IMG/VR virus record: IMGVR_UViG_3300009703_000019
Location: 1 to 60,947 of that record
Source: a virus
Direction: 5' to 3' (one strand)
DNA: 60,947 bases
In this document: positions 1 through 60,947 of the stretch, piece after piece
Layout of the letters: the number at the start of each line of letters is the position of its first letter
Numbering within the stretch: the stretch's first letter is position 1
Made by a program: the position numbers and the translations under genes
The notes under the pieces: model-generated
The model's input: the letters and a program-made list of their open reading frames with translations, nothing else
Database searches by the model: none
Told to the model about the DNA's origin: nothing

Positions 1-98
1 TCTGAATGTGTCATTCCCTGTACTTTAGCAAATTCCTCTGCAGTCATAGTTTGGCCAGGTTGTTTCTTTATCCACTCTTTTCTTTCTTTCTTATTCAT
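1..98 (-). CDS. Partial hypothetical protein (start only)
   Basis: The first 32 codons of a minus-strand gene that runs off the left edge. It begins with ATG at 96-98 and is rich in Lys and Glu (N-terminus MNKKERKEWIKKQPGQ). It lies just downstream of a TATAAATA box at 108-115, so it is probably a late gene. No clear Shine-Dalgarno sequence is visible and the product is not recognised. Confidence 0.45.
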   Translation of the reverse strand, partial: MNKKERKEWIKKQPGQTMTAEEFAKVQGMTHS

Positions 99-107
99 AT
101 TATACAC

Positions 108-115
108 TATTTATA
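108..115 (-). promoter_or_regulatory. T4 late-type promoter box
   Basis: A perfect TATAAATA octamer on the minus strand, about 10 bases before the start codon of the gene at the left edge. This is the consensus of T4 late promoters, recognised by gp55 with gp33. In such AT-rich DNA a single octamer can occur by chance, so the call rests on its position just upstream of a gene. Confidence 0.4.
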
Positions 116-123
116 AAATAATG

Positions 124-1044
124 TCAAGGTCTTCTCAAAACTTTTGGTTCAGTATCCCAACGATCCTCAAGTTCCTTTTGAAGTTCTGATTCAGGAATAT
201 TATTAACAATCCATTGATATAGCTGTTGCATAATCTGATCAGGGGTCTTATTAGGTTTACCCCGCCGTTTGATAGTGATGTAAGTGAAGTCTTTAATAAC
301 ACCCAATTTCTCACCATCCTTACTTTTAATATATTTACCGGAGGTTCTATTCGCCGGGGAAACCCTGGCATCATCATCTTTCCAGTGAATTGTATTTTCT
401 AAATTATTAAGAATAACTTTGATTTCACCATTGATAGCTAATTTCTTACCCTTATTCTTAATAAGATCAAACATAGTATTAGCAGCACCAGTATGAGTTT
501 GAAATAGAATATCATCCTGCACAATTCGGGGTCTAGTTCTATTATTGGTAACAGCAAGTTGATAATCAGTAAGAACCCATACCATGTGAATATTAGCTGG
601 ATTATAACCAGCATTCAATAGGTTTGGCATCATCTTAGAAATCGAATTAATATCCTTTGCTGTAATATCAAACATGATGTTGGGTAGTACAGACTTGTTC
701 TTCATACCAGATAATAGAGCATTCATGGTATTATCTTTGATACCAAGTTTTTCTATAAATGCGTGTAGTTTAGATACATCAGCAGGTTTCTTTAGATTAA
801 GTCCTTGAATTTCTGGATACTTATTTTTGATAGCACCTATCTTCATGAATGCAGTTTTCCATTCGTCTACGTCGCGAACTTTAAACTTCTCTTTCTCCAT
901 GAAGTTAGTTGATGCGAATCCTTTACCACTTCCAGCACCACCAGCGAGGAATACTATTTGGCCGTACTTCTTACCATTGTTAATAAGAAGTAGCTTCTCC
1001 TCAAGGTATTCGAGTGATTCGTTGAACTCTTTGAATGGTTTCAT
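124..1044 (-). CDS. Packaged P-loop kinase (zeta-toxin-like)
   Basis: A 306-residue protein with a Walker A motif GGAGSGKG at about residues 35-42 after a hydrophobic strand (QIVFLA), followed by KVRDVDEWK, resembling zeta-toxin/AAA-type small-molecule or protein kinases. The substrate is unknown. The N-terminus MKPFKEFNESLEYLEE matches the short MxxFKxF leader shared by neighbouring genes and contains an L-x-E site as used by the T4 prohead protease gp21. The protein is therefore probably packaged in the capsid and injected. Its start overlaps the stop of the preceding 57-residue membrane protein (ATGA). The kinase fold is well supported by the motif; the packaging role is inference. Confidence 0.7.
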   Translation of the reverse strand: MKPFKEFNESLEYLEEKLLLINNGKKYGQIVFLAGGAGSGKGFASTNFMEKEKFKVRDVDEWKTAFMKIGAIKNKYPEIQGLNLKKPADVSKLHAFIEKLGIKDNTMNALLSGMKNKSVLPNIMFDITAKDINSISKMMPNLLNAGYNPANIHMVWVLTDYQLAVTNNRTRPRIVQDDILFQTHTGAANTMFDLIKNKGKKLAINGEIKVILNNLENTIHWKDDDARVSPANRTSGKYIKSKDGEKLGVIKDFTYITIKRRGKPNKTPDQIMQQLYQWIVNNIPESELQKELEDRWDTEPKVLRRP

Positions 1045-1214
1045 GCGCTATCCTTTTTTATAAAATATACTGCTAGTCCAGTAACATATAATAACATACT
1101 TAGTGGCATTAATAATATAAGAATTGGGTATTGTTCTATATTAGGAATTCCGAATACAACAAACACAATTCCTATGAGGACTACGCTTAGAGGTGCTATG
1201 CTAAATGATTCCAT
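1041..1214 (-). CDS. Small two-helix membrane protein
   Basis: A 57-residue ORF starting MESFSIAPLS, with two hydrophobic segments (about residues 8-24 and 29-51) and a lysine-containing tail. Its start overlaps the stop of the gene at 1214-1603 (TAATG) and its stop overlaps the start of the kinase gene (ATGA), which strongly supports translation. The product is not recognised. Confidence 0.6.
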   Translation of the reverse strand: MESFSIAPLSVVLIGIVFVVFGIPNIEQYPILILLMPLSMLLYVTGLAVYFIKKDSA

Positions 1215-1603
1215 TATACTTCCAGTTTAGGATCGTTGGACTTAAAGTCTTTCTTACGCATTACTGTTTTGGATATCATATCAAACTCTTGATTCTTAGC
1301 GTCCCACTTTAATACAAATGGTATATTAACATGAGAGTTGATATCATGTAGAATTGCTTCTGCGTTCTTACCTAACTTAGATATCTTTGATCTATGTTTC
1401 TTATAAGTTAGTTTAAATATCCGTACAAGTTCACCTGATGAAATAGGTTTCTTATTACGAGCATCATTTACTCTATCTAAGAAATGACGAGTAAACTCTA
1501 CATCAATACCTATTTTAGCAAACAGCTTATCTGCCATCCTCTCTACTGCATCTAAGTCTGCTTTACTTAGGTCTTCGGTAATAAACTCTTTAAATGATTC
1601 CAT
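1214..1603 (-). CDS. Conserved T4-like protein with capsid-targeting leader
   Basis: A 129-residue protein of a family I recognise from marine T4-like phages; its core has the blocks VEFTRHFLDRVNDARN and KTVMRKKDFK. The N-terminus MESFKEFITEDLSK has the family leader and an I-T-E cleavage-type site within the first ten residues. The function is unknown. The invariant H and R/D residues in the RHFLDRVND block suggest an enzyme or RNA-binding fold, but nothing definite can be said. It starts at the only in-frame ATG that keeps the leader. Confidence 0.7.
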   Translation of the reverse strand: MESFKEFITEDLSKADLDAVERMADKLFAKIGIDVEFTRHFLDRVNDARNKKPISSGELVRIFKLTYKKHRSKISKLGKNAEAILHDINSHVNIPFVLKWDAKNQEFDMISKTVMRKKDFKSNDPKLEV

Positions 1604-1645
1604 TCCTTTTATTCTTTCTTCTAATTATAAATCCTTTAAAACTTT

Positions 1646-2083
1646 TCATTTAATAATCCCGAATGTGACAACCCCATCTTCTTTGGCTTGTATAATTTTA
1701 ATATTCATCGCCTTCAGAAATGCTATAACTTTCTCTGAACCAATCTTGTGAAGGAATTTAGGTAACTCCATTACTTGTTTACCACCACCAAAATGATATA
1801 GAACTGCGTCATATAACTTTTGCTGGACTGAGTTCATTGGTTTAGAGGCTACAGACTTCAGAAGATCAACTACAGTACCTTGAACATTAATCTCTGGTAT
1901 TATTAATCTAGAACCACTAACTCTAAAATTAACCTCAGAAACCTCATCACCATAGGTGGAGGCAAGTTCCTTCGAAGGTGTGATCCATGTTATACCCCTT
2001 CGATTGGGTTTCCCGGGATCAACCCCAGAAGGATGACCTCTGTAATATGTGGTTTCCTCTATGAATTCCTTAAATGGCTTCAT
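1646..2083 (-). CDS. Capsid-targeted ADP-ribosyltransferase-like protein
   Basis: A 145-residue protein. The start at 2083 is chosen because it yields the leader MKPFKEFIEETTYYRG; a longer reading frame upstream lacks any such match. After the leader come YYRG (an R-containing first strand) and then TWITPSKELASTYGDEV, resembling the R-S-E layout of ADP-ribosyltransferases, where a Tyr-Arg-Gly strand precedes an S/T-containing strand. In T4 the packaged ADP-ribosyltransferase Alt modifies host RNA polymerase; a similar role is inferred from fold and leader. The catalytic Glu is not certain. It overlaps the end of the preceding gene by 14 bases. Confidence 0.55.
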   Translation of the reverse strand: MKPFKEFIEETTYYRGHPSGVDPGKPNRRGITWITPSKELASTYGDEVSEVNFRVSGSRLIIPEINVQGTVVDLLKSVASKPMNSVQQKLYDAVLYHFGGGKQVMELPKFLHKIGSEKVIAFLKAMNIKIIQAKEDGVVTFGIIK

Positions 2084-2309
2084 AGTCGTATGCGCAATCA
2101 CCCTTTGAATTAAGGACAGAATGTATTCTGACCACACCAAGGAATTCGTACATATTTCTCATATTATTTGATGAGACTGAATCATCATAATAACAAACCA
2201 TTTTCTTATTTTTATACTGAGTCTTTAGATGTGCTTTAACTAGAGAATGGAATAATCCCTCTTCAAGTCTCCCCTCATTTAAGACACTTTTAAATGATTT
2301 CATTTCCAT
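2070..2309 (-). CDS. Small capsid-targeted hypothetical protein
   Basis: 79 residues, beginning MEMKSFKSVLNEGRLEEG. It has the shared xSFK leader followed by L-N-E and L-E-E sites of prohead-protease type. The rest (KKMVCYYDDSVSSNN and so on) is not recognised. The start overlaps the stop of the gene upstream (TAATG). A second ATG two codons later is an equally possible start. Confidence 0.55.
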   Translation of the reverse strand: MEMKSFKSVLNEGRLEEGLFHSLVKAHLKTQYKNKKMVCYYDDSVSSNNMRNMYEFLGVVRIHSVLNSKGDCAYDYEAI

Positions 2310-2590
2310 TAACTCTTTTTATATTGATAAGAAACTGGTACATCTTCAGGACTATTAAACTTCTTAGCTTCTTTCTTTATACCCTGGAGTGACTTAATAA
2401 TATCATTTAATGCCTTAGCATTAAAGTCGTTACCGTTCTTCTGAGAACTATAGAAACTCTCAAATGCTTGCTTAACTGAATATAACTCATTACCTATGAC
2501 ATGACCTGGAAGTCTCATAAATGACTCTTGGAGAGGTTTATCTTCGAGCACTGATTGTGCTGCATCTTTCAAGCTTTTAAATGATTTCAT
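2309..2590 (-). CDS. Capsid-targeted hypothetical protein
   Basis: 93 residues, largely helical and lysine-rich, starting MKSFKSLKDAAQSVLEDK with an L-Q-E site at about residues 20-22. It is the first gene after the late-type box at 2689-2696, so it would head the operon of packaged proteins running leftward to the window edge. The product is unknown. It ends on TAATG with the next gene. Confidence 0.6.
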   Translation of the reverse strand: MKSFKSLKDAAQSVLEDKPLQESFMRLPGHVIGNELYSVKQAFESFYSSQKNGNDFNAKALNDIIKSLQGIKKEAKKFNSPEDVPVSYQYKKS

Positions 2591-2688
2591 CGATTATATT
2601 TCCTTTTCTAAATTCTTTAACATTCTTTTTCCTAAGATTATTATAACATACAATCTCTGGTATCTTATAATATTTTATAGGTTTGATA

Positions 2689-2696
2689 TATTTATA
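2689..2696 (-). promoter_or_regulatory. T4 late-type promoter for the left packaged-protein module
   Basis: TATAAATA on the minus strand in the otherwise gene-free interval 2591-2724, about 100 bases upstream of the first gene of the module (2309-2590). A 61-codon reading frame crosses this interval, but its composition is lysine/isoleucine-biased noise and it overlaps the gene upstream, so the interval is better read as promoter plus leader. Confidence 0.5.
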
Positions 2697-2724
2697 ATTT
2701 TTAATTGCGTTTATGATCATAATG

Positions 2725-3165
2725 CTACGGGTGTTCGTACCTCGATTTTTTCTTCTCATCATCCTTGATGTGATCTGTTAAATTATCTGCGTTATTTAAT
2801 ATTTCTCCCGCATTTATATCAATTCTTTGTCTATTCTCTTTAGACTCTGCATCATATATAACCTTTTCAAGTTTGAGTGAAGATATCATTTCATTGGGTA
2901 CATATCGCCATACATAATCCCCATCCTCTTTTATGATAGAGAATACGGTTTGTCTTAATCCAATCTTTACAATGATAGCATCAGCATCATCTATTTTTAC
3001 TCTATCACCCTCTCCAAATGCACGATTCGTATAGAATATAATACCCTTTGAAACTGATGTTATAAAATCCTTTATCCAAATTGCTACAATGCCAGTCGCA
3101 AGGACCTTGATTATTGGCATCATATCGGATGTTAGGTTTTCTGCGAGGTGAATCTCGTCAATCAT
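2725..3165 (-). CDS. Mini MscS-like mechanosensitive channel domain protein
   Basis: 146 residues. Start 3165 is preferred because an AGGTAGGA ribosome site precedes it; a longer frame from 3237 runs through the neighbouring gene's end. A membrane helix (about 13-33, MPIIKVLATGIVAIWIKDF) is followed by FYTNRAFGEGDRVKIDDADAI and VWRYVPNEM, the MscS beta-domain pattern of GD-x-V-x-I and a closing (I/V)PN. It has only the pore-proximal helix and beta domain, far shorter than the about 286 residues of MscS, and a charged tail. It could form a pore, act as a dominant partner of host MscS, or affect lysis; these are inferences. Confidence 0.6.
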   Translation of the reverse strand: MIDEIHLAENLTSDMMPIIKVLATGIVAIWIKDFITSVSKGIIFYTNRAFGEGDRVKIDDADAIIVKIGLRQTVFSIIKEDGDYVWRYVPNEMISSLKLEKVIYDAESKENRQRIDINAGEILNNADNLTDHIKDDEKKKSRYEHP

Positions 3166-3172
3166 ATTAGTC

Positions 3173-3616
3173 CTACCTTGGTGAGAGGAGCACGGGGAGA
3201 GCGCCAAAGAGAGCTCCACCCACAATGGCAAACCCAATAACCCATCCGAGTATCGTGATGATGAGCTCGGTCCTCTTAGCCCTTCTTTTAGCTTCTAAGA
3301 TTTTTTGTCTTGCTCTTTCTTTGGCTTGATCCCCTTCGAAGCGTAGGAAATCGTCCCACATCATATGGCGTGTTCGAATCATGAGTTCCTTGAGTTGTTC
3401 TCTTTTATTCTTTATAGCTTCCTGTGCCATAAATAATTCGAGATCAGATTCTTGTTCCTTACCTTTTCTTGCAAGTTTTGCTTTTTGATCTATTGCTCTG
3501 CCAGCATCTGAGAATGTTGCAAGATGTTCTCCCATCTCAAACAATTCCTTACCGTGGGCTAAACTTTCCTGTATAACCCTAAACGCGGCATTAGCCATCG
3601 CCAATTCTGCCAGCAT
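3173..3616 (-). CDS. Conserved T4-like coiled-coil protein with C-terminal membrane helix
   Basis: 147 residues belonging to a family I recognise from marine T4-like phages (start MLAELAMANAAF). A helical, charged central region (about 40-120) ends in a single membrane segment ELIITILGWVIGFAIVGGAL near residues 116-135. The function is not established; a virion or membrane-associated role is likely. It lies 7 bases upstream of the mini-MscS gene and was probably co-transcribed with it. Confidence 0.65.
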   Translation of the reverse strand: MLAELAMANAAFRVIQESLAHGKELFEMGEHLATFSDAGRAIDQKAKLARKGKEQESDLELFMAQEAIKNKREQLKELMIRTRHMMWDDFLRFEGDQAKERARQKILEAKRRAKRTELIITILGWVIGFAIVGGALFGALPVLLSPR

Positions 3617-3633
3617 ATAAACTCCATTTTATA

Positions 3634-3726
3634 TTACAAATTAAAGAAAAATTCGGAAATTAGTAATCCTGTAAGTAACCATATTCCGAATAATATTACG
3701 GTTCCTACTACTTTAAATATATTCAT
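3634..3726 (-). CDS. 30-residue membrane peptide
   Basis: An ORF starting MNIFKVVGTVILFGIW, with an AGGATATATC ribosome site just before the ATG. Almost the whole peptide is one hydrophobic helix ending in an acidic/aromatic tail. It is paired with a similar 34-residue peptide directly upstream. No homology is recognised. Confidence 0.4.
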   Translation of the reverse strand: MNIFKVVGTVILFGIWLLTGLLISEFFFNL

Positions 3727-3736
3727 GATATATCCT

Positions 3737-3841
3737 CTATATATTTATAATGAACGGTAATAAGAATATTACCGTGGTTTGAACTAAAAATGCAAATAGC
3801 ACAATCAGTGTAAGGTCTACAAATATTTTAAAATATTTCAT
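3737..3841 (-). CDS. 34-residue membrane peptide
   Basis: An ORF starting MKYFKIFVDLTLIVLFAF, with one long hydrophobic helix. It follows the thioesterase gene with AGGAATGAT as ribosome site and overlaps nothing. Two consecutive mini membrane peptides here suggest real small genes rather than chance frames, but they are supported only by ribosome sites and spacing. Confidence 0.4.
   Translation of the reverse strand: MKYFKIFVDLTLIVLFAFLVQTTVIFLLPFIINI
3742..3749 (-). promoter_or_regulatory. Possible T4 late-type box
   Basis: TATAAATA on the minus strand at the end of the 34-residue peptide gene and 16 bases before the next start codon. It could start a late transcript for the 3173-3616 and mini-MscS genes. 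It is weaker evidence than the boxes in clear intergenic gaps. Confidence 0.3.
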
Positions 3842-3842
3842 A

Positions 3843-4340
3843 TCATTCCTCTGTGTCTTCAAAATATTGCGAATAATGATTGTTAATTTTTGGATTAAAC
3901 CAATTATCATTTATTTTATGTTTAACATGACCACAATGCTTACATTTATTCGCATGGTGCTCTGGTAGTTTTGGTACTGGTGTTGGTATCTTGGTAATAG
4001 GATCCACACCTACCATAAGGAATTGTGCGGTGACACATTTTATTTGAGCGGAAGTTTTAACATCCTCTTTAACTCCTACTACATCAACTACCATTGACGT
4101 TCTTCCGACCTTTGTAATTTCCCCCCTCACCGATAATAGGCATCCTATATCAATGGGTTCTAGAAATTGTACATCCATAATCTTAGCTGTAATACAGTAT
4201 AACCTACTGAATCTTCGGCTTGTGACCGAAGCAGTTTGATCTAATACTTTAAGTAATTCGCCCCCATGAAATTTATTATCAAAATTCGATTGTTCTGGAC
4301 TTGGTGAAATAACAATAGTTGTTGATATTGGATTATCCAT
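3843..4340 (-). CDS. Hotdog-fold acyl-CoA thioesterase (YciA/BFIT type) with cysteine tail
   Basis: 165 residues. Residues 1-125 match the single-hotdog acyl-CoA thioesterase family: FDNKFHGGELLKVLDQTAS (the HGG-x-x-L-x-x-x-D motif with the catalytic Asp) and GRTSMVVDVVGVKED. Enzymes of this family hydrolyse acyl-CoA thioesters in the cytoplasm. The substrate cannot be read from sequence: medium or long acyl-CoA is usual, and here malyl-CoA is an interesting alternative because the phage also encodes malyl-CoA lyase. The tail after residue 125 (NKCKHCGHVKH) looks like part of a metal site and is not typical of YciA. It sits last in the run ICL-endolysin-PEP synthase-FtsH-thioesterase. Confidence 0.75.
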   Translation of the reverse strand: MDNPISTTIVISPSPEQSNFDNKFHGGELLKVLDQTASVTSRRFSRLYCITAKIMDVQFLEPIDIGCLLSVRGEITKVGRTSMVVDVVGVKEDVKTSAQIKCVTAQFLMVGVDPITKIPTPVPKLPEHHANKCKHCGHVKHKINDNWFNPKINNHYSQYFEDTEE

Positions 4341-4351
4341 ATTCTCCCCGT

Positions 4352-6163
4352 TTAGTGGTCGTACCCTTGTGGTTCTCTAATAACATCTCTTCTTTCTAAT
4401 AAATCGTCGAGTTGATATTTGTCAATCGTTTCATATTTCATGAGACATTCGGTCATAGAATGTAAGATGTCTTCATTATCTTCGAGTATTTTCTTAGCCT
4501 TATCATAATTTTTGGTTGTTAATTTAATAACTTCCTCGTCTAGAAGTTTAGATATTTCTGGTGAAACTGTTTGAGCGGGTTGGCCCATGCTCCTACCCAT
4601 GAACGGATCACCTTGTTCATCTTCATAGCAAAGTGGACCTACTGCGTCACATAATCCCCATCGTTTGACCATATTTCTAGCAATAGATGTTGCTCTCTCA
4701 ATATCATTAGATGCACCAGTTGTAACTTTATCTTTACCGTAAACTAATTCTTCTGCAATCCGACCCCCATATAACGATTGAAGTTGTGATTCTAATTTTT
4801 CTTTTGATGCGGAATAAGAATCCTTTTCTGGTAGGAACATAGTAACCCCAAGAGCTCCACCTCTCGGCATAATAGATACCTTATAAACTGGATCATGAGT
4901 TTCGGTTAATCTACCTACAATGGCATGACCAGCCTCATGATATGCTGTCATTCTCTTCTCGTCCTCACCCATTATCATGGTTTTCTTTTCTACCCCCATA
5001 ATGAGTTTATCTTTTGCCCTTTCGAGGTCTGCCATGCAGATGTTTTCTTTATTTTCTTTTGCGGCAAAAAGAGCGGCCTCATTAATGAGATTTGCAAGTT
5101 CAGCACCACTGAATCCAGTAGTACCCTGTGCAATATATTCAAGTTTAATATCCGCGGATATTGGCACCCTTCGCATATGCACTTGAAGTATTTGCCCTCT
5201 GCCCTTGACATCAGGAAGTCCAACATTAATTTCTCTGTCAAATCTTCCGGGTCTTAATAATGCTTTATCTAGAACATCTGCTCTATTGGTTGCACCGAGT
5301 ACAATGATTCCATCTGAATCATCGAACCCATCCATTTCAACTAATAATTGGTTTAGGGTTTGTTCTCTCTCATCATTACCTCCACCGTGACCTGCCCCAC
5401 GCTGTCTTCCTACTGCATCAATTTCGTCTATGAATATGATACATGGACTGGATTTTCTTGCTTCAGAGAACATATCCCGAACTCTAGATGCACCAACACC
5501 AACAAACATTTCTACAAAATCTGAACCACTTATTGAAAAGAACGGAACATCTGCTTCACCGGCAATAGCACGAGCAAGTAAAGTTTTACCTGTGCCTGGT
5601 GGACCAACCATCAATGCACCCTTCGGTATTTTTGCACCGAGTCTTACATATTTTGGTGGGTTTCTAAGAAAATCTACCATCTCAGAAACCTCATCAAGAG
5701 CTTCTTCTACACCTGCGACATCAGAGAAAGTAACTTTCTCCTTTGACTGTTCTAGTTTTTTAGCTTTGTTCTTTCCTACAAATTTACCAGCACCACCGCC
5801 ACCTTGTCGCTTCATCCACCATATCCACACCCCTATTAATAACAATATAGGAAACCACGAAATGAATATGCTGAGAAAAAGAGAACCTTCCTTTGGTGGA
5901 TTTGCAATGACATCTACACCATTCTGGAGGAGATCATCTACCATGTGGGGATCATTGGGAGCATATGTTATAAATTTTCCACCGTCATAATATTCACCAA
6001 CAACGGTTTGATCATCTACTACAACTTTTTTTACCACCTTATCATTGACTAAATCTATAAATTTAGCATATGATACTTCCGATCCTATCTGCCCCCCTTT
6101 AGAATTCCCGAGGAAAGAGATAATAACTAATCCCATAATTAACCAAATTATTAGTCTTTTCAT
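4352..6163 (-). CDS. ftsH: ATP-dependent zinc metalloprotease FtsH
   Basis: A complete 603-residue FtsH: membrane helix (about 4-20), periplasmic domain (24-92), second helix (95-117), AAA domain with Walker A GPPGTGKT (187-194), Walker B IIFIDEID (242-249) and RPGRFDR second region of homology (304-310), then the M41 protease with HEAGH (409-413) and the third zinc ligand Asp near 487. The family degrades membrane and regulatory proteins in the inner membrane; in E. coli it controls LpxC, and with it the balance of lipid A and phospholipid. A phage copy next to lipid-metabolism genes could redirect membrane lipid turnover or protect the phage takeover. It is slightly short at the C-terminus compared with the E. 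coli enzyme (644). Confidence 0.95.
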
Positions 6164-6173
6164 AAATTGAATC

Positions 6174-8564
6174 CTATAATTCTAATATTTCTGATTCTAC
6201 GGAATGAACAACGTTGTTCATTGTCAAAATAGAATCGTAATTAAGTGATAGCGAATCAATCTCATGATTAACCAACCACGATGTTATTTCCGGGAAATCC
6301 GATGGTGCTTGCCCACAGATCCCAATATATTTACCATGTCTTTTGCATGATGTTATTGCCATTTCCATTAATTTGAGCACTGCTCCATTCCTCTCGTCAC
6401 ATCCGTTAATATTAGACGAATCTCTATCAACCCCAAGGGTTAATTGGGTTAAGTCATTAGATCCTATAGAAAATCCATCACAGTATTCTAAGAATTCATC
6501 CGCCAATAATGCATTACTTGGAACTTCGCACATGAATATAATTTTAATACCATGTTGACCAGATTTTATTCCATTTTCTTCTAATAATTGTATTACATTT
6601 TTTGCTTCATTTACAGTTCTAATAAAAGGAACCATAACTTGTATATTATTTAATCCATATTCTAGAATAACTTTTCTTATTGCAGAGCATTCCAACTCAA
6701 ATGCAAGTTTAAATTCTGGGGAATTATATCTATATGCACCCCTAAATCCGAGCATAGGATTTTCTTCCTCTGGTTCATAGAGATCACCACCATAGAGGTG
6801 AGCATATTCATTAGTTTTAAAATCGGATAATCTGAATATAACTGGTTTGGGATATACCGAAGCCGCAATGGTAGCAATACCATCTGCCAGTCTACTTCTA
6901 TAAAATTCTGTTGGTCGTGAATACCCAACAGTTTTTTCCGTTATGTGATCGTGCATCTCCTCAGATAATAGTGCATGATCGAGTATTGCGTTTGGGTGTA
7001 TACCTATACGGGAATTGATTATAAATTCAAGTCTTGCAAGTCCAACACCATCATTAGGATACTTAGCTATTTTAAATGCCATATCTGGATTACCAAGATT
7101 TAGCATCAATTTTGTTTTTGTTTTCTTGTATGAAGAAAAGTCTATTTTCTCTGTGGTGTATAGTAGGAGTCCATCGTAAACATATCCTATTTCACCTTCT
7201 GCACAAGATATTGTTATCTCCTCGTCATTTCCTATAACTGAGGTAGCATCATCACATCCAACCACGGCAGGTATACCAAGTTCTCTTGCTATAATTGCTG
7301 CGTGGCAAGTCCTACCTCCTCGATTGGTAATAATACCAGAGGATTTTTTCATTATTGGTTCCCAATCAGGATCGGTTATATCAGTTACGAGTATATCCCC
7401 CTCATTGAATTGATTCATATCACTGATATCATTAATGATAGATGATTTCCCCGAACCAATTTTAGATCCAATGGGTTTACCTGTAGTAATTACGGAGGAT
7501 GTTCGTTCTAATTTAAACACCTCATCAGAGCAAGGAGAATCCGCAGAATGAACCGTTTCTGGTCTAGATTGAACTATAAAGATTTCATTGGTAATACCAT
7601 CAATCGCCCACTCTATGTCCATGTGGGTCTTTTTACCATATTTCTTAGAATAATGGTCTTCAATAATTACTGCAGATTTAGCTAATGATATAACTTCCTC
7701 ATCACTTAAACAAAATTCTTGCTGCATGGATTTATCAACTTCAATATTATTCGTCCTATTAGACTCAGAATAAATCATTTTGACTAATTTGGCACCAAGC
7801 TGTCTTTGTATAATAGATTTATATCCATCCTTGAGAGTTGGTTTGAATACATAAAATTCATCTGGATTGACATTACCAGATACCACATTCTCACCAAGTC
7901 CGTATGCACCGGTGATAAATACCACATCATCAAATCCTGATTCTGTATCGAGGGTAAACATAACACCCGCGGTACCTCTATCAGATCGAACCATTTTCTG
8001 AATACCAATTGAAACTTTTACATCCCTGTGAGAATATCCATTACATATTCTATATGATATAATCCTGTCTGTAAATAATGAAGCGAATACGAGTTTACAT
8101 GCATGTATAACATCAACCGCACCAAATACATTTAGATATGTATCTAACTGACCGGCAAATGAATTTGATAATGAATCTTCTGTAGTTGCAGAAGATCTGA
8201 TAGCAACAGACCCACCAAGTTCATGATACGCTTGAAGTATCTCGAATTCTAATCGTGGTGGCATCTCTCCATTAATAAACCATGACCTAATAGTTTTACC
8301 TATTTCTGATAATGAGTCAATATCATCAATATCAACGTTCTTTAATATATCTTCAATTTTATGTTCGAGTTGATTGTGTTCAATAAAATCAGTATAACCA
8401 TCTACCTTTATGGCGAATCCATTCGGTACATTAATACCAGATTCGGTGAGTTCGGAATACATTTCACCGAGAGAAGCATTTTTACCACCAACTATAGAGA
8501 CATCTGATATACTTAATTCAGAATATTCTCGAATATAAGATAAATCACGATCAAATGCATGCAT
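6174..8564 (-). CDS. ppsA: Phosphoenolpyruvate synthase (pyruvate, water dikinase)
   Basis: 796 residues, the full length of the family. The N-terminal ATP-binding domain begins VSIVGGKNASLGEMY and contains GGSVAIRSSAT; the central swivelling phosphohistidine is in GGRTCHAAIIARELGIPAVVG; the C-terminal PEP/pyruvate domain has FSIGSNDLTQLTLGVDRD and the Cys proton donor in GICGQAPSD. It converts pyruvate + ATP + water to PEP + AMP + phosphate, the entry to gluconeogenesis. It lies between endolysin and FtsH with 10-15 base gaps, so it is probably on the same transcript as isocitrate lyase. It could equally regenerate PEP for sugar phosphates needed by PRPP synthetase. Confidence 0.93.
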   Translation of the reverse strand: MHAFDRDLSYIREYSELSISDVSIVGGKNASLGEMYSELTESGINVPNGFAIKVDGYTDFIEHNQLEHKIEDILKNVDIDDIDSLSEIGKTIRSWFINGEMPPRLEFEILQAYHELGGSVAIRSSATTEDSLSNSFAGQLDTYLNVFGAVDVIHACKLVFASLFTDRIISYRICNGYSHRDVKVSIGIQKMVRSDRGTAGVMFTLDTESGFDDVVFITGAYGLGENVVSGNVNPDEFYVFKPTLKDGYKSIIQRQLGAKLVKMIYSESNRTNNIEVDKSMQQEFCLSDEEVISLAKSAVIIEDHYSKKYGKKTHMDIEWAIDGITNEIFIVQSRPETVHSADSPCSDEVFKLERTSSVITTGKPIGSKIGSGKSSIINDISDMNQFNEGDILVTDITDPDWEPIMKKSSGIITNRGGRTCHAAIIARELGIPAVVGCDDATSVIGNDEEITISCAEGEIGYVYDGLLLYTTEKIDFSSYKKTKTKLMLNLGNPDMAFKIAKYPNDGVGLARLEFIINSRIGIHPNAILDHALLSEEMHDHITEKTVGYSRPTEFYRSRLADGIATIAASVYPKPVIFRLSDFKTNEYAHLYGGDLYEPEEENPMLGFRGAYRYNSPEFKLAFELECSAIRKVILEYGLNNIQVMVPFIRTVNEAKNVIQLLEENGIKSGQHGIKIIFMCEVPSNALLADEFLEYCDGFSIGSNDLTQLTLGVDRDSSNINGCDERNGAVLKLMEMAITSCKRHGKYIGICGQAPSDFPEITSWLVNHEIDSLSLNYDSILTMNNVVHSVESEILEL

Positions 8565-8579
8565 TATATTCTCCGATTA

Positions 8580-9038
8580 TTACATACGAATTTCGAAATG
8601 TGGTGCGTCAATGAAAGGTCTTCGACCCTGATTTCTACGAAGATCTATATATGATGTCATTAGAGATTCCATTGGAGCGTTCCATGCTCTGATATCATTG
8701 AGGTGCCATGCTGCACCCCATCTAAGTGGTATACCAACTTCAATTGCAGATTCTTTCATAGCCTCTGCAATATCATCATAGACCTTTAGTTCCCAAGAAA
8801 CCTGTGACCCAATATAAGCTACAAGATCAACCGCTTTCCCAGTAAGGTGATTCGATTTCATAGTTTTTGATGCACCCTTATTGAAAAGTTCTTCTTGCCT
8901 AGCAAGAGACCGAACTCCCTCAGATACACCAAAATCAATTTTAGTTAATGTGATAGCTCTATGAACACACGATACCAGTTGTTCATCAACACCCTCCAAT
9001 CTACCTAAACTTCTTGATGATAATCTAAAATTTGACAT
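8580..9038 (-). CDS. Endolysin, L-alanyl-D-glutamate peptidase (M15 family)
   Basis: 152 residues related to the T5-type VanY/M15C endolysins. Visible zinc-site residues are His64 and Asp71 (NHLTGKAVDLVA) and His147 (PHFEIRM at the C-terminus). It should cleave the L-Ala-D-Glu bond of peptidoglycan. There is no signal peptide or membrane helix, so it would need a holin. It is embedded between isocitrate lyase and PEP synthase, an unusual place for a lysis gene. Confidence 0.85.
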   Translation of the reverse strand: MSNFRLSSRSLGRLEGVDEQLVSCVHRAITLTKIDFGVSEGVRSLARQEELFNKGASKTMKSNHLTGKAVDLVAYIGSQVSWELKVYDDIAEAMKESAIEVGIPLRWGAAWHLNDIRAWNAPMESLMTSYIDLRRNQGRRPFIDAPHFEIRM

Positions 9039-9047
9039 ATTATTCCT

Positions 9048-10325
9048 CTAAAATTGTTCCTCTTCGGTCGAGCCATCCATAGCAGTAGTAGATGATTTTC
9101 CACCTTGTATAGTATTGGTAATTAAATCAAAATATCCAGCACCAACTTCCTCTTGATGTCTTGCAAATGTATATCCATCTTTAAGAGATGCGAATTCTGG
9201 TTCTTGAACTCCCTCAACATAAGCAGTCATACCCCTCTCAACATAATCCTTCGATAACTCAAACATAGAATGCCACATATCATGAATACCAGCAAGGGTA
9301 ATGAATTGCCATTTAAATCCCATCTCACCTAGGCGTTTCTGATAATGTGCTATGGTTTCATCATCTAAATTCTTTTTCCAATTGAATGATGGTGAACAGT
9401 TGTAAGCCAGCAACTTGCCAGGATATTGTTGATGTATCGCAGTCGCAAATTTCTGTGCTTCTTCGAGATTAGGTACTGCAGTTTCACACCAGAGCATATC
9501 AGCATACTGTGCATATGCAAGTCCTCTGGAAATGGCCTGATCGATTCCAGATTTAACCCTATAGAATCCTTCCTCTGTACGTTCCCCTGTAACAAATTCC
9601 TTATCACGAACATCTATATTAGAGGTCAGTAGAGTTGCGGCATTAGCATCGGTTCTAGCTACGATAATAGTTGGTACACCCATAACATCGGATGCTAATC
9701 TTGCGGATACGAGTTTTTGAATTGCTTCCTGAGTTGGAACCAGTACCTTACCGCCCATGTGACCACATTTTTTGGCAGAGGATAATTGATCTTCAAGATG
9801 TATACCAGACACACCATTCTCGATCATTGATTTGGTCAGTTCATATGAATTAAGAACTCCACCAAACCCAGCCTCGGCATCAGCAATAATAGGAGCAAAA
9901 TAATCTACTTCCCTCGATCCCTTTGCCCATTGAATTTCATCTGCTCGGCGAAACGTATTATTAATACGCTTAACCATTTGTGGCACTGAATTATATGCAT
10001 AGAGCGATTGATCTGGATACATAGTTTCGCTGGAATTGCCATCCGCTGCTACTTGCCATCCCGATAAATATATAACTTTAATTCCAGCCTTGACCTGTTG
10101 CATTGCCTGACCGGCAGTTATAGCTCCCATAGAATTAACATATCCATCTTCGTTAATTAAATCCCAAAGTTTTTTAGATCCCAGAGAAGCCATAGTGTAT
10201 TCTTCATCCATCGAACCTCTTAATCGAATAACATCTTCGGCCGAATAAGGTCTGGAGATACCATTCCATCGTTCATTCTCTCTCCAATCCTCTTCTAAAG
10301 TTCTCACTCTGCCCAAATTTTCCAT
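9048..10325 (-). CDS. aceA: Isocitrate lyase
   Basis: 425 residues, close to E. coli AceA (434) along its length: [40 protein letters not shown], the catalytic loop KKCGHMGGK with Cys187, and a C-terminal STEEEQF that closes the active site. It cleaves isocitrate to glyoxylate and succinate, the first step of the glyoxylate shunt. The start at 10325 is preferred: GAGG lies 12 bases upstream, and the in-frame extension to 10430 has no homology and covers another small gene. It is in the run downstream of the CobT-like gene. All catalytic motifs are intact, so an active enzyme is expected. Confidence 0.93.
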
Positions 10326-10351
10326 ATATATTTTTGACCTCGTAATTGTAA

Positions 10352-10522
10352 TTAATTTGCTAAATTTAGTATTAACCATACTCCAACGCATATGATTAAT
10401 GGTATTGTCATTGTCAATATAGACATCCAAACTGACTTAGTAACAGATTTACATAACCCATTACATTGATAATTAATCTTTTCCAGTATTATTTCTACCC
10501 CAGACTGTACTATTTCGTTCAC
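10352..10522 (-). CDS. Small membrane protein with GTG start
   Basis: A 56-residue frame starting at GTG (10520-10522) with GGAG upstream. The N-terminal half is soluble with two cysteines (CNGLC), followed by one membrane helix ([19 protein letters not shown]). It overlaps the end of the gene at 10473-10670 by 50 bases and lies in another frame of the apparent N-terminal extension of isocitrate lyase. The plausible topology suggests it is real; it is unproven. Confidence 0.4.
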
Positions 10523-10670
10523 TTTCTTTCTTCTCCGTTTTTTGTTTATTATTAAATATAATATCCCAATTATCTCTAAATTTTTTATTTGTTATTTTTG
10601 ACTGAAGCTTATCCCCAGTTATATCATTCTTTGCCGTCATGCCCTTCTCGTTTATAGTTCCATCGTGCAT
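10473..10670 (-). CDS. Conserved small T4-like phage protein
   Basis: 65 hydrophilic residues starting MHDGTINEKGMTAKNDITGD, a motif I recognise from small proteins conserved among marine T4-like phages. The function is unknown. The protein lacks membrane segments and its tail is lysine/asparagine-rich. Confidence 0.6.
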   Translation of the reverse strand: MHDGTINEKGMTAKNDITGDKLQSKITNKKFRDNWDIIFNNKQKTEKKESERNSTVWGRNNTGKD

Positions 10671-10700
10671 ATGTCTTTCCAGATCTCATAATTATATATG

Positions 10701-10898
10701 TCACCTACAAAATTCATTTAATATTGTAGCATTTCCTTCGATAACCTCAACAGTATTATCTTGAATGAAGGTGTATTTCTCCTCCATTTTATAACCGCAT
10801 TTCTTGTAATCACTCCAAGAAATGCACTCTATTTTACCGGAGAGTTTACCATCCCCATTCATTAAAGGAACTGATATCATTCCAGATTCAGTGATCAT
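10701..10898 (-). CDS. Small hypothetical protein
   Basis: 65 residues, ending the ATGA-coupled pair with the coiled-coil gene upstream. The block SWSDYKKCGYKMEEKY resembles KYEDFKLFGYKLELMW in the protein at 48665-48892, suggesting a small two-copy family in this phage. No function is recognised. Confidence 0.5.
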   Translation of the reverse strand: MITESGMISVPLMNGDGKLSGKIECISWSDYKKCGYKMEEKYTFIQDNTVEVIEGNATILNEFCR

Positions 10899-11137
10899 AT
10901 TTCCTCGACCTTTCTTTTCAATTTATCACGCTTTCGTTTAAGATCTTTAATCTCCCGTTTTAATTCTTTCTTTTCATCTAAATATCTGTTTACATCACTT
11001 ATATCACCGCACTTAGCCTCCATACGATTACCGATACTCTGTAATTCCTCTAGTAATCCCATAACAATTGAAAAGTTTCGTGTTTTATAACAAGCTCGCA
11101 TTTCATCTATCACGGTACAAAAATATCTATTTGTCAT
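10895..11137 (-). CDS. Conserved coiled-coil protein
   Basis: 80 residues: a globular front (MTNRYFCTVIDEMRACYKTRNF, of a type seen in marine T4-like phages) and a strongly charged coiled coil from about residue 45 (Lys/Arg/Glu heptads). Its stop overlaps the next start (ATGA). It follows the CobT-like gene by 18 bases and could serve as a partner of it, but that is only positional. Confidence 0.6.
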   Translation of the reverse strand: MTNRYFCTVIDEMRACYKTRNFSIVMGLLEELQSIGNRMEAKCGDISDVNRYLDEKKELKREIKDLKRKRDKLKRKVEEI

Positions 11138-11155
11138 GTAAATCCTCCTTTGTAA

Positions 11156-13297
11156 TTAGGCTACCAATCTAGCAAACTCTTGAGCAATTAATTTGTTCAT
11201 TTTCTTATTCTTTTGAAATTTCTTGAAATCCCGTTTAATTGTTGTAAGTCTTTTTTTATCAATAACATCACCCTTTGCTTCAGTTGAAAATTCTTCCTCC
11301 TCTGCATTGAGTCTCTTATCATGAACTACGATATAGTGATCATAACCAGCATTGTTGCTTGAGACCGAATAACCGCTTTTATCAACATCAATTCTTTTTG
11401 AAGTTAAGAAGAATCCAATCAAATTATATTTCTGACGAATTCTTTCGAATATTTTATTATTAATGATCTTCGGCATGTGACCATAAAGATCAGGATAAGG
11501 AATTTCTATATTGGGATGACCCTCAACAGAAACGATAAAGGTTTTAGTTTTAGTTGATCCAAAAAATCTAGAAGTATTATCGGGAGAAGTAACTCTCACA
11601 TCCTGTGCATCACCATCGGTTAAAAAGATAACATTCAATTTATCAACTCTATTTCTTTTGAGGAAATCGTCAATCATAAGAAGAGAAACTGCCGAGGTTT
11701 CAACAAGTGGTGTACCTCCGAGTTTAAATGCAGGCTCTATAGCCCATCTATGTCGGGACCATTTATTATCATTATGATCATATGGTTTATGACGAGCAGA
11801 AGTAATAACAGATGAAAACATAACTCTCTCAAACATTTTATTTAATTTGGGGGTTGACCATTTAGAGTCTCCGATCTTAACCAAATTAACTGCCCAATTG
11901 TGAGTATCATATTTAGATTTATTATCTTCTCCTCTCCAGGATCTATATTTTTCACTGTTAGTTGTAAAAGAATATAATTCAAAAGGAATATTAATTCTTT
12001 TAGCAAACATGGATAATATGATCGATTGTTTAACAGTTTCGTGGAGTCTGATAGACATTGAGGCTGAAAAATCAATGTACATAATGAGACCGTGATTCTT
12101 AGAATCTGGCATATTTAGAACAGTTTTAAAAATCCGATCGTCTAATTTATATTTCCAGAGTTTATTAACGTCAATTGAACCTGAAGTGGATTCTTTGATT
12201 TTTCTAGATTCCATTGCAGATTTACGAAGTTCGAATTGTTGAACCATCGCATTAACTGCTGGTTTAATATCCGAAATAAATTCTTTATATTCTGAGGAAT
12301 ATTCATTTCGAAGTCTTGTATATTCTTCGGAAAAATCTTTCATAACATATTCTAGAGATTTTTCAAAATCCTTCTCTGAATATAACCATTCTTCCTTTAA
12401 TTGTTTTTTAGTAAATTTAATTTGGGTTATTACAGAGTCGGAATGTGTTAATTTACTTTCATTGTTTCTAAAATTTTGATCGGTAACAGAATCATAGAGA
12501 TTGTTATCTCCAGTGAGAGCTTCATCTTCCGTTTCATAGTCACCGGGTGGGATATCATCATCTCTCTGCTGAACCATTTGGGTTTCTTCAGAATCTTTCC
12601 CTTCTTCGCTTTCTTCTGAATCCCCATCCTCTGAACCAGAATCTTCTTCACTTTCTTCTGAATCTCCATCCTCTGAATCGTAATCTTCTCCTTCTTCATT
12701 TTCAGATTCTGAATCCTCTGAGTATTCCTCTTTCTTAGATTCCTCATTTTCTTTTGAAATGAAGTCCATTAACTCTCGAGAAATTGAAATAGTATCATCA
12801 AAAGTTTGAATTTCAAAAACCTTTGACATCATAACAGATTCAGCGAAAGAGAATTCAAGATCAATTGAATTATTTAATTTAGCTTTAAGATTAAGTCTAT
12901 CAAGGAAACTGAGTTTATTTGGATCGACATCTTTAATTCCAAAGAAGTTATCCGCCATAAGACGTTTGTAACCTTTAACGAAATCATTAATTAATCCCGG
13001 ATAAAATTCTCGAATCATTCGTTCAATACGAACATCTTCGACAATATTCAAAATAGAATGAGGAATATCAACAATTTTGGGAAATGCCTCTCCATCGTGA
13101 GAGAAAATGTCAGGGGTATAAAGAGCGTGACCAACTTCGTGCCCAATAAAGAGCGGATAAGCGTCGGAATATTCTTCCTTCAATATAGGTAATCTAAGTA
13201 TTCGGTTCGCTGGATCAAAGGAGGCAGTTTTGAAGTTTCCCTCAATTACCTCCAAATCCTCTCGAGCCATTAACTTAGAAAGTAACGATTTATTCAT
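11156..13297 (-). CDS. CobT-like von Willebrand A protein with zinc-protease-like HEVGH motif
   Basis: 713 residues. An N-terminal block has IGHEVGHALYTP (about 51-62), a zincin-type HExxH motif; residues about 185-255 form a highly acidic Glu/Ser/Asp linker with a repeated SEDGDSEESEE unit; the C-terminal half is a VWA domain with the MIDAS motif DFSASMS (about 410) and FLTDGD. This layout matches the CobT-like partner of the MoxR-type ATPase CobS found in T4-like marine phages; the matching ATPase is at 56753-57931. The natural substrate is unknown: cobalt chelation is one idea, chaperone or protein-remodelling activity is more likely given the MoxR-VWA pairing. It is the first gene after a strong promoter. 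Confidence 0.8.
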   Translation of the reverse strand: MNKSLLSKLMAREDLEVIEGNFKTASFDPANRILRLPILKEEYSDAYPLFIGHEVGHALYTPDIFSHDGEAFPKIVDIPHSILNIVEDVRIERMIREFYPGLINDFVKGYKRLMADNFFGIKDVDPNKLSFLDRLNLKAKLNNSIDLEFSFAESVMMSKVFEIQTFDDTISISRELMDFISKENEESKKEEYSEDSESENEEGEDYDSEDGDSEESEEDSGSEDGDSEESEEGKDSEETQMVQQRDDDIPPGDYETEDEALTGDNNLYDSVTDQNFRNNESKLTHSDSVITQIKFTKKQLKEEWLYSEKDFEKSLEYVMKDFSEEYTRLRNEYSSEYKEFISDIKPAVNAMVQQFELRKSAMESRKIKESTSGSIDVNKLWKYKLDDRIFKTVLNMPDSKNHGLIMYIDFSASMSIRLHETVKQSIILSMFAKRINIPFELYSFTTNSEKYRSWRGEDNKSKYDTHNWAVNLVKIGDSKWSTPKLNKMFERVMFSSVITSARHKPYDHNDNKWSRHRWAIEPAFKLGGTPLVETSAVSLLMIDDFLKRNRVDKLNVIFLTDGDAQDVRVTSPDNTSRFFGSTKTKTFIVSVEGHPNIEIPYPDLYGHMPKIINNKIFERIRQKYNLIGFFLTSKRIDVDKSGYSVSSNNAGYDHYIVVHDKRLNAEEEEFSTEAKGDVIDKKRLTTIKRDFKKFQKNKKMNKLIAQEFARLVA

Positions 13298-13331
13298 AAT
13301 ATATATACACCTTTTATCAATTTATACATAT

Positions 13332-13360
13332 ATTATATCAAATTTAACAGTGAATGTAAA
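13332..13360 (-). promoter_or_regulatory. Sigma70-like promoter for the CobT-to-thioesterase run
   Basis: On the minus strand, TTTACA (13355-13360), a 17-base spacer and TATAAT (13332-13337). The leader then carries TATAAATTGATAAA and a ribosome site before the CobT-like start. The genes down to 3843 follow in the same direction, so isocitrate lyase, PEP synthase and FtsH may be on this transcript. Confidence 0.75.
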
Positions 13361-13378
13361 CAATTATTTTCATTTATT

Positions 13379-13534
13379 TCACCTTTGATGCTGTATTTTT
13401 GTCATACCCACTAATTTAAACCATCTTAGACAATGCGGACATCTAATTTTAGATAGAGAATAAAACCTAACAAAAGACCCGGGTTTACCCTCATCACACG
13501 GACATTTAAAGTCTGTTATATCAACTTCTTTCAT
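13379..13534 (-). CDS. Small zinc-ribbon-like protein
   Basis: A 51-residue frame with two cysteine pairs, CPC near residue 11 and CPHC near 32, suggesting one metal site. It overlaps the end of the gene at 13521-13964 by 14 bases and runs up to the CobT promoter. The cysteine pattern and coupling support it; the function is unknown. Confidence 0.45.
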   Translation of the reverse strand: MKEVDITDFKCPCDEGKPGSFVRFYSLSKIRCPHCLRWFKLVGMTKIQHQR

Positions 13535-13964
13535 TTCCAAGCGCTAATACCAGATAATGAATAGCCTTAAGGAGATCTTTTTTATTTTTACCACCCTTTT
13601 TACCATATCGCATGAGATATTTAATGGTAGTATCAATACAAGAATCGGTCATAGACCCGCGCGCCTTCCATACATCTAAGGTTTGAACCTCATTATTTTG
13701 GTTGGTGTAATGCTCAGAATATGTCGATTCAATATATTTTTTGATTTCTGTTAATGTTGACAGTTCCGAATAATTATACTTAAAGTTAGTATCAGATCCA
13801 TACATTCTTTTGTATTCCGAATCCTCTTTAAAATCTATTTCTGGATCTGGAAATTCGTTGAAATTTGGTGCACTATTCAACTCGAACCATTCTTCCCAAT
13901 CAGTTTGAGTTGCTTTCCAATTAATAGCATCACAATTAATTTTGGAAAATTTAGAATCCATCAT
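13521..13964 (-). CDS. DUF3310-type protein
   Basis: 147 residues. The C-terminal about 55 residues (LDVWKARGSMTDSCIDTTIKYL then RYGKKGGKNKKDLLKAIHYL) match the small helical DUF3310 domain common in phages, often annotated as nucleotide-related without proof. The N-terminal part is acidic and not recognised. Start 13964 has GGAG four bases upstream and overlaps the stop of the preceding small basic gene; an upstream in-frame ATG at 13985 is less likely. Confidence 0.65.
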   Translation of the reverse strand: MMDSKFSKINCDAINWKATQTDWEEWFELNSAPNFNEFPDPEIDFKEDSEYKRMYGSDTNFKYNYSELSTLTEIKKYIESTYSEHYTNQNNEVQTLDVWKARGSMTDSCIDTTIKYLMRYGKKGGKNKKDLLKAIHYLVLALGNERS

Positions 13965-14098
13965 AGTACTCCATTCCTCACCCATTTAGCAGTGGGATGT
14001 CGTTTTTTAGTATAGGTTCCATGCCCAGTTTGTTTTGCTAGAGGTTTACCCCTAGCAGTTCTTTCATTACTTTTGAATGGTTTATATCGTTTACTCAT
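13961..14098 (-). CDS. Small basic conserved phage protein
   Basis: A 45-residue, Lys/Arg-rich protein starting MSKRYKPFKSNERTARGKPL, of a type I recognise from T4-like phages. Its stop overlaps the next start (ATGATG). Possible nucleic-acid binding is inferred from charge only. Confidence 0.55.
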   Translation of the reverse strand: MSKRYKPFKSNERTARGKPLAKQTGHGTYTKKRHPTAKWVRNGVL

Positions 14099-14106
14099 AA
14101 TTCACC

Positions 14107-15072
14107 TCACTCTTCGTATTTGTTTGATCTAGAATTAATGATATTAATTGTTTCTAATATATTCTTTGCCATTTTCTCTGATGCAACATCTATCATTTTA
14201 CCGTCAAGAGATGCTGCACCTTGTCCTGCTTTAGATGCTTTGTATAATGCATCAAGTATTCTTTCTGCCGTGGTGACTTCTTCTTTTGATGGTGTGAATA
14301 CTTCATTTGCAAGTGGTATTTGTGACGGATGTATTGCCCATTTACCAGTACATCCGAGAGCTGCTGCACGCTTAGCTGCTAGTACATATCCCTCTTTATC
14401 CTTAATATCACCGTATGGACCATCTACGGGTCTGAGACCATACGCTCTACATGCAACCACCATTCTTGATAAAGCAGAATGCCATTGATCACCAGGATAA
14501 TTCTCATTGAGCCCACCGATATTGGTAGTTCTTGCTCGAGTAGATGCAGCATAATCGGCAACTCCAAAATGCATGGATTCTAATCTAGAATTAACACTCT
14601 TCCTTGCAATTTCATCAACATTAGACATACCAAGAGCAGTTTCTATTAGGCATTCTAATCGAACAGATCCCTTTTTGAGATTGTGTTTTATTTCAAGAGT
14701 ATTAATGATACATTCAACCATGTATATATCATCAAATACACCTACCTTTGGTATTAATATAGTATCTAATTTTTCTCCGCAATGTTCAACCAACTGTATT
14801 ACATCATCAAGCCAATAACCAGTTTCAAGTCCGTTGATACGAACACATATAGTTTTATTTGCGCCTTTCCAATCTAGATTATTAATTCCAGCAATCACAT
14901 TAGCTCGTGCCTGTATCTTATCTGGTGTTGCAACAGAATCTTCCAAATCTAGGAATACAAAATCTGCATCGGAATTTAATGCTTTCTCAAACATTTTTGG
15001 ACTAGATCCCGGAACTGTTAAATCACATCTCTGAAGTCTTGATATTGCGGGTTCGTATACTGTATAACTCAT
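14107..15072 (-). CDS. mcl1: L-malyl-CoA / beta-methylmalyl-CoA lyase (HpcH/HpaI family)
   Basis: 321 residues, full length for the malyl-CoA lyase subgroup rather than plain citrate-lyase beta. Conserved stretches include RCDLTVPGSSPKMFEKAL, FLDLEDSVA, VRING (Arg78), LIETALG (Glu144), FGVADYAASTRART (Asp173) and GKWAIHPSQIPLANEVF, the family's Arg, metal-binding Glu/Asp and CoA-closing elements. The enzyme reversibly condenses acetyl-CoA with glyoxylate to malyl-CoA. Combined with a thioesterase it can replace malate synthase, as in Rhodobacter sphaeroides. It lies downstream of PRPP synthetase on what looks like one transcript. Confidence 0.88.
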   Translation of the reverse strand: MSYTVYEPAISRLQRCDLTVPGSSPKMFEKALNSDADFVFLDLEDSVATPDKIQARANVIAGINNLDWKGANKTICVRINGLETGYWLDDVIQLVEHCGEKLDTILIPKVGVFDDIYMVECIINTLEIKHNLKKGSVRLECLIETALGMSNVDEIARKSVNSRLESMHFGVADYAASTRARTTNIGGLNENYPGDQWHSALSRMVVACRAYGLRPVDGPYGDIKDKEGYVLAAKRAAALGCTGKWAIHPSQIPLANEVFTPSKEEVTTAERILDALYKASKAGQGAASLDGKMIDVASEKMAKNILETINIINSRSNKYEE

Positions 15073-15080
15073 AATTTTCC

Positions 15081-15185
15081 TTATTCAATTATATTAATAA
15101 TGATATGTATTAGTTCTATAACTCCAAGAGATAATATGTATATTATCATTCCTGAAGCTATTAATACTGTTATAATATCCCTCAT
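15081..15185 (-). CDS. 34-residue membrane peptide
   Basis: Starts MRDIITVLIASGMIIYILS; nearly all hydrophobic. The ATG overlaps the TGA stop of the 53-residue gene upstream (ATGA), supporting translational coupling. No function is recognised. Confidence 0.45.
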   Translation of the reverse strand: MRDIITVLIASGMIIYILSLGVIELIHIIINIIE

Positions 15186-15343
15186 TGATCCGGTTTTTTC
15201 TGGACAGGGAATTGTGCATCCTTCCATCTCAATTTAGCCCAAGTTCTATAGGTATCATCCTCGGGATCAACATTTTTGTCATACGTCTTATAAAATTTTA
15301 TAAGCAATGTTCTATTTGATCTTTCCCATTTATCAAAATTCAT
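15182..15343 (-). CDS. Small hypothetical protein
   Basis: 53 residues starting MNFDKWERSNRTLLIKFYKTY, with aromatic and charged composition typical of a real soluble peptide. It begins one base after the PRPP synthetase stop and its own stop overlaps the next ATG. The product is not recognised. Confidence 0.5.
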   Translation of the reverse strand: MNFDKWERSNRTLLIKFYKTYDKNVDPEDDTYRTWAKLRWKDAQFPVQKKPDQ

Positions 15344-15344
15344 T

Positions 15345-16292
15345 TCAAGACACCAATGCCTTCAATGATTCCCCATTATAAAATCTTCTTATTGTTTCAG
15401 ATAATAAATCTTCAATACTAATAACTTTAATTTTGAGGGGGAGATCTTTTACTTGCTCAATGGAATCAGATATATATACCTTCCCTAGATTAGAATCCTC
15501 AATTCGTTGTATTGCCTTTCCAGAAAATACACCATGAATGGATATAGCATCCACCGATTTCGATCCAGATTTTTCTAATGCCTCTACAGCACCAATTAAT
15601 GTTCCACCCCCATCAATCATATCATCCACTATGACACATTTTTTATCGGTAACATTCCCAATAACATTCATAACTTTAGATTCGCCAGGCTCTGGTCTTC
15701 TCTTATCAATAATAGCTATAGGAAGATTTAATAAATTGGAAAAATATCGAGCCCTAGAAGTACCACCCACATCTGATGAGACTACAACATCCCAATAAGA
15801 AGGAACAATCGCGGCAACGATAGAATCCCTCATAGTTTTCAGTCCAGATATATGTTCACATACTACATTGTTATTAAAAAATCCCTGTGTCTGGAGTGAA
15901 TGAAGATCCATACAAATGACAGAATTTATACCAGTATGACAAAGCATATTAGCAATCACTTTACCCGATATTGGAGAGCGATTGGTTCTTCTATCCTGGC
16001 GAGCGTAAGGATAGTAAGGAAATATGACATTTATTTTGGAGGGGTTTGATCGACGAACAGCATCAATGATTAACATAAGTTCAAGTATGTCATTATTTTT
16101 ATTTGAGTCTTTAGAAAACCCCGCGATGAGGAAAATTTCTTCCCTTCGTATATTTTCTTTTATTTCAACGTATATTTCGGAATCGGGGAAATCCCGAACA
16201 TACATTTTTGCTAGTCTTACATTAAGTTTCTCTGCTACCTTTTCTGCTAGGATTCTATTCGATCTTGTAGAAACCAATTTAAAGTTTTGCAT
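15345..16292 (-). CDS. prs: Ribose-phosphate pyrophosphokinase (PRPP synthetase)
   Basis: 315 residues, identical in length to bacterial class I enzymes. Motifs: FPYYPYARQDRRT (ATP/flexible region), DLHSLQTQGFF (catalytic His), SSDVGGTSRARYF, and the PRPP-binding loop VIVDDMIDGGGTL. It makes PRPP from ribose 5-phosphate and ATP, the shared precursor for purines, pyrimidines and NAD. It directly follows a strong promoter and is followed on the same strand by malyl-CoA lyase, tying nucleotide supply to two-carbon metabolism. Confidence 0.93.
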   Translation of the reverse strand: MQNFKLVSTRSNRILAEKVAEKLNVRLAKMYVRDFPDSEIYVEIKENIRREEIFLIAGFSKDSNKNNDILELMLIIDAVRRSNPSKINVIFPYYPYARQDRRTNRSPISGKVIANMLCHTGINSVICMDLHSLQTQGFFNNNVVCEHISGLKTMRDSIVAAIVPSYWDVVVSSDVGGTSRARYFSNLLNLPIAIIDKRRPEPGESKVMNVIGNVTDKKCVIVDDMIDGGGTLIGAVEALEKSGSKSVDAISIHGVFSGKAIQRIEDSNLGKVYISDSIEQVKDLPLKIKVISIEDLLSETIRRFYNGESLKALVS

Positions 16293-16321
16293 ATAGTCTC
16301 ACCTGTCATATCAATAATTAC

Positions 16322-16350
16322 ATTATACTACATTTCCTCAGTGTTGTAAA
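16322..16350 (-). promoter_or_regulatory. Sigma70-like promoter for prs
   Basis: TTTACA (16345-16350), 17 bases, TATAAT (16322-16327), then a leader of about 25 bases to the prs ATG. It is the same architecture as the other early promoters in the window. Confidence 0.75.
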
Positions 16351-17103
16351 CTATTCTTGGGAATTAAATTTCTCGCAGAGTTTATGATATTTAACAGACG
16401 AATGATCCCAGAATGAATCAATCTCGAAGTTTTTAAGTCCTACCAGCATACCAATAACATATTGTTTAAACATGTACCATCTACTGAAACCGTGTACATG
16501 ATTACCCTTTCTATCAAAATAATTTAGGTGACCAATATGAGTATACCCAATGAATTCGGGTGGCTGGCGAGTTACAATATCATTGTTATTTCTAAATCGA
16601 TAGAATTTGGGTCTAAACGCTTCACGAAATTCTGAATTACCTACTCTCGGTGATCCGTATGTATATCCAACTACATTTTCGTCACCGAGTCTTCCAGCTG
16701 CAATGGTTGCTAGGGCAGCACCAAGGGAATGACCAGTGAGGAAAATATTTTTCTTGGAGACAGAATTCTTTTCAAAATGATCAAGAAAATCATCCCAAAT
16801 TAAATCAAGACCATCTTTAAATCCCCGGTGAACTCTACCAGAAGAATCTTCAGAAGCCTCTGTTTTACGAAATCTGATATCAGTTTTAATATCAGATAAT
16901 TTTTTTGGTTCGGTGCCTCGAAATGCATAAATTAAATCGTTGTCATCCCATAGGGCATAGCATTGTGTAGATCCAGAATTAAAAAACTTAATGTCAAAAT
17001 GCTCAGAATATATATCAGAAAATTCCATAACTTCAAGATAAGCATTCATCGACAATTCAGAAAAGAATTCTGCGTTCGCTTTAGAAAACCCTGAATCTAA
17101 CAT
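16351..17103 (-). CDS. Class 3 lipase (alpha/beta hydrolase)
   Basis: 250 residues matching the Lipase_3 family: YAFRGTEP (oxyanion strand), VHRGFKDGLD, the nucleophile elbow GHSLGAALA with Ser126, acid Asp175 (NNNDIVTRQPP) and His234 (DHSSVKYH). The family hydrolyses ester bonds of triacylglycerols or phospholipids. There is no signal peptide or lipobox, so it should act in the cytoplasm or be released at lysis. It could supply fatty acids to the beta-oxidation genes, or act on host membranes during lysis; the adjacent lipoprotein gene fits either. Substrate is not predictable. Confidence 0.85.
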   Translation of the reverse strand: MLDSGFSKANAEFFSELSMNAYLEVMEFSDIYSEHFDIKFFNSGSTQCYALWDDNDLIYAFRGTEPKKLSDIKTDIRFRKTEASEDSSGRVHRGFKDGLDLIWDDFLDHFEKNSVSKKNIFLTGHSLGAALATIAAGRLGDENVVGYTYGSPRVGNSEFREAFRPKFYRFRNNNDIVTRQPPEFIGYTHIGHLNYFDRKGNHVHGFSRWYMFKQYVIGMLVGLKNFEIDSFWDHSSVKYHKLCEKFNSQE

Positions 17104-17104
17104 A

Positions 17105-17296
17105 TCATTCTCCGCAGGTTACTTTAATAGAATGCGGGGCAAGAGATTCATTTAGACCCCTTCTAAGTGCATTTCTACCAGCTTCAGGAACAGAACAATA
17201 TTTGTTCACTGCATGAGATGCCGTCAACTTAATTGTATCTATTGTAGAACATCCCGATATAAACATAATCGAACACATTATTATTACTTTTTTCAT
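17105..17296 (-). CDS. Small lipoprotein (outer spanin-like candidate)
   Basis: 63 residues with a lipoprotein signal: MKK, a hydrophobic stretch, then the lipobox ISGC with Cys16. The mature part has two further cysteines and the pattern YCSVPEAGRNALRRGLNE, seen in small phage lipoproteins. It sits one base from the lipase start. It might be an outer-membrane lysis component, but there is no matching inner spanin next to it. Confidence 0.55.
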   Translation of the reverse strand: MKKVIIMCSIMFISGCSTIDTIKLTASHAVNKYCSVPEAGRNALRRGLNESLAPHSIKVTCGE

Positions 17297-17315
17297 AATT
17301 TACTCCAGTTGATAA

Positions 17316-17337
17316 ATTGGGGTTTTCACACCCCAAT
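17316..17337 (-). terminator. Hairpin between the secreted protein and lipoprotein genes
   Basis: A perfect 8-bp stem (ATTGGGGT / ACCCCAAT) with a 6-base loop. On the minus strand it is followed by TTATC, a weak U-tract, so it may be an intrinsic terminator or attenuator for the gene at 17354-17680. Confidence 0.5.
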
Positions 17338-17353
17338 CAATAGATATAATTTC

Positions 17354-17680
17354 CTATTTAAAATTATATTTATATTCTACAGCCACATTTTCAATATGTT
17401 GATCGGTACCTTGAAATACGTCCCAGGGACCAGACATATTGAAACGGTTATACATTACTCCAACCTCATGAACTTTTGCAGTGCCGATATAGGCAGTAGT
17501 AAACAGTCTTAGGGAATTGGAATTTTGAGAACCAGACCAAAAATCATTCATTGCATCCGCATCTTGTGTCCACCGAAATCCAGCATCCTTCATCTGAATG
17601 TCGAAAGCATCGCCAGACATTACTGCGCTGGATGTAGTTAAAGCAAACATTGCTAAAATCAAAACTAATATATTTTTCAT
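17354..17680 (-). CDS. Secreted hypothetical protein
   Basis: 108 residues with a Sec signal peptide (MKNILVLILAMFALTTSSAVMSG, cleavage near Ala19-Met21). The mature part is rich in aromatic residues and alternating strands (VGVMYNRF, VAVEYKYNFK), ending in a positively charged/aromatic strand, which resembles a small outer-membrane beta structure. It is not recognised. It lies between the tmRNA and the lipoprotein. Confidence 0.55.
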   Translation of the reverse strand: MKNILVLILAMFALTTSSAVMSGDAFDIQMKDAGFRWTQDADAMNDFWSGSQNSNSLRLFTTAYIGTAKVHEVGVMYNRFNMSGPWDVFQGTDQHIENVAVEYKYNFK

Positions 17681-17699
17681 TTTCTACCTTTATTATTAA

Positions 17700-17934
17700 A
17701 CAACAAAATCGATCCGTTCTGTTGCCAAGTGGATCAGACTCCGCGTTTTAACCTAGAGGCTAAGCAGCAAGTGCAAAATTATCTTCTGCGTTTATATTTT
17801 TGATTTTTACATCTTTCTTGATGGGCGGTCAATATATCGTTAACACATTGTCGAAACTGTTCTCTCCCATTGGTGGAAGAGGCGGGAATCGCACCCGCGT
17901 CCAACATATCTCAAATATACATCATACTGCCATA
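17700..17934 (-). ncRNA. ssrA: Circularly permuted (two-piece) tmRNA
   Basis: Read on the minus strand, the acceptor half comes first: P2 3' strand (17902-17922), T-arm stem GCGGG/CCCGC with loop (17882-17898), acceptor strand CTCTTCC (17875-17881), discriminator A and encoded CCA (17871-17873). After only two bases comes the 5' acceptor strand GGGAGAG (17862-17868), pairing over 7 bp with a G-U at the third pair, the alanine identity element. Then comes the conserved TTCGAC D-arm segment (17850-17855) and the P2 5' strand (17832-17850), which can pair with the first element through 9 and 7 bp around a 3x3 internal loop. The tag frame lies further on. The half ends near 17700; exact ends are estimated. 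It starts at the stop codon of the tail-fibre paralog. tmRNA rescues stalled ribosomes together with SmpB, which is not in the window. Confidence 0.85.
17760..17789 (-). other. tmRNA tag reading frame (AEDNFALAA)
   Basis: Ten codons GCA to TAG within the tmRNA encode A-E-D-N-F-A-L-A-A, closely similar to proteobacterial tags such as ANDENYALAA. The ALAA end is the ClpX degron. The resume codon GCA is inferred from alignment with known tags; the frame is open upstream as well. Confidence 0.8.
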
Positions 17935-18150
17935 TTACCCAAGTGCTATAGCCATCGCTGTAGCTACTCCAGTATCTTCTTTTGTTGTAACATCAACATA
18001 GTTAGCAACCTCAACAATTGTCCCGCTAGCCAATTTTGTATATAGTTTTTTATCAACTGCATTCATAGCGATTTCACCCACATCTAGATCAGATGCAGTG
18101 GGAATACTACTTGCTGTTTCCGATCTTTTTATCTTTATTTTTGTCGCCAT
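17935..18150 (-). CDS. Short tail-fibre N-terminal paralog
   Basis: 71 residues starting MATKIKIKRSETASSIPTAS, with the same N-terminal signature (MATxIKIKRS, then GE-I/L-A) as the 538-residue tail-fibre protein at 18271. It then ends after VEVANYV and a short tail. It is probably a small virion/fibre-attachment protein. Its stop codon marks the edge of the tmRNA acceptor half. Confidence 0.65.
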   Translation of the reverse strand: MATKIKIKRSETASSIPTASDLDVGEIAMNAVDKKLYTKLASGTIVEVANYVDVTTKEDTGVATAMAIALG

Positions 18151-18271
18151 TCTCTTTACTCAGTAATCTGGTTTCTAACAAAATATTTTGTGTTGTCAAT
18201 TCGTTGATCCGATTCTGCATAACTTTAATTAGATCATTAATATCATATTCATCAGTTATAGTTTTATTCAC
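18107..18271 (-). CDS. Small coiled-coil protein with GTG start
   Basis: A 54-residue frame starting GTG, overlapping the last base of the tail-fibre stop (TAGTG). It is heptad-rich (VMQNRINELTTQNILLETRLL) with a Lys/Asp-rich tail. It overlaps the next gene by 44 bases. Similar short coiled-coil proteins lie next to fibre genes of marine T4-like phages; a trimerisation or chaperone role is inferred. Confidence 0.45.
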   Translation of the reverse strand: MNKTITDEYDINDLIKVMQNRINELTTQNILLETRLLSKENGDKNKDKKIGNSK

Positions 18272-19887
18272 TAAAAGGTACCACCATCTAGATCACCAAA
18301 TGCAGGGGCAGCGGCACCATTCGACATCATAACTTGACCTAAAGTCCCAGCACCAAGAACAGTTAATTCTCCTGTTCCACTTGCCATTAATAATCTATAG
18401 CTAGTTAAAGCTGAAACCCCTGTACCACCATTCAAAACAGGCAATATACCGGTAACTTTAGTCGTTAGATCAATACTTGCATTGGATATCATTGCATTAG
18501 TGATACCTAACGATTTTACATTTAATGCATCCGTTGTAATCTCAATTGATGAATCATCAACAGAAACGTCTATTTGATTCCCAACTTTAGTTAAACCCGC
18601 TCCTGCTGATATTTGACCTGCACCAGAGAACTGTGCGAATGTAATATCGGAAGTTCCAAGTGTTGGAGTTCCATTATGAGTTGTTACATAACCATTATCA
18701 GAATTATTCGATCCTTCTTCAACAAAGAAAAATGCTCCACCGGTTAATTTAGCTCCCGTATTTGCATCAGTCGCTCTACTTAATATATATGCAGCGGAAA
18801 CCGATCCAGCATTAGTTACAGTGTAAATACCATTATGTTCTTCATTTGGTGATACTTGATCTTTAACTAATATTCTATCCCCTACTGTCCATGTAGTAAT
18901 ACCATCAACTGAAAGAACCCCATTTGAAGATGCAGTTAAAACATTAGAACTATATGTTGTTCCCAAATTGGTTGTTGTAGCTACTCGAACAGATTCTTTA
19001 ACATCTAAACCATTTATTGTAGCATCAACATATGCTTTTGTTGCCGCATCCTGATCACCAGTTGGATCAGCGACATTAGTAAGTCTATTGCTACCCATTG
19101 AAACAGTTTGGGTTGAAGAAATTGACAATCCATCTAATGTGCCGAGTGAAGTAATATTAGGTTGTGCATTTGTTTGTAAAGTTCCTGTTAAATCTGTAGC
19201 AGAAAGAGAAGTTAATCCAGAAATTGTTGGGGATAATCCGAGAGTAAAAGTTCCACCTGATTGGGTTACAGTTGTTTCGTTTGCTATTGGAGAAATGGTA
19301 AATGAACCACCGAGGGAAATACTAGATGATGTTGTACCATCGGTAATAGAAATATCAGAATTTGTTAATGACGAATTTGGAATCGCTGATGTTGCAACGG
19401 TAGTAGTCCCAGCAGAATCGTTATAGGTAATTGAAATACCAGTACCATCTGTAATAGATCCACCAGATATATCTTCAATATATTCTTGGAGTGTCGTGGA
19501 AGAATCGGTATACATATTATCAACAACAGTTTTACCTGCGCCCGTTGGTGATATTATAATATCCCCTGATGTAGAACTTAATGTATTACCATTTAATTGT
19601 AGATTATCTACTTTAATCTGATCTATTTTATTGTTCGAATCTGTAACAATTCCAGATGATGCGGTCAGTACTCCTGGTACATGATCCAGCATTTCTGTGA
19701 AATATTTACCACCGACAATTTCGATATTAGCAGCAACTCCGTTAGTTTCTGTCCCAGTACCAACAAATAATCTATCTCCAAAATTCCCCTGAGAACCAGA
19801 TCCATAGGTATATGCTAATTCACCATTCCCTAGTTCATTTGGAGTAGTAGTACCAGCACTCCTTTTTATCTTTATTATAGTTGCCAT
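18271..19887 (-). CDS. Tail fibre / adhesin-like structural protein
   Basis: 538 residues of Ser/Thr/Gly/Asn-rich, beta-structured sequence. The N-terminus MATIIKIKRSAGTTTPNELG and GELAYTYG is typical of fibre proteins of marine T4-like phages. The middle has repeated SITDGT and TNVADPTGDQDAATKAYVD, a motif common in phage fibre stalks, and the C-terminus has GILPVLNGGTGVSAL. It is likely a host-recognition component. It is late-type, downstream of the box at 20545-20552. Confidence 0.75.
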   Translation of the reverse strand: MATIIKIKRSAGTTTPNELGNGELAYTYGSGSQGNFGDRLFVGTGTETNGVAANIEIVGGKYFTEMLDHVPGVLTASSGIVTDSNNKIDQIKVDNLQLNGNTLSSTSGDIIISPTGAGKTVVDNMYTDSSTTLQEYIEDISGGSITDGTGISITYNDSAGTTTVATSAIPNSSLTNSDISITDGTTSSSISLGGSFTISPIANETTVTQSGGTFTLGLSPTISGLTSLSATDLTGTLQTNAQPNITSLGTLDGLSISSTQTVSMGSNRLTNVADPTGDQDAATKAYVDATINGLDVKESVRVATTTNLGTTYSSNVLTASSNGVLSVDGITTWTVGDRILVKDQVSPNEEHNGIYTVTNAGSVSAAYILSRATDANTGAKLTGGAFFFVEEGSNNSDNGYVTTHNGTPTLGTSDITFAQFSGAGQISAGAGLTKVGNQIDVSVDDSSIEITTDALNVKSLGITNAMISNASIDLTTKVTGILPVLNGGTGVSALTSYRLLMASGTGELTVLGAGTLGQVMMSNGAAAPAFGDLDGGTF

Positions 19888-19900
19888 TTTTTATCCTTGT

Positions 19901-20179
19901 TTAAAAAAATCCACCCGACAAGATGATTGTCCCTGTTTCTAATTCATTCTGAGCAACCCATTTCTCTGTAGATGTGGAATACATTAACATTGATCCATCA
20001 GATAATGCTGTTGTATCAATATCTGCCAAGTTGCTTAGATTGAGACTCGTCGCTGCAATAATTGTACCATGATCCCCTTTGGGACCTGGAACTGTTGCGG
20101 TTACAACTTTACTTTTTTCCGAAGCACTAACCAAAACAGAGGTATTTGCTGAATTTCCTACTGTAGCTGTTATTGTCAT
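19901..20179 (-). CDS. Fibre-associated structural protein
   Basis: 92 residues with a collagen-like VPGPKGDHG segment near the middle and a C-terminal LMYSTSTEKWVA, a pattern common in phage tail-fibre modules. It ends 13 bases before the tail-fibre start and overlaps the upstream stop by one base, forming a structural trio. Confidence 0.6.
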   Translation of the reverse strand: MTITATVGNSANTSVLVSASEKSKVVTATVPGPKGDHGTIIAATSLNLSNLADIDTTALSDGSMLMYSTSTEKWVAQNELETGTIILSGGFF

Positions 20180-20511
20180 TATTGTGTTACCATTGGGTTA
20201 ATTGTTACAGAACCTTCAACTACCCGGGTTTTAACAGTGTTATAATCTGATATTAATACATCATAAACATAAGAACCGGGATTTAATGCAGAGGTTTGAG
20301 CATTTGTGAGGGATAAAGTTATTTTACCAGTTAACCTATCCGCATCAAATACTACAGTAAAGTCTGTGAATGAAGAAGAAGAATATGTTTTTCGTATTTG
20401 TGCAGATGCTGTATAATTAGTTAAATCTAATGCAGCTCCGGCAGAATCATTTATCGTTATATTTGTAGAAAAATCACTCCCCTGATCGACGTATAAATTG
20501 GATATTGACAT
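20179..20511 (-). CDS. Baseplate/fibre structural protein (BppU-like)
   Basis: 110 residues with an Ig/BppU-like pattern: DQGSDFSTNITINDSAG, LDLTNYTASAQIRKTYSS, LNPGSYVYDVLISD. Such domains are found at the N-termini of baseplate proteins that anchor receptor binders. It is the first gene behind the late-type box at 20545. Confidence 0.6.
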   Translation of the reverse strand: MSISNLYVDQGSDFSTNITINDSAGAALDLTNYTASAQIRKTYSSSSFTDFTVVFDADRLTGKITLSLTNAQTSALNPGSYVYDVLISDYNTVKTRVVEGSVTINPMVTQ

Positions 20512-20544
20512 AACTTCCCTACTTTAATTGATATTAATAATACA

Positions 20545-20552
20545 TATTTATA
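20545..20552 (-). promoter_or_regulatory. T4 late-type promoter for the tail-fibre genes
   Basis: TATAAATA on the minus strand in the 56-base gap before the structural run 20511-17935. Position in an intergenic gap immediately ahead of virion genes makes this one of the better-supported late boxes. The tmRNA may be part of this transcript. Confidence 0.6.
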
Positions 20553-20567
20553 ATAAACTGAATGATG

Positions 20568-20798
20568 TTAATTTAAATTTGTTTCTTCTTTATTCTCTAT
20601 AATCGATTTAAATTGATCTATAAACGTTTTCTTTGCAGCCTCGTGACGAGCTATTAATAATCTAGTTTGTAATATATCCTTGTCGATAGTATTCAATTGA
20701 TTAACTACTATTTTCCCTGTATCGGGAAGTTCCGAATATTTGTAATCAATCCCATCAAAAGTTATAATTTGATCATCAGTTTGTTTCTTTTTAGCCAT
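20568..20798 (-). CDS. Conserved helical T4-like protein (DUF6447-like)
   Basis: 76 residues from the internal ATG at 20798, which follows the preceding gene closely. The pattern ITFDGIDYKYSELPDTGK followed by a long helix (LLIARHEAAKKTFIDQFKSII) is conserved in marine T4-like phages. The function is unknown. Confidence 0.6.
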   Translation of the reverse strand: MAKKKQTDDQIITFDGIDYKYSELPDTGKIVVNQLNTIDKDILQTRLLIARHEAAKKTFIDQFKSIIENKEETNLN

Positions 20799-20958
20799 TC
20801 TCATTTTCCTCATTTTTATATTCATCGTCCTTTAGTATTGGCACTAAAGGCTCGTAGTCAATTTCGTTCTCTGCCACCCATATGTTAGTATATTTATAAC
20901 CATATTTCTTTTGAAATTCGTTAAATGTTAAACTTCTTGCGTCCGACTCAATACTCAT
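20791..20958 (-). CDS. Small acidic hypothetical protein
   Basis: A 55-residue frame starting MSIESDARSLTFNEFQKKYG, ending in a Glu/Asn-rich tail. It overlaps its upstream neighbour by ATGA and the next gene by 8 bases. No function is recognised. Confidence 0.5.
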   Translation of the reverse strand: MSIESDARSLTFNEFQKKYGYKYTNIWVAENEIDYEPLVPILKDDEYKNEENENG

Positions 20959-21320
20959 AGAATGTGGAACCTTTTGACATTATCAGACTTAAAAGAACGC
21001 CAACCCCCAGCATTAATATCGAATGCGCTGATTACCCCGACATAAGGCTTTCTCGAACCCTTTGGTTTGAATTCCTCAGGGATTTTGTCGTCGAGTAAGG
21101 TACAGGTCATTATTCTTTCTTCTCCGTTAACTTTGGTAAATGTAACCTCACAAATATTAGTCTTTAGTTTTTGCCGCATTGTATTTTCAAACGTTTTCAT
21201 AGTATATTCTCCATCTGGATTATAAAAATCTTGATAATGTTGATCCCATTCCTCTTTGGAATATTTATTAATAAAATCTTCTTCTTTCATATCCAACCAT
21301 TCTTGCCCATTACTTATCAT
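20955..21320 (-). CDS. SH3-like DUF2693-type phage protein
   Basis: 121 residues; the C-terminal 75 (LKTNICEVTFTKVNGEERIMTCTL through GWRSFKSDNVKRFHIL) match the small beta-barrel DUF2693 family common in T4-like phages. The N-terminal half is acidic (KEEDFINKYSKEEWDQHYQD). A nucleic-acid or protein-binding function is suspected, not shown. Confidence 0.7.
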   Translation of the reverse strand: MISNGQEWLDMKEEDFINKYSKEEWDQHYQDFYNPDGEYTMKTFENTMRQKLKTNICEVTFTKVNGEERIMTCTLLDDKIPEEFKPKGSRKPYVGVISAFDINAGGWRSFKSDNVKRFHIL

Positions 21321-21504
21321 AATTAATCACCTCATATAACCACGCCATCACCCCAATCATGCCAAATACTGCTATTATTGAATAAAGTATTATATCCGTT
21401 ATCGTAAATAGTTTAATTGCCATAGTGAATACTACGATCACCAAAGCCGATAGGAGAACGAACAATACAATCATCGAACACCACCAATTAAGATTCTTTT
21501 TCAT
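21310..21504 (-). CDS. Small two-helix membrane protein
   Basis: 64 residues with two membrane helices (about 9-30 and 36-57). The second half ITDIILYSIIAVFGMIGVM mirrors ISEMILYSMLGFSAMAAGM of the neighbouring gene at 21488, so the two are tandem paralogs. The function is unknown. Confidence 0.55.
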   Translation of the reverse strand: MKKNLNWWCSMIVLFVLLSALVIVVFTMAIKLFTITDIILYSIIAVFGMIGVMAWLYEVINYDK

Positions 21505-21673
21505 CTTCTACATCCTCATGTAATATCATTCCTGCCGCCATAGCAGAAAATCCTAACATTGAATATAGAATCATCTCGGAAATGGTGTAAACATCAACCG
21601 AAGTTGCTCCCATTACAACGAATACTCCAAGTAACACAAGCGTTACACATAACATATTATATATCTTATTCAT
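21488..21673 (-). CDS. Small two-helix membrane protein (tandem paralog)
   Basis: 61 residues, two membrane helices and an acidic tail (EDVEDEKES). First gene behind the promoter at 21704-21732, so it should be expressed early. It overlaps its paralog downstream by 17 bases. Confidence 0.55.
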   Translation of the reverse strand: MNKIYNMLCVTLVLLGVFVVMGATSVDVYTISEMILYSMLGFSAMAAGMILHEDVEDEKES

Positions 21674-21703
21674 ATCTGACCTCTTTTCTTAATTTATATG
21701 ATT

Positions 21704-21732
21704 ATTATATAACATTTTCAGTCAAATGTAAA
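21704..21732 (-). promoter_or_regulatory. Sigma70-like promoter
   Basis: TTTACA (21727-21732), 17 bases, TATAAT (21704-21709), then a leader TATAAATTAAGAAAAGAGG resembling those of the CobS and CobT genes. It lies just past the stop of the FadJ-like gene and drives the small-protein run 21673-20568. Confidence 0.75.
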
Positions 21733-21758
21733 CAATTATTTTAAGTACTTTAAGTACT

Positions 21759-23684
21759 TTAAGTTTTTTCCTCTGAATAATGGAGTGGTCCACCCCGAAA
21801 TGGAGCAAATCCTGTACCAAAAATAATACCAGCATCTACAAGATCTGCAGACTCAACAATGCCTTCGCTCAAGCATTTTTCACACTCAGCGATAATTGTT
21901 CCAACTAATCTAGATGTTATTTCTGGTTTTGGATTTCCGTGAGTCTTCTCTACATAGACATCATGTATATAAAACCCAACCCCTGATTTAATACCAAGAT
22001 TTCCATTCTCAACCAACCTCTCAAGCCTCTCTGGTATTTTAAGTCCTAGTTCCCCACAAATTGTATCCATGACAAAATAACAGACATCAAGTCCTACCGT
22101 ATCAGCCAGTTTCAATGGTCCTATAGGCATACCAAAATCTGTGAATGAAGCATCAATTTCTTCTTTAAGATATCCCTCATCAAGCATATTAATAGCTTCA
22201 ATGAGTGTAGGCATCAACACCCTATTAACGAGGAAACCCGGAGAAGATTTAACCTTCAATGGAAGTTTATCAATATGTCTGCAAAATGCCAAGGATTTTT
22301 CTATAACATCTGTCGAAGTAATGGGAGAATATATAACTTCAATTAGCGGCATCTTCGCAACTGGATTGAAAAAATGAATACCAACCAACCTCTCTGGATT
22401 TTGCATCTCAGCAGATAATACTTCTAATTTAATAGATGATGTGTTGGTTGCAAGTATTGCCGTGCTTTTCATTTCCTTTTCGAGTTTAGAATATAGATCC
22501 CTCTTGATATCTACATTTTCAATAATTGCTTCAATAACTATATCTGCAGATGGTATGCCAAACCCCTTTGAGTCTGGTATTAATCTGTCATATACTTCAT
22601 TGATTAGATGTTCTTGACCCGAAAATCTTTTTTTATAGAACTTATATGACCTAGCCATCCCCTTTGCTATGGTAGTCTCATCAATATCTTGAAGAGTTAC
22701 CTTATAACCAGATAGTGCTGCCCACATTGCGATATCAGAACCCATTGTTCCAGCACCAATAACATGAACGTGCTTGAGGTCGAGTTTTGATTTATCCCCC
22801 TCCCCTTTAAGCATATCCTGAAGCATGAACACACGAAGAAGATTCTTTGCGGTGGGAGTTACAGCTAATTTCGAAACACTTTCTGCCTCTGCTTTCATGA
22901 ACCTAAATTCATCGTACCCATATTTCTCCCATATATCAACTAATGCGTATGGTGCTGGGTAATGCTTTTCTTTAACTTTAGAATGGAGATTTCTTCGAAT
23001 CTTAGTGGATACCAATTTCCTACCAATAGACGAATGAAGTAGTGAATCGAGTTTATCTGATCTTCTCGGTGGAGGAGATTTTTTAATTATATCCACCGCC
23101 GATTTATCGAATAAGCGAAGAGGAACAACGTAATCAACGAGACCCATCTTTTTAGCTTGATATGCAGATAAAGTACGACCCGTCAGCATTATACCCATTG
23201 CCTTAATGACCCCAAGTACTCTAATGGATCTAACAGAACCACCAAATCCGGGATGTATTCCAAGCTTAACTTCTGGGAATCCGATTCTCGATTTTGTCGA
23301 GTCAAGAATGATTCTATAATCACAAGACAATGCAAGTTCAAGACCACCACCAAGACATACTCCATTAATCAGTGCGAGTGTGGGAAAGTCCATAGTATCA
23401 ATTAACCACATAACCTCTTGACCCTTGGTTATGGCTTTATGTGCATCTTCATATTCGTGGAATTTCTTAAATTCTTTAACATCAGCACCAGCAATAAATC
23501 CAGAAGATTTGGCAGAGGTAATTACCATACCCGCAGGTGAAATATTCCTAACTTCTAATAACACTTCTCTTAATTCATCTAATACCTCAGACGATAATAC
23601 ATTCATTGATCCATCAGCATAATCGAAATATACCCATGCGATTTGATTATTATCTAGTACTAATTTAAAATGTTTATAATCCAT
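21759..23684 (-). CDS. fadJ: Bifunctional enoyl-CoA hydratase / 3-hydroxyacyl-CoA dehydrogenase (FadJ/FadB-like)
   Basis: 641 residues, somewhat shorter than FadJ (714). The N-terminal crotonase domain has SGFIAGADVKEF and the two catalytic glutamates in GGGLELALSCDY and GFPEVKLGIHPGFGG. The second domain begins VHVIGAGTMGSDIAMWAAL (NAD site) and has the catalytic His in GIHFFNPVAKMPLIEVI and SPGFLVNRVLMP. It carries out steps two and three of beta-oxidation. It lies 3 bases after the thiolase gene, as in fadIJ operons. The missing C-terminal part of the second dehydrogenase repeat is minor; activity is expected. Confidence 0.92.
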   Translation of the reverse strand: MDYKHFKLVLDNNQIAWVYFDYADGSMNVLSSEVLDELREVLLEVRNISPAGMVITSAKSSGFIAGADVKEFKKFHEYEDAHKAITKGQEVMWLIDTMDFPTLALINGVCLGGGLELALSCDYRIILDSTKSRIGFPEVKLGIHPGFGGSVRSIRVLGVIKAMGIMLTGRTLSAYQAKKMGLVDYVVPLRLFDKSAVDIIKKSPPPRRSDKLDSLLHSSIGRKLVSTKIRRNLHSKVKEKHYPAPYALVDIWEKYGYDEFRFMKAEAESVSKLAVTPTAKNLLRVFMLQDMLKGEGDKSKLDLKHVHVIGAGTMGSDIAMWAALSGYKVTLQDIDETTIAKGMARSYKFYKKRFSGQEHLINEVYDRLIPDSKGFGIPSADIVIEAIIENVDIKRDLYSKLEKEMKSTAILATNTSSIKLEVLSAEMQNPERLVGIHFFNPVAKMPLIEVIYSPITSTDVIEKSLAFCRHIDKLPLKVKSSPGFLVNRVLMPTLIEAINMLDEGYLKEEIDASFTDFGMPIGPLKLADTVGLDVCYFVMDTICGELGLKIPERLERLVENGNLGIKSGVGFYIHDVYVEKTHGNPKPEITSRLVGTIIAECEKCLSEGIVESADLVDAGIIFGTGFAPFRGGPLHYSEEKT

Positions 23685-23687
23685 AAT

Positions 23688-24986
23688 TTATCTCTTTAAA
23701 TTTTCAATTAATATTGCACCACCTTGCCCATGTCCAATACATAGAGATGCAACCCCATATTGAGTGGAATTCGCCTCAAGTGTTTTGGCAAGGTGATATA
23801 CAATTCGTGTACCAGAAGCACCAACCGGATGACCTATAGAAATAGAACCCCCGTGCATGTTTAACTTGGTGGGATCAATCTCCCCGAATGCTTCTTCCAT
23901 TCCAAATTCCTCTGAGCAATAATCCTTCGATTCCATTGCCTTTAAGCACCCAATTACCTGTGCGGCAAATGCTTCATTTAATTCGAAAGAATCGATATCC
24001 CCGACACTAAGACCATTTCTCGTAACCATTGGAACTAACGATTTTACTGGACCAAGACCCATTTCAGAAGGATCTACTCCAGCCCAATTGATATCGACGA
24101 TTTTAGCAAGAACCTTATCCCGAAGTCCATACTTATCGAGTGCTGCATCACTTGCCAATAAAACAAATGAAGCACCATCAGTAATAGGTGCAGAATTACC
24201 TGCAGTCACATTACCAAATAATTTATCAAAAACTGGTCGGAGTTTCGCCAGTTTTTCAATGGAATTCTTGGATCGTACGCTTTCATCGGTATTATAAACC
24301 CCCCCAACCTTATCATATATATTGGTTATCTCGTTTTCAAGTATATCGATACTCTGCTCTGTGTTATATTTTTTATGAGAGTTCACAGCATATTCATCCA
24401 TATCAGTTCTTGTAATACCAAACCTCCATGCTAAATTCTCGGCCGTTTGACCCATACTTAAATTTATAGTTGGATCTTTTAATGCTCTGAGGAGAGAGAT
24501 TACTGGGACTAACAACTTCGGTCTAAATTGAAGCGCGACAAGTAATTTTTTAGGAAAGGATTTAGCCATGTTGAATTTAGATAACCACATTGCCATATCA
24601 TCATTAAATAATAATGGTGCGCGAGACATGGTTTCTGTTCCACCAGCAAGAACCAAATCAGATGTACCAGAGGCTATATTTTTATACGCAGAATCAATCG
24701 CTTGAAGACCTGATGCACAATTACGTTGAACCGTATGTGCTGGTATATTAACATTGAGTCCGAGTCTCAAGGCTAGGAGTTTAGCTATATTACACTCATC
24801 GGCATTGGGATTCATGCAACCAACAACCAATTCATCTATATCATTATCTCCAATTCCATTACGAATTAAGAGAGGACGAGCGGCCTGAATTGCAAGGTCA
24901 AGAGCTTTAAATTTACCCGGAGTTCCCTTTGCCTTTAAAAATGGCGTTCTTGAACCATCTACTATATACACATCATTATATTTCAT
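23688..24986 (-). CDS. fadI: Acetyl-CoA acyltransferase / 3-ketoacyl-CoA thiolase (FadI-like)
   Basis: 432 residues, close to FadI (436). Acylated Cys in VQRNCASGLQAI, the His in GHPVGASGTRIVYHLA, and the second Cys in SLCIGHGQGGA are all present; GGTETMSRAP and ELNEAFAAQ are further family blocks. It cleaves 3-ketoacyl-CoA with CoA to acetyl-CoA and a shortened acyl-CoA. With the FadJ-like gene it forms the beta-oxidation complex. It is preceded by genes for ThyX and a nuclease in the same run. Confidence 0.93.
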   Translation of the reverse strand: MKYNDVYIVDGSRTPFLKAKGTPGKFKALDLAIQAARPLLIRNGIGDNDIDELVVGCMNPNADECNIAKLLALRLGLNVNIPAHTVQRNCASGLQAIDSAYKNIASGTSDLVLAGGTETMSRAPLLFNDDMAMWLSKFNMAKSFPKKLLVALQFRPKLLVPVISLLRALKDPTINLSMGQTAENLAWRFGITRTDMDEYAVNSHKKYNTEQSIDILENEITNIYDKVGGVYNTDESVRSKNSIEKLAKLRPVFDKLFGNVTAGNSAPITDGASFVLLASDAALDKYGLRDKVLAKIVDINWAGVDPSEMGLGPVKSLVPMVTRNGLSVGDIDSFELNEAFAAQVIGCLKAMESKDYCSEEFGMEEAFGEIDPTKLNMHGGSISIGHPVGASGTRIVYHLAKTLEANSTQYGVASLCIGHGQGGAILIENLKR

Positions 24987-24994
24987 AATCTCCC

Positions 24995-25189
24995 TTATTT
25001 AATTTCTTTAATTTTTTTCCATAATTTAGCAACAAGACTTGAATGTTTTTTTCTTCTATCGATATCAATATCAAAAAGCTGGGATCCCAGCTCTTCGAGT
25101 TCGAGTTTGGTCATCCCCTTAAGTTCTTCGTGCGTTATATTTTTCGTTTCGATGACCCCCGCTTTCGGTTGTCGTAGAGACATATACAT
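24995..25189 (-). CDS. Small basic helical protein
   Basis: 64 residues from the ATG at 25189, chosen because it avoids a 17-base overlap of the longer frame with the nuclease gene. It is Lys-rich, with ITHEELKGMTKLELEELGSQLF resembling a short helix-turn pattern near residues 18-39. The function is unknown. Confidence 0.5.
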   Translation of the reverse strand: MYMSLRQPKAGVIETKNITHEELKGMTKLELEELGSQLFDIDIDRRKKHSSLVAKLWKKIKEIK

Positions 25190-25193
25190 AACT

Positions 25194-25862
25194 TTAATCC
25201 ATTCTAGCATTATATTCCTTGATGGTTTGTATTAATCTTCTGGTCCAATTGTCCCGATGTTCAACAAAAACTTGAGGTCTTGCATTATCTACGGCAATTA
25301 ATATTACAAGTTTTGTAATAGGTATACCAGTTCGTTCTTCCCACATAATAGCATATGCGGCACATTGCATAAAATATGCTGAAATCCATTCCTTCTTTTT
25401 TGGTTTCCTTGATGTTTTAAAATCAATTACACTTAATTCGGAATCATATTTACCTATACAATCAACTCTCCCAGCAAGACCGAGATGATCGGAATATAAT
25501 GCACATTCCTGAAGATAGATTTCATTAATATTTTCTAATTCAATCTTAATATCCTTAAACGATTGAATCACGTGAGGAAGATAACCAGAAGCATAATCGG
25601 GAGTATTATCGAGGTATTTTTCGATAATTTCATGGACTTCAGTTCCCCTTTTACTTGCTCTTTTAGAAATCTTGTCAGCTTCCCTGTGTCCAATTCTGTC
25701 TCTCCATTTTTTAATTCCTTCTTCTGAGAGGATAGATAAAACTGTCGTAACCGACGGATATGCCCTTCCAAGAGGCGTAATATATTTCCGACCAGATTCT
25801 CGGGTCTCACATTTAAGATCATCATATTCAAGGAACTTTCGAGGCGAATGAGCAAACATCAC
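25194..25862 (-). CDS. PD-(D/E)XK nuclease (RecB/Cas4-like)
   Basis: 222 residues. PLGRAYPSVTTVLS and RGTEVHEIIEKYL precede the catalytic core GLAGRVDCIGKYDSELSVIDFKTSRKPKKK, with the Asp in GRVD, then D-F-K and the QCAAYAIMWEE helix: the RecB-like nuclease arrangement. Proteins like this occur in marine T4-like phages near replication genes and are presumed to act in recombination or host DNA degradation. Overlaps the gene upstream by ATGA. Confidence 0.78.
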   Translation of the reverse strand: MMFAHSPRKFLEYDDLKCETRESGRKYITPLGRAYPSVTTVLSILSEEGIKKWRDRIGHREADKISKRASKRGTEVHEIIEKYLDNTPDYASGYLPHVIQSFKDIKIELENINEIYLQECALYSDHLGLAGRVDCIGKYDSELSVIDFKTSRKPKKKEWISAYFMQCAAYAIMWEERTGIPITKLVILIAVDNARPQVFVEHRDNWTRRLIQTIKEYNARMD

Positions 25863-26044
25863 TTATCACCAGTCCACCCAATTACATACTCATATTTTTT
25901 TAAATTCCATTTAAGGTTAGTATATGCGACCATCCCCTCATCTTGTGGCTTAGGCATTTTAACCCACCTCATATTAAAATTTTTATATCTAACTTTAATA
26001 TCTTTACCCATGATCCATGCTCTATCTAAAATTTCTTTAGTCAT
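25859..26044 (-). CDS. Small hypothetical protein
   Basis: 61 residues from ATG at 26044, the first Met after the region shared with the neighbouring frame. It has aromatic/lysine blocks (VRYKNFNMRWVK, LKWNLKKYEYVIGW). Its stop overlaps the nuclease start. No function is recognised. Confidence 0.5.
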   Translation of the reverse strand: MTKEILDRAWIMGKDIKVRYKNFNMRWVKMPKPQDEGMVAYTNLKWNLKKYEYVIGWTGDK

Positions 26045-26057
26045 AATATTACCTCTC

Positions 26058-26288
26058 TCAAAAAAACCATCTATAAACTGCAAAGGAATCGATAACAAAA
26101 TAAGCAACATTCATCCACATCAAGGGGTATTCACGTATTCTATATGCGTAAATAAACCACAGTATAGAAGATACCCCAAATAATATAAATGAATATGGAG
26201 AGATACTTATATTTACTGACAACAATATTGCAGCTATAATACCTAGTATCGTACCCCAATCATCGATTCCAAACTTTCGAAAATTCAT
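26058..26288 (-). CDS. Small three-helix membrane protein
   Basis: 76 residues from ATG at 26288 (TAATG with the thyX stop). Three short hydrophobic segments (GTILGIIAAILLSVNIS, SFILFGVSSILWFIYAY, WMNVAYFVIDSFAVYRW) resemble small YgjV- or SemiSWEET-like transporters. The family is not certain. It could be a membrane anchor or metabolite channel. Confidence 0.5.
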   Translation of the reverse strand: MNFRKFGIDDWGTILGIIAAILLSVNISISPYSFILFGVSSILWFIYAYRIREYPLMWMNVAYFVIDSFAVYRWFF

Positions 26289-27025
26289 TAGTCTCTCGTT
26301 AATGCTTCCCATGAAATTGGATATAAAGCACCCACAATTCTATTCCACTCATCAGCAAGATCACGTATCTCAAGTTGAGCTGTAGAACTTTTCCTAAGAT
26401 TATATGCTCTTGCCCAAGCATATAAAGATCCCGTTACATAATACTCAGTCATCATTGACTGTGGTAGAACCATACGTGCTTGTTCTGGACAGACCCCAGA
26501 CCCCAGCATTTCCGTATATAATCTAGTAGATTTAATGACATGGGTCATGTACGCTTCTTCAAGCGTAGGAGAAGTTAAACCATCGAGTATTGGTTCTTTA
26601 AAATTGGTTACAAAATCTGTGGGGGAAGAACCTTGCTTAACATTCTCGGGTCGTGATCTCCAATTCTCTGGTACATGAAAATCTGGTGGATCAGAAACAT
26701 ATCTTCTCGACACTTCATTATACGAAAATCCTACAACATGCTTGAATCTTTGTCGTGCAACGAAGATCGGTACTTTCTCACGAAGAGTTACCATTGCATG
26801 TGTGAATGGTGTAAAGTGATTATGCTTAGCTAAGAAGTTAATTAACTTTTTATCAGGATCGTTTAGATTAGGTATAAATGCATATAATGTACATTCGCCA
26901 TTTTCGTCTACATGATCCACACATTCGTCAACTCCGACCCCATCAGATGTTTTATTAAATGATACTCTAGCAGCATTAACCACCGAAATATCATCACCCA
27001 TATTATCTATAAATTCAACTTTCAT
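26288..27025 (-). CDS. thyX: Flavin-dependent thymidylate synthase ThyX
   Basis: 245 residues from ATG at 27025. Contains VNAARVSF, HNHFTPFTHAMV, the motif region RQRFKHVVGFSYNEVSRRY and the C-terminal GSLYAWARAYNLRKSSTAQLEI. It methylates dUMP to dTMP using FADH2 and methylene-tetrahydrofolate. The ThyX motif is a variant with Gln in place of the first His of RHR-x7-S, as seen in some phage enzymes. It lies in a nucleotide/replication run with the Fe-S protein and nuclease. Confidence 0.9.
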   Translation of the reverse strand: MKVEFIDNMGDDISVVNAARVSFNKTSDGVGVDECVDHVDENGECTLYAFIPNLNDPDKKLINFLAKHNHFTPFTHAMVTLREKVPIFVARQRFKHVVGFSYNEVSRRYVSDPPDFHVPENWRSRPENVKQGSSPTDFVTNFKEPILDGLTSPTLEEAYMTHVIKSTRLYTEMLGSGVCPEQARMVLPQSMMTEYYVTGSLYAWARAYNLRKSSTAQLEIRDLADEWNRIVGALYPISWEALTRD

Positions 27026-27305
27026 TAGTATCCCGCCTCTCATTATATAACGCAATGTAATAATTATATTTTATTCTTGTCTCAAACATTTTAATACACT
27101 GATCTCTCCATTGAGTTAATGTTCCTTGCGGAAGTGTTAAATTTATCTTATCTGCTCCATTATATACTGATAGCGGCATATAGATTGGAGCTCTTTTATC
27201 AAAAAAACCAAATTTACCATTTCCATTTTGAAGGATTTTATTTTGTACTAACCCCGCTTCAATTATTTCAATTTTCCAATGATCAGATTGTGCAAAAATA
27301 CTCAT
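27015..27305 (-). CDS. Hypothetical protein
   Basis: 96 residues from ATG at 27305, chosen because it follows the ATGA overlap with the 29-residue peptide. Beta-rich with FFDKRAPIYMPLSVYNG and a C-terminal helix with YNYYIALYNE. Overlaps the start of thyX by 11 bases. Not recognised. Confidence 0.55.
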   Translation of the reverse strand: MSIFAQSDHWKIEIIEAGLVQNKILQNGNGKFGFFDKRAPIYMPLSVYNGADKINLTLPQGTLTQWRDQCIKMFETRIKYNYYIALYNERRDTNES

Positions 27306-27391
27306 GTGTTTACACCATAGAAAATAAAACAGAAAAGAAGACCCCAATAAAGAATAGCACATATAATTAGCTTTATTGGGATATGATTCAT
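27302..27391 (-). CDS. 29-residue membrane peptide
   Basis: Starts MNHIPIKLIICAILYWG and is one hydrophobic helix. Both ends are coupled: its ATG overlaps the preceding stop and its TGA overlaps the next ATG. Such double overlap is good evidence for translation despite the small size. Confidence 0.5.
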   Translation of the reverse strand: MNHIPIKLIICAILYWGLLFCFIFYGVNT

Positions 27392-27735
27392 TTTTCAGCA
27401 GGGTTATATTCCGGAATACCTTTCAATTGGTCCTCGGGATCAAAGTTTTCTGGACCACCATCCAAGAAAAATGAATCGTATGTATTAACTGGTTTCACTT
27501 TTTTTGGATATGGAATACATATCACTTCTGCATTTGCATCATATTCTCCAGGAGATGTTTGCATACAAAATTGAAGTATCTTTGTTTTGGTATTATATAC
27601 CCAACCATGCGAAGATCCCGGTTCTTTGGTAGCTACTTGATCTTCTTTGACCACATCATCTGCTGTAATAATACCACCATAAACTAATAGGCAGACTCCC
27701 ACAACGATCATCATTTCTAAACTATAGTCTTTCAT
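27388..27735 (-). CDS. Membrane-anchored hypothetical protein
   Basis: 115 residues with an N-terminal helix (about 8-24, MMIVVGVCLLVYGGIITA) followed by a soluble domain that ends Pro/Glu-rich (FDPEDQLKGIPEYNPAEK). It may be an inner-membrane protein facing the periplasm. It is not recognised. Confidence 0.5.
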   Translation of the reverse strand: MKDYSLEMMIVVGVCLLVYGGIITADDVVKEDQVATKEPGSSHGWVYNTKTKILQFCMQTSPGEYDANAEVICIPYPKKVKPVNTYDSFFLDGGPENFDPEDQLKGIPEYNPAEK

Positions 27736-27736
27736 T

Positions 27737-27829
27737 TCAATTCCTCATTTTATCTTTCAAATTTTTATACGCAATATATCCATAAAACAAATAGAATACA
27801 TCGTCATCCATCCAAACTTCTTTTTTCAT
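27737..27829 (-). CDS. 30-residue hypothetical peptide
   Basis: Starts MKKEVWMDDDVFYLFYGYIAY; overlaps the Fe-S protein stop (ATGA) and ends just before the next gene. Acidic/aromatic; unknown. Confidence 0.4.
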   Translation of the reverse strand: MKKEVWMDDDVFYLFYGYIAYKNLKDKMRN

Positions 27830-28188
27830 AATGTAAAACTCTCCCCACACCCACACGAATTCTTATCTGGTATTGTCACTTTAAATGCAGGATTAAAAGG
27901 TCCACCGGTATAATCTATCTTACTCTCATTACCCATAATATCGAGGGTAATTTTATCTATCACAAACATATTAGGACAATTATGACAGTCTTCTTCTTGC
28001 TCCATTGCCGCGGCGCAATATGAACCATCCTCACACGACCTCCACATTACAGTGTCTTTCTCTACATCTAACTTATCTATAATATCCCATTTACCCATTA
28101 ATCCAGAACATCCTCCTCCATTCAAGGAATATCTAATAATACCCCCGATCTCAGAGAATTGTTTCTTTGCTGAATCACTTATATTCAT
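27826..28188 (-). CDS. A-type iron-sulfur carrier (IscA/HesB family)
   Basis: 120 residues with the family's three-cysteine signature: first Cys in GGGCSGL near residue 27, and C-G-C-G near the C-terminus (NSCGCGESF). Family members deliver Fe-S clusters. Unlike IscA, the middle has extra cysteines (CEDGSYC, CHNC) that may bind a second metal. In marine T4-like phages similar genes occur; the target may be Fe-S or di-iron enzymes such as host proteins or phage ribonucleotide reductase, by inference. Confidence 0.8.
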   Translation of the reverse strand: MNISDSAKKQFSEIGGIIRYSLNGGGCSGLMGKWDIIDKLDVEKDTVMWRSCEDGSYCAAAMEQEEDCHNCPNMFVIDKITLDIMGNESKIDYTGGPFNPAFKVTIPDKNSCGCGESFTL

Positions 28189-28321
28189 TGATAACTTCCG
28201 TTATCTTTGATATTTCAGGATCAGTAAATACCTTATTACCCACAGTCTCTGGTAATATTAATAATAAAATTACTACAGTTAAAAACGTTACTAATATTGC
28301 TAATCTTAATACATATTTCAT
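28175..28321 (-). CDS. 48-residue membrane protein
   Basis: Starts MKYVLRLAILVTFLTVVILL, one membrane helix then an acidic tail (ETVGNKVFTDPEISKITE). Overlaps the Fe-S protein start by 14 bases. Not recognised. Confidence 0.45.
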   Translation of the reverse strand: MKYVLRLAILVTFLTVVILLLILPETVGNKVFTDPEISKITEVINEYK

Positions 28322-28324
28322 TGC

Positions 28325-28552
28325 TTATACCTCGGGTTTCTTTGGCCATATTAGATTTTCGGCACATTGTCCTGTTGCTAATTCTTCTTGATAAATTTCT
28401 TCGGGAAAGTCCCGAATTTTTTGCCTATACTTATCCCACGCTTCAAGTTCAGACACCGATAGATTGGCATTTGGTTCCTGAGTCCATTCTGACTCTATTA
28501 ATAAAGCAGTGACTTTGCCTTTAATGTCTTCGCTTATATAAAAATCACTCAT
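28325..28552 (-). CDS. Tail-fibre-assembly-like / Phage_TAC-type small protein
   Basis: 75 residues resembling phage tail assembly chaperones: SEWTQEPNANLSVSE, LEAWDKYRQKIRDFPEE and the C-terminal ENLIWPKKPEV, which matches the usual W-P-x-x-P ending. Odd location: it is in an early run behind a sigma70-like promoter rather than next to fibres. The family assignment is moderate. Confidence 0.55.
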   Translation of the reverse strand: MSDFYISEDIKGKVTALLIESEWTQEPNANLSVSELEAWDKYRQKIRDFPEEIYQEELATGQCAENLIWPKKPEV

Positions 28553-28566
28553 CTCGTAATACCTCT

Positions 28567-28595
28567 ATTATAGTATATTTTTAAGTATTTGTAAA
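28567..28595 (-). promoter_or_regulatory. Sigma70-like promoter for the Fe-S / thyX / fadIJ run
   Basis: TTTACA (28590-28595), 17 bases, TATAAT (28567-28572), overlapping the end of the GIY-YIG-like gene. Downstream to 21759 all genes are on the same strand with small gaps and no strong terminator, so the thiolase and FadJ-like genes may be on this transcript. Confidence 0.7.
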
Positions 28596-29000
28596 ATATT
28601 TTGTTAAATGAGATTTTCTAACTTTAACCATAATCCATCTATTGTAGTATTTATCTGATTCAAGAACTTTTCTATCAAATTGATATTTTGCTTCGAAATA
28701 AGAACATTCAGATTTAGTCTTGCAGAGCTTGAGAATAACCCTCTCAAAATTATCTGTACCTACCTCAACAATATCCTCCAACAATAATTCAGAACTACCA
28801 TAATAATCTTTCCAATTTGATTCAACTATTTTTTTCTTTCTCTTAAGATTCTTTTGATAAGTTTTTCTAGACCAAAACGATTTCTTACCAATATATTTTT
28901 TACCATTATTTAGATTAGTTATTTCATAGACAAATCCGTGTATCTTTTTAGGATCTGATTCAGTGAGATTATATTCTTTTCCTCTGTATATCCATGTCAT
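28581..29000 (-). CDS. GIY-YIG-like putative endonuclease
   Basis: 139 residues. FVYEITNLNNGKKYIGKKSFWSRK fits the GIY...YIG core with an altered first motif (FVY), and the rest is Lys/Arg-rich. Free-standing relatives in T4-like phages are homing or repair nucleases. Only part of the motif is certain, and the first 20 residues lie before it. The gene is separated from NrdB by a 42-base gap. Confidence 0.55.
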   Translation of the reverse strand: MTWIYRGKEYNLTESDPKKIHGFVYEITNLNNGKKYIGKKSFWSRKTYQKNLKRKKKIVESNWKDYYGSSELLLEDIVEVGTDNFERVILKLCKTKSECSYFEAKYQFDRKVLESDKYYNRWIMVKVRKSHLTKYFTNT

Positions 29001-29042
29001 ATATATTATTCATAGTCTTAAATAAATAAATATATATAACAA

Positions 29043-30239
29043 TCAGTAAACATCATTCCAAGATCCTTTAAGTCCACCTACTTCATATTCTGTTACACGG
29101 TTTTCAAAGAAATTTGTATGATCAGGAGCATTAAGAACCCAATCAAGCCATGGAAGGGGGTTATCCTTTACCTTAAAATTTGGTTTTAATCCGAGTTGAA
29201 GGAGTCTTCTATCTGCAATGTACCTAATATATTTTTTAACTTCTTTTTTCGAAAGATTATCAACTCCAGAGTTATTACCATACGCAAGATCAATGAACTT
29301 ATCCTCAAGTTCAACAGTTTTTCGAAGCATTGAATATATTTCTTTTTTAAATTCGTCTGTCACAACCCTCGGATGTTCCACACAAAATTCTTTGAAGAGT
29401 TGCGACATACCATCAACATGCATAGATTCATCGCGAATAGACCATTCTACAACCTTACACATTCCTTTCATTTTACCCGAGCGTTGGAAATTTAGCAGCA
29501 TTACAAATGATGCAAACAAAGAAATACCCTCTGAGAATACAGATTTAGCTATAGCAGTAGCCAAATTGGAATAATTAGATGTATCATTATCCCTCATAAA
29601 TTTTACTTTATTTTCCATCTCTTTATATTCAAGAAATGCATGAAACTCAGACTCAGGAAGTCCGAGAGTATCATTTAATAGGGCATATGCTCTTTGATGA
29701 ACCCCCTCTCTTGAAGCAAATGAACCAAGCATATTACGAATTTCATTATTCTTTATCTTTGGTATAAAATATTCATAATAATTCTGTCCTACCGCAACAT
29801 CAGATTGTGTAAATAGTCGAAGAACCTGCATGACAAATTCTTTTTCCGACGAATCTAATACATTCTTTTTCCAATCTGATACATCATCAGACAAATCAAT
29901 TTCCTCTTCAATCCAATGGGATTGCTCATGTTTCTTTGTTAATTCAACAGCCCAAGGATATCTGAATGGTTTATAAGTTTCAGATGGAGTGAACATTGTA
30001 ACTTTTTTCTCAAAGAGAAACAACTCCTTAGATTTCATTAACGTATCATAGTTGCCCAGATACTTACCATCTATAACAATTTGTGGTACAGTTCTCTGAC
30101 CGAGTTTCGACCAATTATCAAAATATTCATCTTTCTCGGTTATATCATATATGGAATACCTCACATTATGTTTATCAAACCAGTTTTTCACGCTTACGCA
30201 AAAAGAACAATCTGGTTTTGAATATAATTCAATTTTCAT
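29043..30239 (-). CDS. nrdB: Glutaredoxin fused to ribonucleotide reductase beta subunit
   Basis: 398 residues. Residues 1-75 are a glutaredoxin with C11-x-x-C14 and VPQIVIDG; from about 85 the class I beta fold begins. Di-iron/tyrosyl residues are visible: Asp147, Glu178, His181 and Tyr185 (E-G-V-H-Q-R-A-Y), then EGISLFASF and RDESMHV. It provides the radical for reduction of ribonucleotides; the fused glutaredoxin could re-reduce NrdA, whose C-terminal CxxC is intact. Same run as the HAD phosphatase gene, promoter at 31159. Confidence 0.93.
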   Translation of the reverse strand: MKIELYSKPDCSFCVSVKNWFDKHNVRYSIYDITEKDEYFDNWSKLGQRTVPQIVIDGKYLGNYDTLMKSKELFLFEKKVTMFTPSETYKPFRYPWAVELTKKHEQSHWIEEEIDLSDDVSDWKKNVLDSSEKEFVMQVLRLFTQSDVAVGQNYYEYFIPKIKNNEIRNMLGSFASREGVHQRAYALLNDTLGLPESEFHAFLEYKEMENKVKFMRDNDTSNYSNLATAIAKSVFSEGISLFASFVMLLNFQRSGKMKGMCKVVEWSIRDESMHVDGMSQLFKEFCVEHPRVVTDEFKKEIYSMLRKTVELEDKFIDLAYGNNSGVDNLSKKEVKKYIRYIADRRLLQLGLKPNFKVKDNPLPWLDWVLNAPDHTNFFENRVTEYEVGGLKGSWNDVY

Positions 30240-30251
30240 TAAAATCCTTAT

Positions 30252-30857
30252 TTAATTTATTAAAGTGGTGTCACCGTATATAATAGAGTTGTGTATTTCT
30301 TCCCAATAATATACTCTATTACCGGGATAATCAGTATTATGAGGATGTGACATTAGAATTCCGGTCAATCCGAGATCTTCTCCTACATCTAGATTTTCTC
30401 CCTTATCTTCTATCCAGTGGAAGTTTTCTCCGGGATATTTTGTAGTAATATCCTTCAAGGCATCACCTTTATCATCCCCTGTGTCGAGTATGGTGTAATC
30501 AATGAACACCTTTCCAAAAAGATTCTCGAGGTTTGAGATTCTTAATTTTTGTGAATATGGATCTAGACTCTGTGAGGTTATAACATGAAACATATAACCT
30601 CTTTCATATAATTTTTTAACGTATTTAACAGAATCCCGCAAAGGATTAAGGTATCCAATTCTAGCAGAATTGTTAAATTCTCGAGAAAGTGCTCTACCCT
30701 CTTTCGATGTTATATTGAATTTTTCTCCAACCTTATAAGCATCGGGATTTACGAGTTTGAGACTTGGGTATCGGGATTTTATAAAATCATAAAACCCCCA
30801 TTCCCAATCAAGCAGAACCCCATCAACATCAACTAATATTAAATTTTCTTTTCTCAT
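30252..30857 (-). CDS. HAD-family phosphatase (5'-nucleotidase-like)
   Basis: 201 residues with the N-terminal HAD motif ILVDVDGVLLDWE (nucleophile Asp9, Asp11) and DKGDAL downstream, plus a C-terminal half that fits a small cap. This placement next to ribonucleotide reductase suggests nucleotide or sugar-phosphate hydrolysis, by inference. Not assigned to a specific substrate. Confidence 0.7.
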   Translation of the reverse strand: MRKENLILVDVDGVLLDWEWGFYDFIKSRYPSLKLVNPDAYKVGEKFNITSKEGRALSREFNNSARIGYLNPLRDSVKYVKKLYERGYMFHVITSQSLDPYSQKLRISNLENLFGKVFIDYTILDTGDDKGDALKDITTKYPGENFHWIEDKGENLDVGEDLGLTGILMSHPHNTDYPGNRVYYWEEIHNSIIYGDTTLIN

Positions 30858-30863
30858 AATTTT

Positions 30864-31127
30864 TTAATGTAGTATATACTCTTCAGCAATAATTATTCTA
30901 TCTTTGAAATCGTTCATCATGTATTTTGGTTTGGGGACGATAACTTCCTCACCAACCCGAGAATAATCTCTATCCTCTGACCACGAATCCACTAGGACAT
31001 CAATAACATATGAATTTACTCGAACTTCTGTAATTACCCCTATGACATAGAGTTCTTCTCTGGTCGCCATAGGTTCAAAATCATATGCTTTAATAACGGT
31101 CTCAATACCTAACTCATTTACATCCAT
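30864..31127 (-). CDS. Hypothetical phage protein
   Basis: 87 residues starting at ATG 31127 with GAGG eight bases upstream; the longer frame begins at a GTG. Beta-rich, with LYVIGVITEVRVNSYVIDVLVDSW, resembling small SH3-like barrels in phages. First gene behind the promoter at 31159. Confidence 0.55.
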   Translation of the reverse strand: MDVNELGIETVIKAYDFEPMATREELYVIGVITEVRVNSYVIDVLVDSWSEDRDYSRVGEEVIVPKPKYMMNDFKDRIIIAEEYILH

Positions 31128-31158
31128 AATACACACCTCTTTATCAATTTATATGTAT

Positions 31159-31187
31159 ATTATATAACATTACTTCACGAAAGTAAA
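31159..31187 (-). promoter_or_regulatory. Sigma70-like promoter for the nrdB run
   Basis: TTTACT (31182-31187), 17 bases, TATAAT (31159-31164), then the leader TATAAATTGATAAAGAGG shared with the CobS gene. It lies directly after the FadE stop. Confidence 0.75.
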
Positions 31188-31196
31188 CCTTTTCTT

Positions 31197-33395
31197 TCAT
31201 TTATTTTCTAAATATGAAGGAATAGCCAATCGTGCATATAGTGTTATTTTCTTAACAAACTTATCCACAGATATGACCTCTGAGGATAATTTTCTGTCAT
31301 TTGTTATTCTAGCTTCTTCCATTTTTGTTAACGGATCATTCGGATCTTTGGATAAAAACGTTTTTGAAATGATTCTGTTTCTCAGGGATAATGGATATGA
31401 CATCAATTCATTATTATCAGAGAGATCAAATTCACATGCTCTTCTTACAATATTGTGACCCAGATTATCGGATGGTGGAATGTATCTTCTCCCTAGAGGG
31501 AAAATAATTTTACGCAAAATCCCTCTTATAAGGGGATTGGGATAGTTATTTAAAATCTCTTCAAATGAAGTTTGAATTTTAAACAAAGAATTTTGAAGAT
31601 TCCATTCAACTATAGGGGATACAGTCTTACTTTCTTCTTCACCTTCAAATCGTTTTAGAACGGCAGACATGATATACATTTCAGAGAGTATATCTGCAAA
31701 TCTACCAGATATTTTTTGTTTCTTTTTGAGAGATCCACCAAGAATCATGAGAGTTATATCAGAAAGGAGTGCAAAGTTTCTAGATTCCTGACCAAGCCTG
31801 CCATAATACTTCTTGAGAAGTTTTTTGTGTGTGGTGCCGGAAGTCTTTGGTGGTCCCACAAACATTCTATTTAGGAGGTTGTTACCAAATGCTTTAAAAA
31901 TATTAGATAACGTATATTTAATATGACCAAATAATGCTGCTCTAAATTCTTTTTCATTTCCATTGGTTGCCGACTCAATCTCACGACCAAGGAAAGGATG
32001 ACATCGCAGAGCTCCCTGAGAGAAAACGATTAAGGATCGAGTGAGAATATTAGCACCCTCTACCGTAATAGCAATTGGTTGTCCTATATACATATTCAGA
32101 AGGAAATTAGAAGGACCGTCACTTATAGCCTTACCCCCTAAAATATCCATACCATCATTAATACCACTTCTCATTTTTTCTGTCGACTGATATTTTAGAA
32201 GTGCTGATATCACAGAGGGTCTTTGACCGGAATCAATCCCAGCATATGTTAAGTCACAAGCAGCTTCGAGAGCATAAGCATCAGAGAGAATCCGAATCAT
32301 TGGTTCCTCAATACCCTCCATTTTACCAAGAGAAACTTTAAATTGTTTTCTAATACGAGTGTAGGCGGTGGTGACACGAGCAGTATGTTTTAAACCCGCC
32401 ATTGATAGACTCGGTAGGCTTATGGCACGACCTGCAGCAAGACATTGCATCAACATCATCCATCCTTTACCAATACCATTATGTTCACCAATGATATGAT
32501 CAATGGGAATAAACACATCTTCCCCATAATTAGGACCATTCATAAATGCTTGTCGAGCAGGGGAATGTCTTAAACCGATCTCAACACCCTTTGTATTTCT
32601 TGGTACTAAAGCTAGGGTAATCCCTCTGTCATGAGTAGGATCCCATTTTCCTTTGTTAACGTGCTTTAGAGTTTGGTCATGAGACTCCCCATAACTTTTA
32701 AGTAGATTATGTGGATCACGAAGTCTAAATGCTAAACCAATGAGAGTAGCTACTGGACCAAGGGTTATGTACCGCTTATCCCAATTTAATCTAACCCCTA
32801 GAGTTTCTCGACCCTTCCACATTCCCATTTCAACCACACCATCATCCGGGAGAGAACCGGCATCAGAACCAGCGGTGGGACCAGTAAGAGCAAATGCTGG
32901 GATTTCGGCACCTACTGCTAAATCGGGAAGCCATTTCCTTTGTTGTTTTTCAGTTCCAAATTCATGAAGTAATTCTCCCGGTCCAAGCGAGTTAGGCACC
33001 ATAGCTGTGATTGCAAGAGATAATGATCTGGATGCCAGGATTGATATAACTTCACTCTGAGCATATGCGGAAAATTCAAGACCCCCATATTCTTTCTTTA
33101 TATTCAGACCAAAGAATTTATTATCTTTGAGATAAGCCCAAACCTCTTTAGGGAGATCCATTGCCTGATTGATTTCATAATCATTTGTCATTTCACAGAG
33201 TTCTTGAACAGGACCATCAATGAACCTTTGTTCTTCGGGACTGAGTTTAGGAATCTCTATATCTCTTAATATATCCCAATTCGGGTTTCCAGAGAATAAT
33301 TCAGATTCCCACCAAACGGTACCAGCTTCAAGAGCTTCTCTTTCGGTTGAAGACATTTTCGGAAGTATTTTCCGAAATAATTTATGTAGTTTCAT
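31197..33395 (-). CDS. fadE: Acyl-CoA dehydrogenase (FadE-like)
   Basis: 732 residues of the large FadE type (E. coli 814). It lacks about 80 N-terminal residues, including the membrane segment. Visible blocks: KKEYGGLEFSAYA, FALTGPTAGSDAG (FAD/substrate region), TLALVPRNTKGVEIG, FIPIDHIIG and GRAISLPSLSMAG, all typical of FadE. It catalyses the first, FAD-dependent step of beta-oxidation; electrons would go to host ETF. It follows NrdA, the ferredoxin-like gene and a hypothetical gene on one strand, so its expression is tied to nucleotide metabolism. Confidence 0.92.
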   Translation of the reverse strand: MKLHKLFRKILPKMSSTEREALEAGTVWWESELFSGNPNWDILRDIEIPKLSPEEQRFIDGPVQELCEMTNDYEINQAMDLPKEVWAYLKDNKFFGLNIKKEYGGLEFSAYAQSEVISILASRSLSLAITAMVPNSLGPGELLHEFGTEKQQRKWLPDLAVGAEIPAFALTGPTAGSDAGSLPDDGVVEMGMWKGRETLGVRLNWDKRYITLGPVATLIGLAFRLRDPHNLLKSYGESHDQTLKHVNKGKWDPTHDRGITLALVPRNTKGVEIGLRHSPARQAFMNGPNYGEDVFIPIDHIIGEHNGIGKGWMMLMQCLAAGRAISLPSLSMAGLKHTARVTTAYTRIRKQFKVSLGKMEGIEEPMIRILSDAYALEAACDLTYAGIDSGQRPSVISALLKYQSTEKMRSGINDGMDILGGKAISDGPSNFLLNMYIGQPIAITVEGANILTRSLIVFSQGALRCHPFLGREIESATNGNEKEFRAALFGHIKYTLSNIFKAFGNNLLNRMFVGPPKTSGTTHKKLLKKYYGRLGQESRNFALLSDITLMILGGSLKKKQKISGRFADILSEMYIMSAVLKRFEGEEESKTVSPIVEWNLQNSLFKIQTSFEEILNNYPNPLIRGILRKIIFPLGRRYIPPSDNLGHNIVRRACEFDLSDNNELMSYPLSLRNRIISKTFLSKDPNDPLTKMEEARITNDRKLSSEVISVDKFVKKITLYARLAIPSYLENK

Positions 33396-33411
33396 ATTCC
33401 TCCTAACGTGC

Positions 33412-33756
33412 TTAATGAAGTTTTTTACGATCTCGGGTTGCTAAGGCATCGGACCAAGACATTGCTAAATTCCTAATTACTTCTGGATAAACTACTTCAT
33501 CATATTCAAGACACATTCCCATTTCGAGATATGCTTTTCTGAGAAGATCTCCATCTCTGTGTTCTGGGAGATCATCCCAATTTTCATAGAGTCTGAATAC
33601 CATTTCATCAAATTCCCCCTGACTCATTATGTTAGGATGATCCTTACGATGAGTTGCTAAGAATGAATATATTATATAATGAGATATATCTTTGGTTAAT
33701 ATATATTCTTCCGATTCCATTTTTTCTATAAATTCTTGCACTCTAGTTTTCTTCAT
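33412..33756 (-). CDS. Hypothetical protein
   Basis: 114 residues, acidic and helical (VQEFIEKMESEEYILTKD, GDLLRKAYLEMGMCLEYDEV). One base separates it from the ferredoxin-like gene. Not recognised. Confidence 0.55.
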   Translation of the reverse strand: MKKTRVQEFIEKMESEEYILTKDISHYIIYSFLATHRKDHPNIMSQGEFDEMVFRLYENWDDLPEHRDGDLLRKAYLEMGMCLEYDEVVYPEVIRNLAMSWSDALATRDRKKLH

Positions 33757-33757
33757 A

Positions 33758-34183
33758 TTATGACCAAGAATGTCCCTTTTCTATTATAGTTTCCATACCG
33801 TCAGAATCATAGATATAATAATCCGTGCCATTGGGTATTTCTACAACCTTTAACTGAGCACAGAATCCCCACGATTTAGTTCCGAGTTTTTCTACGACAT
33901 CAACCAGTTTTGGATCATGTCTTTCTATTTTCCAAGAACTCCAGAGTTCATCCTCCGTGATGCGAGGTTTTTTCCCCGAGAGATAATCATCACGACTTTT
34001 CATACCAATATATTTTATTGCTTCTTGCGATAAATCAAACCCGCCATAACTAGAATTAATAACTACTTTCATAACCTTATTCCTCGATGTTGATTTACAT
34101 TTTCCACAAACAGTTCCCATACCGTCTATATTTCCATCTTCTACCATAGACTCTGTAATGCGTTTACAAATACAGACGTACAT
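33758..34183 (-). CDS. BFD-like [2Fe-2S] motif fused to a phage YGGF-domain protein
   Basis: 141 residues. Residues 1-35 hold C-I-C (4-6) and C-G-K-C (26-29), the four-cysteine pattern of bacterioferritin-associated ferredoxin, here shortened. Residue 38 begins MKVVINSSYGGFDLS, which elsewhere in phages is the start of a separate protein. The combination implies a fusion with redox or Fe-sensing potential. The internal Met might also be a second start. The ferredoxin role is inferred from cysteine spacing only. Confidence 0.6.
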   Translation of the reverse strand: MYVCICKRITESMVEDGNIDGMGTVCGKCKSTSRNKVMKVVINSSYGGFDLSQEAIKYIGMKSRDDYLSGKKPRITEDELWSSWKIERHDPKLVDVVEKLGTKSWGFCAQLKVVEIPNGTDYYIYDSDGMETIIEKGHSWS

Positions 34184-34198
34184 TTGAATGCCATTCGG

Positions 34199-35962
34199 CT
34201 AACCCTGGCATGACACGCAATCCTCTTGCGAAGCAAACTCTGCTGTCACACCCCCCAATAAATCTTGCCCACTCGGGGTTTCTGCATAATCTTTCATTGT
34301 GTTCTGTTCAATTTTCTCGGACAATACCTCGGTTTTATTTGATGTCTCGGTTCTCAGATAATACAAGGATTTATTACCCTCTTTCCACGCATTATAATGT
34401 ACATCATGAAGATATCCCTTATCTACACCTGCCGGGAAGAATACATTAAGTGACTGAGATTGACAAATATACTTAGCTCTCTGTCCTCCAAGACGCATAA
34501 TAGCATTCTGATCAATCTCTATTGCCGTTTTGAATACATCCTTTTCATGATCGCTTAAAAATTCAAGATGCTGAACCGAACCATTATTCCCAATAATAGA
34601 ATTCCAAATCGGGTCGTTATTTTGTCCCTTTTCTCCCAATAGCATTTCAAGGTATTTATTCTTGATTAAATGCGAACCTGCTCGAGTTCTATGTACAAAG
34701 GCATTTGCTTTAATAGGCTCAACTGATGGCGATGTCCCTGCAATAGAAGATGAATTAGCATTAGGGGCAATTGCTAATAAATTGGCATTACGCCTACCTG
34801 TACCTTCCATATCAGGGCATTCCCCGCGTTCTTCCCCTAATATTTCGGACATAGCTACTGCACGATCTTTGATAAGAGAAAATACTTCTTCATTCAATTC
34901 AGCAGCTGCTTGCGATTCAAAGGGTATAGATTTCTTCATTAATAAATTATGCCACCCCATAGCTCCGATACCAATACTTCTTTCTTGTGATGCAGAATAC
35001 TTAGCTTTAGATATTTCATCTGGAGCATTATCAATAAAGTATTGGAGCACATTATCTAAAAAGCAAGTCAGATCCTGTACCAATAGGGAATCTTTCCATT
35101 CATCATATTTTTCAAGGTTTAATGAACTTAAACAACATACCGCTGTTCTTTCTTCGTTGGTAGGTAAGGTAATTTCAATGCAAAGATTAGAACCACGTGA
35201 GAATAAACCTTTATCCTTTTGTGTTTGAGGATAAGCCTCATTAGCCCTATCAATGAAATAGATATAAGGTTCACCTGTACGATAACGGGTTTCTAGAAGA
35301 GTTTCCCATAACTCACGTGCCTTTACGATTTCAGATACTTTCTGTGTCTTAGGATCAATTAGATTCCACGGTAAGTCTTGTTCAACAGCTTCCATAAACA
35401 CATCGGGTACATTAACCCCATGATGAAGATTTAGACATTTTCTATTAACATCACCAGTAGGTATTCTTAGTGACATGAATTCCATGATATCTGGATGTGA
35501 TATATCCATGTAGGCTGCATATGACCCTTTGCGAGTTACCCCTTGTTTATATGCTGTCATATCGGCATCAACAGTATGAAGGAATGGAATTGGACCTGGC
35601 GCTATATTTGATACAGATCGAACATCGCTCCAATGACCACCAACACCACCGCCTTTAACAGATAACCATCTTAGTTCTGATGTATGATCTATAAGACCTT
35701 CGAGTGTATCGGGTACATATCCAAGAAAACATGATATAGGAAGACCTCGCACTTTCTCATCCTTCTCTGGTGCATTGGATAAAATGGGACTGGAGAACAT
35801 GAACCAGTTATTTATCACATACTTGTAAATTCTCTTAGCGAGGGCCTTGTCTCCTCCCGAGAATGCGTATGATGTTCTTTTGAATGCTTCTTCGGGTTTC
35901 TTTTCATACTCCCTCATGTAATAATCCTTGAGAAGTTTCAGGGATTGTTCACTTAGCTCCAT
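34199..35962 (-). CDS. nrdA: Ribonucleotide reductase alpha subunit
   Basis: 587 residues, class I, clearly shorter than E. coli NrdA (761) because the N-terminal ATP cone is missing. Redox cysteines: PISCFLG and TAVCCLSSLN; the active-site Cys lies in SNLCIEI. The C-terminal QEDCVSCQG is the exchangeable CxxC that would be reduced by glutaredoxin. Without the cone, dATP inhibition should be weak, which suits a phage. Its start overlaps the end of a small coiled-coil gene. Confidence 0.92.
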   Translation of the reverse strand: MELSEQSLKLLKDYYMREYEKKPEEAFKRTSYAFSGGDKALAKRIYKYVINNWFMFSSPILSNAPEKDEKVRGLPISCFLGYVPDTLEGLIDHTSELRWLSVKGGGVGGHWSDVRSVSNIAPGPIPFLHTVDADMTAYKQGVTRKGSYAAYMDISHPDIMEFMSLRIPTGDVNRKCLNLHHGVNVPDVFMEAVEQDLPWNLIDPKTQKVSEIVKARELWETLLETRYRTGEPYIYFIDRANEAYPQTQKDKGLFSRGSNLCIEITLPTNEERTAVCCLSSLNLEKYDEWKDSLLVQDLTCFLDNVLQYFIDNAPDEISKAKYSASQERSIGIGAMGWHNLLMKKSIPFESQAAAELNEEVFSLIKDRAVAMSEILGEERGECPDMEGTGRRNANLLAIAPNANSSSIAGTSPSVEPIKANAFVHRTRAGSHLIKNKYLEMLLGEKGQNNDPIWNSIIGNNGSVQHLEFLSDHEKDVFKTAIEIDQNAIMRLGGQRAKYICQSQSLNVFFPAGVDKGYLHDVHYNAWKEGNKSLYYLRTETSNKTEVLSEKIEQNTMKDYAETPSGQDLLGGVTAEFASQEDCVSCQG

Positions 35963-36101
35963 TATTTCCCCCGTCTACGGGATTCCATAACACCTCATCC
36001 TTGAGCTGTTGAAGAGAACTAGAATATTCGAGATCTTTAACTCTAACTTTAAGTTCGTCGTTTTCTCTTTCTAGGTCTTGAAGTTCTTCTTGTTTATTCA
36101 T
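35949..36101 (-). CDS. 50-residue coiled-coil protein
   Basis: Starts MNKQEELQDLERENDELKVR (ATG 36101 with GGAG seven bases upstream); a long amphipathic helix with Leu/Glu heptads, then a Gly/Asn-rich tail. It ends 14 bases inside nrdA, in a different frame. Unknown. Confidence 0.5.
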   Translation of the reverse strand: MNKQEELQDLERENDELKVRVKDLEYSSSLQQLKDEVLWNPVDGGNNGAK

Positions 36102-36114
36102 TTCGTGCTCCATC

Positions 36115-36729
36115 TTATTTAGCGACAGTTAATAAATAATCTTTATATTTATTTTTATCATATTTCGTGAAATATTTTAATAATGAATTATAGTTTTTAA
36201 CCTTATAATTCATAAGCGGCCATAAATAATGTTCCATCTCCTTATCGAATTTTTCTGAAAAATTTACCATTGAATCTAGAATTGTGAGCGTTTCTATTGA
36301 CACATTAGTTTGAAGTACCAAGGGAATTTGATTCTTCTCAATTACAAATAAATCGTTGAACGAATCTGCAGTATCCATTAATCTAGAAATATCATTTTTG
36401 AAATTGTAAAATAGGCTTTCGGTTTTTCCATTCCAAACTTTCAATTTATCTTCAGACATTTCGGATAAATGCATTCTTGTCACATGATTCTTTGATGTTG
36501 ATGCATAAATTATGTTAGATAAGATATATTTGAGATATTCAAGGGGTTTGTATTGATTAGACAATCTCTGAAATAATACTCTATCCTTTCTGTTGATATA
36601 ATGTTCCGATTTATAAAAACATTTATTCTGCTTCAGCATTCTAAGAAAATCAAATTTATCATTACCAAAATGTGCTCTTAGCCCTATGTAGTAATTACAG
36701 GCTATCCATTCATTCCAATTTCCGTTCAT
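36115..36729 (-). CDS. 59: gp59 helicase loader
   Basis: 204 residues (T4 gp59 is 217). Blocks align with T4: NRKDRVLFQRLSNQYKPLEY versus the RRDKYFFQKLSEKYKLKE region, and SIETLTILDSMVNFSEKFDK versus SFETFILLDSFLNIIDKHDE. It loads gp41 helicase on fork DNA. Its position directly after gp33 reproduces the T4 33-59 order. Confidence 0.85.
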   Translation of the reverse strand: MNGNWNEWIACNYYIGLRAHFGNDKFDFLRMLKQNKCFYKSEHYINRKDRVLFQRLSNQYKPLEYLKYILSNIIYASTSKNHVTRMHLSEMSEDKLKVWNGKTESLFYNFKNDISRLMDTADSFNDLFVIEKNQIPLVLQTNVSIETLTILDSMVNFSEKFDKEMEHYLWPLMNYKVKNYNSLLKYFTKYDKNKYKDYLLTVAK

Positions 36730-36941
36730 AATGGTAATTCTGGTTTTTTCTTAACACATCTTAATTTCGACGCTTCGTAATATATTTTCTCCTTTATATT
36801 GGGGGTCAACATTTTAACCACAGATTCAATTTCAATTTCATTTTTTTCTGCATACCAAGTTATAGTATCTATAAGACTTAGTGTATGTTCTTCTGATAGG
36901 TTTTCAATTGTACGAGAAAATTCTTTCGCCGTCTTTAGCAT
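36726..36941 (-). CDS. 33: gp33 late-transcription co-activator
   Basis: 71 residues, helical, with EIESVVKMLTPNIKEKIYYE and a C-terminal KKKPELPL that corresponds to the conserved hydrophobic end of gp33 relatives. T4 gp33 links the sliding clamp to RNA polymerase at late promoters. It fits the many TATAAATA boxes; gp55 itself is not in the window. Overlaps gp59 by ATGA. Confidence 0.7.
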   Translation of the reverse strand: MLKTAKEFSRTIENLSEEHTLSLIDTITWYAEKNEIEIESVVKMLTPNIKEKIYYEASKLRCVKKKPELPL

Positions 36942-36953
36942 TACGCTCTCCTT

Positions 36954-36985
36954 TTCTTCCAGTTCTTCCAGTTCTTCCAGTTCTT
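36954..36985 (-). repeat. 9-bp tandem repeat in the gp33 leader
   Basis: AGTTCTTCC on the plus strand occurs three times in a row plus a partial copy on each side. In the minus-strand transcript this gives three GGAAGAACT units immediately after the expected transcription start. Confidence 0.6.
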
Positions 36986-36988
36986 TAC

Positions 36989-37017
36989 ATTATATATTAT
37001 ATTCGGGGAGTTGTAAA
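36989..37017 (-). promoter_or_regulatory. Sigma70-like promoter for gp33-gp59-nrdA-fadE
   Basis: TTTACA (37012-37017), 17 bases, TATAAT (36989-36994). It lies in the gap after the phoH stop and drives gp33 and everything down to fadE if no terminator intervenes. Confidence 0.7.
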
Positions 37018-37019
37018 CT

Positions 37020-37709
37020 CTATTTTCCAACTTTCATTTTAGCTATGAGATACGATTTAATAAACCCAGATCTAACAATGTCATTGAGACCGAATTCTAT
37101 ACATTTAAATTCTTCCATCAAATTTAGAATACTGTGTAGAATAGAAAACCCTTCTGCTTCGGAATTTTTAAGGTCTGTTTGATCAATATCCCCAGCAAAG
37201 ATAATTTTAGAATCTTGTCCAACTCTCGTAATAATAGAATTAAGTTCCCAGAATGTTAAGTTCTGTGATTCATCAACAATTATGATAGAGTTATCAAGGG
37301 TAATACCCCTCAGAAATGATGTGCTCAAAAATTGTATAGTTTCCTGTTCAACAAGTCTATTGTACAGGGAAGAAAATTCCGAATCAGATTGTTGCTTGAA
37401 CATATATTTAACCATATTCTTATATGGAGATTGATATAGCTCGGATTTTTCCTCTATAGTTCCCGGAAGAAAACCGACATCTCTGGTTGGTACAAGAGAA
37501 CGAACTATATATACTTGTTTCTTAGTTTCCAATGCCTCCTTTAGAGCTAGATATAATGTGATAAACGTTTTCCCTGTTCCGGCAGAACCGAAGAGAAAAA
37601 GATTTTTATGTTCTTCATATGCCTTCACAGTTTCTCTTTGTGCATCTGTGATAGGCACTATTTTTATTAAATTTTGTTCCGTGACTGTCATTTTCTTTCT
37701 CGATGCCAA
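37020..37709 (-). CDS. phoH: PhoH-like ATPase
   Basis: 229 residues; Walker A GSAGTGKTF, RSLVPTRDVGFLPGTIEEK, and IIVDESQNLTFWELN (Walker B) typical of PhoH. The start is TTG at 37709 with AAGGA eight bases upstream; the alternative ATG at 37691 has a poorer site. It may act on RNA; role in phages unknown. Near primase and RNase H as in other marine T4-like genomes. Confidence 0.85.
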   Translation of the reverse strand: MASRKKMTVTEQNLIKIVPITDAQRETVKAYEEHKNLFLFGSAGTGKTFITLYLALKEALETKKQVYIVRSLVPTRDVGFLPGTIEEKSELYQSPYKNMVKYMFKQQSDSEFSSLYNRLVEQETIQFLSTSFLRGITLDNSIIIVDESQNLTFWELNSIITRVGQDSKIIFAGDIDQTDLKNSEAEGFSILHSILNLMEEFKCIEFGLNDIVRSGFIKSYLIAKMKVGK

Positions 37710-37721
37710 TTTAATTATCCT

Positions 37722-37952
37722 TTAGTTAATTTCCATTGTCGCTTTCGGTGACTTCCCTTTAACTTCCCTTAATATATCCTTGAATTCATTTGGTGTATTT
37801 TTTAACGGCGAACCAACCCCGGTAACTATTTTGGGTGATCCTATAATTTGAACATATTCTCCAGAGGCAACCAATTCTTCCATTCTAGATATTGGTAAAA
37901 ATACTTCTGAAGTAATTCCAGTTTTAATTTCTTTTAATGTGTATGTCGGCAT
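37722..37952 (-). CDS. Conserved phage protein (FmdB-like)
   Basis: 76 residues starting MPTYTLKEIKTGITSEVFL, matching a small family of marine T4-like phage proteins that resembles FmdB without its cysteines. NTPNEFKDILREVK is the conserved C-terminal part. Function unknown. Confidence 0.65.
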   Translation of the reverse strand: MPTYTLKEIKTGITSEVFLPISRMEELVASGEYVQIIGSPKIVTGVGSPLKNTPNEFKDILREVKGKSPKATMEIN

Positions 37953-38389
37953 TATACTTTACGATATTCTGAGTTCCAATTAAATGCTTCCCTTACCACA
38001 TTATCCGATAATTTATATTCTTTATATAAACCTTTGTCCTTAGCTAATATTAATAGTTCCGCTTCGCTTTCATGAAGAGACTCTAGCAATTCAATAAACA
38101 TTTGCTCTCTCTTTGGTTGCTTAAGTGAGGGGTTACCTCCTTTAACGAAATGGTATAATGTTGATATCTCTGTGAAAAGAAACTTATGCGATCCATCCCC
38201 AAGTTTATAATCCTTTTTATCGTATGGTACATCCCCTTCTGGTAAAAGCCACCTGATACCTGGGTCATAAGAAGACTTCACTAGTGATCTAAGTTCAGGG
38301 GAATCAAATTCTCGGAGAAGTTTAATCTTATTAGCATTAGATCTTTGATTACCAGCTTTCTTTAATATTTCGTGCATTGTGTATTTCAT
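37952..38389 (-). CDS. Conserved T4-like protein (DUF6433-like)
   Basis: 145 residues with MHEILKKAGNQRSNANKIKLL, EFDSPELRSLVKSSYDPGIRW, and IELLESLHESEAELL, a family I recognise from T4-like phages between RNase H and PhoH. Mostly helical; function unknown. Confidence 0.7.
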   Translation of the reverse strand: MKYTMHEILKKAGNQRSNANKIKLLREFDSPELRSLVKSSYDPGIRWLLPEGDVPYDKKDYKLGDGSHKFLFTEISTLYHFVKGGNPSLKQPKREQMFIELLESLHESEAELLILAKDKGLYKEYKLSDNVVREAFNWNSEYRKV

Positions 38390-38401
38390 TATATTTCCTT
38401 T

Positions 38402-39241
38402 TTAAAAATTGTCAATTTTAGGTATAAATTCTTTGAATCTATTTTCAATAAAATAATTTAATAATTTCGATTTTTTATGTATTACAGAGTTTGCGTAGCT
38501 TTCAAGTATACTATTCTCAATTTCTTTTGGTATTTTATCAAAATCAATTAACAATTCATTTCTCTGAAAATTTCTGAGCATAGTCTCATCACAAAACTCT
38601 TTGGGGTCTTTACCAAACCAAGAGTCTAATTTCTTTTTGGTAATTGGTGCCTGTCTTCCTCCTTCGACAAAAATATTATCTGCAGATAGAAAGTTTGGTA
38701 TACCGTCTCCCTTATCACCCCTGATAATATGTTCTCTCAGATAATTAGAAGGAGACCCATCCGGTTTAACTTGCTTTTTAGTAATAGGGGAATATTGTGA
38801 TATCCAATTATATCTCTGAAGTTGAAAATAATCTTTGTCCGAAGATATGATGAGACTTTTATCTTGGATATGTTTAGATAAAATACCTATAACATCATCT
38901 GCCTCAGCATTTTCAACTTCAATACACTTGAAGGGGAAATAATTATTTAAATCCAATTTAGTTGCATCTATGACTTTAAATATAGCTGGCCAATCTATTT
39001 TGGTTTCCTCTTTTCTTGCTTTCCTGCGACTTGCTTTGTAATATTCAAATACAGTTCTTCTCCAGTTCTTCTTTGAATCAAAACATAATATCATATCACC
39101 ATATTTTCCTTTATTCTTCATGTAAGATAAAAGGGAAGAATAAATCATGAATTTATATTTATTTTCATCTAGCTCATCATTATAAGACAGATATACCATT
39201 GCATTGGAAATAAACATCTGACTCGCATCAATATAGATCAT
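38402..39241 (-). CDS. rnh: T4-type RNase H (5'-3' FEN nuclease)
   Basis: 279 residues (T4 305). Acidic metal-site residues are in MIYIDAS, CFDSKKNWRR, ENAEADDVIG and SSDKDYFQLQ, and GDKGDGIPNFLS is the helix-hairpin region. It removes RNA primers during lagging-strand synthesis. The order rnh, then others, then 33-59 is as in T4. Confidence 0.85.
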   Translation of the reverse strand: MIYIDASQMFISNAMVYLSYNDELDENKYKFMIYSSLLSYMKNKGKYGDMILCFDSKKNWRRTVFEYYKASRRKARKEETKIDWPAIFKVIDATKLDLNNYFPFKCIEVENAEADDVIGILSKHIQDKSLIISSDKDYFQLQRYNWISQYSPITKKQVKPDGSPSNYLREHIIRGDKGDGIPNFLSADNIFVEGGRQAPITKKKLDSWFGKDPKEFCDETMLRNFQRNELLIDFDKIPKEIENSILESYANSVIHKKSKLLNYFIENRFKEFIPKIDNF

Positions 39242-39242
39242 A

Positions 39243-39392
39243 TCATTCCTCTATAATTTCATCAACATCTAAATTATCACTGCTACAAAACGGGCAGTGT
39301 TTAATTGTATATACTACTGGATCAAGTGAATGCGATATTTTAAAACTAGCATCGCAAGAATCACAGAGATAGTAGCTATTTAAATCCTCCAT
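39243..39392 (-). CDS. 49-residue zinc-ribbon protein
   Basis: Two CxxC pairs (CDSC near residue 10, CPFC near 33) form a zinc ribbon. Its start overlaps the primase stop (TAATG) and the stop lies just before rnh. A replication accessory role is suggested only by location. Confidence 0.55.
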   Translation of the reverse strand: MEDLNSYYLCDSCDASFKISHSLDPVVYTIKHCPFCSSDNLDVDEIIEE

Positions 39393-40366
39393 TATATTCT
39401 CTTCCATTCCGTTAATTTTAATTTAGCTCTCATTCCACAATATATATTATCATTTATAATATTCTGAATTTTAGTATCATTTAATATATATTCATTTATA
39501 TCTTTACCAATTATTTCATGGGGTATTAAAGAGATCCTAAATCCGAGATTAATAAATTTTTCAATATTATTAATAATAGTTTTATTTCTTGGTTCCTTGT
39601 CGGGTATTAAAATACATTTTTCTTTCGGTGCAACAGACTCCACTCGCGATAAATTTGAATTATTTACAGCAATTGAATTTTCGAGGAACATAGAATCTAT
39701 AGCGCCTTCTACAATATATATATCCTTTTTTAAATCGACTTCGCGAAGTCCGTAGAAAAGTTGTTCCTCTGTGTAAGAAACATTTGCATATCTTAATCCA
39801 CTCGGATTCAGAGCTCTTCCAGTAAATCCAATCAATTTGCCCTCCATATTATAATATGGAATAATAAGTCTTTCATCTTTTATATTTGATTTGGGATCCA
39901 ATTTATTAAACTTGTCTATATAGAAAAGCGAATCATATTTTTTCTTGGGGATTTTTCTCGACTCGACATATTTTATAGCGATATGATTTGAGGGGAGTTC
40001 AGTCAAAGAAATCGCAGACTTTTTGAGAGGGTTCGTATTGAATATGGGTTTCGAGAATTTAAATTCCTCAATGATAGGTTTCCTAACATCCTCCGTGGAT
40101 TTAAATTTTTCGAAATAATATTCCCTCGAAAGATTGGTATCAATCTCATTGATAAGGGAATAAAGGGATTTGGATATGTTACAATTATGACAGTAATAGA
40201 ACGATTCTTGCTTTTTTTCTATGATCCATCCCCGAGCCTTGGTTTGAGATTTCTGGGAATCCCCACAAAAAGGACAGCGAAAATTGTACTCCGTCATAGA
40301 TTTTTTCTTAAATCTATTGAGTCGGGGTGATAAGAGATTGATATATTTTAGATCAACATAATTCAT
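39392..40366 (-). CDS. 61: DNA primase gp61
   Basis: 324 residues. N-terminal zinc finger CPFC and CHNC; TOPRIM core with DIYIVEGAIDSMFL and ILIPDKEPRN, as in T4 gp61. Synthesises primers together with helicase gp41. All key cysteines are present. Confidence 0.85.
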   Translation of the reverse strand: MNYVDLKYINLLSPRLNRFKKKSMTEYNFRCPFCGDSQKSQTKARGWIIEKKQESFYYCHNCNISKSLYSLINEIDTNLSREYYFEKFKSTEDVRKPIIEEFKFSKPIFNTNPLKKSAISLTELPSNHIAIKYVESRKIPKKKYDSLFYIDKFNKLDPKSNIKDERLIIPYYNMEGKLIGFTGRALNPSGLRYANVSYTEEQLFYGLREVDLKKDIYIVEGAIDSMFLENSIAVNNSNLSRVESVAPKEKCILIPDKEPRNKTIINNIEKFINLGFRISLIPHEIIGKDINEYILNDTKIQNIINDNIYCGMRAKLKLTEWKRI

Positions 40367-40372
40367 AATGTA

Positions 40373-40401
40373 ATTATACCATAAAAACTTCTAATTGTAT
40401 A
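40373..40401 (-). promoter_or_regulatory. Sigma70-like promoter for primase
   Basis: TATACA (40396-40401), 17 bases, TATAAT (40373-40378), ending just before the primase ATG. One mismatch in the -35 compared with the other members, same spacer. Confidence 0.5.
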
Positions 40402-40477
40402 ATAAAAGTGATTTAAAACTGTATATAAATCAATGGGTTAAAACCCCTATATTCAATCTATACGTAATTTTCTTGTG

Positions 40478-40511
40478 ATTAAGGTGATTATAGGGGACCA
40501 ATCACCTTAAT
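40478..40511. repeat. Perfect 12-bp hairpin in the 40381-40537 intergenic region
   Basis: Arms ATTAAGGTGATT and AATCACCTTAAT around a 10-base loop. The loop holds ATAGGGG, complementary to CCCCTAT at 40444-40450, so a pseudoknot is possible. No T-run follows on either strand. The rest of the gap holds no ORF. Confidence 0.6.
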
Positions 40512-40537
40512 TGTAAAACTAGAGCATATAGCAGGTT

Positions 40538-40783
40538 TTACGGAAAAAGAACAGACTTCACAACCTCAACAAATCCAACAGACTGCAGTAGATATGCCAA
40601 AGCACCGCCATACGCAAGCCATTTGAGTTGTATCAAAGTCAGATTAATAGAAGCTATAGACTCTGCCATTTTAACGGTGGAATCATGAAGCTCTTCGATA
40701 TCTTCTTCGTGTTGCTCTAATATCCATTCGTGTCGATCCATCCTTCTATCTGGACAAGTCGTTTCACTTTTCTTGTCTGTCAT
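40538..40783 (-). CDS. Small protein with coiled coil and C-terminal membrane helix
   Basis: 81 residues from ATG at 40783. EQHEEDIEELHDSTVKMAESI is a coiled coil; IQLKWLAYGGALAYLLQSVGF is a single membrane helix. Layout resembles XhlA-like hemolysin/holin accessory proteins, but the match is only architectural. Confidence 0.5.
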   Translation of the reverse strand: MTDKKSETTCPDRRMDRHEWILEQHEEDIEELHDSTVKMAESIASINLTLIQLKWLAYGGALAYLLQSVGFVEVVKSVLFP

Positions 40784-40784
40784 T

Positions 40785-41546
40785 TTAATCGGTCTCGTTT
40801 TCGCCAGCGTCCCAATTTTTATCAACCCAATTAAAAAATTTCACTCTTTCTTTATCGTTTAAATCTTCAATATCTTTTATTTTAAATTTTTTCATTGCTT
40901 TCTTGAAGAAAACTTCGTATTCTTCTTCATTGACAACTTCTTCTTTTATACCCCATTTTGCCAATTTAGCCTTGAGAAGTTTTTCTTGTTCTTTGAGTTT
41001 ACGTTCTTTGATGCGCTTCATAACAGATTTGAAATTTTTAGATCTACCATCAAACTTCATTACATTATCTTTCTTCGCAATATGCCCATCACCCATATTA
41101 TTTGTTGGTGCATCTTCCGTTACATCTTTATCCATGTTCTCTTCCTCTAATAAGCATAATGCTTCTGTTAATGTTAATTGTTCTGTTAGTTCGCCAATAC
41201 CGCTAAAATCTCTATTAGACTCTAAATATTCGACTAATATGTTATATTCGTCTTCCCTCATATGCTCTTTCAATAGGAATAATGCTGCAGCATAAGTTCC
41301 GAGTTTAGATTTAACCAAAGGGATCTTGGATAAAATTCTTTTGAAATTGAATACCATTCTATGAAGCATGGTATACGCATTCTTTTCTTCCGAAGAAGTA
41401 ACTTTCTTCTCTTTTATTCTTTTCCCCTCTCCATTAATTATACCGAGTTTAAATGCCTCTTGATCTTCCCACGGTATAGTAAGAATTCGGAGAAACCGAT
41501 ATGTTGCAAATAAATCAATATATTTGCCTTCTGTTATAGTATTCAT
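40785..41546 (-). CDS. Conserved T4-like virion-type protein
   Basis: 253 residues with MNTITEGKYIDLFATYRF, FNFKRILSKIPLVKSKLGTY and a Lys-rich coiled tail (FKSVMKRIKERKLKEQEKLL). A family recognised from marine T4-like phages, often annotated as a virion or hypothetical protein. Late module member. Confidence 0.6.
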   Translation of the reverse strand: MNTITEGKYIDLFATYRFLRILTIPWEDQEAFKLGIINGEGKRIKEKKVTSSEEKNAYTMLHRMVFNFKRILSKIPLVKSKLGTYAAALFLLKEHMREDEYNILVEYLESNRDFSGIGELTEQLTLTEALCLLEEENMDKDVTEDAPTNNMGDGHIAKKDNVMKFDGRSKNFKSVMKRIKERKLKEQEKLLKAKLAKWGIKEEVVNEEEYEVFFKKAMKKFKIKDIEDLNDKERVKFFNWVDKNWDAGENETD

Positions 41547-41893
41547 ATTTTCTCCAATTCCTGTAAAATATCATAATCGGGAACAATTGAAACCATTTCA
41601 TCTGGACTTAAATATCCAAGATATATCAAAATTGATTTCAATTTACCCCAATGCTTAGGGTTTGTGTGATAAAATAATAAAGCTCTAACACCCTCGGTTG
41701 AAAATGTATTTTGGAGAATTATAATGGTATTTAATATTAACCTGTGATTAATATTTGCCGAATTTAAAAGTTTATTCATCAATTTAAACTTTTTATAATC
41801 TTCTTCAAATTCATCTTCACCTCTTAAAGATGGGTTAGAATAATGTTTAATAGCAAACATCACAACATTTTTGCTATTTAAATTCTCAAACAT
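41543..41893 (-). CDS. Conserved T4-like protein
   Basis: 116 residues, helical; EEDYKKFKLMNKLLNSA, HRLILNTIIILQNTF and ALLFYHTNPKHWGKLKS are conserved in T4-like relatives. Function unknown. ATGA overlap with the next gene. Confidence 0.65.
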   Translation of the reverse strand: MFENLNSKNVVMFAIKHYSNPSLRGEDEFEEDYKKFKLMNKLLNSANINHRLILNTIIILQNTFSTEGVRALLFYHTNPKHWGKLKSILIYLGYLSPDEMVSIVPDYDILQELEKI

Positions 41894-42339
41894 TATATTA
41901 TAGTAGCACCATTATTTGAAATAATCGCCCAACCAGATGCAGTATAAAGTAATAAGACGGAATCCCCGACAGAATCAAATACCATCGATGTACCGTTAAT
42001 AAAGCTAGTAGGTGTTATAGTAACATCACCCCCTGCATCAACAGTCATTACAATAAATTTCAATTGTCCAGTACCGCCGTTAGCTAATGTTCCGGTTATA
42101 TTCGATGCTCCACTGCTGATTAAACTAATTACCTTATCTATATCCATTACACCAGAAGAAGTTATAGTTTCTGGTGTTTGAGCTAAATTTAATAATCCTG
42201 GAATATTCTCAAAAAGATTACCGATACTTAATTTTTTATTTACTGGAGATCCACTTGGATCATCTATAACATGAAGTAAATCTACAGTAGAAACGGTAGT
42301 ACCAATGTCAGTTAATTGTGTGATTTTTTTATTTGCCAT
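41893..42339 (-). CDS. Structural protein (fibre/decoration-like)
   Basis: 148 residues starting [20 protein letters not shown], common at the N-terminus of phage fibre proteins, then beta-rich Gly/Ser/Thr repeats ([19 protein letters not shown]). Probably a virion surface component behind the late-type box at 42585. Confidence 0.65.
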
Positions 42340-42392
42340 CTTTTAAACCCTCCCGGGAATTGTTATGCTGGAACTCAGCTCAAATTGACGAA

Positions 42393-42554
42393 TTAATCCT
42401 CTACCGGAGCTTCGGATTTTTTCTGGTTTTTCTTCGATACTGATAAATCAAGAGATTTATCAGATACGTATAATTCACCGGTTACGGGATCTTTCCATCC
42501 TTCTTTAGTTGCTACTGCGTTTGAACACCAAAATGGTGCAGTTTGTTTAGACAT
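42393..42554 (-). CDS. 53-residue conserved small protein
   Basis: Starts MSKQTAPFWCSNAVATKEGW; KDPVTGELYVSDKSLDLS is a pattern I recognise from small T4-like virion-associated proteins. Good ribosome site (AAAGGAG). First gene behind the box at 42585-42592. Confidence 0.6.
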   Translation of the reverse strand: MSKQTAPFWCSNAVATKEGWKDPVTGELYVSDKSLDLSVSKKNQKKSEAPVED

Positions 42555-42579
42555 AAGTTTCTCCTTTCGTACACTTGTA

Positions 42580-44439
42580 TTATTTATTTATAATGGCTTT
42601 GAAGCCTATTCTACTTCTAGAGGGAGCAGTTGCTCCGTGACCCCAAGAGAATTCGAATTTCATATTCTTAAATTTGGCGTATTTAAACCTAAGTTTACCG
42701 GGTAGAGCATCAGCGTTTAATTGGAGTATCGATATCCTAGCTAGCATGCTTGATAAAATTTCAGTATACTCCTTCGAATTCAAAACTTGTAGTAAAGCTT
42801 TTGTTAAAGGCGCGATAATAATACCCTCTGGTTGAGTCAGTCTGTCATCATCATATTTTTTCCAAGTAGCGTCAGATATTTTATATTTCGTCATTTTAAA
42901 AAATTTAGACAGCAATACCTTTAATTCCTTTGAATTTTTTTGTTTTAACCAAGCCCTTAACACTGTAGAATCGACAACCTTAGTTCCGGTTACGCGATAT
43001 AATTCTTTAATTGGAGCAGTATTCAAGTGCCCATGTGCTTGTATCGAGGATTCTAGAACTGGCGCCATTATTATCATTTTTAGAATAGTTATAAGTTTTT
43101 CTTCAGTTGGGTTTAAACCCTTTGCGGCTATGATTTTATCCATAATACCGTCAAGGTTTGTTATTGACGCTGAAGACCCCTGACCAGATTTAACCGATAT
43201 TGGATACCTAATGCTACCCCTAATTCCATAAAAATCCAGTAGAGGTTCATTAATCGCTGAGGGAAATAAAACTTTACTAAACCCGATATTAGACATTGCC
43301 CAAATAGCAGCGCATGATTCCCCGAAATTCGCTGAAATAGTTTTAAGTTCTTTAGGATTAAAGGGTGATTTAGAAGGAACGGGTATATCATTTCCCTTTG
43401 TCTGCGAGAGAGTTAATAATTCTATTAAATATGAAGTTTGGGAAGTATTAAGTCCCATTTCCAGCTTAAGTTTATTAATCTTCTTTTTAACTATAGTTAT
43501 GAGAGCTTTTGCTGTTAATTCTTGTCCTGTAACACCAAGATGGTCTGGTGTTAAGTCTTTGCCTCCTACAATATTATCAATCACATTTCGCAAAACAATA
43601 TAGACTGATCCAATTTCAGACGTCGCTTTGTACGTATTATATTTGCTAGATCTAGATTCGCGGTCTCCAGCGAGACTAACCTTATAGCCAAGCGGTGATA
43701 GTTTTTCTTCTAACCCCTCTGATGGATTCAGCTTCAATCGAATATGAAATCCGCCATTTTTGTAGGAGTTAGTTATTTGATAGGAAGGAAGTTTTGATTT
43801 TATATCCGATAATATATCAGATTCAATATCAGTCATCTTTGAACGAGATTCAATTAACTTGATCCATTCGTTAAATGATTTTATATTCATTTCACCTTTA
43901 AGAATATCGAATAATTCTTGACCCTTTTTAAATCGAGGTGGAAGACCTTTCTTAAATAATTCAAAATCATTACTTGATACTGCCGCTCTCATTTTGGAAG
44001 CGGACATACCCTCAACACCTTCGGCATCTGGGTCACGATCCCCTGCAGAGACAACATCCACCTTTTTAAAATCATAGAATCCGTGCCTCTTTCCATCAAC
44101 CCCATTATATTTAAGAATAAGTTTTTTGAAGTCAGAGATTCTGTCAGAACCAACAACCATTTTTACTTCCTCATATCCTTCATCATAAAACTTAACCAAA
44201 ATATCAAATACATTAGTTACAGATTCATCCATAATATAAAGGGAATGTTTCGGGAACATTAATCTAGAATACTTCACCTTATCTTTGAATGAGAGGGGAT
44301 TCTTTTTCTTATCGTGGGACTTGGAAAGATATAATCTATATCCACCAGATCCAGAATTCTTTTTCAGAGCATCTAATAATTTACCATGACCTGTGGTCGG
44401 TGGGTTTAATCTTCCAAATGAAAATGTTATATTTTTCAT
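42580..44439 (-). CDS. Nucleotidyltransferase fused to capsid-targeting leader and nuclease-like domain
   Basis: 619 residues. Residues 1-180 are a cytidylyltransferase/NMNAT fold: FGRLNPPTTGHGK (HxGH-type) and GMSASKMRAA (SxSxxR-type). At Met184 begins MNIKSFNEWIKLIES, matching the leader of the packaged proteins, with AAAGGTGAA just ahead, so an internal start is possible. The C-terminal part (FGESCAAIWAMSN, FPSAINEPLLDF, YPISVKSGQGSS) resembles phage PD-(D/E)XK-like proteins. Either a fusion or two products from one gene. NAD or sugar-nucleotide chemistry is inferred for the N-terminal part. Confidence 0.7.
   Translation of the reverse strand: MKNITFSFGRLNPPTTGHGKLLDALKKNSGSGGYRLYLSKSHDKKKNPLSFKDKVKYSRLMFPKHSLYIMDESVTNVFDILVKFYDEGYEEVKMVVGSDRISDFKKLILKYNGVDGKRHGFYDFKKVDVVSAGDRDPDAEGVEGMSASKMRAAVSSNDFELFKKGLPPRFKKGQELFDILKGEMNIKSFNEWIKLIESRSKMTDIESDILSDIKSKLPSYQITNSYKNGGFHIRLKLNPSEGLEEKLSPLGYKVSLAGDRESRSSKYNTYKATSEIGSVYIVLRNVIDNIVGGKDLTPDHLGVTGQELTAKALITIVKKKINKLKLEMGLNTSQTSYLIELLTLSQTKGNDIPVPSKSPFNPKELKTISANFGESCAAIWAMSNIGFSKVLFPSAINEPLLDFYGIRGSIRYPISVKSGQGSSASITNLDGIMDKIIAAKGLNPTEEKLITILKMIIMAPVLESSIQAHGHLNTAPIKELYRVTGTKVVDSTVLRAWLKQKNSKELKVLLSKFFKMTKYKISDATWKKYDDDRLTQPEGIIIAPLTKALLQVLNSKEYTEILSSMLARISILQLNADALPGKLRFKYAKFKNMKFEFSWGHGATAPSRSRIGFKAIINK
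42585..42592 (-). promoter_or_regulatory. T4 late-type promoter for small structural genes
   Basis: TATAAATA on the minus strand, overlapping the end of the fused gene, about 30 bases before the 53-residue protein's ATG and its ribosome site. Confidence 0.55.
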
Positions 44440-45158
44440 TACTTATTCCTTTTATTACCTATGGAGTCACCATACGCAACAGCCAAAGGAAGTAATTTAA
44501 GAAGGGGTAGATTGATTTTCAGGACATTGAGTTTCATATTCCTATCTAATAATATAGCAGACAGAAATCTATGATGACCGTCAATAATACGATTATCAGA
44601 TGATACGATTAATATTTTAGAATTTAATAGTTTAATGGTCCCGTCGACGCCATTCCTGGCTATAGTACCCAGACCCTTATCAAAATATATTTGATCTTGA
44701 ATTGGGGTTAAATCCTTTGCTGCGATCTTATCTCTTGTGACACTTACAACGTCATCTTTTTTATTACCATCATTCTTTTTTAATCCCGCCTCTAAAAATT
44801 TATTAGCTTTATCCCCAGACAGACCTTCGGGGAATGGATTCGCTTGATTGGTGTCTTTGGAAAATGGTTTAGTTATATCAAGTTTACCCTGACTCAATCT
44901 CTTTTGAAATTTATCAACATCCTTCGAGGTTATAACCGGCATATCCTTTCTTTTGGTAGAACCTTTATATGCGAGTTTTTGTGCTAGGATATAGTTTTCA
45001 TCAAAATCCGGAATATCTTTATCTAGTGTTGGGAATTTAGATAATGCATATTCTCTTGCATCTTCAAGCGAAGTGGTGATAACTTCCAATTGGCCAGCTG
45101 AAGCACCTCCCCCTTCCATCAACATAACAGCTATTAAGTAATTCTTAAATCCCTTCAT
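44439..45158 (-). CDS. Packaged ParB/Srx-like protein
   Basis: 239 residues. Leader MKGFKNYLIAVMLMEGGG with an L-M-E site. C-terminal ILIVSSDNRIIDGHHRFLSAIL is the ParB/sulfiredoxin-like DGHHR motif, found in ParB-type CTPases and nucleases. The middle is Lys/Asp-rich. It may be injected with the DNA; DNA binding is inferred. Confidence 0.6.
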   Translation of the reverse strand: MKGFKNYLIAVMLMEGGGASAGQLEVITTSLEDAREYALSKFPTLDKDIPDFDENYILAQKLAYKGSTKRKDMPVITSKDVDKFQKRLSQGKLDITKPFSKDTNQANPFPEGLSGDKANKFLEAGLKKNDGNKKDDVVSVTRDKIAAKDLTPIQDQIYFDKGLGTIARNGVDGTIKLLNSKILIVSSDNRIIDGHHRFLSAILLDRNMKLNVLKINLPLLKLLPLAVAYGDSIGNKRNK

Positions 45159-46372
45159 TTTTCCCAGCCCTTAATTATATTTGGATTAAAATTATTCGAA
45201 GAAAATTCCATGCGATCTACGAGTTTGACAGCATTGCCATCTCTATTAATAGCAACATATCCCTCAGTACCCGTAACCTTAAATCCATTTTTAGTTTTTA
45301 CAAATGTTGATATACTAGAAACTCTATTCATTTTAGAGATAAGTATTTCCTTAGCATCAACTAAATAATTTTGAAGTTCGAACATTAATCTTAAATTAGT
45401 TTTATTGGAAGGGGAAAAGAACTCTAGAGTTTTATCCCGTGCCGCTGTCTTTCTCTCCTTACCCTTCGCTGACTTGAGTTTATCAATCTGTTTTTGATAC
45501 CTCTCATTTATCCAATCTATTAGGTCAGATGTATGCTTCTTGGGGTCGGTAATGCGTTCTTGACTTCTGACCTTGGTATTGTTAAATGTATTGATGAGAA
45601 GATTAATTTCAGAATCCTGAGCAACTAATTTTAATGTTGTGGAGGAGATTTTTCTGAATATTTTACCTGCAGAAGATAGATGTGAAGTAACCAAATCCGT
45701 TTCGTCCTTGGTCATTGTGGCAGTACCACTTAAATCATCTAGATCAGCAGTTCTCATCCAAACCGATTTAGTTTTATTTAACTTTGATATATCAATCAAG
45801 AAAGATGCTGACATATCTTCAAAAGAAGATCCTGTATATTCTGTGTGCCAAACAACACCTATTTTAGATTGAAGAAGTGGATCAGCTTGATCAAATGGAA
45901 CTGCATATACTATAGTATTTGGATGAAATGTAATATACGAATCACCATCAATTCTCTCTTTTTTGAGATCGGATTTGGTAAACATAATATCACCTTGAAG
46001 AACACCTTTGATATTGAGTTTCTTCAATTCTGTATATGCAATTTTTAATTTGGCAGATAAATCCCCAGAAGTATCATCATCAATATCAGAATGTGATTTA
46101 TAAACTTTGGGATTCTTATTAAAGATCCCTTTCTTTGCTACAAAAAACTCACCATCACTAGGATCTATTCCAGCGAACACAGCAGGCGCTCCATCCCATT
46201 TTACTGTTACAGAATGAGATGTATTTGAATCACCCTTCAACATATCTCTCAGGGATCTAAGGGCATTAATAGCATCGCGCGTACCATCAACCCCACCATC
46301 AAGAACTAAATCCTCAATATGAGTCATATGGGTGTTCTTTGCTTCTTTCAAGTGTGATTTAAATGACAACAT
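45155..46372 (-). CDS. Packaged ligase-like nucleotidyltransferase
   Basis: 405 residues with leader MLSFKSHLKEAKNTHM (L-K-E site). VTVKWDGAPAVFAG contains the K-x-D-G motif I of ATP-dependent ligases; FFVAKKGIFNKN and KGVLQGDIMFT fit motifs III/IIIa. The family is conserved in marine T4-like phages. Nick sealing or RNA repair just after injection is an attractive but untested idea; motif V is not clear. Confidence 0.6.
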   Translation of the reverse strand: MLSFKSHLKEAKNTHMTHIEDLVLDGGVDGTRDAINALRSLRDMLKGDSNTSHSVTVKWDGAPAVFAGIDPSDGEFFVAKKGIFNKNPKVYKSHSDIDDDTSGDLSAKLKIAYTELKKLNIKGVLQGDIMFTKSDLKKERIDGDSYITFHPNTIVYAVPFDQADPLLQSKIGVVWHTEYTGSSFEDMSASFLIDISKLNKTKSVWMRTADLDDLSGTATMTKDETDLVTSHLSSAGKIFRKISSTTLKLVAQDSEINLLINTFNNTKVRSQERITDPKKHTSDLIDWINERYQKQIDKLKSAKGKERKTAARDKTLEFFSPSNKTNLRLMFELQNYLVDAKEILISKMNRVSSISTFVKTKNGFKVTGTEGYVAINRDGNAVKLVDRMEFSSNNFNPNIIKGWEK

Positions 46373-46725
46373 TATTTTTCCATATTGGCCTTAACTCTCG
46401 CGAGTTCTTGCTTCTTAACAGCCTTCATGAGCTTTTTAGATAATTTTTCAATCGCGCTTTTCTTTTTGGCAAGTTTCTTTTCAATATTACTTTTCTCTTG
46501 ATCCGATAAATCATTCCACGATTTATCACCAATTAATTTATTTGCAAAAACTTCCTTAGCCTTTTTGTGAGCTTTAGATTTAATTTTTTCAGGTGAAGCT
46601 ATCTTTAATGCTGATCGGGCTTTCTTCAATTTTGTGGAAGATTTCTTAGCCAGTTTTGCCATGTTGCGAGACATCTTCCTTCTCGTTTCTCTAGATATAA
46701 CTTCATCTAATTCAGATTCAGACAT
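46372..46725 (-). CDS. Basic helical protein of the packaged module
   Basis: 117 residues, more than one third Lys/Arg, starting MSESELDEVISRETRRKM with an L-D-E site. Long helix, like T4 internal head proteins. Conserved in T4-like marine phages; function unknown. Confidence 0.55.
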   Translation of the reverse strand: MSESELDEVISRETRRKMSRNMAKLAKKSSTKLKKARSALKIASPEKIKSKAHKKAKEVFANKLIGDKSWNDLSDQEKSNIEKKLAKKKSAIEKLSKKLMKAVKKQELARVKANMEK

Positions 46726-46739
46726 AGTATTGTTTCCTA

Positions 46740-46973
46740 TTAATATCTAGATCTAGTTTTTTTGAGTCGGCGACTTCTCTCTTTATCTATTTTGATAGAT
46801 CCCTTAGCAATCTTCTCTCTACGTTTTTTAGCTTTAATTGCTGCTTTTTTACCACCTGCAGTTTTTGCATATTTCTTACGTTTTTTAGCATCAGATACCC
46901 TATCGGCGACAGTTTTCTTTTTAGGTAATTCCTTTTCTTCTAATGATTTGATTAACTCAGAATAAGTTAACAT
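46740..46973 (-). CDS. Small basic protein of the packaged module
   Basis: 77 residues with leader MLTYSELIKSLEEKELPKKK and a Lys/Arg-rich body, ending LKKTRSRY. DNA-binding by charge. First gene behind the late box at 47003. Confidence 0.55.
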   Translation of the reverse strand: MLTYSELIKSLEEKELPKKKTVADRVSDAKKRKKYAKTAGGKKAAIKAKKRREKIAKGSIKIDKERSRRLKKTRSRY

Positions 46974-47002
46974 ACCAAACTCCTATAATTATTATACTAA
47001 AC

Positions 47003-47010
47003 TATTTATA
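47003..47010 (-). promoter_or_regulatory. T4 late-type promoter for the right packaged-protein module
   Basis: TATAAATA in the 49-base gap before 46973, with AGGAG preceding the ATG. All genes from 46973 to 42580 could be on this late transcript. Confidence 0.6.
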
Positions 47011-47022
47011 ATAATTAAAAGT

Positions 47023-48375
47023 TTATATAACAAATCCTGAGTATTGAGATTTTTCTTTTTGTGAATTAGATTGGGTCGAAACTAAACCGTCCTGTGCCTT
47101 AGCCTCCAGATCATAGAGTCTCATTTTCGAGCGATCAATTCCAACAGTAAACCTTTTATAATAGGATACATCATTATATCTATTTTTCAATTGTTTGATC
47201 ATAATCTGATTCATTTCTTCCAGATCCTCTGTTGATATGAGAGCTAACATGAGATCAACTGTAGCAGGAAGTCCAAACGATTCTGCAGTATTAGTTAGAT
47301 CGATATCCGCATCACCAGCACCAGATCTGTTAACTTGTGTTGCAGTAACGATAGGAAGATTTTGCATAACAGAAAGTCCTCTAAGTTCCTCTGCAATGCT
47401 CTTAATAATCGTATATGAATTATGATTAGACCCTGCCTTGAATCTCTTAGATGTGCAGAGATTTATATAATCCACAAAAATAATATCAGGTTTAAATGAT
47501 TTCTTTATCCTAAGTTCATCTAGAAGATGTTCAAAATGACCAGCATGAGCAGAGGATGTCGGATATTCTTTGACAATTAATTTACCTCTACATTTCTTTT
47601 TAACCTTATCTATCCTTGCATCGAACTCAAATTTATTAAGTTTAGGAACATCTACTATACTAACATCCATTAAATTAGCATCGATTCTTTCTGCGATTCT
47701 TTCTTCGGACATTTCTAAGGTTATATACAATACATTAGATCCTACTTCCATGGCTGCAGCTGCCTGATGACACATGACCAGAGATTTACCAACACCAGTT
47801 CCAGACATCCAGCATAGGAGTGATTTATTAGGTAGACCCCCCTTCGTAATTTTATTAAGAATATCTATATCAAATGGTATTTTTTCTTCTTTTCTGTGAT
47901 AGAAATCGAATCTATCTTCTGCAGAATCATAGTAATCATGCCCAACATTAGAATCAAAAGAAACCGATAGAGCATCAGATAATATAGAAGGTAATGCATC
48001 TGGTGTTAAATCTTTCTCTTTACCATCAATAATAGAAATGGATTTCAGTACTGCATTATATACAGATCTATCTTTACAGAATTGCTCTGTCTCATTAACC
48101 AACCAGTCTACATCAACTTCAGATGGAGAAATAGAATTGATATGATCTATTAATTTGGAATGTACATCATCAGTTATATTATTTCTTTTATTAATTCCTA
48201 TGATCAGAGCTTCTTTGGATGGAATATTTGAATATTCACCTACATAATTATGGATTTCCTTAAATATTTCCCTTTCTATATTTCCTTGGAAATATTCTTC
48301 CCTAATAAAAGGTATTACCTTTCTAAGAAATACCTCATTCGTTATCAGGTTTTTGATTATCGTTTCTTCTATCAT
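47023..48375 (-). CDS. 41: Replicative helicase gp41
   Basis: 450 residues; Walker A SGTGVGKSLV, DIIFVDYINLCTSKRFK (Walker B) and QVNRSGAGDADIDLTNTAESF are gp41/DnaB motifs. 5'-3' helicase of the T4-type replisome. Overlaps the gene upstream by 41 bases. Confidence 0.9.
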   Translation of the reverse strand: MIEETIIKNLITNEVFLRKVIPFIREEYFQGNIEREIFKEIHNYVGEYSNIPSKEALIIGINKRNNITDDVHSKLIDHINSISPSEVDVDWLVNETEQFCKDRSVYNAVLKSISIIDGKEKDLTPDALPSILSDALSVSFDSNVGHDYYDSAEDRFDFYHRKEEKIPFDIDILNKITKGGLPNKSLLCWMSGTGVGKSLVMCHQAAAAMEVGSNVLYITLEMSEERIAERIDANLMDVSIVDVPKLNKFEFDARIDKVKKKCRGKLIVKEYPTSSAHAGHFEHLLDELRIKKSFKPDIIFVDYINLCTSKRFKAGSNHNSYTIIKSIAEELRGLSVMQNLPIVTATQVNRSGAGDADIDLTNTAESFGLPATVDLMLALISTEDLEEMNQIMIKQLKNRYNDVSYYKRFTVGIDRSKMRLYDLEAKAQDGLVSTQSNSQKEKSQYSGFVI

Positions 48376-48631
48376 CTTTGCTCATACTCTTATCAATTTC
48401 TTGTACAAGGACATCCCCCATTATACATTCAAATTCTTCGGAATCTTTATAATCTTTGTTATTAGGATTATTAAGAACCTCAAAATCAAATGTTAAAACA
48501 GGTGGATCATCCTCAGAGAATCTAACATCGCCATATATATAAATTATATCATCAAAATTCCCACCCCTTAGTTTAATACCAGTTCTATCTGGCACATTTT
48601 CATTTTCAACATACGAATATTCTTGTTTCAT
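48335..48631 (-). CDS. Conserved T4-like protein before gp41
   Basis: 98 residues, acidic, with IKLRGGNFDDIIYIYGDVRF and PPVLTFDFEVLNNP, conserved before gp41 in T4-like phages. Function unknown. Confidence 0.6.
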   Translation of the reverse strand: MKQEYSYVENENVPDRTGIKLRGGNFDDIIYIYGDVRFSEDDPPVLTFDFEVLNNPNNKDYKDSEEFECIMGDVLVQEIDKSMSKDDRRNDNQKPDNE

Positions 48632-48635
48632 TTAT

Positions 48636-48664
48636 ATTATACCATTTTTTCGAATCACTGTAAA
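48636..48664 (-). promoter_or_regulatory. Sigma70-like promoter for gp41
   Basis: TTTACA (48659-48664), 17 bases, TATAAT (48636-48641). Followed directly by the 98-residue gene and gp41. Confidence 0.7.
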
Positions 48665-48892
48665 CTAATGAAGGAAAAATTTGTGTGGGCAGTCGTTTTT
48701 TAGATTTAAAATTTCGACGGATTTTTGCGATACAGGTTCCTTAATACCCTTTCGTTCTCTCCACATCAATTCTAACTTATAACCAAATAATTTAAAATCT
48801 TCATACTTGATACACAGCATCCACCCTGTGTTTTTATCATCCTCGTTCCTTTCTGGTAATGACAATATTCCTTTTACTTTAGTATATTTCAT
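48665..48892 (-). CDS. Small hypothetical protein
   Basis: 75 residues; KYEDFKLFGYKLELMWRERKG resembles the protein at 10701-10898. Ends CPHKFFLH. Not recognised. Confidence 0.5.
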   Translation of the reverse strand: MKYTKVKGILSLPERNEDDKNTGWMLCIKYEDFKLFGYKLELMWRERKGIKEPVSQKSVEILNLKNDCPHKFFLH

Positions 48893-48895
48893 ATT

Positions 48896-49039
48896 TTACC
48901 TCTTTCCAGATTGCATTCTACCAAATTCTGATAGTCGAACCCAATCGTGTTTAACATCATCCGTAAAATGATGATGTATTAATAATACAAATACCCAGAG
49001 AACTAATAGAAATATTATTAGTATCCCTGCTGCGTACAT
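48896..49039 (-). CDS. 47-residue membrane protein
   Basis: Starts MYAAGILIIFLLVLWVFVLL, one membrane helix, then HHHFTDDVKHDWVRLSEFGR. Lies between uvsX and the gene at 48665. Not recognised. Confidence 0.45.
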   Translation of the reverse strand: MYAAGILIIFLLVLWVFVLLIHHHFTDDVKHDWVRLSEFGRMQSGKR

Positions 49040-49056
49040 GATTATTTTTTTGATAA

Positions 49057-50070
49057 CTAATCCAGCATTTGTATATACCCTATAGAGAATTTTTCCTCTA
49101 CATATTCTGAGAAATTTGTATCTTCAAAGATTGGTTTCCAAAACTCCTCATTGAGGGTATCCTTTTCTCTGAAATTTTTATCATCTGTTACTGTTGGTCG
49201 AGTATACCAGCCAACCTTGGGTTTAGTTACAAACCCAGATTCAACTGCGACTTCTAGGAGACCCGAATATTTTTGAATACCCCCTTCCCATGATACCGAT
49301 ATAGGTATTTTAGATTTTTCTTTAACGAATCTGGATTTCTCAACATTAATGATAAAATCATAACCTATAATTTCTTTACCGACTTTATCTTGGCGACGAC
49401 CTATGATCCAAACTGTATTTGCTGAATATGTTATTCCGGTACCACCAGAAACTACCTGTTTTGAAAACATTTCCTGTGTTTCGTAGGTATGATTAACAGT
49501 AATCATAGGAATATCATTCAGTGTAAGATATGGAGTAGCCATACGAAATAATGACTTCATTTGCTTTGCTCTAGTCATATCTGCAACAGACTTAGAATCT
49601 TTTGCATCATCAATTTCTTTTTTGGATGCAAGATTACCGATAGAATCGATCATAACAAACACTTTGTCAGACGGGGTAATCTCTTCCAAGTGGGTTATAA
49701 GGTCGAATTTTAGTTCTTCAATATTTTTAATAGGAATATGAAGAACTCTATTCATATCAATACCAAACGAATCCCAATATGCTTGAGGTGATCCAAATTC
49801 AGAATCATAAAATAATGTTATGGAATCAGGAAATTTATCCTGATATGCCTTGAGCATCAAAAGACCAAAGGAGGTTTTATAATTTTTAGAAGGACCAGCA
49901 ATCACAGTGAGTCCAGAAGTAATACCACCATCAAATTTTCCTGATAATGCAACATTGATCATAGGAACTGCAGTTGAGATTGGTTCGCTTTGATTTAATA
50001 TTTTGGACTCTGACATAATTGATGCCAGTTTTATTTTGGATGTAGATTTCATTCTCTCAAGTAAACTCAT
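49057..50070 (-). CDS. uvsX: UvsX recombinase (RecA-like)
   Basis: 337 residues (T4 UvsX 391). Walker A AGPSKNYKTS, DSEFGSPQAYWDS, FVMIDSIGNLASKKE and SGGTGITYSAN (L2-like) are UvsX motifs. Strand exchange in recombination-dependent replication. Start at the ATG 50070; the frame extends one codon to a TTG. Confidence 0.9.
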   Translation of the reverse strand: MSLLERMKSTSKIKLASIMSESKILNQSEPISTAVPMINVALSGKFDGGITSGLTVIAGPSKNYKTSFGLLMLKAYQDKFPDSITLFYDSEFGSPQAYWDSFGIDMNRVLHIPIKNIEELKFDLITHLEEITPSDKVFVMIDSIGNLASKKEIDDAKDSKSVADMTRAKQMKSLFRMATPYLTLNDIPMITVNHTYETQEMFSKQVVSGGTGITYSANTVWIIGRRQDKVGKEIIGYDFIINVEKSRFVKEKSKIPISVSWEGGIQKYSGLLEVAVESGFVTKPKVGWYTRPTVTDDKNFREKDTLNEEFWKPIFEDTNFSEYVEEKFSIGYIQMLD

Positions 50071-50076
50071 CAATAT

Positions 50077-50337
50077 TTACCCCGTGACTTTGAGATTTTG
50101 TATATGCCATGTTCCACCAGCACCAGATTTAAACACCAAACGGACTAGTTCAGCAGAAACAATCTCTACTATTTTAGCTTGTTCTGAACTCTTGAATTGA
50201 TAAAGCTCATCATATTTTAATGAAACGATATCCCCTATTCTAGTACCCCATTTTTCAAAAAAGGTTCTTTCCATCTCTTCCCTTTTTTCTTGTAGTTTCT
50301 TTTCTGCATCCAGATCTTTCATGTCTTGTAAATTCAT
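50077..50337 (-). CDS. Hypothetical protein between uvsX and DNA polymerase
   Basis: 86 residues from ATG at 50337 (ATGA with the polymerase stop). The helical front (KDLDAEKKLQEKREEMERTFF) is followed by beta strands (DIVSLKYDELYQF, IVEIVSAELVRLVF). Not UvsY by sequence. Position suggests a replication accessory role. Confidence 0.55.
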   Translation of the reverse strand: MNLQDMKDLDAEKKLQEKREEMERTFFEKWGTRIGDIVSLKYDELYQFKSSEQAKIVEIVSAELVRLVFKSGAGGTWHIQNLKVTG

Positions 50338-52790
50338 GTAAAAAATTCCTCCAATGTATTTCTTTTTTCGGGTGTCCAATTAATAATTTTTAACATATTA
50401 TCAACTGGCATTAAAAATGCTTTCTCGAATTGAAGATCATAATCTATATATTCAGATAACTCAAGTTCTCTAGGAAGAACAGAAGGAACCGAAATTACAT
50501 TAGATTTTATAGGATTAGGCATTTTAAGATAACAAAATTTAATCTTAGTCCCATTCTCTATATATTCGTATTTAGAATCTAATCCTAGTATTCTTACATA
50601 TTCATTATATAATATTGAACCTCGTACATGTATAGGGGTTCCTTTTTTAAATAATGTGGTATTATCATAAAATTTATCCAAATTGTTAGCAGTCCTAGGG
50701 AATGCGATATCTATGTAATCTGCCTTTGCAAATTCGAGTTTAAAATTGGAATAATATTCTTGTGCCTCCTTCTCTGTACCATTTAAAATAATTTTAATAA
50801 ATTCCTTTAGAGCTGTTCGGCATATAGGTGGTGTTGAACTTTTAATAGCCTCAATACCCATCATTTTAATTTTAGGGGTTTTATATCTAACCCCTTCATT
50901 ATCAATGACATTCATAATATATCTTTTTTTGGCAAAGAACACGGTTGAATCAGCAATTGCCTCTCGATCCATAAACATTTTCTGATCATAGGCATTCGTA
51001 TAATCTGCAAGATCTTGATACGATTCATCAATTAATTTTCGGAATTGATTAGATCCTATTGCATCAAGAAAATTAACTTTCTCCTCAACAGTCCGGGTTG
51101 ATTCAAATAATTTAGAAACAAGTGAATCGAATGTTACATAAACTGAATCCGTATCAGAAGCAATTATATAATCAACATCCCCTGTTAACATTATTTTGTT
51201 CATGTATTTATTAATAGTACGTTCGATCCATCGAATACTTAATTGCCCTGCTGTTGTAATGGATTCTGCCATATTAACATCGAAATGACGAAAATATTTA
51301 TTCCCAAGAGCACCATATAAAGAATTTAGAAGAATTTTAAGAGCCATTTGTTCAACATAAAGTTTCTCTTCGAGGTCTTTGTTTCCTTCCCTTTGAGCCA
51401 GGATCATTTTGCTCTTTACTGTTTTTCTTGTCGTGAAAAATTGATCCATTAATTCTGGAATAAAACCCCGGACTTTAGTAGAATAGGTCATTCCGTTTGG
51501 GGTTATAGTGTAATCTCCCAAATCAAATACGTTGGTTTTATCCAACATAGAATCAATCGACACATTAGGAATACGAGATTGAATGGTTTCCGGTGAAATA
51601 TTATACTGCATAATTAGATGAGGATACAGCGAAGCAAGGTCAAATGACATTACCCAAGAATGTCTTCCTGTTTGGGTTTCTTTAACATATCCACCAACAA
51701 AATCCCGGAACTCAGATTCCTTATTAGATCCAACAACAATATTTTTCTTTATAAGATGATTATAGCATATTACGTCCCAAACCTTTAATGTCCCAAGGAC
51801 ATCTACATAATTAGATTTAGCTTTATACGTCATCATGTAAACCAAATCCAGGAGTTTGAGTTTATCATCAAGTCTTCTGACTAGCTCAGTATCCTTTATA
51901 TTATAATCTATAAAGAGTTCATAATTTTTCTCATATAAATTAAAAAGGTTTTCATATTCAGAATAATCAAGTTTCTTTTCCTCTAGTTCTTCGAATGATA
52001 TGTTATTAAGGGAATATGATTCTCTATTTACAAATGTAAATTTTTTATATAGAGAGACATAATCTAGATTAGATATACCGAGTATATCATAGGTTTGCTG
52101 TTCTCTACCAAAAGAGGTATTAACTCTTTTCTCTCTTATAATCCCCCATGGACTTAATTTTTGGGCAAAATCGAAAGAAATGATTTTTGATATTCTGTTG
52201 ACGATATAAGGAACATCAAAGAATTCAATATTCCATCCGGTGATAACATCAGGTTTAATAAATTCCCAAAGATTTACAAATTTCGTTAGGAGATCCTTTT
52301 CATCTTCGCATTTAATATATTTAGAATTATCCCTTTTCGATGTATAATCCCCTGTACCAAATGTGAAATAATCATTATTATATTCTATGGTAATGGCATT
52401 GATTTCACCATTAGCCTTTTCTGGGTATGGAAACCCACCCTCGGGTGGTTGCATGGTTTCAATATCGAAATTGAGTACCCGGATATCTTCGGCATTAAAT
52501 TCAATATCATCTTCCCAGTTCTCAGCTATATATTTGTACTGATTCGGAAAATCCCCGTATACAGGGAATACATCTTTGAATTGATTAAAATACTCACGAG
52601 ATTTCTTAATGGTTTTAAATTCTTTTTTTATTAAAGATTTTTCCCCACTTAGATCTTTATATGATCCTTCCCCCTCAATCCAAAGAGATGGTTTGTATCT
52701 TATTTTTCGGAAATATTGTTTACCAGAATCGTATCCTCTGGTATAAATCATTCCGTTTTGTTGAATAGTATTTGTATAAAAACAATTCAT
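50334..52790 (-). CDS. 43: DNA polymerase gp43
   Basis: 818 residues, family B. Exonuclease motifs VLNFDIETMQ, GWNIEFFDVPYI; polymerase motifs SFDLASLYPHLI, LLNSLYGALGNKYF and YIIASDTDSVYVTF. The T4 enzyme is 898. The C-terminal AFLMPVDNMLKIINW and EEFF(T) are clamp-binding-like. Behind a promoter at 52822. Confidence 0.95.
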   Translation of the reverse strand: MNCFYTNTIQQNGMIYTRGYDSGKQYFRKIRYKPSLWIEGEGSYKDLSGEKSLIKKEFKTIKKSREYFNQFKDVFPVYGDFPNQYKYIAENWEDDIEFNAEDIRVLNFDIETMQPPEGGFPYPEKANGEINAITIEYNNDYFTFGTGDYTSKRDNSKYIKCEDEKDLLTKFVNLWEFIKPDVITGWNIEFFDVPYIVNRISKIISFDFAQKLSPWGIIREKRVNTSFGREQQTYDILGISNLDYVSLYKKFTFVNRESYSLNNISFEELEEKKLDYSEYENLFNLYEKNYELFIDYNIKDTELVRRLDDKLKLLDLVYMMTYKAKSNYVDVLGTLKVWDVICYNHLIKKNIVVGSNKESEFRDFVGGYVKETQTGRHSWVMSFDLASLYPHLIMQYNISPETIQSRIPNVSIDSMLDKTNVFDLGDYTITPNGMTYSTKVRGFIPELMDQFFTTRKTVKSKMILAQREGNKDLEEKLYVEQMALKILLNSLYGALGNKYFRHFDVNMAESITTAGQLSIRWIERTINKYMNKIMLTGDVDYIIASDTDSVYVTFDSLVSKLFESTRTVEEKVNFLDAIGSNQFRKLIDESYQDLADYTNAYDQKMFMDREAIADSTVFFAKKRYIMNVIDNEGVRYKTPKIKMMGIEAIKSSTPPICRTALKEFIKIILNGTEKEAQEYYSNFKLEFAKADYIDIAFPRTANNLDKFYDNTTLFKKGTPIHVRGSILYNEYVRILGLDSKYEYIENGTKIKFCYLKMPNPIKSNVISVPSVLPRELELSEYIDYDLQFEKAFLMPVDNMLKIINWTPEKRNTLEEFFT

Positions 52791-52821
52791 GAAGAACCCT
52801 CAATTTGTAGATCATAATAAC

Positions 52822-52850
52822 ATTATATATTAAATTCCGGGAATTGTAAA
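52822..52850 (-). promoter_or_regulatory. Sigma70-like promoter for DNA polymerase
   Basis: TTTACA (52845-52850), 17 bases, TATAAT (52822-52827). Confidence 0.7.
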
Positions 52851-52852
52851 CT

Positions 52853-53149
52853 TTATGACAGAATTTGTGATTTTGGTGCGTATATTTTAGAATACATAGA
52901 CGAATAAGAAGAAAGAATATCTTCTGTTGGGGCGGCAGAAGTTACAACAAAATCATTCGGAATTGTGAATTCTGTATTTGTTGAATACGGCATCCATGGA
53001 GATAATGCCATTTGCATTGCACCATCATCATTTCTACCAACTGGCATAACTACGGCAGGATTTTCCACCACATAGTTATCATCAACTTCAGTAATAACAT
53101 CACATAAAATATCTTCACCACTTCTCAATCTTAAAATCTCAATACTCAT
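52853..53149 (-). CDS. Sm-like conserved phage protein
   Basis: 98 residues with LRLRSGEDILCDVITEVDD and ENPAVVMPVGRND, ALSPWMPYSTNTEF: an Sm-like pattern conserved between regA and 43 in marine T4-like phages. Might bind RNA. ATGA overlap with regA. Confidence 0.6.
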   Translation of the reverse strand: MSIEILRLRSGEDILCDVITEVDDNYVVENPAVVMPVGRNDDGAMQMALSPWMPYSTNTEFTIPNDFVVTSAAPTEDILSSYSSMYSKIYAPKSQILS

Positions 53150-53532
53150 TTAATTCCTCCTATATTATATTTCGCTATTAATTCCCACTTATCTTTATCT
53201 TTGTGAGAAATAACCTTAATTTGGTTCATTGGTGCTAGGTTTCCTAGCTCATGTTTAACTTTCAGGAGACCCCAATCTGATAATAATTTAGCAATAGCAT
53301 TTCTTCTCTCGAGATCGTTATCTGATATATCAGTAGGTTTACCATCAAGTTTAAATAATTCCTTAAAATGAACAAGGTAATATTTATTTTGTTTATGAAG
53401 GATATGGCAAGACTGATAAAGTTTATTATCTTTTCGGGATGCCACACCAATCCTTGTCAATGTCTCTTTAATTTTCAGAAAATCATCAGCTTGTCCGAAA
53501 GAGATTTCTAATAATGAATCTATGTCACTCAT
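53146..53532 (-). CDS. regA: RegA translational repressor
   Basis: 128 residues, aligned with T4 RegA: DDFLKIKETLTRIGVAS, KLYQSCHILHKQNKYYLVHFK, RRNAIAKLLSDWGL and the C-terminal KWELIAKYNIG. Represses translation of early mRNAs by binding at the initiation region. Confidence 0.9.
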   Translation of the reverse strand: MSDIDSLLEISFGQADDFLKIKETLTRIGVASRKDNKLYQSCHILHKQNKYYLVHFKELFKLDGKPTDISDNDLERRNAIAKLLSDWGLLKVKHELGNLAPMNQIKVISHKDKDKWELIAKYNIGGIK

Positions 53533-53570
53533 AATATTTAGTCCGTTATAAAATATTGATATTTATAAAA

Positions 53571-53942
53571 TCAAGTTCCACCCTTGTATAAGAATTTTTT
53601 GATTTCAGTGAGATGATCAATAGATAACAAATCAAGTACGGCCTTAGCTTTTTTATCGGAATAATTATAATATTCTTTTATTGCAGAAATATTATCATCC
53701 TCTACAGATTTTAACCATGGTGCATATCGTCTCTTCTTTTTGATCACCTTCAAGTAGTATTTATATTGAATATCTTTATCAAGAAAATGGAATCTATTTA
53801 ACTCGTTGGCAAAAAATAATGTATCAATATTTGCAGACATACATTTATTAATGATAAATGGAGAATATTGGTCGATATACTCAGACAAATCTGTTTTATT
53901 AGAATTAACGGAATTGAGCCAATCTGATAATTTTAATTTCAT
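53571..53942 (-). CDS. 62: Clamp loader small subunit gp62
   Basis: 123 residues (T4 gp62 187), starting MKLKLSDWLNSVNSNKTDL. Helical, with PFIINKCMSANIDTLFFANE typical of gp62. ATGA overlap with gp44. Confidence 0.8.
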   Translation of the reverse strand: MKLKLSDWLNSVNSNKTDLSEYIDQYSPFIINKCMSANIDTLFFANELNRFHFLDKDIQYKYYLKVIKKKRRYAPWLKSVEDDNISAIKEYYNYSDKKAKAVLDLLSIDHLTEIKKFLYKGGT

Positions 53943-54871
53943 TTGAATTCACATCTAAGCATAATTTCTGTTAGAGCTGCAAGAATATTAATCTCAGGAT
54001 CAGCAACAAATGCAGACTTATATTGATATTCAGCTATGATAACAACTGCTTCTGGAATAGATGGCGGTTTTAAATAATCATAGAGAGAATCATAAACCAA
54101 TCTATAGATGGCATCGCTTTCATTATCAATATTATCTACAACCCATTTTCTAACATTAGTAAATTCCTTCCTCGAAAGAAACCCAATGAGTTCGTTAATT
54201 TGAATTGAATTTGTCGATAAAATACCAGAGTTTATTCCACCAGAACTTGAATACCTTTGAAGTTCATTAATAAGTCTTCTGAAATCTGGAAAGAATTTCA
54301 TTATGAGTTGAACCAGAACTTCTTTATCATACTTAACAGATTCAGCGGTTAATATATACTCAATACGGTTAAGAAGTTTAAGAGCTAAGGTGGGTTTATT
54401 TGAGGGTGTAATCGAAAAATCAATTACAGAACATCTAGAATGTATCGGCTCAATAAGTTTATTTTTATAATTACACGTTAATATAAATCTACAGTTTCTA
54501 TAAAATTCTTCAAATACACCACGAATAGCCTTTTGAGCCTCTGGTGTCATTGAGTCAGCTTCATCGAGAATAATAACTTTACCAGTGGAAGAAAACGATT
54601 TTGTTGATGCAAATTGTTTTACTTTATTTCGAATGGTATCAATACCTCGTTCATCCGAGGCGTTAATCATCACAAAATCCGCACCAATCTCGTTACACAG
54701 TATTTTCGCTATGGTGGTTTTGCCTATACCAGCAGAACCCGTCAGCATAAGATGTGGTATTTCTTTATTTTTAATAAACCCCTCGAATATTTTAGAAGAT
54801 GATTCTTCCAATATACATTCCGGAATTTTGGTTGGTCTATATTTTTCTACCCATAAAAAATTATTACTCAT
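53939..54871 (-). CDS. 44: Clamp loader ATPase gp44
   Basis: 310 residues; FLWVEKYRPTKI, Walker A GSAGIGKTTIAK, Walker B VIILDEAD and SRC box HSRCSVIDF. AAA+ clamp loader for gp45. T4 gp44 is 319. Confidence 0.93.
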   Translation of the reverse strand: MSNNFLWVEKYRPTKIPECILEESSSKIFEGFIKNKEIPHLMLTGSAGIGKTTIAKILCNEIGADFVMINASDERGIDTIRNKVKQFASTKSFSSTGKVIILDEADSMTPEAQKAIRGVFEEFYRNCRFILTCNYKNKLIEPIHSRCSVIDFSITPSNKPTLALKLLNRIEYILTAESVKYDKEVLVQLIMKFFPDFRRLINELQRYSSSGGINSGILSTNSIQINELIGFLSRKEFTNVRKWVVDNIDNESDAIYRLVYDSLYDYLKPPSIPEAVVIIAEYQYKSAFVADPEINILAALTEIMLRCEFK

Positions 54872-54888
54872 TCACTCACCTCATAATA

Positions 54889-55227
54889 TTATTTTAAATC
54901 TATCACCATATAATAAATTGCTAGAGGAATTGCCATTCCCACTATTATCGGGATCACCAGAATAGCTACTATATAATTCGATACATTAACATTCTCAGAG
55001 TTCATGGAAGACCATCTCATCATAGTATTTTTCCTATATGGTTTGAGTTTCCATAGTTTTACCTTATTCTTATATTTTTCTATTTTCCCGTCGGTATATT
55101 TTTCTATCTCGTATGATCTTCCATTTGAATATCTATAGAGATTATATCCAAAGAGAAGACATACTAATATAGCTACTCCAAATATACCAGAACTTAATAA
55201 TAATATTGATGTGTATAATGATAACAA
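54889..55227 (-). CDS. Two-helix membrane protein between gp45 and gp44
   Basis: 112 residues from TTG directly after the gp45 stop (TAATTG), no earlier ATG. Helices at about 5-28 and 84-107 flank a Lys/Arg/Tyr-rich loop. In T4, 45 and 44 are adjacent, so this is an insertion. Not recognised. Confidence 0.5.
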   Translation of the reverse strand: MLSLYTSILLLSSGIFGVAILVCLLFGYNLYRYSNGRSYEIEKYTDGKIEKYKNKVKLWKLKPYRKNTMMRWSSMNSENVNVSNYIVAILVIPIIVGMAIPLAIYYMVIDLK

Positions 55228-55878
55228 TTAATTTTCCGTTGTAACCCAATAAGTGACATTCTCACTATCAAATTTAGCAATTCCCTCTTTCGAAATTGAT
55301 AAGGTATAATCGTTTGGAATCATTTTAAGATTTTCATACTTAAAATAAAATTCATATTCTGTAGTTGAATCGACATTATCAATTACCGTGAGATGTGAAT
55401 TTTTATTACCATCTTTCTTATCAATAACACCAAAGGTTGTGGTAATCCCATCGGATTTTAAAACAATGTCAGACAGCTGAAGAACGGCGGCAGACTTCAC
55501 TGTATCGGATAACAGATCCTTTGGTAGTTTGATAGATACAAAAAAATCTTCAATATCGATTGTTTTGTCCGATACTGTTAAAATGTTTTTTGCTGCAAAA
55601 TGAAAACGAACTACCGTATTCGCTTTATCTTTCCATGAAATATCAACATAATCATCGGAGAAGTCGATACATGGTGATCTATATAAAGATAGAACAGAAA
55701 GGAATTCTGATAAATCATATATACCAAATTCTGGAAGATCTTCTTCAATAGCAGAATTGGCTAATATATTTTTCATGGGAGAGACGGTTTTGATTTTCCC
55801 CCCACCTGAATAATAAAAATTCGAATTGATAGTCGCAAAGTTTTTTAAGACTTCAAGAGTCTTTTTTGATAAATTCAT
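55228..55878 (-). CDS. 45: Sliding clamp gp45
   Basis: 216 residues (T4 228). LSKKTLEVLKNFATINSNFYY, DLSEFLSVLSLY and the C-terminal FDSENVTYWVTTEN match gp45. Processivity factor and late-transcription activator. Promoter at 55908. Confidence 0.85.
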   Translation of the reverse strand: MNLSKKTLEVLKNFATINSNFYYSGGGKIKTVSPMKNILANSAIEEDLPEFGIYDLSEFLSVLSLYRSPCIDFSDDYVDISWKDKANTVVRFHFAAKNILTVSDKTIDIEDFFVSIKLPKDLLSDTVKSAAVLQLSDIVLKSDGITTTFGVIDKKDGNKNSHLTVIDNVDSTTEYEFYFKYENLKMIPNDYTLSISKEGIAKFDSENVTYWVTTEN

Positions 55879-55907
55879 TCATTTCACCTCTTTTTAAATA
55901 TAATTCA

Positions 55908-55936
55908 ATTATACAACATTAATGCATGGTTGTAAA
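55908..55936 (-). promoter_or_regulatory. Sigma70-like promoter for gp45
   Basis: TTTACA (55931-55936), 17 bases, TATAAT (55908-55913). Confidence 0.7.
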
Positions 55937-55938
55937 CT

Positions 55939-56091
55939 TTATTGATGTGTGTGTCCGTCAGAGCTATGAGCATTCCCAGAAGGAAAAGTCGCACAATAGG
56001 ATATGTCAGGAGTGTGATTCAAGCACCTTTTAAATTCTGTATAATAATTCATAAATATAACAAATAATACAATATACAATAATAATTTCAT
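55939..56091 (-). CDS. 50-residue membrane/secreted peptide
   Basis: Starts MKLLLYIVLFVIFMNYYTEF; one helix, then two cysteines and a His/Ser-rich tail (HSSDGHTHQ). It lies between hsp20 and gp45. The tail could bind metal. Not recognised. Confidence 0.4.
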   Translation of the reverse strand: MKLLLYIVLFVIFMNYYTEFKRCLNHTPDISYCATFPSGNAHSSDGHTHQ

Positions 56092-56126
56092 AATAATCTT
56101 CCCATCGCTATTGTGCGATTAATTTT

Positions 56127-56567
56127 CTATTTAATATCCATAGTTCTTCGTTTTTTGTTTTCTGGTATAATTTTCTCGAGGTCGATATATAACATACCAT
56201 TTTCCATCTTGACTGATGATATCTCTATATTTTCAGAAATTTTAAAAACTCTTTCAAATTTACGTTTTGATATACCACGATGAAGATATTCTACAGATTT
56301 CTCATTGTTTTTTAATTCTGGCTGATCTTTAGATTTAACGATAACATTCGAATCATAATATTCAACCTGAATTTCATCTTTAGCGAAACCAGCGAGTGCC
56401 AGTTCAATAACATACATATCATCGGTTTTTTCTACGATATTATATGGAGGATATTTGGGTTGATTTAGATTGGAAATGTTTTCAAGTTCATGAAAAACCT
56501 TATCCATCCCAACAGAGAATTGGTTGTAGGGAAATCCTAAAAGTGGTCTAGTAAATTCGTTTAGCAT
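56127..56567 (-). CDS. hsp20: Small heat-shock protein Hsp20
   Basis: 146 residues; alpha-crystallin domain (YPPYNIVEKTDDMYVIELAL to NGMLYIDLEKIIPENKKR). Phage Hsp20 is common in marine T4-like phages and may assist folding of virion proteins. Behind a late-type TATAAATA box and a structured leader. Confidence 0.9.
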   Translation of the reverse strand: MLNEFTRPLLGFPYNQFSVGMDKVFHELENISNLNQPKYPPYNIVEKTDDMYVIELALAGFAKDEIQVEYYDSNVIVKSKDQPELKNNEKSVEYLHRGISKRKFERVFKISENIEISSVKMENGMLYIDLEKIIPENKKRRTMDIK

Positions 56568-56632
56568 AGTAGCTCCTTATTAAGCAAGTTGTAATGACCA
56601 ATATTGGTCGGCGTAATCCCTTTCGGCAATTA
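56568..56632 (-). promoter_or_regulatory. Structured hsp20 leader, possible RNA thermometer
   Basis: The leader has a perfect 14-base palindrome GACCAATATTGGTC (56596-56609) and, next to the start codon, TTGCTTAATAAGGAGC, in which GCTT can pair with GAGC over the ribosome site. A U-(U/C)-GCU near the SD is typical of ROSE-type thermometers of small heat-shock genes. Structure not calculated. Confidence 0.35.
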
Positions 56633-56638
56633 CTTTAT

Positions 56639-56646
56639 TATTTATA
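56639..56646 (-). promoter_or_regulatory. T4 late-type promoter for hsp20
   Basis: TATAAATA, about 72 bases upstream of the hsp20 ATG in an intergenic gap. Confidence 0.5.
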
Positions 56647-56650
56647 ACAC

Positions 56651-56734
56651 TTACACAAACCTATATGTAAATGTTATTAATAAATACGTCATTAACATAA
56701 CCATGAATATGAATGTTAATAATAAATTTCTCAT
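56651..56734 (-). CDS. 27-residue membrane peptide
   Basis: Starts MRNLLLTFIFMVMLMTYL, wholly hydrophobic, with AGGAATAGAAG ahead of the ATG. Weakly supported. Confidence 0.35.
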   Translation of the reverse strand: MRNLLLTFIFMVMLMTYLLITFTYRFV

Positions 56735-56752
56735 ATATCTTCTATTCCTATC

Positions 56753-57931
56753 TTATGTTAATGATACATCATCATAATAACCTGATTTTTCAGCTGTTTC
56801 TTCTAGGGAAGTATTATTTTCTTTTTCAATATTAGCCGAAGCATCGAACTTGGTATATAACTCTTTGAAGGTGTTTTTAGTATCTTCATCAAAACGAGAA
56901 ATAGCTAAATCGATTGACTTCATACGATCACCGAAAATAGCGAAGGTTTGAACAATGTGAGCTAAACGACGGGTTGAGATAACATCATCAACACCTTCAT
57001 CATAGAAGGTTTTACGAATACCATCTGCCCATGAGACCAGAAGTTTAGCAAATTCTTCATCAACTGAACCAAAGGCCTTCATGTGATTCATAATGATTTT
57101 CTCTTCTGTTGCCGCCGGGGCAAAAGGTTGTTCAATGGTAATGGAAAATCTCTCGAGGAATGCTTCATCAATAATAGTAGCGGCTGAGAATTTACCAGAC
57201 TCTGAACCTTGACCTTTAGTATTAGCAGTAGCAATAACATTGAAACCTGGTTTGGGTTCGATAAGCTCACCAGTTTTTTTAATAACAATTGGTTTACCTT
57301 CAAGAACACCTTGAAGAGCCATAATCTTATTAGAACCGCGATCGATCTCATCAATCAAGAGGACTGCACCAAGTTCCATAGCCTTAACAATAGGTCCTTT
57401 CTCAAAAACTGTTTCACCATCAACAAGACGAAAACCACCAATTAAATCATCTTGATCCGTTTCTGGTGAAATCTGAACACGAATGAACTCGCGTTTAGCA
57501 TTAGCAGCAGCTTGTTCTACCATCATAGTTTTACCATTACCAGATAAACCAGTAACGAAGATAGGGTAGAAAAATTCAGTTTTAATAATTTTGAGAACAT
57601 CTTTATAAGCACCCCATTTAACAAAATTAGGATCAACCTGCGGTACATAAGAGGATTTAAATTCATCAACAAAAACAGTTTTTCTTACCTCCCTAACTAG
57701 GGTTTTCTCAACAATGTTATCCATTTCCTTTCTTTCTTGGAAGGGAAGAGGGACAATAACACCAGATATATCATATGTACCCCGGGAAACCCGGGGAATC
57801 TCATTTGTAGTAGGACCCATATTTTTATAACCAGAAGCTATAGCGGCATCATTTAGTTCGGACGAAGAATAAATGGTTTTATTCGGGTTCTGAGATTGTA
57901 GATAATCAACAATCTTTTGTAATTTCTTCAT
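56753..57931 (-). CDS. cobS: CobS/MoxR-like AAA ATPase
   Basis: 392 residues from ATG 57931. Walker A TGLSGNGKTMMVEQ, Walker B LLIDEIDRGS, NVIATANTKGQGSESGKF (sensor 1) of MoxR/CobS ATPases. The partner CobT-like VWA protein is at 11156-13297. Found in many marine T4-like phages; role unknown. Confidence 0.88.
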   Translation of the reverse strand: MKKLQKIVDYLQSQNPNKTIYSSSELNDAAIASGYKNMGPTTNEIPRVSRGTYDISGVIVPLPFQERKEMDNIVEKTLVREVRKTVFVDEFKSSYVPQVDPNFVKWGAYKDVLKIIKTEFFYPIFVTGLSGNGKTMMVEQAAANAKREFIRVQISPETDQDDLIGGFRLVDGETVFEKGPIVKAMELGAVLLIDEIDRGSNKIMALQGVLEGKPIVIKKTGELIEPKPGFNVIATANTKGQGSESGKFSAATIIDEAFLERFSITIEQPFAPAATEEKIIMNHMKAFGSVDEEFAKLLVSWADGIRKTFYDEGVDDVISTRRLAHIVQTFAIFGDRMKSIDLAISRFDEDTKNTFKELYTKFDASANIEKENNTSLEETAEKSGYYDDVSLT

Positions 57932-57963
57932 AATATAGTACCTCTTTATCAATTTATAGCTAC

Positions 57964-57992
57964 ATTATACCATATCCTCTCGATGTTGTAAA
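57964..57992 (-). promoter_or_regulatory. Sigma70-like promoter for cobS
   Basis: TTTACA (57987-57992), 17 bases, TATAAT (57964-57969), followed by TATAAATTGATAAAGAGG. Confidence 0.75.
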
Positions 57993-58011
57993 CACTTATT
58001 TTCATTTATTT

Positions 58012-58590
58012 TCACATATTACTCATATCTGTTCGGTATGTTGATGGATGTACATCATCTACTTCATCTACATGAGGATAACTATTCCTAGTTGGATGTA
58101 CATCCTCTGTTTCTGTTACACACGTCAGGGATTCTATTGTAACTTCTCCTTTGTACGGCCAAGTCTGCCGAGGGGGTAGTTTTCCAACCAGGCTACCATT
58201 GTCATACCATCGTTTTCCCTGTGCCATCTGGTTAACGGGATCACCAGTATCAAGGAAAGTAACTACAGTTGGTTTATATCCAAGTTCTGTTAATTCAAGA
58301 TGTCGAACCCATGTAACAGTACCATAGGCAACTATTATAACTTCATCAGACACATCACACATTCGTGCAGCAGCTCCATTTACAGAAATTGTAAAGGATC
58401 TAGGATCTGGAATTGCATATGTTGTGAACCTATTACCGTTGGTGATGTTGTATATTTCAATTTGCTGATATGGTAATATATTCGCCTTCTCCAATATATC
58501 ATTCGAAATCCCGCAAGATCCCTCATAATTAATATCACATTCGGTGACTATTGCACCGTGTATTTTTGACTTTAATATTTTTATTTCCAT
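58012..58590 (-). CDS. panD: Aspartate 1-decarboxylase PanD with C-terminal extension
   Basis: 192 residues; 1-120 match PanD (126 in E. coli). Lys9, the self-cleavage pair Gly24-Ser25 (NYEGSCGI), Arg54 and Tyr58 (NGNRFTTYAI) and VNGAAAR are at E. coli positions. It forms beta-alanine for pantothenate and CoA. The extra 70 residues include two DVHP(T/S) motifs and are of unknown origin. Overlaps the preceding lipoprotein gene by 10 bases. Confidence 0.9.
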   Translation of the reverse strand: MEIKILKSKIHGAIVTECDINYEGSCGISNDILEKANILPYQQIEIYNITNGNRFTTYAIPDPRSFTISVNGAAARMCDVSDEVIIVAYGTVTWVRHLELTELGYKPTVVTFLDTGDPVNQMAQGKRWYDNGSLVGKLPPRQTWPYKGEVTIESLTCVTETEDVHPTRNSYPHVDEVDDVHPSTYRTDMSNM

Positions 58591-59051
58591 ATCCCACTCC
58601 CAAAATCAAACGATGGACCACCAGACCGAGAAACAAATGATTCCATACAAGTTAGGACAGACCCACTAAAATTCTTATGAGCCTCACCCAATCCCCTCTG
58701 ACCAAATTCACGCTTTAATTTATACCATAGATCTTTTGGGGTAAGTTCTTCCATAGTATGAAGTTCTTTATTGAATGTGCTAGAATAGTTGGATGTAATT
58801 GTTTTGAATTTAACCAAATCCGAATATAATTCATAATGCTCGGTGCGTCGAGGATCGAATTTAAATAATCCAGGCATATTCTTACCAGATACATCAACAA
58901 CACATTCGGAGAACGATCTCGGGTCGATTGAATAATCTACGAGATCCTGCTCATTCTCAAATAATCTGAATACATCTTCTTCATACTTATCTTTGGATTC
59001 GGAACATCCGACCAAAAATAATATGGATAATAATAACATAAATTTTTTCAT
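58581..59051 (-). CDS. Lipoprotein of unknown function
   Basis: 156 residues; signal MKKFMLLLSILFLVGC with lipobox LVGC (Cys16), then an acidic mature domain with two cysteines (ECVVD, LTCMES). It starts within the 49-bp repeat. Possible envelope or superinfection-exclusion protein, unproven. Confidence 0.6.
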   Translation of the reverse strand: MKKFMLLLSILFLVGCSESKDKYEEDVFRLFENEQDLVDYSIDPRSFSECVVDVSGKNMPGLFKFDPRRTEHYELYSDLVKFKTITSNYSSTFNKELHTMEELTPKDLWYKLKREFGQRGLGEAHKNFSGSVLTCMESFVSRSGGPSFDFGSGIWK

Positions 59052-59095
59052 ATCAAGTCTCTCATTTATTTAATAGAGTTTTATATAATATATAT
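59047..59095. repeat. 49-bp direct repeat, copy 1
   Basis: Identical to 59517-59565. Contains the ribosome site and start of the lipoprotein gene and the end of the gene at 59062. Confidence 0.85.
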
Positions 59096-59214
59096 AAAGC
59101 TGCAATAATCAAAACAGGGAGCAATACTATATAACCAATCGCTTCCATGAATGTTACTTCTGATGCAAATAAAACCAAAACCTCGAGGTTAGTTTTATCT
59201 GGCATTATTCTCAT
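59062..59214 (-). CDS. 50-residue membrane protein
   Basis: From ATG 59214 (TAATG with the preceding stop): MRIMPDKTNLEVLVLFASEV, then IGYIVLLPVLIIAALYILYK. One or two helices. Unknown. Confidence 0.5.
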   Translation of the reverse strand: MRIMPDKTNLEVLVLFASEVTFMEAIGYIVLLPVLIIAALYILYKTLLNK

Positions 59215-59333
59215 TAGGAATTCTGAATATAATACCCCAAAACCCACCATACTATGAAAGGTAATGTGATTATAAAATGAGATAGGAATGTAGTCTTATT
59301 ACACCTTAAAATATATAACTTTTGTTTCTTCAT
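59214..59333 (-). CDS. 39-residue membrane peptide
   Basis: Starts MKKQKLYILRCNKTTFLSHF; one helix (FIITLPFIVWWVLGY). Both ends overlap neighbours (ATGA, TAATG). Confidence 0.5.
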   Translation of the reverse strand: MKKQKLYILRCNKTTFLSHFIITLPFIVWWVLGYYIQNS

Positions 59334-59521
59334 AATAACTTATCCTTATAATCATCAGACCAGCGCTTTAAAGCCTCTATTGCTGGTATTTCAGCGGTGT
59401 TGGTATTTCCGTATTTTCCAGTAGTAGAATGCGCTAATATATGAAGATAACTAAAATATAACGCACGCTTTGGTAACAATCTTACAATATAATACCACAT
59501 ATCAATCACAAATTTATTCAT
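59330..59521 (-). CDS. Conserved small phage protein
   Basis: 63 residues starting MNKFVIDMWYYIVRLLPKRA; HILAHSTTGKYGNTN and ALKRWSDDY are patterns recognised from T4-like phages. Starts within the second repeat copy. Confidence 0.6.
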   Translation of the reverse strand: MNKFVIDMWYYIVRLLPKRALYFSYLHILAHSTTGKYGNTNTAEIPAIEALKRWSDDYKDKLL

Positions 59522-59565
59522 ATCAAGTCTCTCATTTATTTAATAGAGTTTTATATAATATATAT
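59517..59565. repeat. 49-bp direct repeat, copy 2
   Basis: Identical to 59047-59095; its right edge coincides with the last base of the tRNA CCA. Confidence 0.85.
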
Positions 59566-59640
59566 GGTGGGACCGGTAGGACTCGAACCTACGACCTGCC
59601 GATTATGAGTCGGATGCTCTCCCAACTGAGCTACGGTCCC
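59565..59640 (-). tRNA. tRNA with CAU anticodon (Met or Ile2)
   Basis: 76 bases including encoded CCA: acceptor GGGACCG/CGGTCCC, D-arm GCTCAGTTGGGAGAGC, anticodon loop CTCATAA, T-arm GTAGG/CCTAC with TTCGAGT. Elongator Met or lysidine-modified Ile cannot be told apart by eye. Confidence 0.93.
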
Positions 59641-59651
59641 GTTATCAGGTT

Positions 59652-59717
59652 AGGTATAGAAAACCGCCCGTTACTCTATACCTGTGGAAACCCCCAATAC
59701 TAAGCTTTCTGGTTTCC
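59652..59717 (-). other. Two stem-loops upstream of the tRNA
   Basis: A 9-bp stem (AGGTATAGA 59652-59660 with TCTATACCT 59675-59683) and a 7-bp stem (GGAAACC 59686-59692 with GGTTTCC 59711-59717). No gene in 59641-59731. Possible terminator, processing site or degenerate RNA gene. Confidence 0.4.
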
Positions 59718-59731
59718 TTTCCATTTAATTG

Positions 59732-60109
59732 TTATAACTCATTGCTTTCCCACACCTTCTGATATGATAACTCAGACTTTATGTTAAGATATCCGGACGT
59801 ACAAGTCCAAACACCACAATCTATATGCTCTGTCATGTAGGAAAACCATTTATTAATGCTATTATAGTCTTCGATATCATCCCCATAATCTCTAAGATTA
59901 CCGTATACATTAACTCTAAACCACTCAGCCCCAACGGTACTCGAATAATACCCCATAGGAATCACTTGTACACCAATTTCACCCTCTGATCCAGTGGGTA
60001 CACCAATCTTTGATTTTTCGGATATTGATTTTAATAATACCTCTGTCACACGTTCATTTGAATTCGAATAATAATCGAAATATCCTGTAATTCCACACCA
60101 TCTACTCAT
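59732..60109 (-). CDS. Conserved phage hypothetical protein
   Basis: 125 residues from ATG 60109 (the longer frame uses a TTG). MSRWCGITGYFDYYSN, then VYGNLRDYGDDIEDYNSINKWF is a pattern seen in many unrelated phages; function unknown. Interval 60110-60205 holds no gene, only a 6-bp GGTTCA/TGAACC hairpin. Confidence 0.6.
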   Translation of the reverse strand: MSRWCGITGYFDYYSNSNERVTEVLLKSISEKSKIGVPTGSEGEIGVQVIPMGYYSSTVGAEWFRVNVYGNLRDYGDDIEDYNSINKWFSYMTEHIDCGVWTCTSGYLNIKSELSYQKVWESNEL

Positions 60110-60205
60110 AATAAACTCCAAAAATTAAACTAACATCAGGTTCATACTCAAGCTGAACCACTACTTTAGAACATTACCGTACCGTCCTTAATACTAACAA
60201 TAACT

Positions 60206-60947
60206 TTAGAAGACGACCTGAGCACGCGCTGTTAAGGCATGAACAAAATCATCTTTCGCGGTATCAGTGACTACATCACGGTCTGAGAAAACATAATTTA
60301 ACCGTAGTGAAACATTATTCGTTGCCCACCAGTTAAGAGCGGCCGTCCAGTTATTCGCTCGACCCGCCGCGCTCATATTCCCATCAGATAAATCAAGATG
60401 ACTGTAACGCGCGGCTACTTCCCAAGCCCCGATACCACCGTGTCCAACTTCATGACCGACTTTAACACGTTTCCATTGACCCGATGATTGTTTCCAGTTC
60501 ATATGTTCACCGGTTAAGAAATACCCCAACTGACCATAAAAACCCTGATAATTCAAATCAACACCATTATCTCTTTCAACATTCATAGAAACATATTCAG
60601 CCTGACCGTGGAATGGTCCAAGATAACCAGCCATCTCAGCATTAGTCGCTAAAATCTGCGTTGCACTGGAAATAACTCCTGTATCAAGCCATTTACCACC
60701 AACATGGGCTTCCGGGTGATATTTAAATCTGAGGTCAACACCATCAGCATTATGTTTTGACTGCGTATTTGGATCCATATCACGATAGTGAATGGCACCG
60801 CCCAGATGAAAATGCTCGTTCTTTGTATCGACTACACTGACTAAGCCTCTAAAAGCAGTTCCAAAACTCTGATTAAATTCACCGTCCTCATTAATGCCGG
60901 CCGCAAAAGCACCGACTCGCCCGTAAAAAAGATCATCATCATAAGCA
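60206..60947 (-). CDS. OprP/OprO-like phosphate-selective porin, 5'-truncated by the window
   Basis: The C-terminal 247 codons, open to the right edge. Alternating amphipathic strands (FHGQAEYVSMNVERDNG, GFYGQLGYFLTGEHMNWKQ, WEVAARYSHLDLSDGN, ATNNVSLRLNYVFSD) and the terminal Phe (ARAQVVF) are typical of outer-membrane barrels of the OprO/OprP family. Base composition is visibly richer in G+C than the rest of the window. It may be a host-derived gene that alters phosphate or polyphosphate uptake. Confidence 0.75.
   Translation of the reverse strand, partial: AYDDDLFYGRVGAFAAGINEDGEFNQSFGTAFRGLVSVVDTKNEHFHLGGAIHYRDMDPNTQSKHNADGVDLRFKYHPEAHVGGKWLDTGVISSATQILATNAEMAGYLGPFHGQAEYVSMNVERDNGVDLNYQGFYGQLGYFLTGEHMNWKQSSGQWKRVKVGHEVGHGGIGAWEVAARYSHLDLSDGNMSAAGRANNWTAALNWWATNNVSLRLNYVFSDRDVVTDTAKDDFVHALTARAQVVF

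Follow-up and report, generated by a model that had tools for sequence, protein, structure and literature searches.

The window, i.e., the whole stretch of DNA analysed here, is a 60,947-base piece of the genome of an uncultivated marine T4-like phage. At 124-2590 it carries six genes on the minus strand, five of which (p1-p5) encode proteins with a similar N-terminal leader. All five ORFs that the sequence-only reading had described as neighbouring genes with starts of the M-x-x-F-K-x-F type exist. Because a leaderless 57-aa ORF (1041-1214, minus strand) separates p1 from p2, they represent five out of six adjacent genes and not five contiguous ones. This ORF is hydrophobic and membrane-like, and it also adjoins p1 in the relative L139. 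The product of p1 (124-1044) has the N-terminus MKPFKEFNESLEYLEEK with the leader MKPFKEFNESLEYLEE and a P-loop kinase-like domain (GGAGSGKG), and matches phrog_5268 and, weakly, Zeta_toxin. The p2 protein (1214-1603) starts with MESFKEFITED and contains the conserved domain VGIDVEFTRHFLDRVNDxRN, and the 145-aa p3 protein (1646-2083) starts with MKPFKEFIEET, followed by an ADP-ribosyltransferase (ART)-fold-like domain. In case of p4 (listed ORF 2070-2309), the start was moved from 2309 to 2303, because its relatives in L135 and L138 begin with MKSFKTVLNEG; the corrected gene (2070-2303) encodes MKSFKSVLNEG and a short domain. The outermost gene, p5 (2309-2590; MKSFKSLKDAAQSVLEDKPLQES), combines an IPI-like leader (MKSFKSL) with a distal L-x-E site (PLQES, residues 20-22), both of which are kept in its L136 relative (MKSFKDLKN..GKPLEES). 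Relatives of the window carry differing sets of leader genes at the corresponding position, next to a conserved membrane-like protein (L135, L136, L138, and L191-L195).

A second cluster of leader genes (42580-46973, minus strand) is located downstream of a gp41-like helicase gene (47023-48375), among replication genes. Its first gene (46740-46973) encodes a lysine-rich protein of 77 aa with a weaker leader (MLTYSELIKSLEEKELPKKK), followed by a DUF6267 protein (45155-46372) with the leader MLSFKSHLKEAKN (MLSFKSHLKEA). In the relatives L019, L058, and L073, the DUF6267 domain is preceded by MKSFKSFITE or similar. Next are a 239-aa protein (44439-45158) starting with MKGFKNYLIAVMLMEG (MKGFKNYL) and an NMNAT/cytidylyltransferase-like protein (42580-44439), whose own start lacks a leader. 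The stretch MNIKSFNEWIKLIES, situated internally after the first domain of the latter protein, could mark either a fusion that has kept a leader in its interior or an alternative start inside the gene.

The proposal that the first cluster lies behind a late-type box holds in so far as a candidate late promoter box, TATAAATA (2689-2696, minus strand), is found 99 nt upstream of p5, but T4 late consensus boxes are no more numerous in the window than chance predicts (11 found versus 13 expected, all 11 on the coding strand). A second copy of TATAAATA (47003-47010) precedes the second leader cluster by 30 nt. Late expression of both clusters is suggested by these two boxes.

By the standard of T4-like phages, the region at 3843-33395 is rich in metabolic genes, as judged by eye from the sequences. 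They resemble genes for FtsH (4352-6163), PPDK (6174-8564), isocitrate lyase (9048-10430), citrate/malyl-CoA lyase (14107-15072), a lipase (16351-17103), FadB (21759-23684), a thiolase (23688-24986), and an acyl-CoA dehydrogenase (31197-33395), which together look like a set for fatty-acid breakdown and the glyoxylate pathway.

The T4 internal proteins start with MKTFKEFTSTTTPVSTITE (IPI; MKTFKEF..ITE) and MKTYQEFIAE (IPII and IPIII). According to a review (PMC9026906), the first 10 residues of IPIII are enough for targeting to the head, with residues 4 and 7 governing targeting and residues 8 and 10 governing cleavage, which occurs after L/I-x-E by the prohead protease gp21. In the window, p1, p2, and p3 carry F4 and F7, and p4 (F4 and V7) and p5 (F4 and L7) carry weaker combinations. 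The L/I-x-E motif starts at residue 8 in p2 and p3, at residue 14 in p1, and at residue 20 in p5. In p4, counted from the start of the listed ORF, motifs begin at residues 10 and 15; the first of these is residue 8 from the corrected start. The site is hence positioned at residues 8-10 in p2, p3, and p4, and distally in p1 (14-16) and p5 (20-22). Lacking the 8-10 site, p1 and p5 would need the distal one and would thereby correspond to the IPI type.

These positions are conserved. Eight relatives of p3, whose identity falls to as little as 28%, all have M1, K2, F4, F7, I8, and E10. Among 18 relatives of p1, L14, E16, K17, and the Walker A motif are invariant; close relatives of p1 retain the leader, and several possess the 8-10 site (FITE, FLDE) as well. 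Residues 1-8 are disordered in the AlphaFold model of p3. At the level of sequence, the leader matches the T4 capsid-targeting sequence (CTS) at the functionally important positions.

Two observations outside the cassette concern similar starts. Relatives of p1 from another phage group (L169-L190) begin with MIKDLIYEVITEEQLDEKL or similar, which resembles the N-terminus of cyanophage gp21 (MKLIREEIEKVEVITEE) and possibly represents a second leader type. T4 gp61.1 (AF158101 18966-19130; L012 1467-1631) begins with MKTFKEFIKED, an almost perfect CTS, and may be a fourth internal protein of T4.

The L/I-x-E site within about 25 residues, which had been put forward as a cleavage signature, is indeed present in p1-p5 but is poorly diagnostic alone. 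Because 21 out of 63 other genes of the window have such a site within residues 2-27, it is a weak signal. The whole leader exceeds chance. A scoring matrix trained only on the leaders of T4 IPI-III and of virion-detected proteins of the cyanophages S-CREM2 and S-SCSM1 was applied to the 1111 possible starts of the window, and the whole-window search that had been recommended ranked p3 (15.8), p2 (14.2), p4 (11.2), the DUF6267 protein (8.6), and p1 (7.6) as the five best; p5 scored weakly (1.7). The scores next below (7.4 or less) belong mostly to internal methionines of larger genes; p1 and the DUF6267 protein, scoring just above such sites, were counted because both are real gene starts. Four of the five top matches fall within the six adjacent genes out of 68 (p ~9e-5). 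The leader proteins of S-CREM2 score at least 20, or 7.7-17 in leave-one-out scoring, and the best other protein reaches 0.6. Some of these proteins also served to train the matrix, which leaves leave-one-out scoring, a T4-based leader definition, and the ranking in the window as the fair tests.

In IMG/VR, the pattern M-K-x-F-K-x-F-[ILM]-x-E was found at DNA level in at least 120 stretches. Among the matches listed, 117 out of 129 are gene starts, compared to 13 out of 38 for a scrambled pattern, and a T4-type core gene occurs nearby at 79 of 90 leader loci (at least 5 kb, among the matches listed) versus 14 of 26 loci of the scrambled control. The control overestimates chance, because several of its matches are true leaders with F4 (MFKFKEFL). 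When the leader is removed, what remains of the proteins can be sorted into at least 60 unrelated families, including SAM lyase, ART-PolyVal, DUF3990, HD_4, HicA, DnaJ, methyltransferase, and NMNAT; one and the same leader is exchanged among unrelated domains. On contig L081, at least six leader genes follow one another, including one for a relative of p3. A common N-terminus due to recent gene duplication or chance, carrying no signal at all, is disfavoured and hardly credible: L/I-x-E sites are common and loose F-x-x-F patterns arise by chance, but neither duplication nor chance fits the unrelated mature parts, key positions that are invariant across deep divergence, and the excess of gene starts over the scrambled pattern.

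The earlier identification of a P-loop kinase and an ADP-ribosyltransferase-like protein among the cargo is plausible at the level of motif and fold, respectively. The p1 protein matches the Zeta_toxin profile below threshold (16.6 bits, cut-off 22.3), and a search of its profile against PDB sequences revealed similarity to adenylate kinases at P-loop level only (E 0.26 or worse). In case of p3, the AlphaFold model (pLDDT 79.7) gave VIA-align matches at Z 4-6.4 that are nearly all of the ART fold (anti-CRISPR 6kyf, diphtheria-type catalytic domains, MbcT, and NatR), with weaker matches to Tpt1 and Arr-2; the E-values of a Foldseek search were not significant. There is no Pfam or PHROG match to p3 and no relative of it in the phage collection. 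Y14-R15-G16, W33, and E135 are invariant among its relatives, which would fit an active enzyme. Taken from motifs and a predicted model, a kinase-like p1 and an ART-like p3 are plausible.

The p2 domain either stands alone behind a leader or forms the C-terminus of longer proteins (NMNAT-like and others, up to 1076 aa), in which the leader is again N-terminal. An exception is given by Sinorhizobium phage phiM12, where the domain resides in a 602-aa protein without leader. A profile search with p2 returned no convincing solved relative. A structural identification of p2 was attempted and abandoned, the AlphaFold model (pLDDT 49) being too poor for a search.

Published virion proteomes show that the leader occurs on virion proteins of other phages. 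For S-CREM2, 52 virion proteins are given with coordinates (PMC10665884 Table 3). All 219 proteins of this phage were searched for the leader at exact spacing. The five proteins that bear it, gp6 (SAM hydrolase), gp13, gp14 (APH-like kinase), gp136, and gp154 (cytidylyltransferase), are all in the virion list (p 6.5e-4; 4.4e-5 without the 24 structural proteins). With the T4-based definition of the leader, four out of four are virion proteins (p 0.003). Two further virion proteins show related sequences, gp12 a leader-like stretch spanning residues 17-27 and gp15 a shorter variant. In case of gp12 (OR473000 7704-10313, annotated as Cas9-like), the CTS-like stretch is LRFASFMAEAA, and we presume that its start codon may be misannotated.

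A leader-bearing NMNAT is present in virions of S-SCSM1 (protein 91) and S-SZBM1 (protein 140). In all, the NMNAT/cytidylyltransferase-like protein of the second cluster has leader-bearing orthologues among the virion proteins of three cyanophages; the leaderless DUF6267 protein of S-SZBM1 is not in the virion list. Leader-bearing S-SCSM1_30, S-SZBM1_191, and S-SZBM1_192 are absent from the published virion lists. Two of these three belong to one small family, and S-SCSM1_30 yields only 2 good tryptic peptides. Counting the three cyanophages together, 7 of 10 proteins with the leader were detected in purified virions (odds ratio ~11, p ~3.5e-4, with an approximate background count). The leader thus marks virion proteins in other phages statistically, with exceptions, and the objection that proteins of this type might be missing from particles does not hold in the relatives. 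The commonest leader family (~106 aa, MKSFKQFISESVNIAGDFxGNLY; L017, L018, L022, L030, and other IMG/VR loci) is absent from the virion proteomes of both cyanophages that encode it. It may represent a core protein that is lost, or may merely be too small for detection.

The three undetected leader proteins adjoin head genes, as would be expected if the leader were a scaffold-binding tag, whose bearers aid head assembly (core or size determination, e.g., T4 gp67 and gp68) and disappear by degradation or loss before the head matures, with nothing injected. We regard this explanation as unlikely, since several leader proteins occur in mature virions and since p1, p3, and many relatives seem to carry enzymes as cargo (P-loop kinase, ART fold, SAM lyase, HD, and NMNAT).

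Short N-terminal aromatic motifs can serve as docking sites. The leader could accordingly be a docking motif for another phage protein, e.g., the sliding clamp or the late transcription machinery, on ordinary late cytoplasmic proteins, and the second cluster is indeed located among replication genes. Against this stand the absence of the leader from all replication and transcription proteins of the window and of S-CREM2, the enrichment of leader proteins in the S-CREM2 virion, and the identity of the conserved residues with those for targeting of T4 IPIII, which render such docking very improbable. The leader is likewise lacking on the replication and metabolic enzymes of both the window and S-CREM2, and is therefore not found equally on cytoplasmic enzymes, an outcome that would have spoken against packaging.

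We consider it highly probable that the cluster at 124-2590 forms a cassette that encodes internal head proteins with T4-type CTS. The first 10-22 residues of each protein would act as the targeting sequence; by analogy with T4, the aromatic or hydrophobic residues 4 and 7 would attach the protein to the prohead's scaffolding core, and a gp21-type prohead protease would cleave after (L/I)-x-E. The mature proteins would stay with the DNA in the filled head and be delivered into the cell along with it. The cargo, i.e., the ART-fold-like and P-loop kinase-like proteins, the domain-shuffled p2, and two small proteins, could then target the host or host defences ahead of the onset of phage transcription, as its apparent nature suggests. 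No head gene, including that of the gp21 prohead protease, is contained in the 61-kb fragment. Due to this lack of the protease gene, we infer cleavage, packaging, and injection in the window phage, and the protease is taken from relatives: a gp21 homologue is encoded in G002 and G007, which have a syntenic cassette or a leader-NMNAT-p2 fusion. The idea of a packaged and injected effector set is thus supported by the match to the T4 CTS and by the virion enrichment in relatives, and packaging and injection in this particular phage are presumed from both.

With somewhat less confidence, we favour a more general interpretation, in which one short leader is a general packaging code in marine T4-like phages for a swappable injected arsenal of at least 60 families exchanged via cassettes. 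ART-fold proteins, SAM lyase, HD hydrolase, a HicA-like toxin, kinases, NMNAT, and DnaJ would belong to this arsenal. If this were true, the proteins that reach the host ahead of all phage gene expression could be listed from the genome of a T4-like phage alone, and many uncharacterised phage genes would become candidates for the earliest host takeover or for anti-defence. A direct and cheap test would be possible in cultured cyanophages and T4.

Head packaging via N-terminal capsid targeting is described for DarB of the phage P1 Dar system (DarA, DarB, DdrB, and others; PMC9024508). P1 differs from the window phage in phage group, protease, and head assembly, and the likeness lies in the mode of targeting. 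The cyanophages S-CREM2, S-SCSM1, and S-SZBM1 resemble the window in having leader-bearing proteins, with SAM hydrolase, kinase, and NMNAT of this type in their virions (PMC10665884, PMC9602691, PMC9146016), but they infect other hosts and carry mostly other cargo. No mention of the leader was found in these three reports, and a literature search of open-access papers revealed none that connects it with the enzymes in virions of marine phages. Because the CTS is known and no such paper on a marine leader was found, we view the window cassette as the same signal in a new lineage with a wider, partly enzymatic cargo. While packaging by CTS is established, the lineage, the range and scale of the cargo, and its partly enzymatic nature look new.

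Within T4, Alt is a packaged head protein with ADP-ribosyltransferase activity. It is processed by gp21 (PMC9026906); p3, in contrast, is a protein of 145 aa with a leader of the IP type, and Alt is absent among its matches. The T-even internal proteins form a diverse set of defence proteins in which the CTS alone is conserved (review PMC3012670). The window cassette is like that of IPI, IPII, and IPIII in its signal positions 4, 7, 8, and 10, its diverse mature parts, and its organisation in small gene cassettes. T4 IPI is a restriction inhibitor. The cargo of the window cassette differs from the T4 internal proteins in that it looks enzymatic (ART fold and P-loop kinase), is domain-shuffled, and belongs to an uncultivated marine phage.

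Follow-up and report, generated by a model that had tools for sequence, protein, structure and literature searches.

The stretch analysed here, called the window, comprises 60,947 nucleotides of IMG/VR virus record IMGVR_UViG_3300009703_000019 and carries on its minus strand a complete circularly permuted tmRNA gene (approximately 17931-17711), detected with both ARAGORN and cmscan with Rfam. ARAGORN called a permuted tmRNA with the tag AEDNFALAA. With the covariance models, the gene scored 106 bits (E 1.1e-19) against RF04321 (tmRNA_permuted) over 17931-17760, above the curated cut-off of 47 bits, and 71.7 bits against RF01849 (alpha_tmRNA), whose gathering threshold is 50 bits, in a match that covered the full model (1-355) and reached 17707. 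As in RF04321, the acceptor half is encoded 5' of the coding half with an intervening sequence between them, a 7-bp acceptor with a G3-U70 pair, a T-arm and CCA are present, P2 replaces the anticodon arm, and the tag frame has an alanine resume codon and a hydrophobic ALAA-like end (Table 1). A first-pass annotation had already proposed a permuted tmRNA here, and the acceptor halves, AT spacer, T-arm, TTCGAC, P2 and tag all lie where it had put them; the lack of a covariance-model hit, which it had named as grounds for rejection, was not what the searches returned. The G-U third acceptor pair that it had pointed out is also there, and is the usual alanine identity pair and no oddity. The tmRNA gene is real and intact and, judging from its sequence, its product is probably functional and ordinary in kind.

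Table 1. Elements of the tmRNA gene and adjacent reading frames in the window.
Feature	Position	Strand	Basis or remark
Tail-fibre-like gene, upstream	18271..19887	-	PHROGs
71-aa ORF similar to N-terminus of phage tail fibre/baseplate proteins	17935..18150	-	stop 3 nt 5' of tmRNA
Acceptor piece, 5' part	17882..17931	-	cmscan RF04321, fold, covariation
P2, 5' strand	17931-17902	-	cmscan RF04321, fold, covariation
T-arm GCGGG-TGCGATT-CCCGC	17898-17882	-	stem 17898-17894 with 17886-17882, loop TGCGATT
Acceptor stem, 3' strand CTCTTCC	17881-17875	-	sequence, ARAGORN, fold
Discriminator A, then encoded CCA	CCA 17873-17871	-	sequence, ARAGORN, fold
2-nt spacer AT, between CCA and G1	17869..17870	-	sequence
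Acceptor stem, 5' strand GGGAGAG, third pair G-U	17868-17862	-	sequence, cmscan, covariation
TTCGAC segment	17855-17850	-	sequence, cmscan, covariation
P2, 3' strand	17824..17850	-	outer pairs covary in orthologues
Small hairpin CATC-AAGAAA-GATG, 5' of tag	17810..17823	-	fold; invariant in orthologues
Tag frame GCA GAA GAT AAT TTT GCA CTT GCT GCT TAG (AEDNFALAA)	17760..17789	-	ARAGORN
3' domain stem GATCC...GGATC around conserved ACTTGGCAACAGAAC	17711..17735	-	alpha_tmRNA match, fold, alignment
108-aa downstream ORF, signal-peptide-like start	17354..17680	-	related ORF after tmRNA in relatives

The 132-nt tRNA-like part folded at -41.2 kcal/mol compared with -27.6 for shuffles (z -4.4), none of the 200 shuffles being equally stable. 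A single fold holds the acceptor stem, the T-arm and P2 together, so that the P2 and acceptor pairings, whose incompatibility the same annotation had offered as a second ground for rejection, do coexist. In the minimum-energy fold the inner P2 register is slid into TTCGAC; in the canonical Rfam-model register, which was used for pair counting, the inner P2 helix is also fully paired.

A scan with the prs gene near the tmRNA yielded eleven related phage loci, and the tmRNA was present in 11 of the 12 records that these form with the window. In an alignment of six distinct orthologue sequences, 97.3% of the base-pair cells were paired and five pairs had changed on both sides, whereas in a control with the partners slid by 1-3 columns only 36-57% were paired, with 0-1 pairs changed on both sides. 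The third acceptor pair was invariably G-U in this alignment, and in the 3' domain the stem letters varied while the loop ACTTGGCAACAGAAC was kept. The outer P2 reads GGC/GCC in the window, GAC/GTC in relative L124, GAT/ATC in L129 and L131, and AAT/ATT in a sister lineage. The outermost P2 of the window has one A-C mismatch that its orthologues lack, as might be seen in a tmRNA captured from a host that had lost its function and was decaying; against such decay stand the compensatory changes between close relatives (GGC/GCC versus GAC/GTC), the intact tag and the presence of the gene in nearly all records of the clade, which make it very improbable. Chance resemblance or an assembly artefact is barely conceivable, being refuted by the E value of the RF04321 match, by the covariation and by the orthologue in L124, a separate contig with the same AT spacer and a prs protein 95% identical.

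The tag sequence and its stop, as first read, were reproduced by ARAGORN. AEDNFALAA is shared by the window, L124 and L129, and L131 has AEYNFALAA. Its description as a gamma-type tag had to be abandoned, since ARAGORN lists AEDNFALAA for Clostridium beijerinckii, C. perfringens and Syntrophomonas wolfei.

The window encodes a gp43-type polymerase, a UvsX-like recombinase, a DnaB-like helicase, a clamp loader and a helicase loader, a T4-like gene set in agreement with the initial assignment, and PHROGs confirmed that the tmRNA lies directly behind tail-fibre-like genes on the same strand. As the tmRNA starts 3 nt past the stop of a tail-fibre-like ORF, its transcription would start at a late promoter and run through the tail-fibre genes, and late expression is plausible from this position. 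A T4 late promoter directly 5' of the tmRNA was sought and rejected, the nearest upstream TATAAATA lying at 20552-20545; all 11 motifs of this T4-type late promoter consensus in the window are on the coding strand, their total being that expected by chance. No Rho-independent terminator was found behind the tmRNA of the window. In L129 and L253, a strong hairpin with a T-run (AATAACCAGGGGCCTGCATAAGGTCTCTGGTTATTCTTTTTTT) lies behind the tmRNA (L253, approximately 1360-1400) and is a likely terminator, which the window lacks. An ORF related to the 108-aa downstream ORF is found behind the tmRNA in L124, L129 and the sister lineage. A search for smpB (PF01668) in 14 records, the window included and most of them fragments, gave no match, while the positive controls worked; as the window's record is one linear contig of 60.9 kb, the gene could lie elsewhere in the phage.

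At the acceptor end, the precursor encoded in the window has only a 6-nt loop, ACCAAU, and the isolated hairpin folds into 8 bp capped by a CCAA tetraloop. Within one clade the spacer measures 2 nt (window), 7 nt (L129), 6 nt (L131) or 278-281 nt (sister lineage). Spacers of 3-5 nt were fairly common (15 of about 100 fetched loci), and spacers of 1 nt were found in L137, in the group L135, L136, L138, L140 and L141, and in a Rickettsiales MAG contig (L252); another bacterial MAG (L251) has 3 nt. With the pattern used, only two contigs of the genome collection held bacterial CCA-encoding forms with a spacer of 3 nt or less. BLAST of the L138 tmRNA led to isolated T4-like cyanophages. In three of these phages, S-CAM1, S-SSM7 and Sf-FS3 (RF01851, cyano_tmRNA), the gap from the discriminator to G1 is 5 nt, as in the window; the loop between the acceptor strand and G1 likewise has 6 nt, ACUCAU or ACUCAG instead of ACCAAU, and the S-CAM1 hairpin also folds as 8 bp with a tetraloop. 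Unlike the window, these phages have cyano-type tmRNAs with no encoded CCA and long unusual tags. The acceptor-loop geometry is common to the window and cultured cyanophages. The 2-nt spacer is near the lower end of the range, extreme but with precedents in the 1-nt phage and Rickettsiales cases and the 5-nt cyanophage gap; the unusual processing that had at first been read from it was overstated. The cyano-type permuted tmRNAs of S-SSM7, S-CAM1 and Sf-FS3 (L274, L275 and L277) are unannotated in their records, and a hypothetical protein is annotated over those of S-SSM7 and S-CAM1.

A loop this short could escape cleavage and leave an undivided RNA whose acceptor stem is capped, inert or competing for SmpB and ribosomes, and persistence in one piece had indeed been suggested at first. 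Few of the observed spacers are shorter, the isolated hairpin closes on itself, and a tmRNA-like RNA of phage DS6A that has no coding part is reported to inhibit the endogenous tmRNA (PMC11915505). In an uncut RNA the CCA would be trapped within the loop, which would preclude aminoacylation and hence any tmRNA function, yet the CCA is exactly encoded and the tag frame, the G-U pair and the 3' domain are conserved. Moreover, short loops recur in the window lineage, L137, the L138 group, S-CAM1/S-SSM7 and the Rickettsiales MAG, and such recurrence in separate groups is hard to reconcile with an abolished function. Persistence as a single uncut piece is therefore quite improbable.

Very probably, the locus is a phage-borne permuted ssrA that is co-transcribed with the tail-fibre genes, cut, trimmed and used as a two-piece tmRNA for trans-translation with the SmpB of the host. 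In the precursor, which would be transcribed together with the tail-fibre genes upstream, P2 and the acceptor stem join the coding half to the acceptor strand, as the fold and the covariation show. The loop ACCAAU would then be opened by tRNA-processing enzymes of the host, with RNase P cutting before G1, a cleavage that has to be assumed as the CCA is buried in the closed 6-nt loop, and the 3' AU would be trimmed back to the encoded CCA. The product would be a two-piece tmRNA whose halves are held through base pairing, charged with alanine via the G3-U70 pair. As no smpB was found in the window, its partner would be host SmpB. By analogy with the family, the charged molecule would rescue stalled ribosomes and add AEDNFALAA to their products for degradation, and the gain for the phage would probably be ribosome recycling late in infection.

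The spacer can thus be reduced to a couple of nucleotides with the paired core preserved, and a clade with 2, 6, 7 or approximately 280 nt offers a natural series for studying by which enzyme the acceptor loop is opened and whether the spacer is ever functional in its own right. In the sister lineage (L256-L262), which forms one clade in the prs tree (100/100), the spacer was 278-281 nt in 7 of the 7 records examined (for example L262:1559-1839), and an eighth contig with this element was found (L268:10974-11251). CCA is not encoded in these tmRNAs, and the ends of the element, AAATTGTCTAG ... CTAGACAATTT, pair as an 11-bp inverted repeat that extends the acceptor stem. Over the last ~140 bases of the element, four sequence types differ by a single indel, despite prs DNA that differs by up to 8% between two of these types, and an internal hairpin shows compensatory changes (GGGGG/CCCCC, GGGTG/CGCCC, GAGTG/CGCTC). 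Both features point to a selected RNA. Rfam gave no match to the element even at E 10, and none of the phage records searched had more than a chance match to it. A protein-coding spacer was rejected because the four sequence types share no reading frame, and a decayed tandem copy was unconvincing, as 5 of 300 shuffles reached the coding-half match and 19 of 300 the acceptor-half match. Possible identities for the element include a ribozyme, a mobile element bearing terminal repeats and an RNA set free when the tmRNA is processed. It is conceivable but unlikely that the spacer is a site with or without a functional RNA of 278-281 nt, possibly self-processing or otherwise autonomous, the window being the form without it; if so, a self-processing element would free tmRNA maturation from the host.

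A permuted tmRNA in a T4-like genome had been regarded as unusual, which cannot be maintained: two-piece tmRNAs of marine phages are published (PMC9004378), and at least 120 IMG/VR contigs fitted the permuted pattern with a spacer of 0-30 nt in a pattern scan, most of the loci fetched from it being confirmed by ARAGORN. The published count is 53 two-piece tmRNAs in phages, 50 of them of marine or aquatic source, and includes a description in the T4-like phage Melnitz (PMC9004378); all forms together, 79 unique bacteriophage tmRNAs have been listed (PMC11915505). The window adds a well-supported case to this little-studied set. A T-arm scan gave 103 more permuted layouts among 112 viral hits, with spacers of 12 to 493 nt, and on this count the T-loop TGCGATT (versus TTCGATT) was rejected as a special feature. 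Spacers of 320-493 nt were seen in apparent permuted tmRNAs of L179, L250, L204, L214, L222 and L152.

The two-piece tmRNA of Melnitz, a Methylophilales phage of the Kyanoviridae, was reproduced in this analysis. Like that of the window, it is a permuted tmRNA of a marine T4-like phage that matches RF04321 and RF01849, and the acceptor, T-arm, TTCGAC and tag layout are conserved in both. In contrast, its spacer exceeds 100 nt instead of 2 nt, its tag is ANDNYVPVDYALAA instead of AEDNFALAA, a glutamine riboswitch lies behind it whereas the window gave no riboswitch hit, and it immediately precedes the genes for the late-transcription coactivator and the helicase loader, whereas the tmRNA of the window follows tail-fibre genes. 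Among clade-specific models, the alphaproteobacterial two-piece tmRNA (RF01849) was the best for the window, the resume region and 3' stem included. Unannotated permuted tmRNAs were also found in Stenotrophomonas phage DLP6 (L002:2977-3320, KU682439.2) and Xanthomonas phage X1 (L003:2942-3392, OQ427096.1), so a gammaproteobacterial host for the phage of the window would not be new.

Elsewhere in the window, a phage FtsH protease is encoded at 4352-6163 on the minus strand, with FtsH_ext, AAA and Peptidase_M41 domains and HEAGH and GPPGTGKT motifs; FtsH was also present in records G001 and G011. FtsH is among the proteases known to degrade ssrA-tagged proteins, so the tag and the protease in one phage may be linked. 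Host inference from this protein was not informative, the similarity being ~63% at best, to Pseudomonadota genomes. A block of metabolic genes on the minus strand (3843-16292) encodes a thioesterase, a PEP synthase/PPDK-like protein, an isocitrate lyase, an HpcH/HpaI lyase and a ribose-phosphate pyrophosphokinase, and the isocitrate lyase was present in five of the six records of the window's clade.
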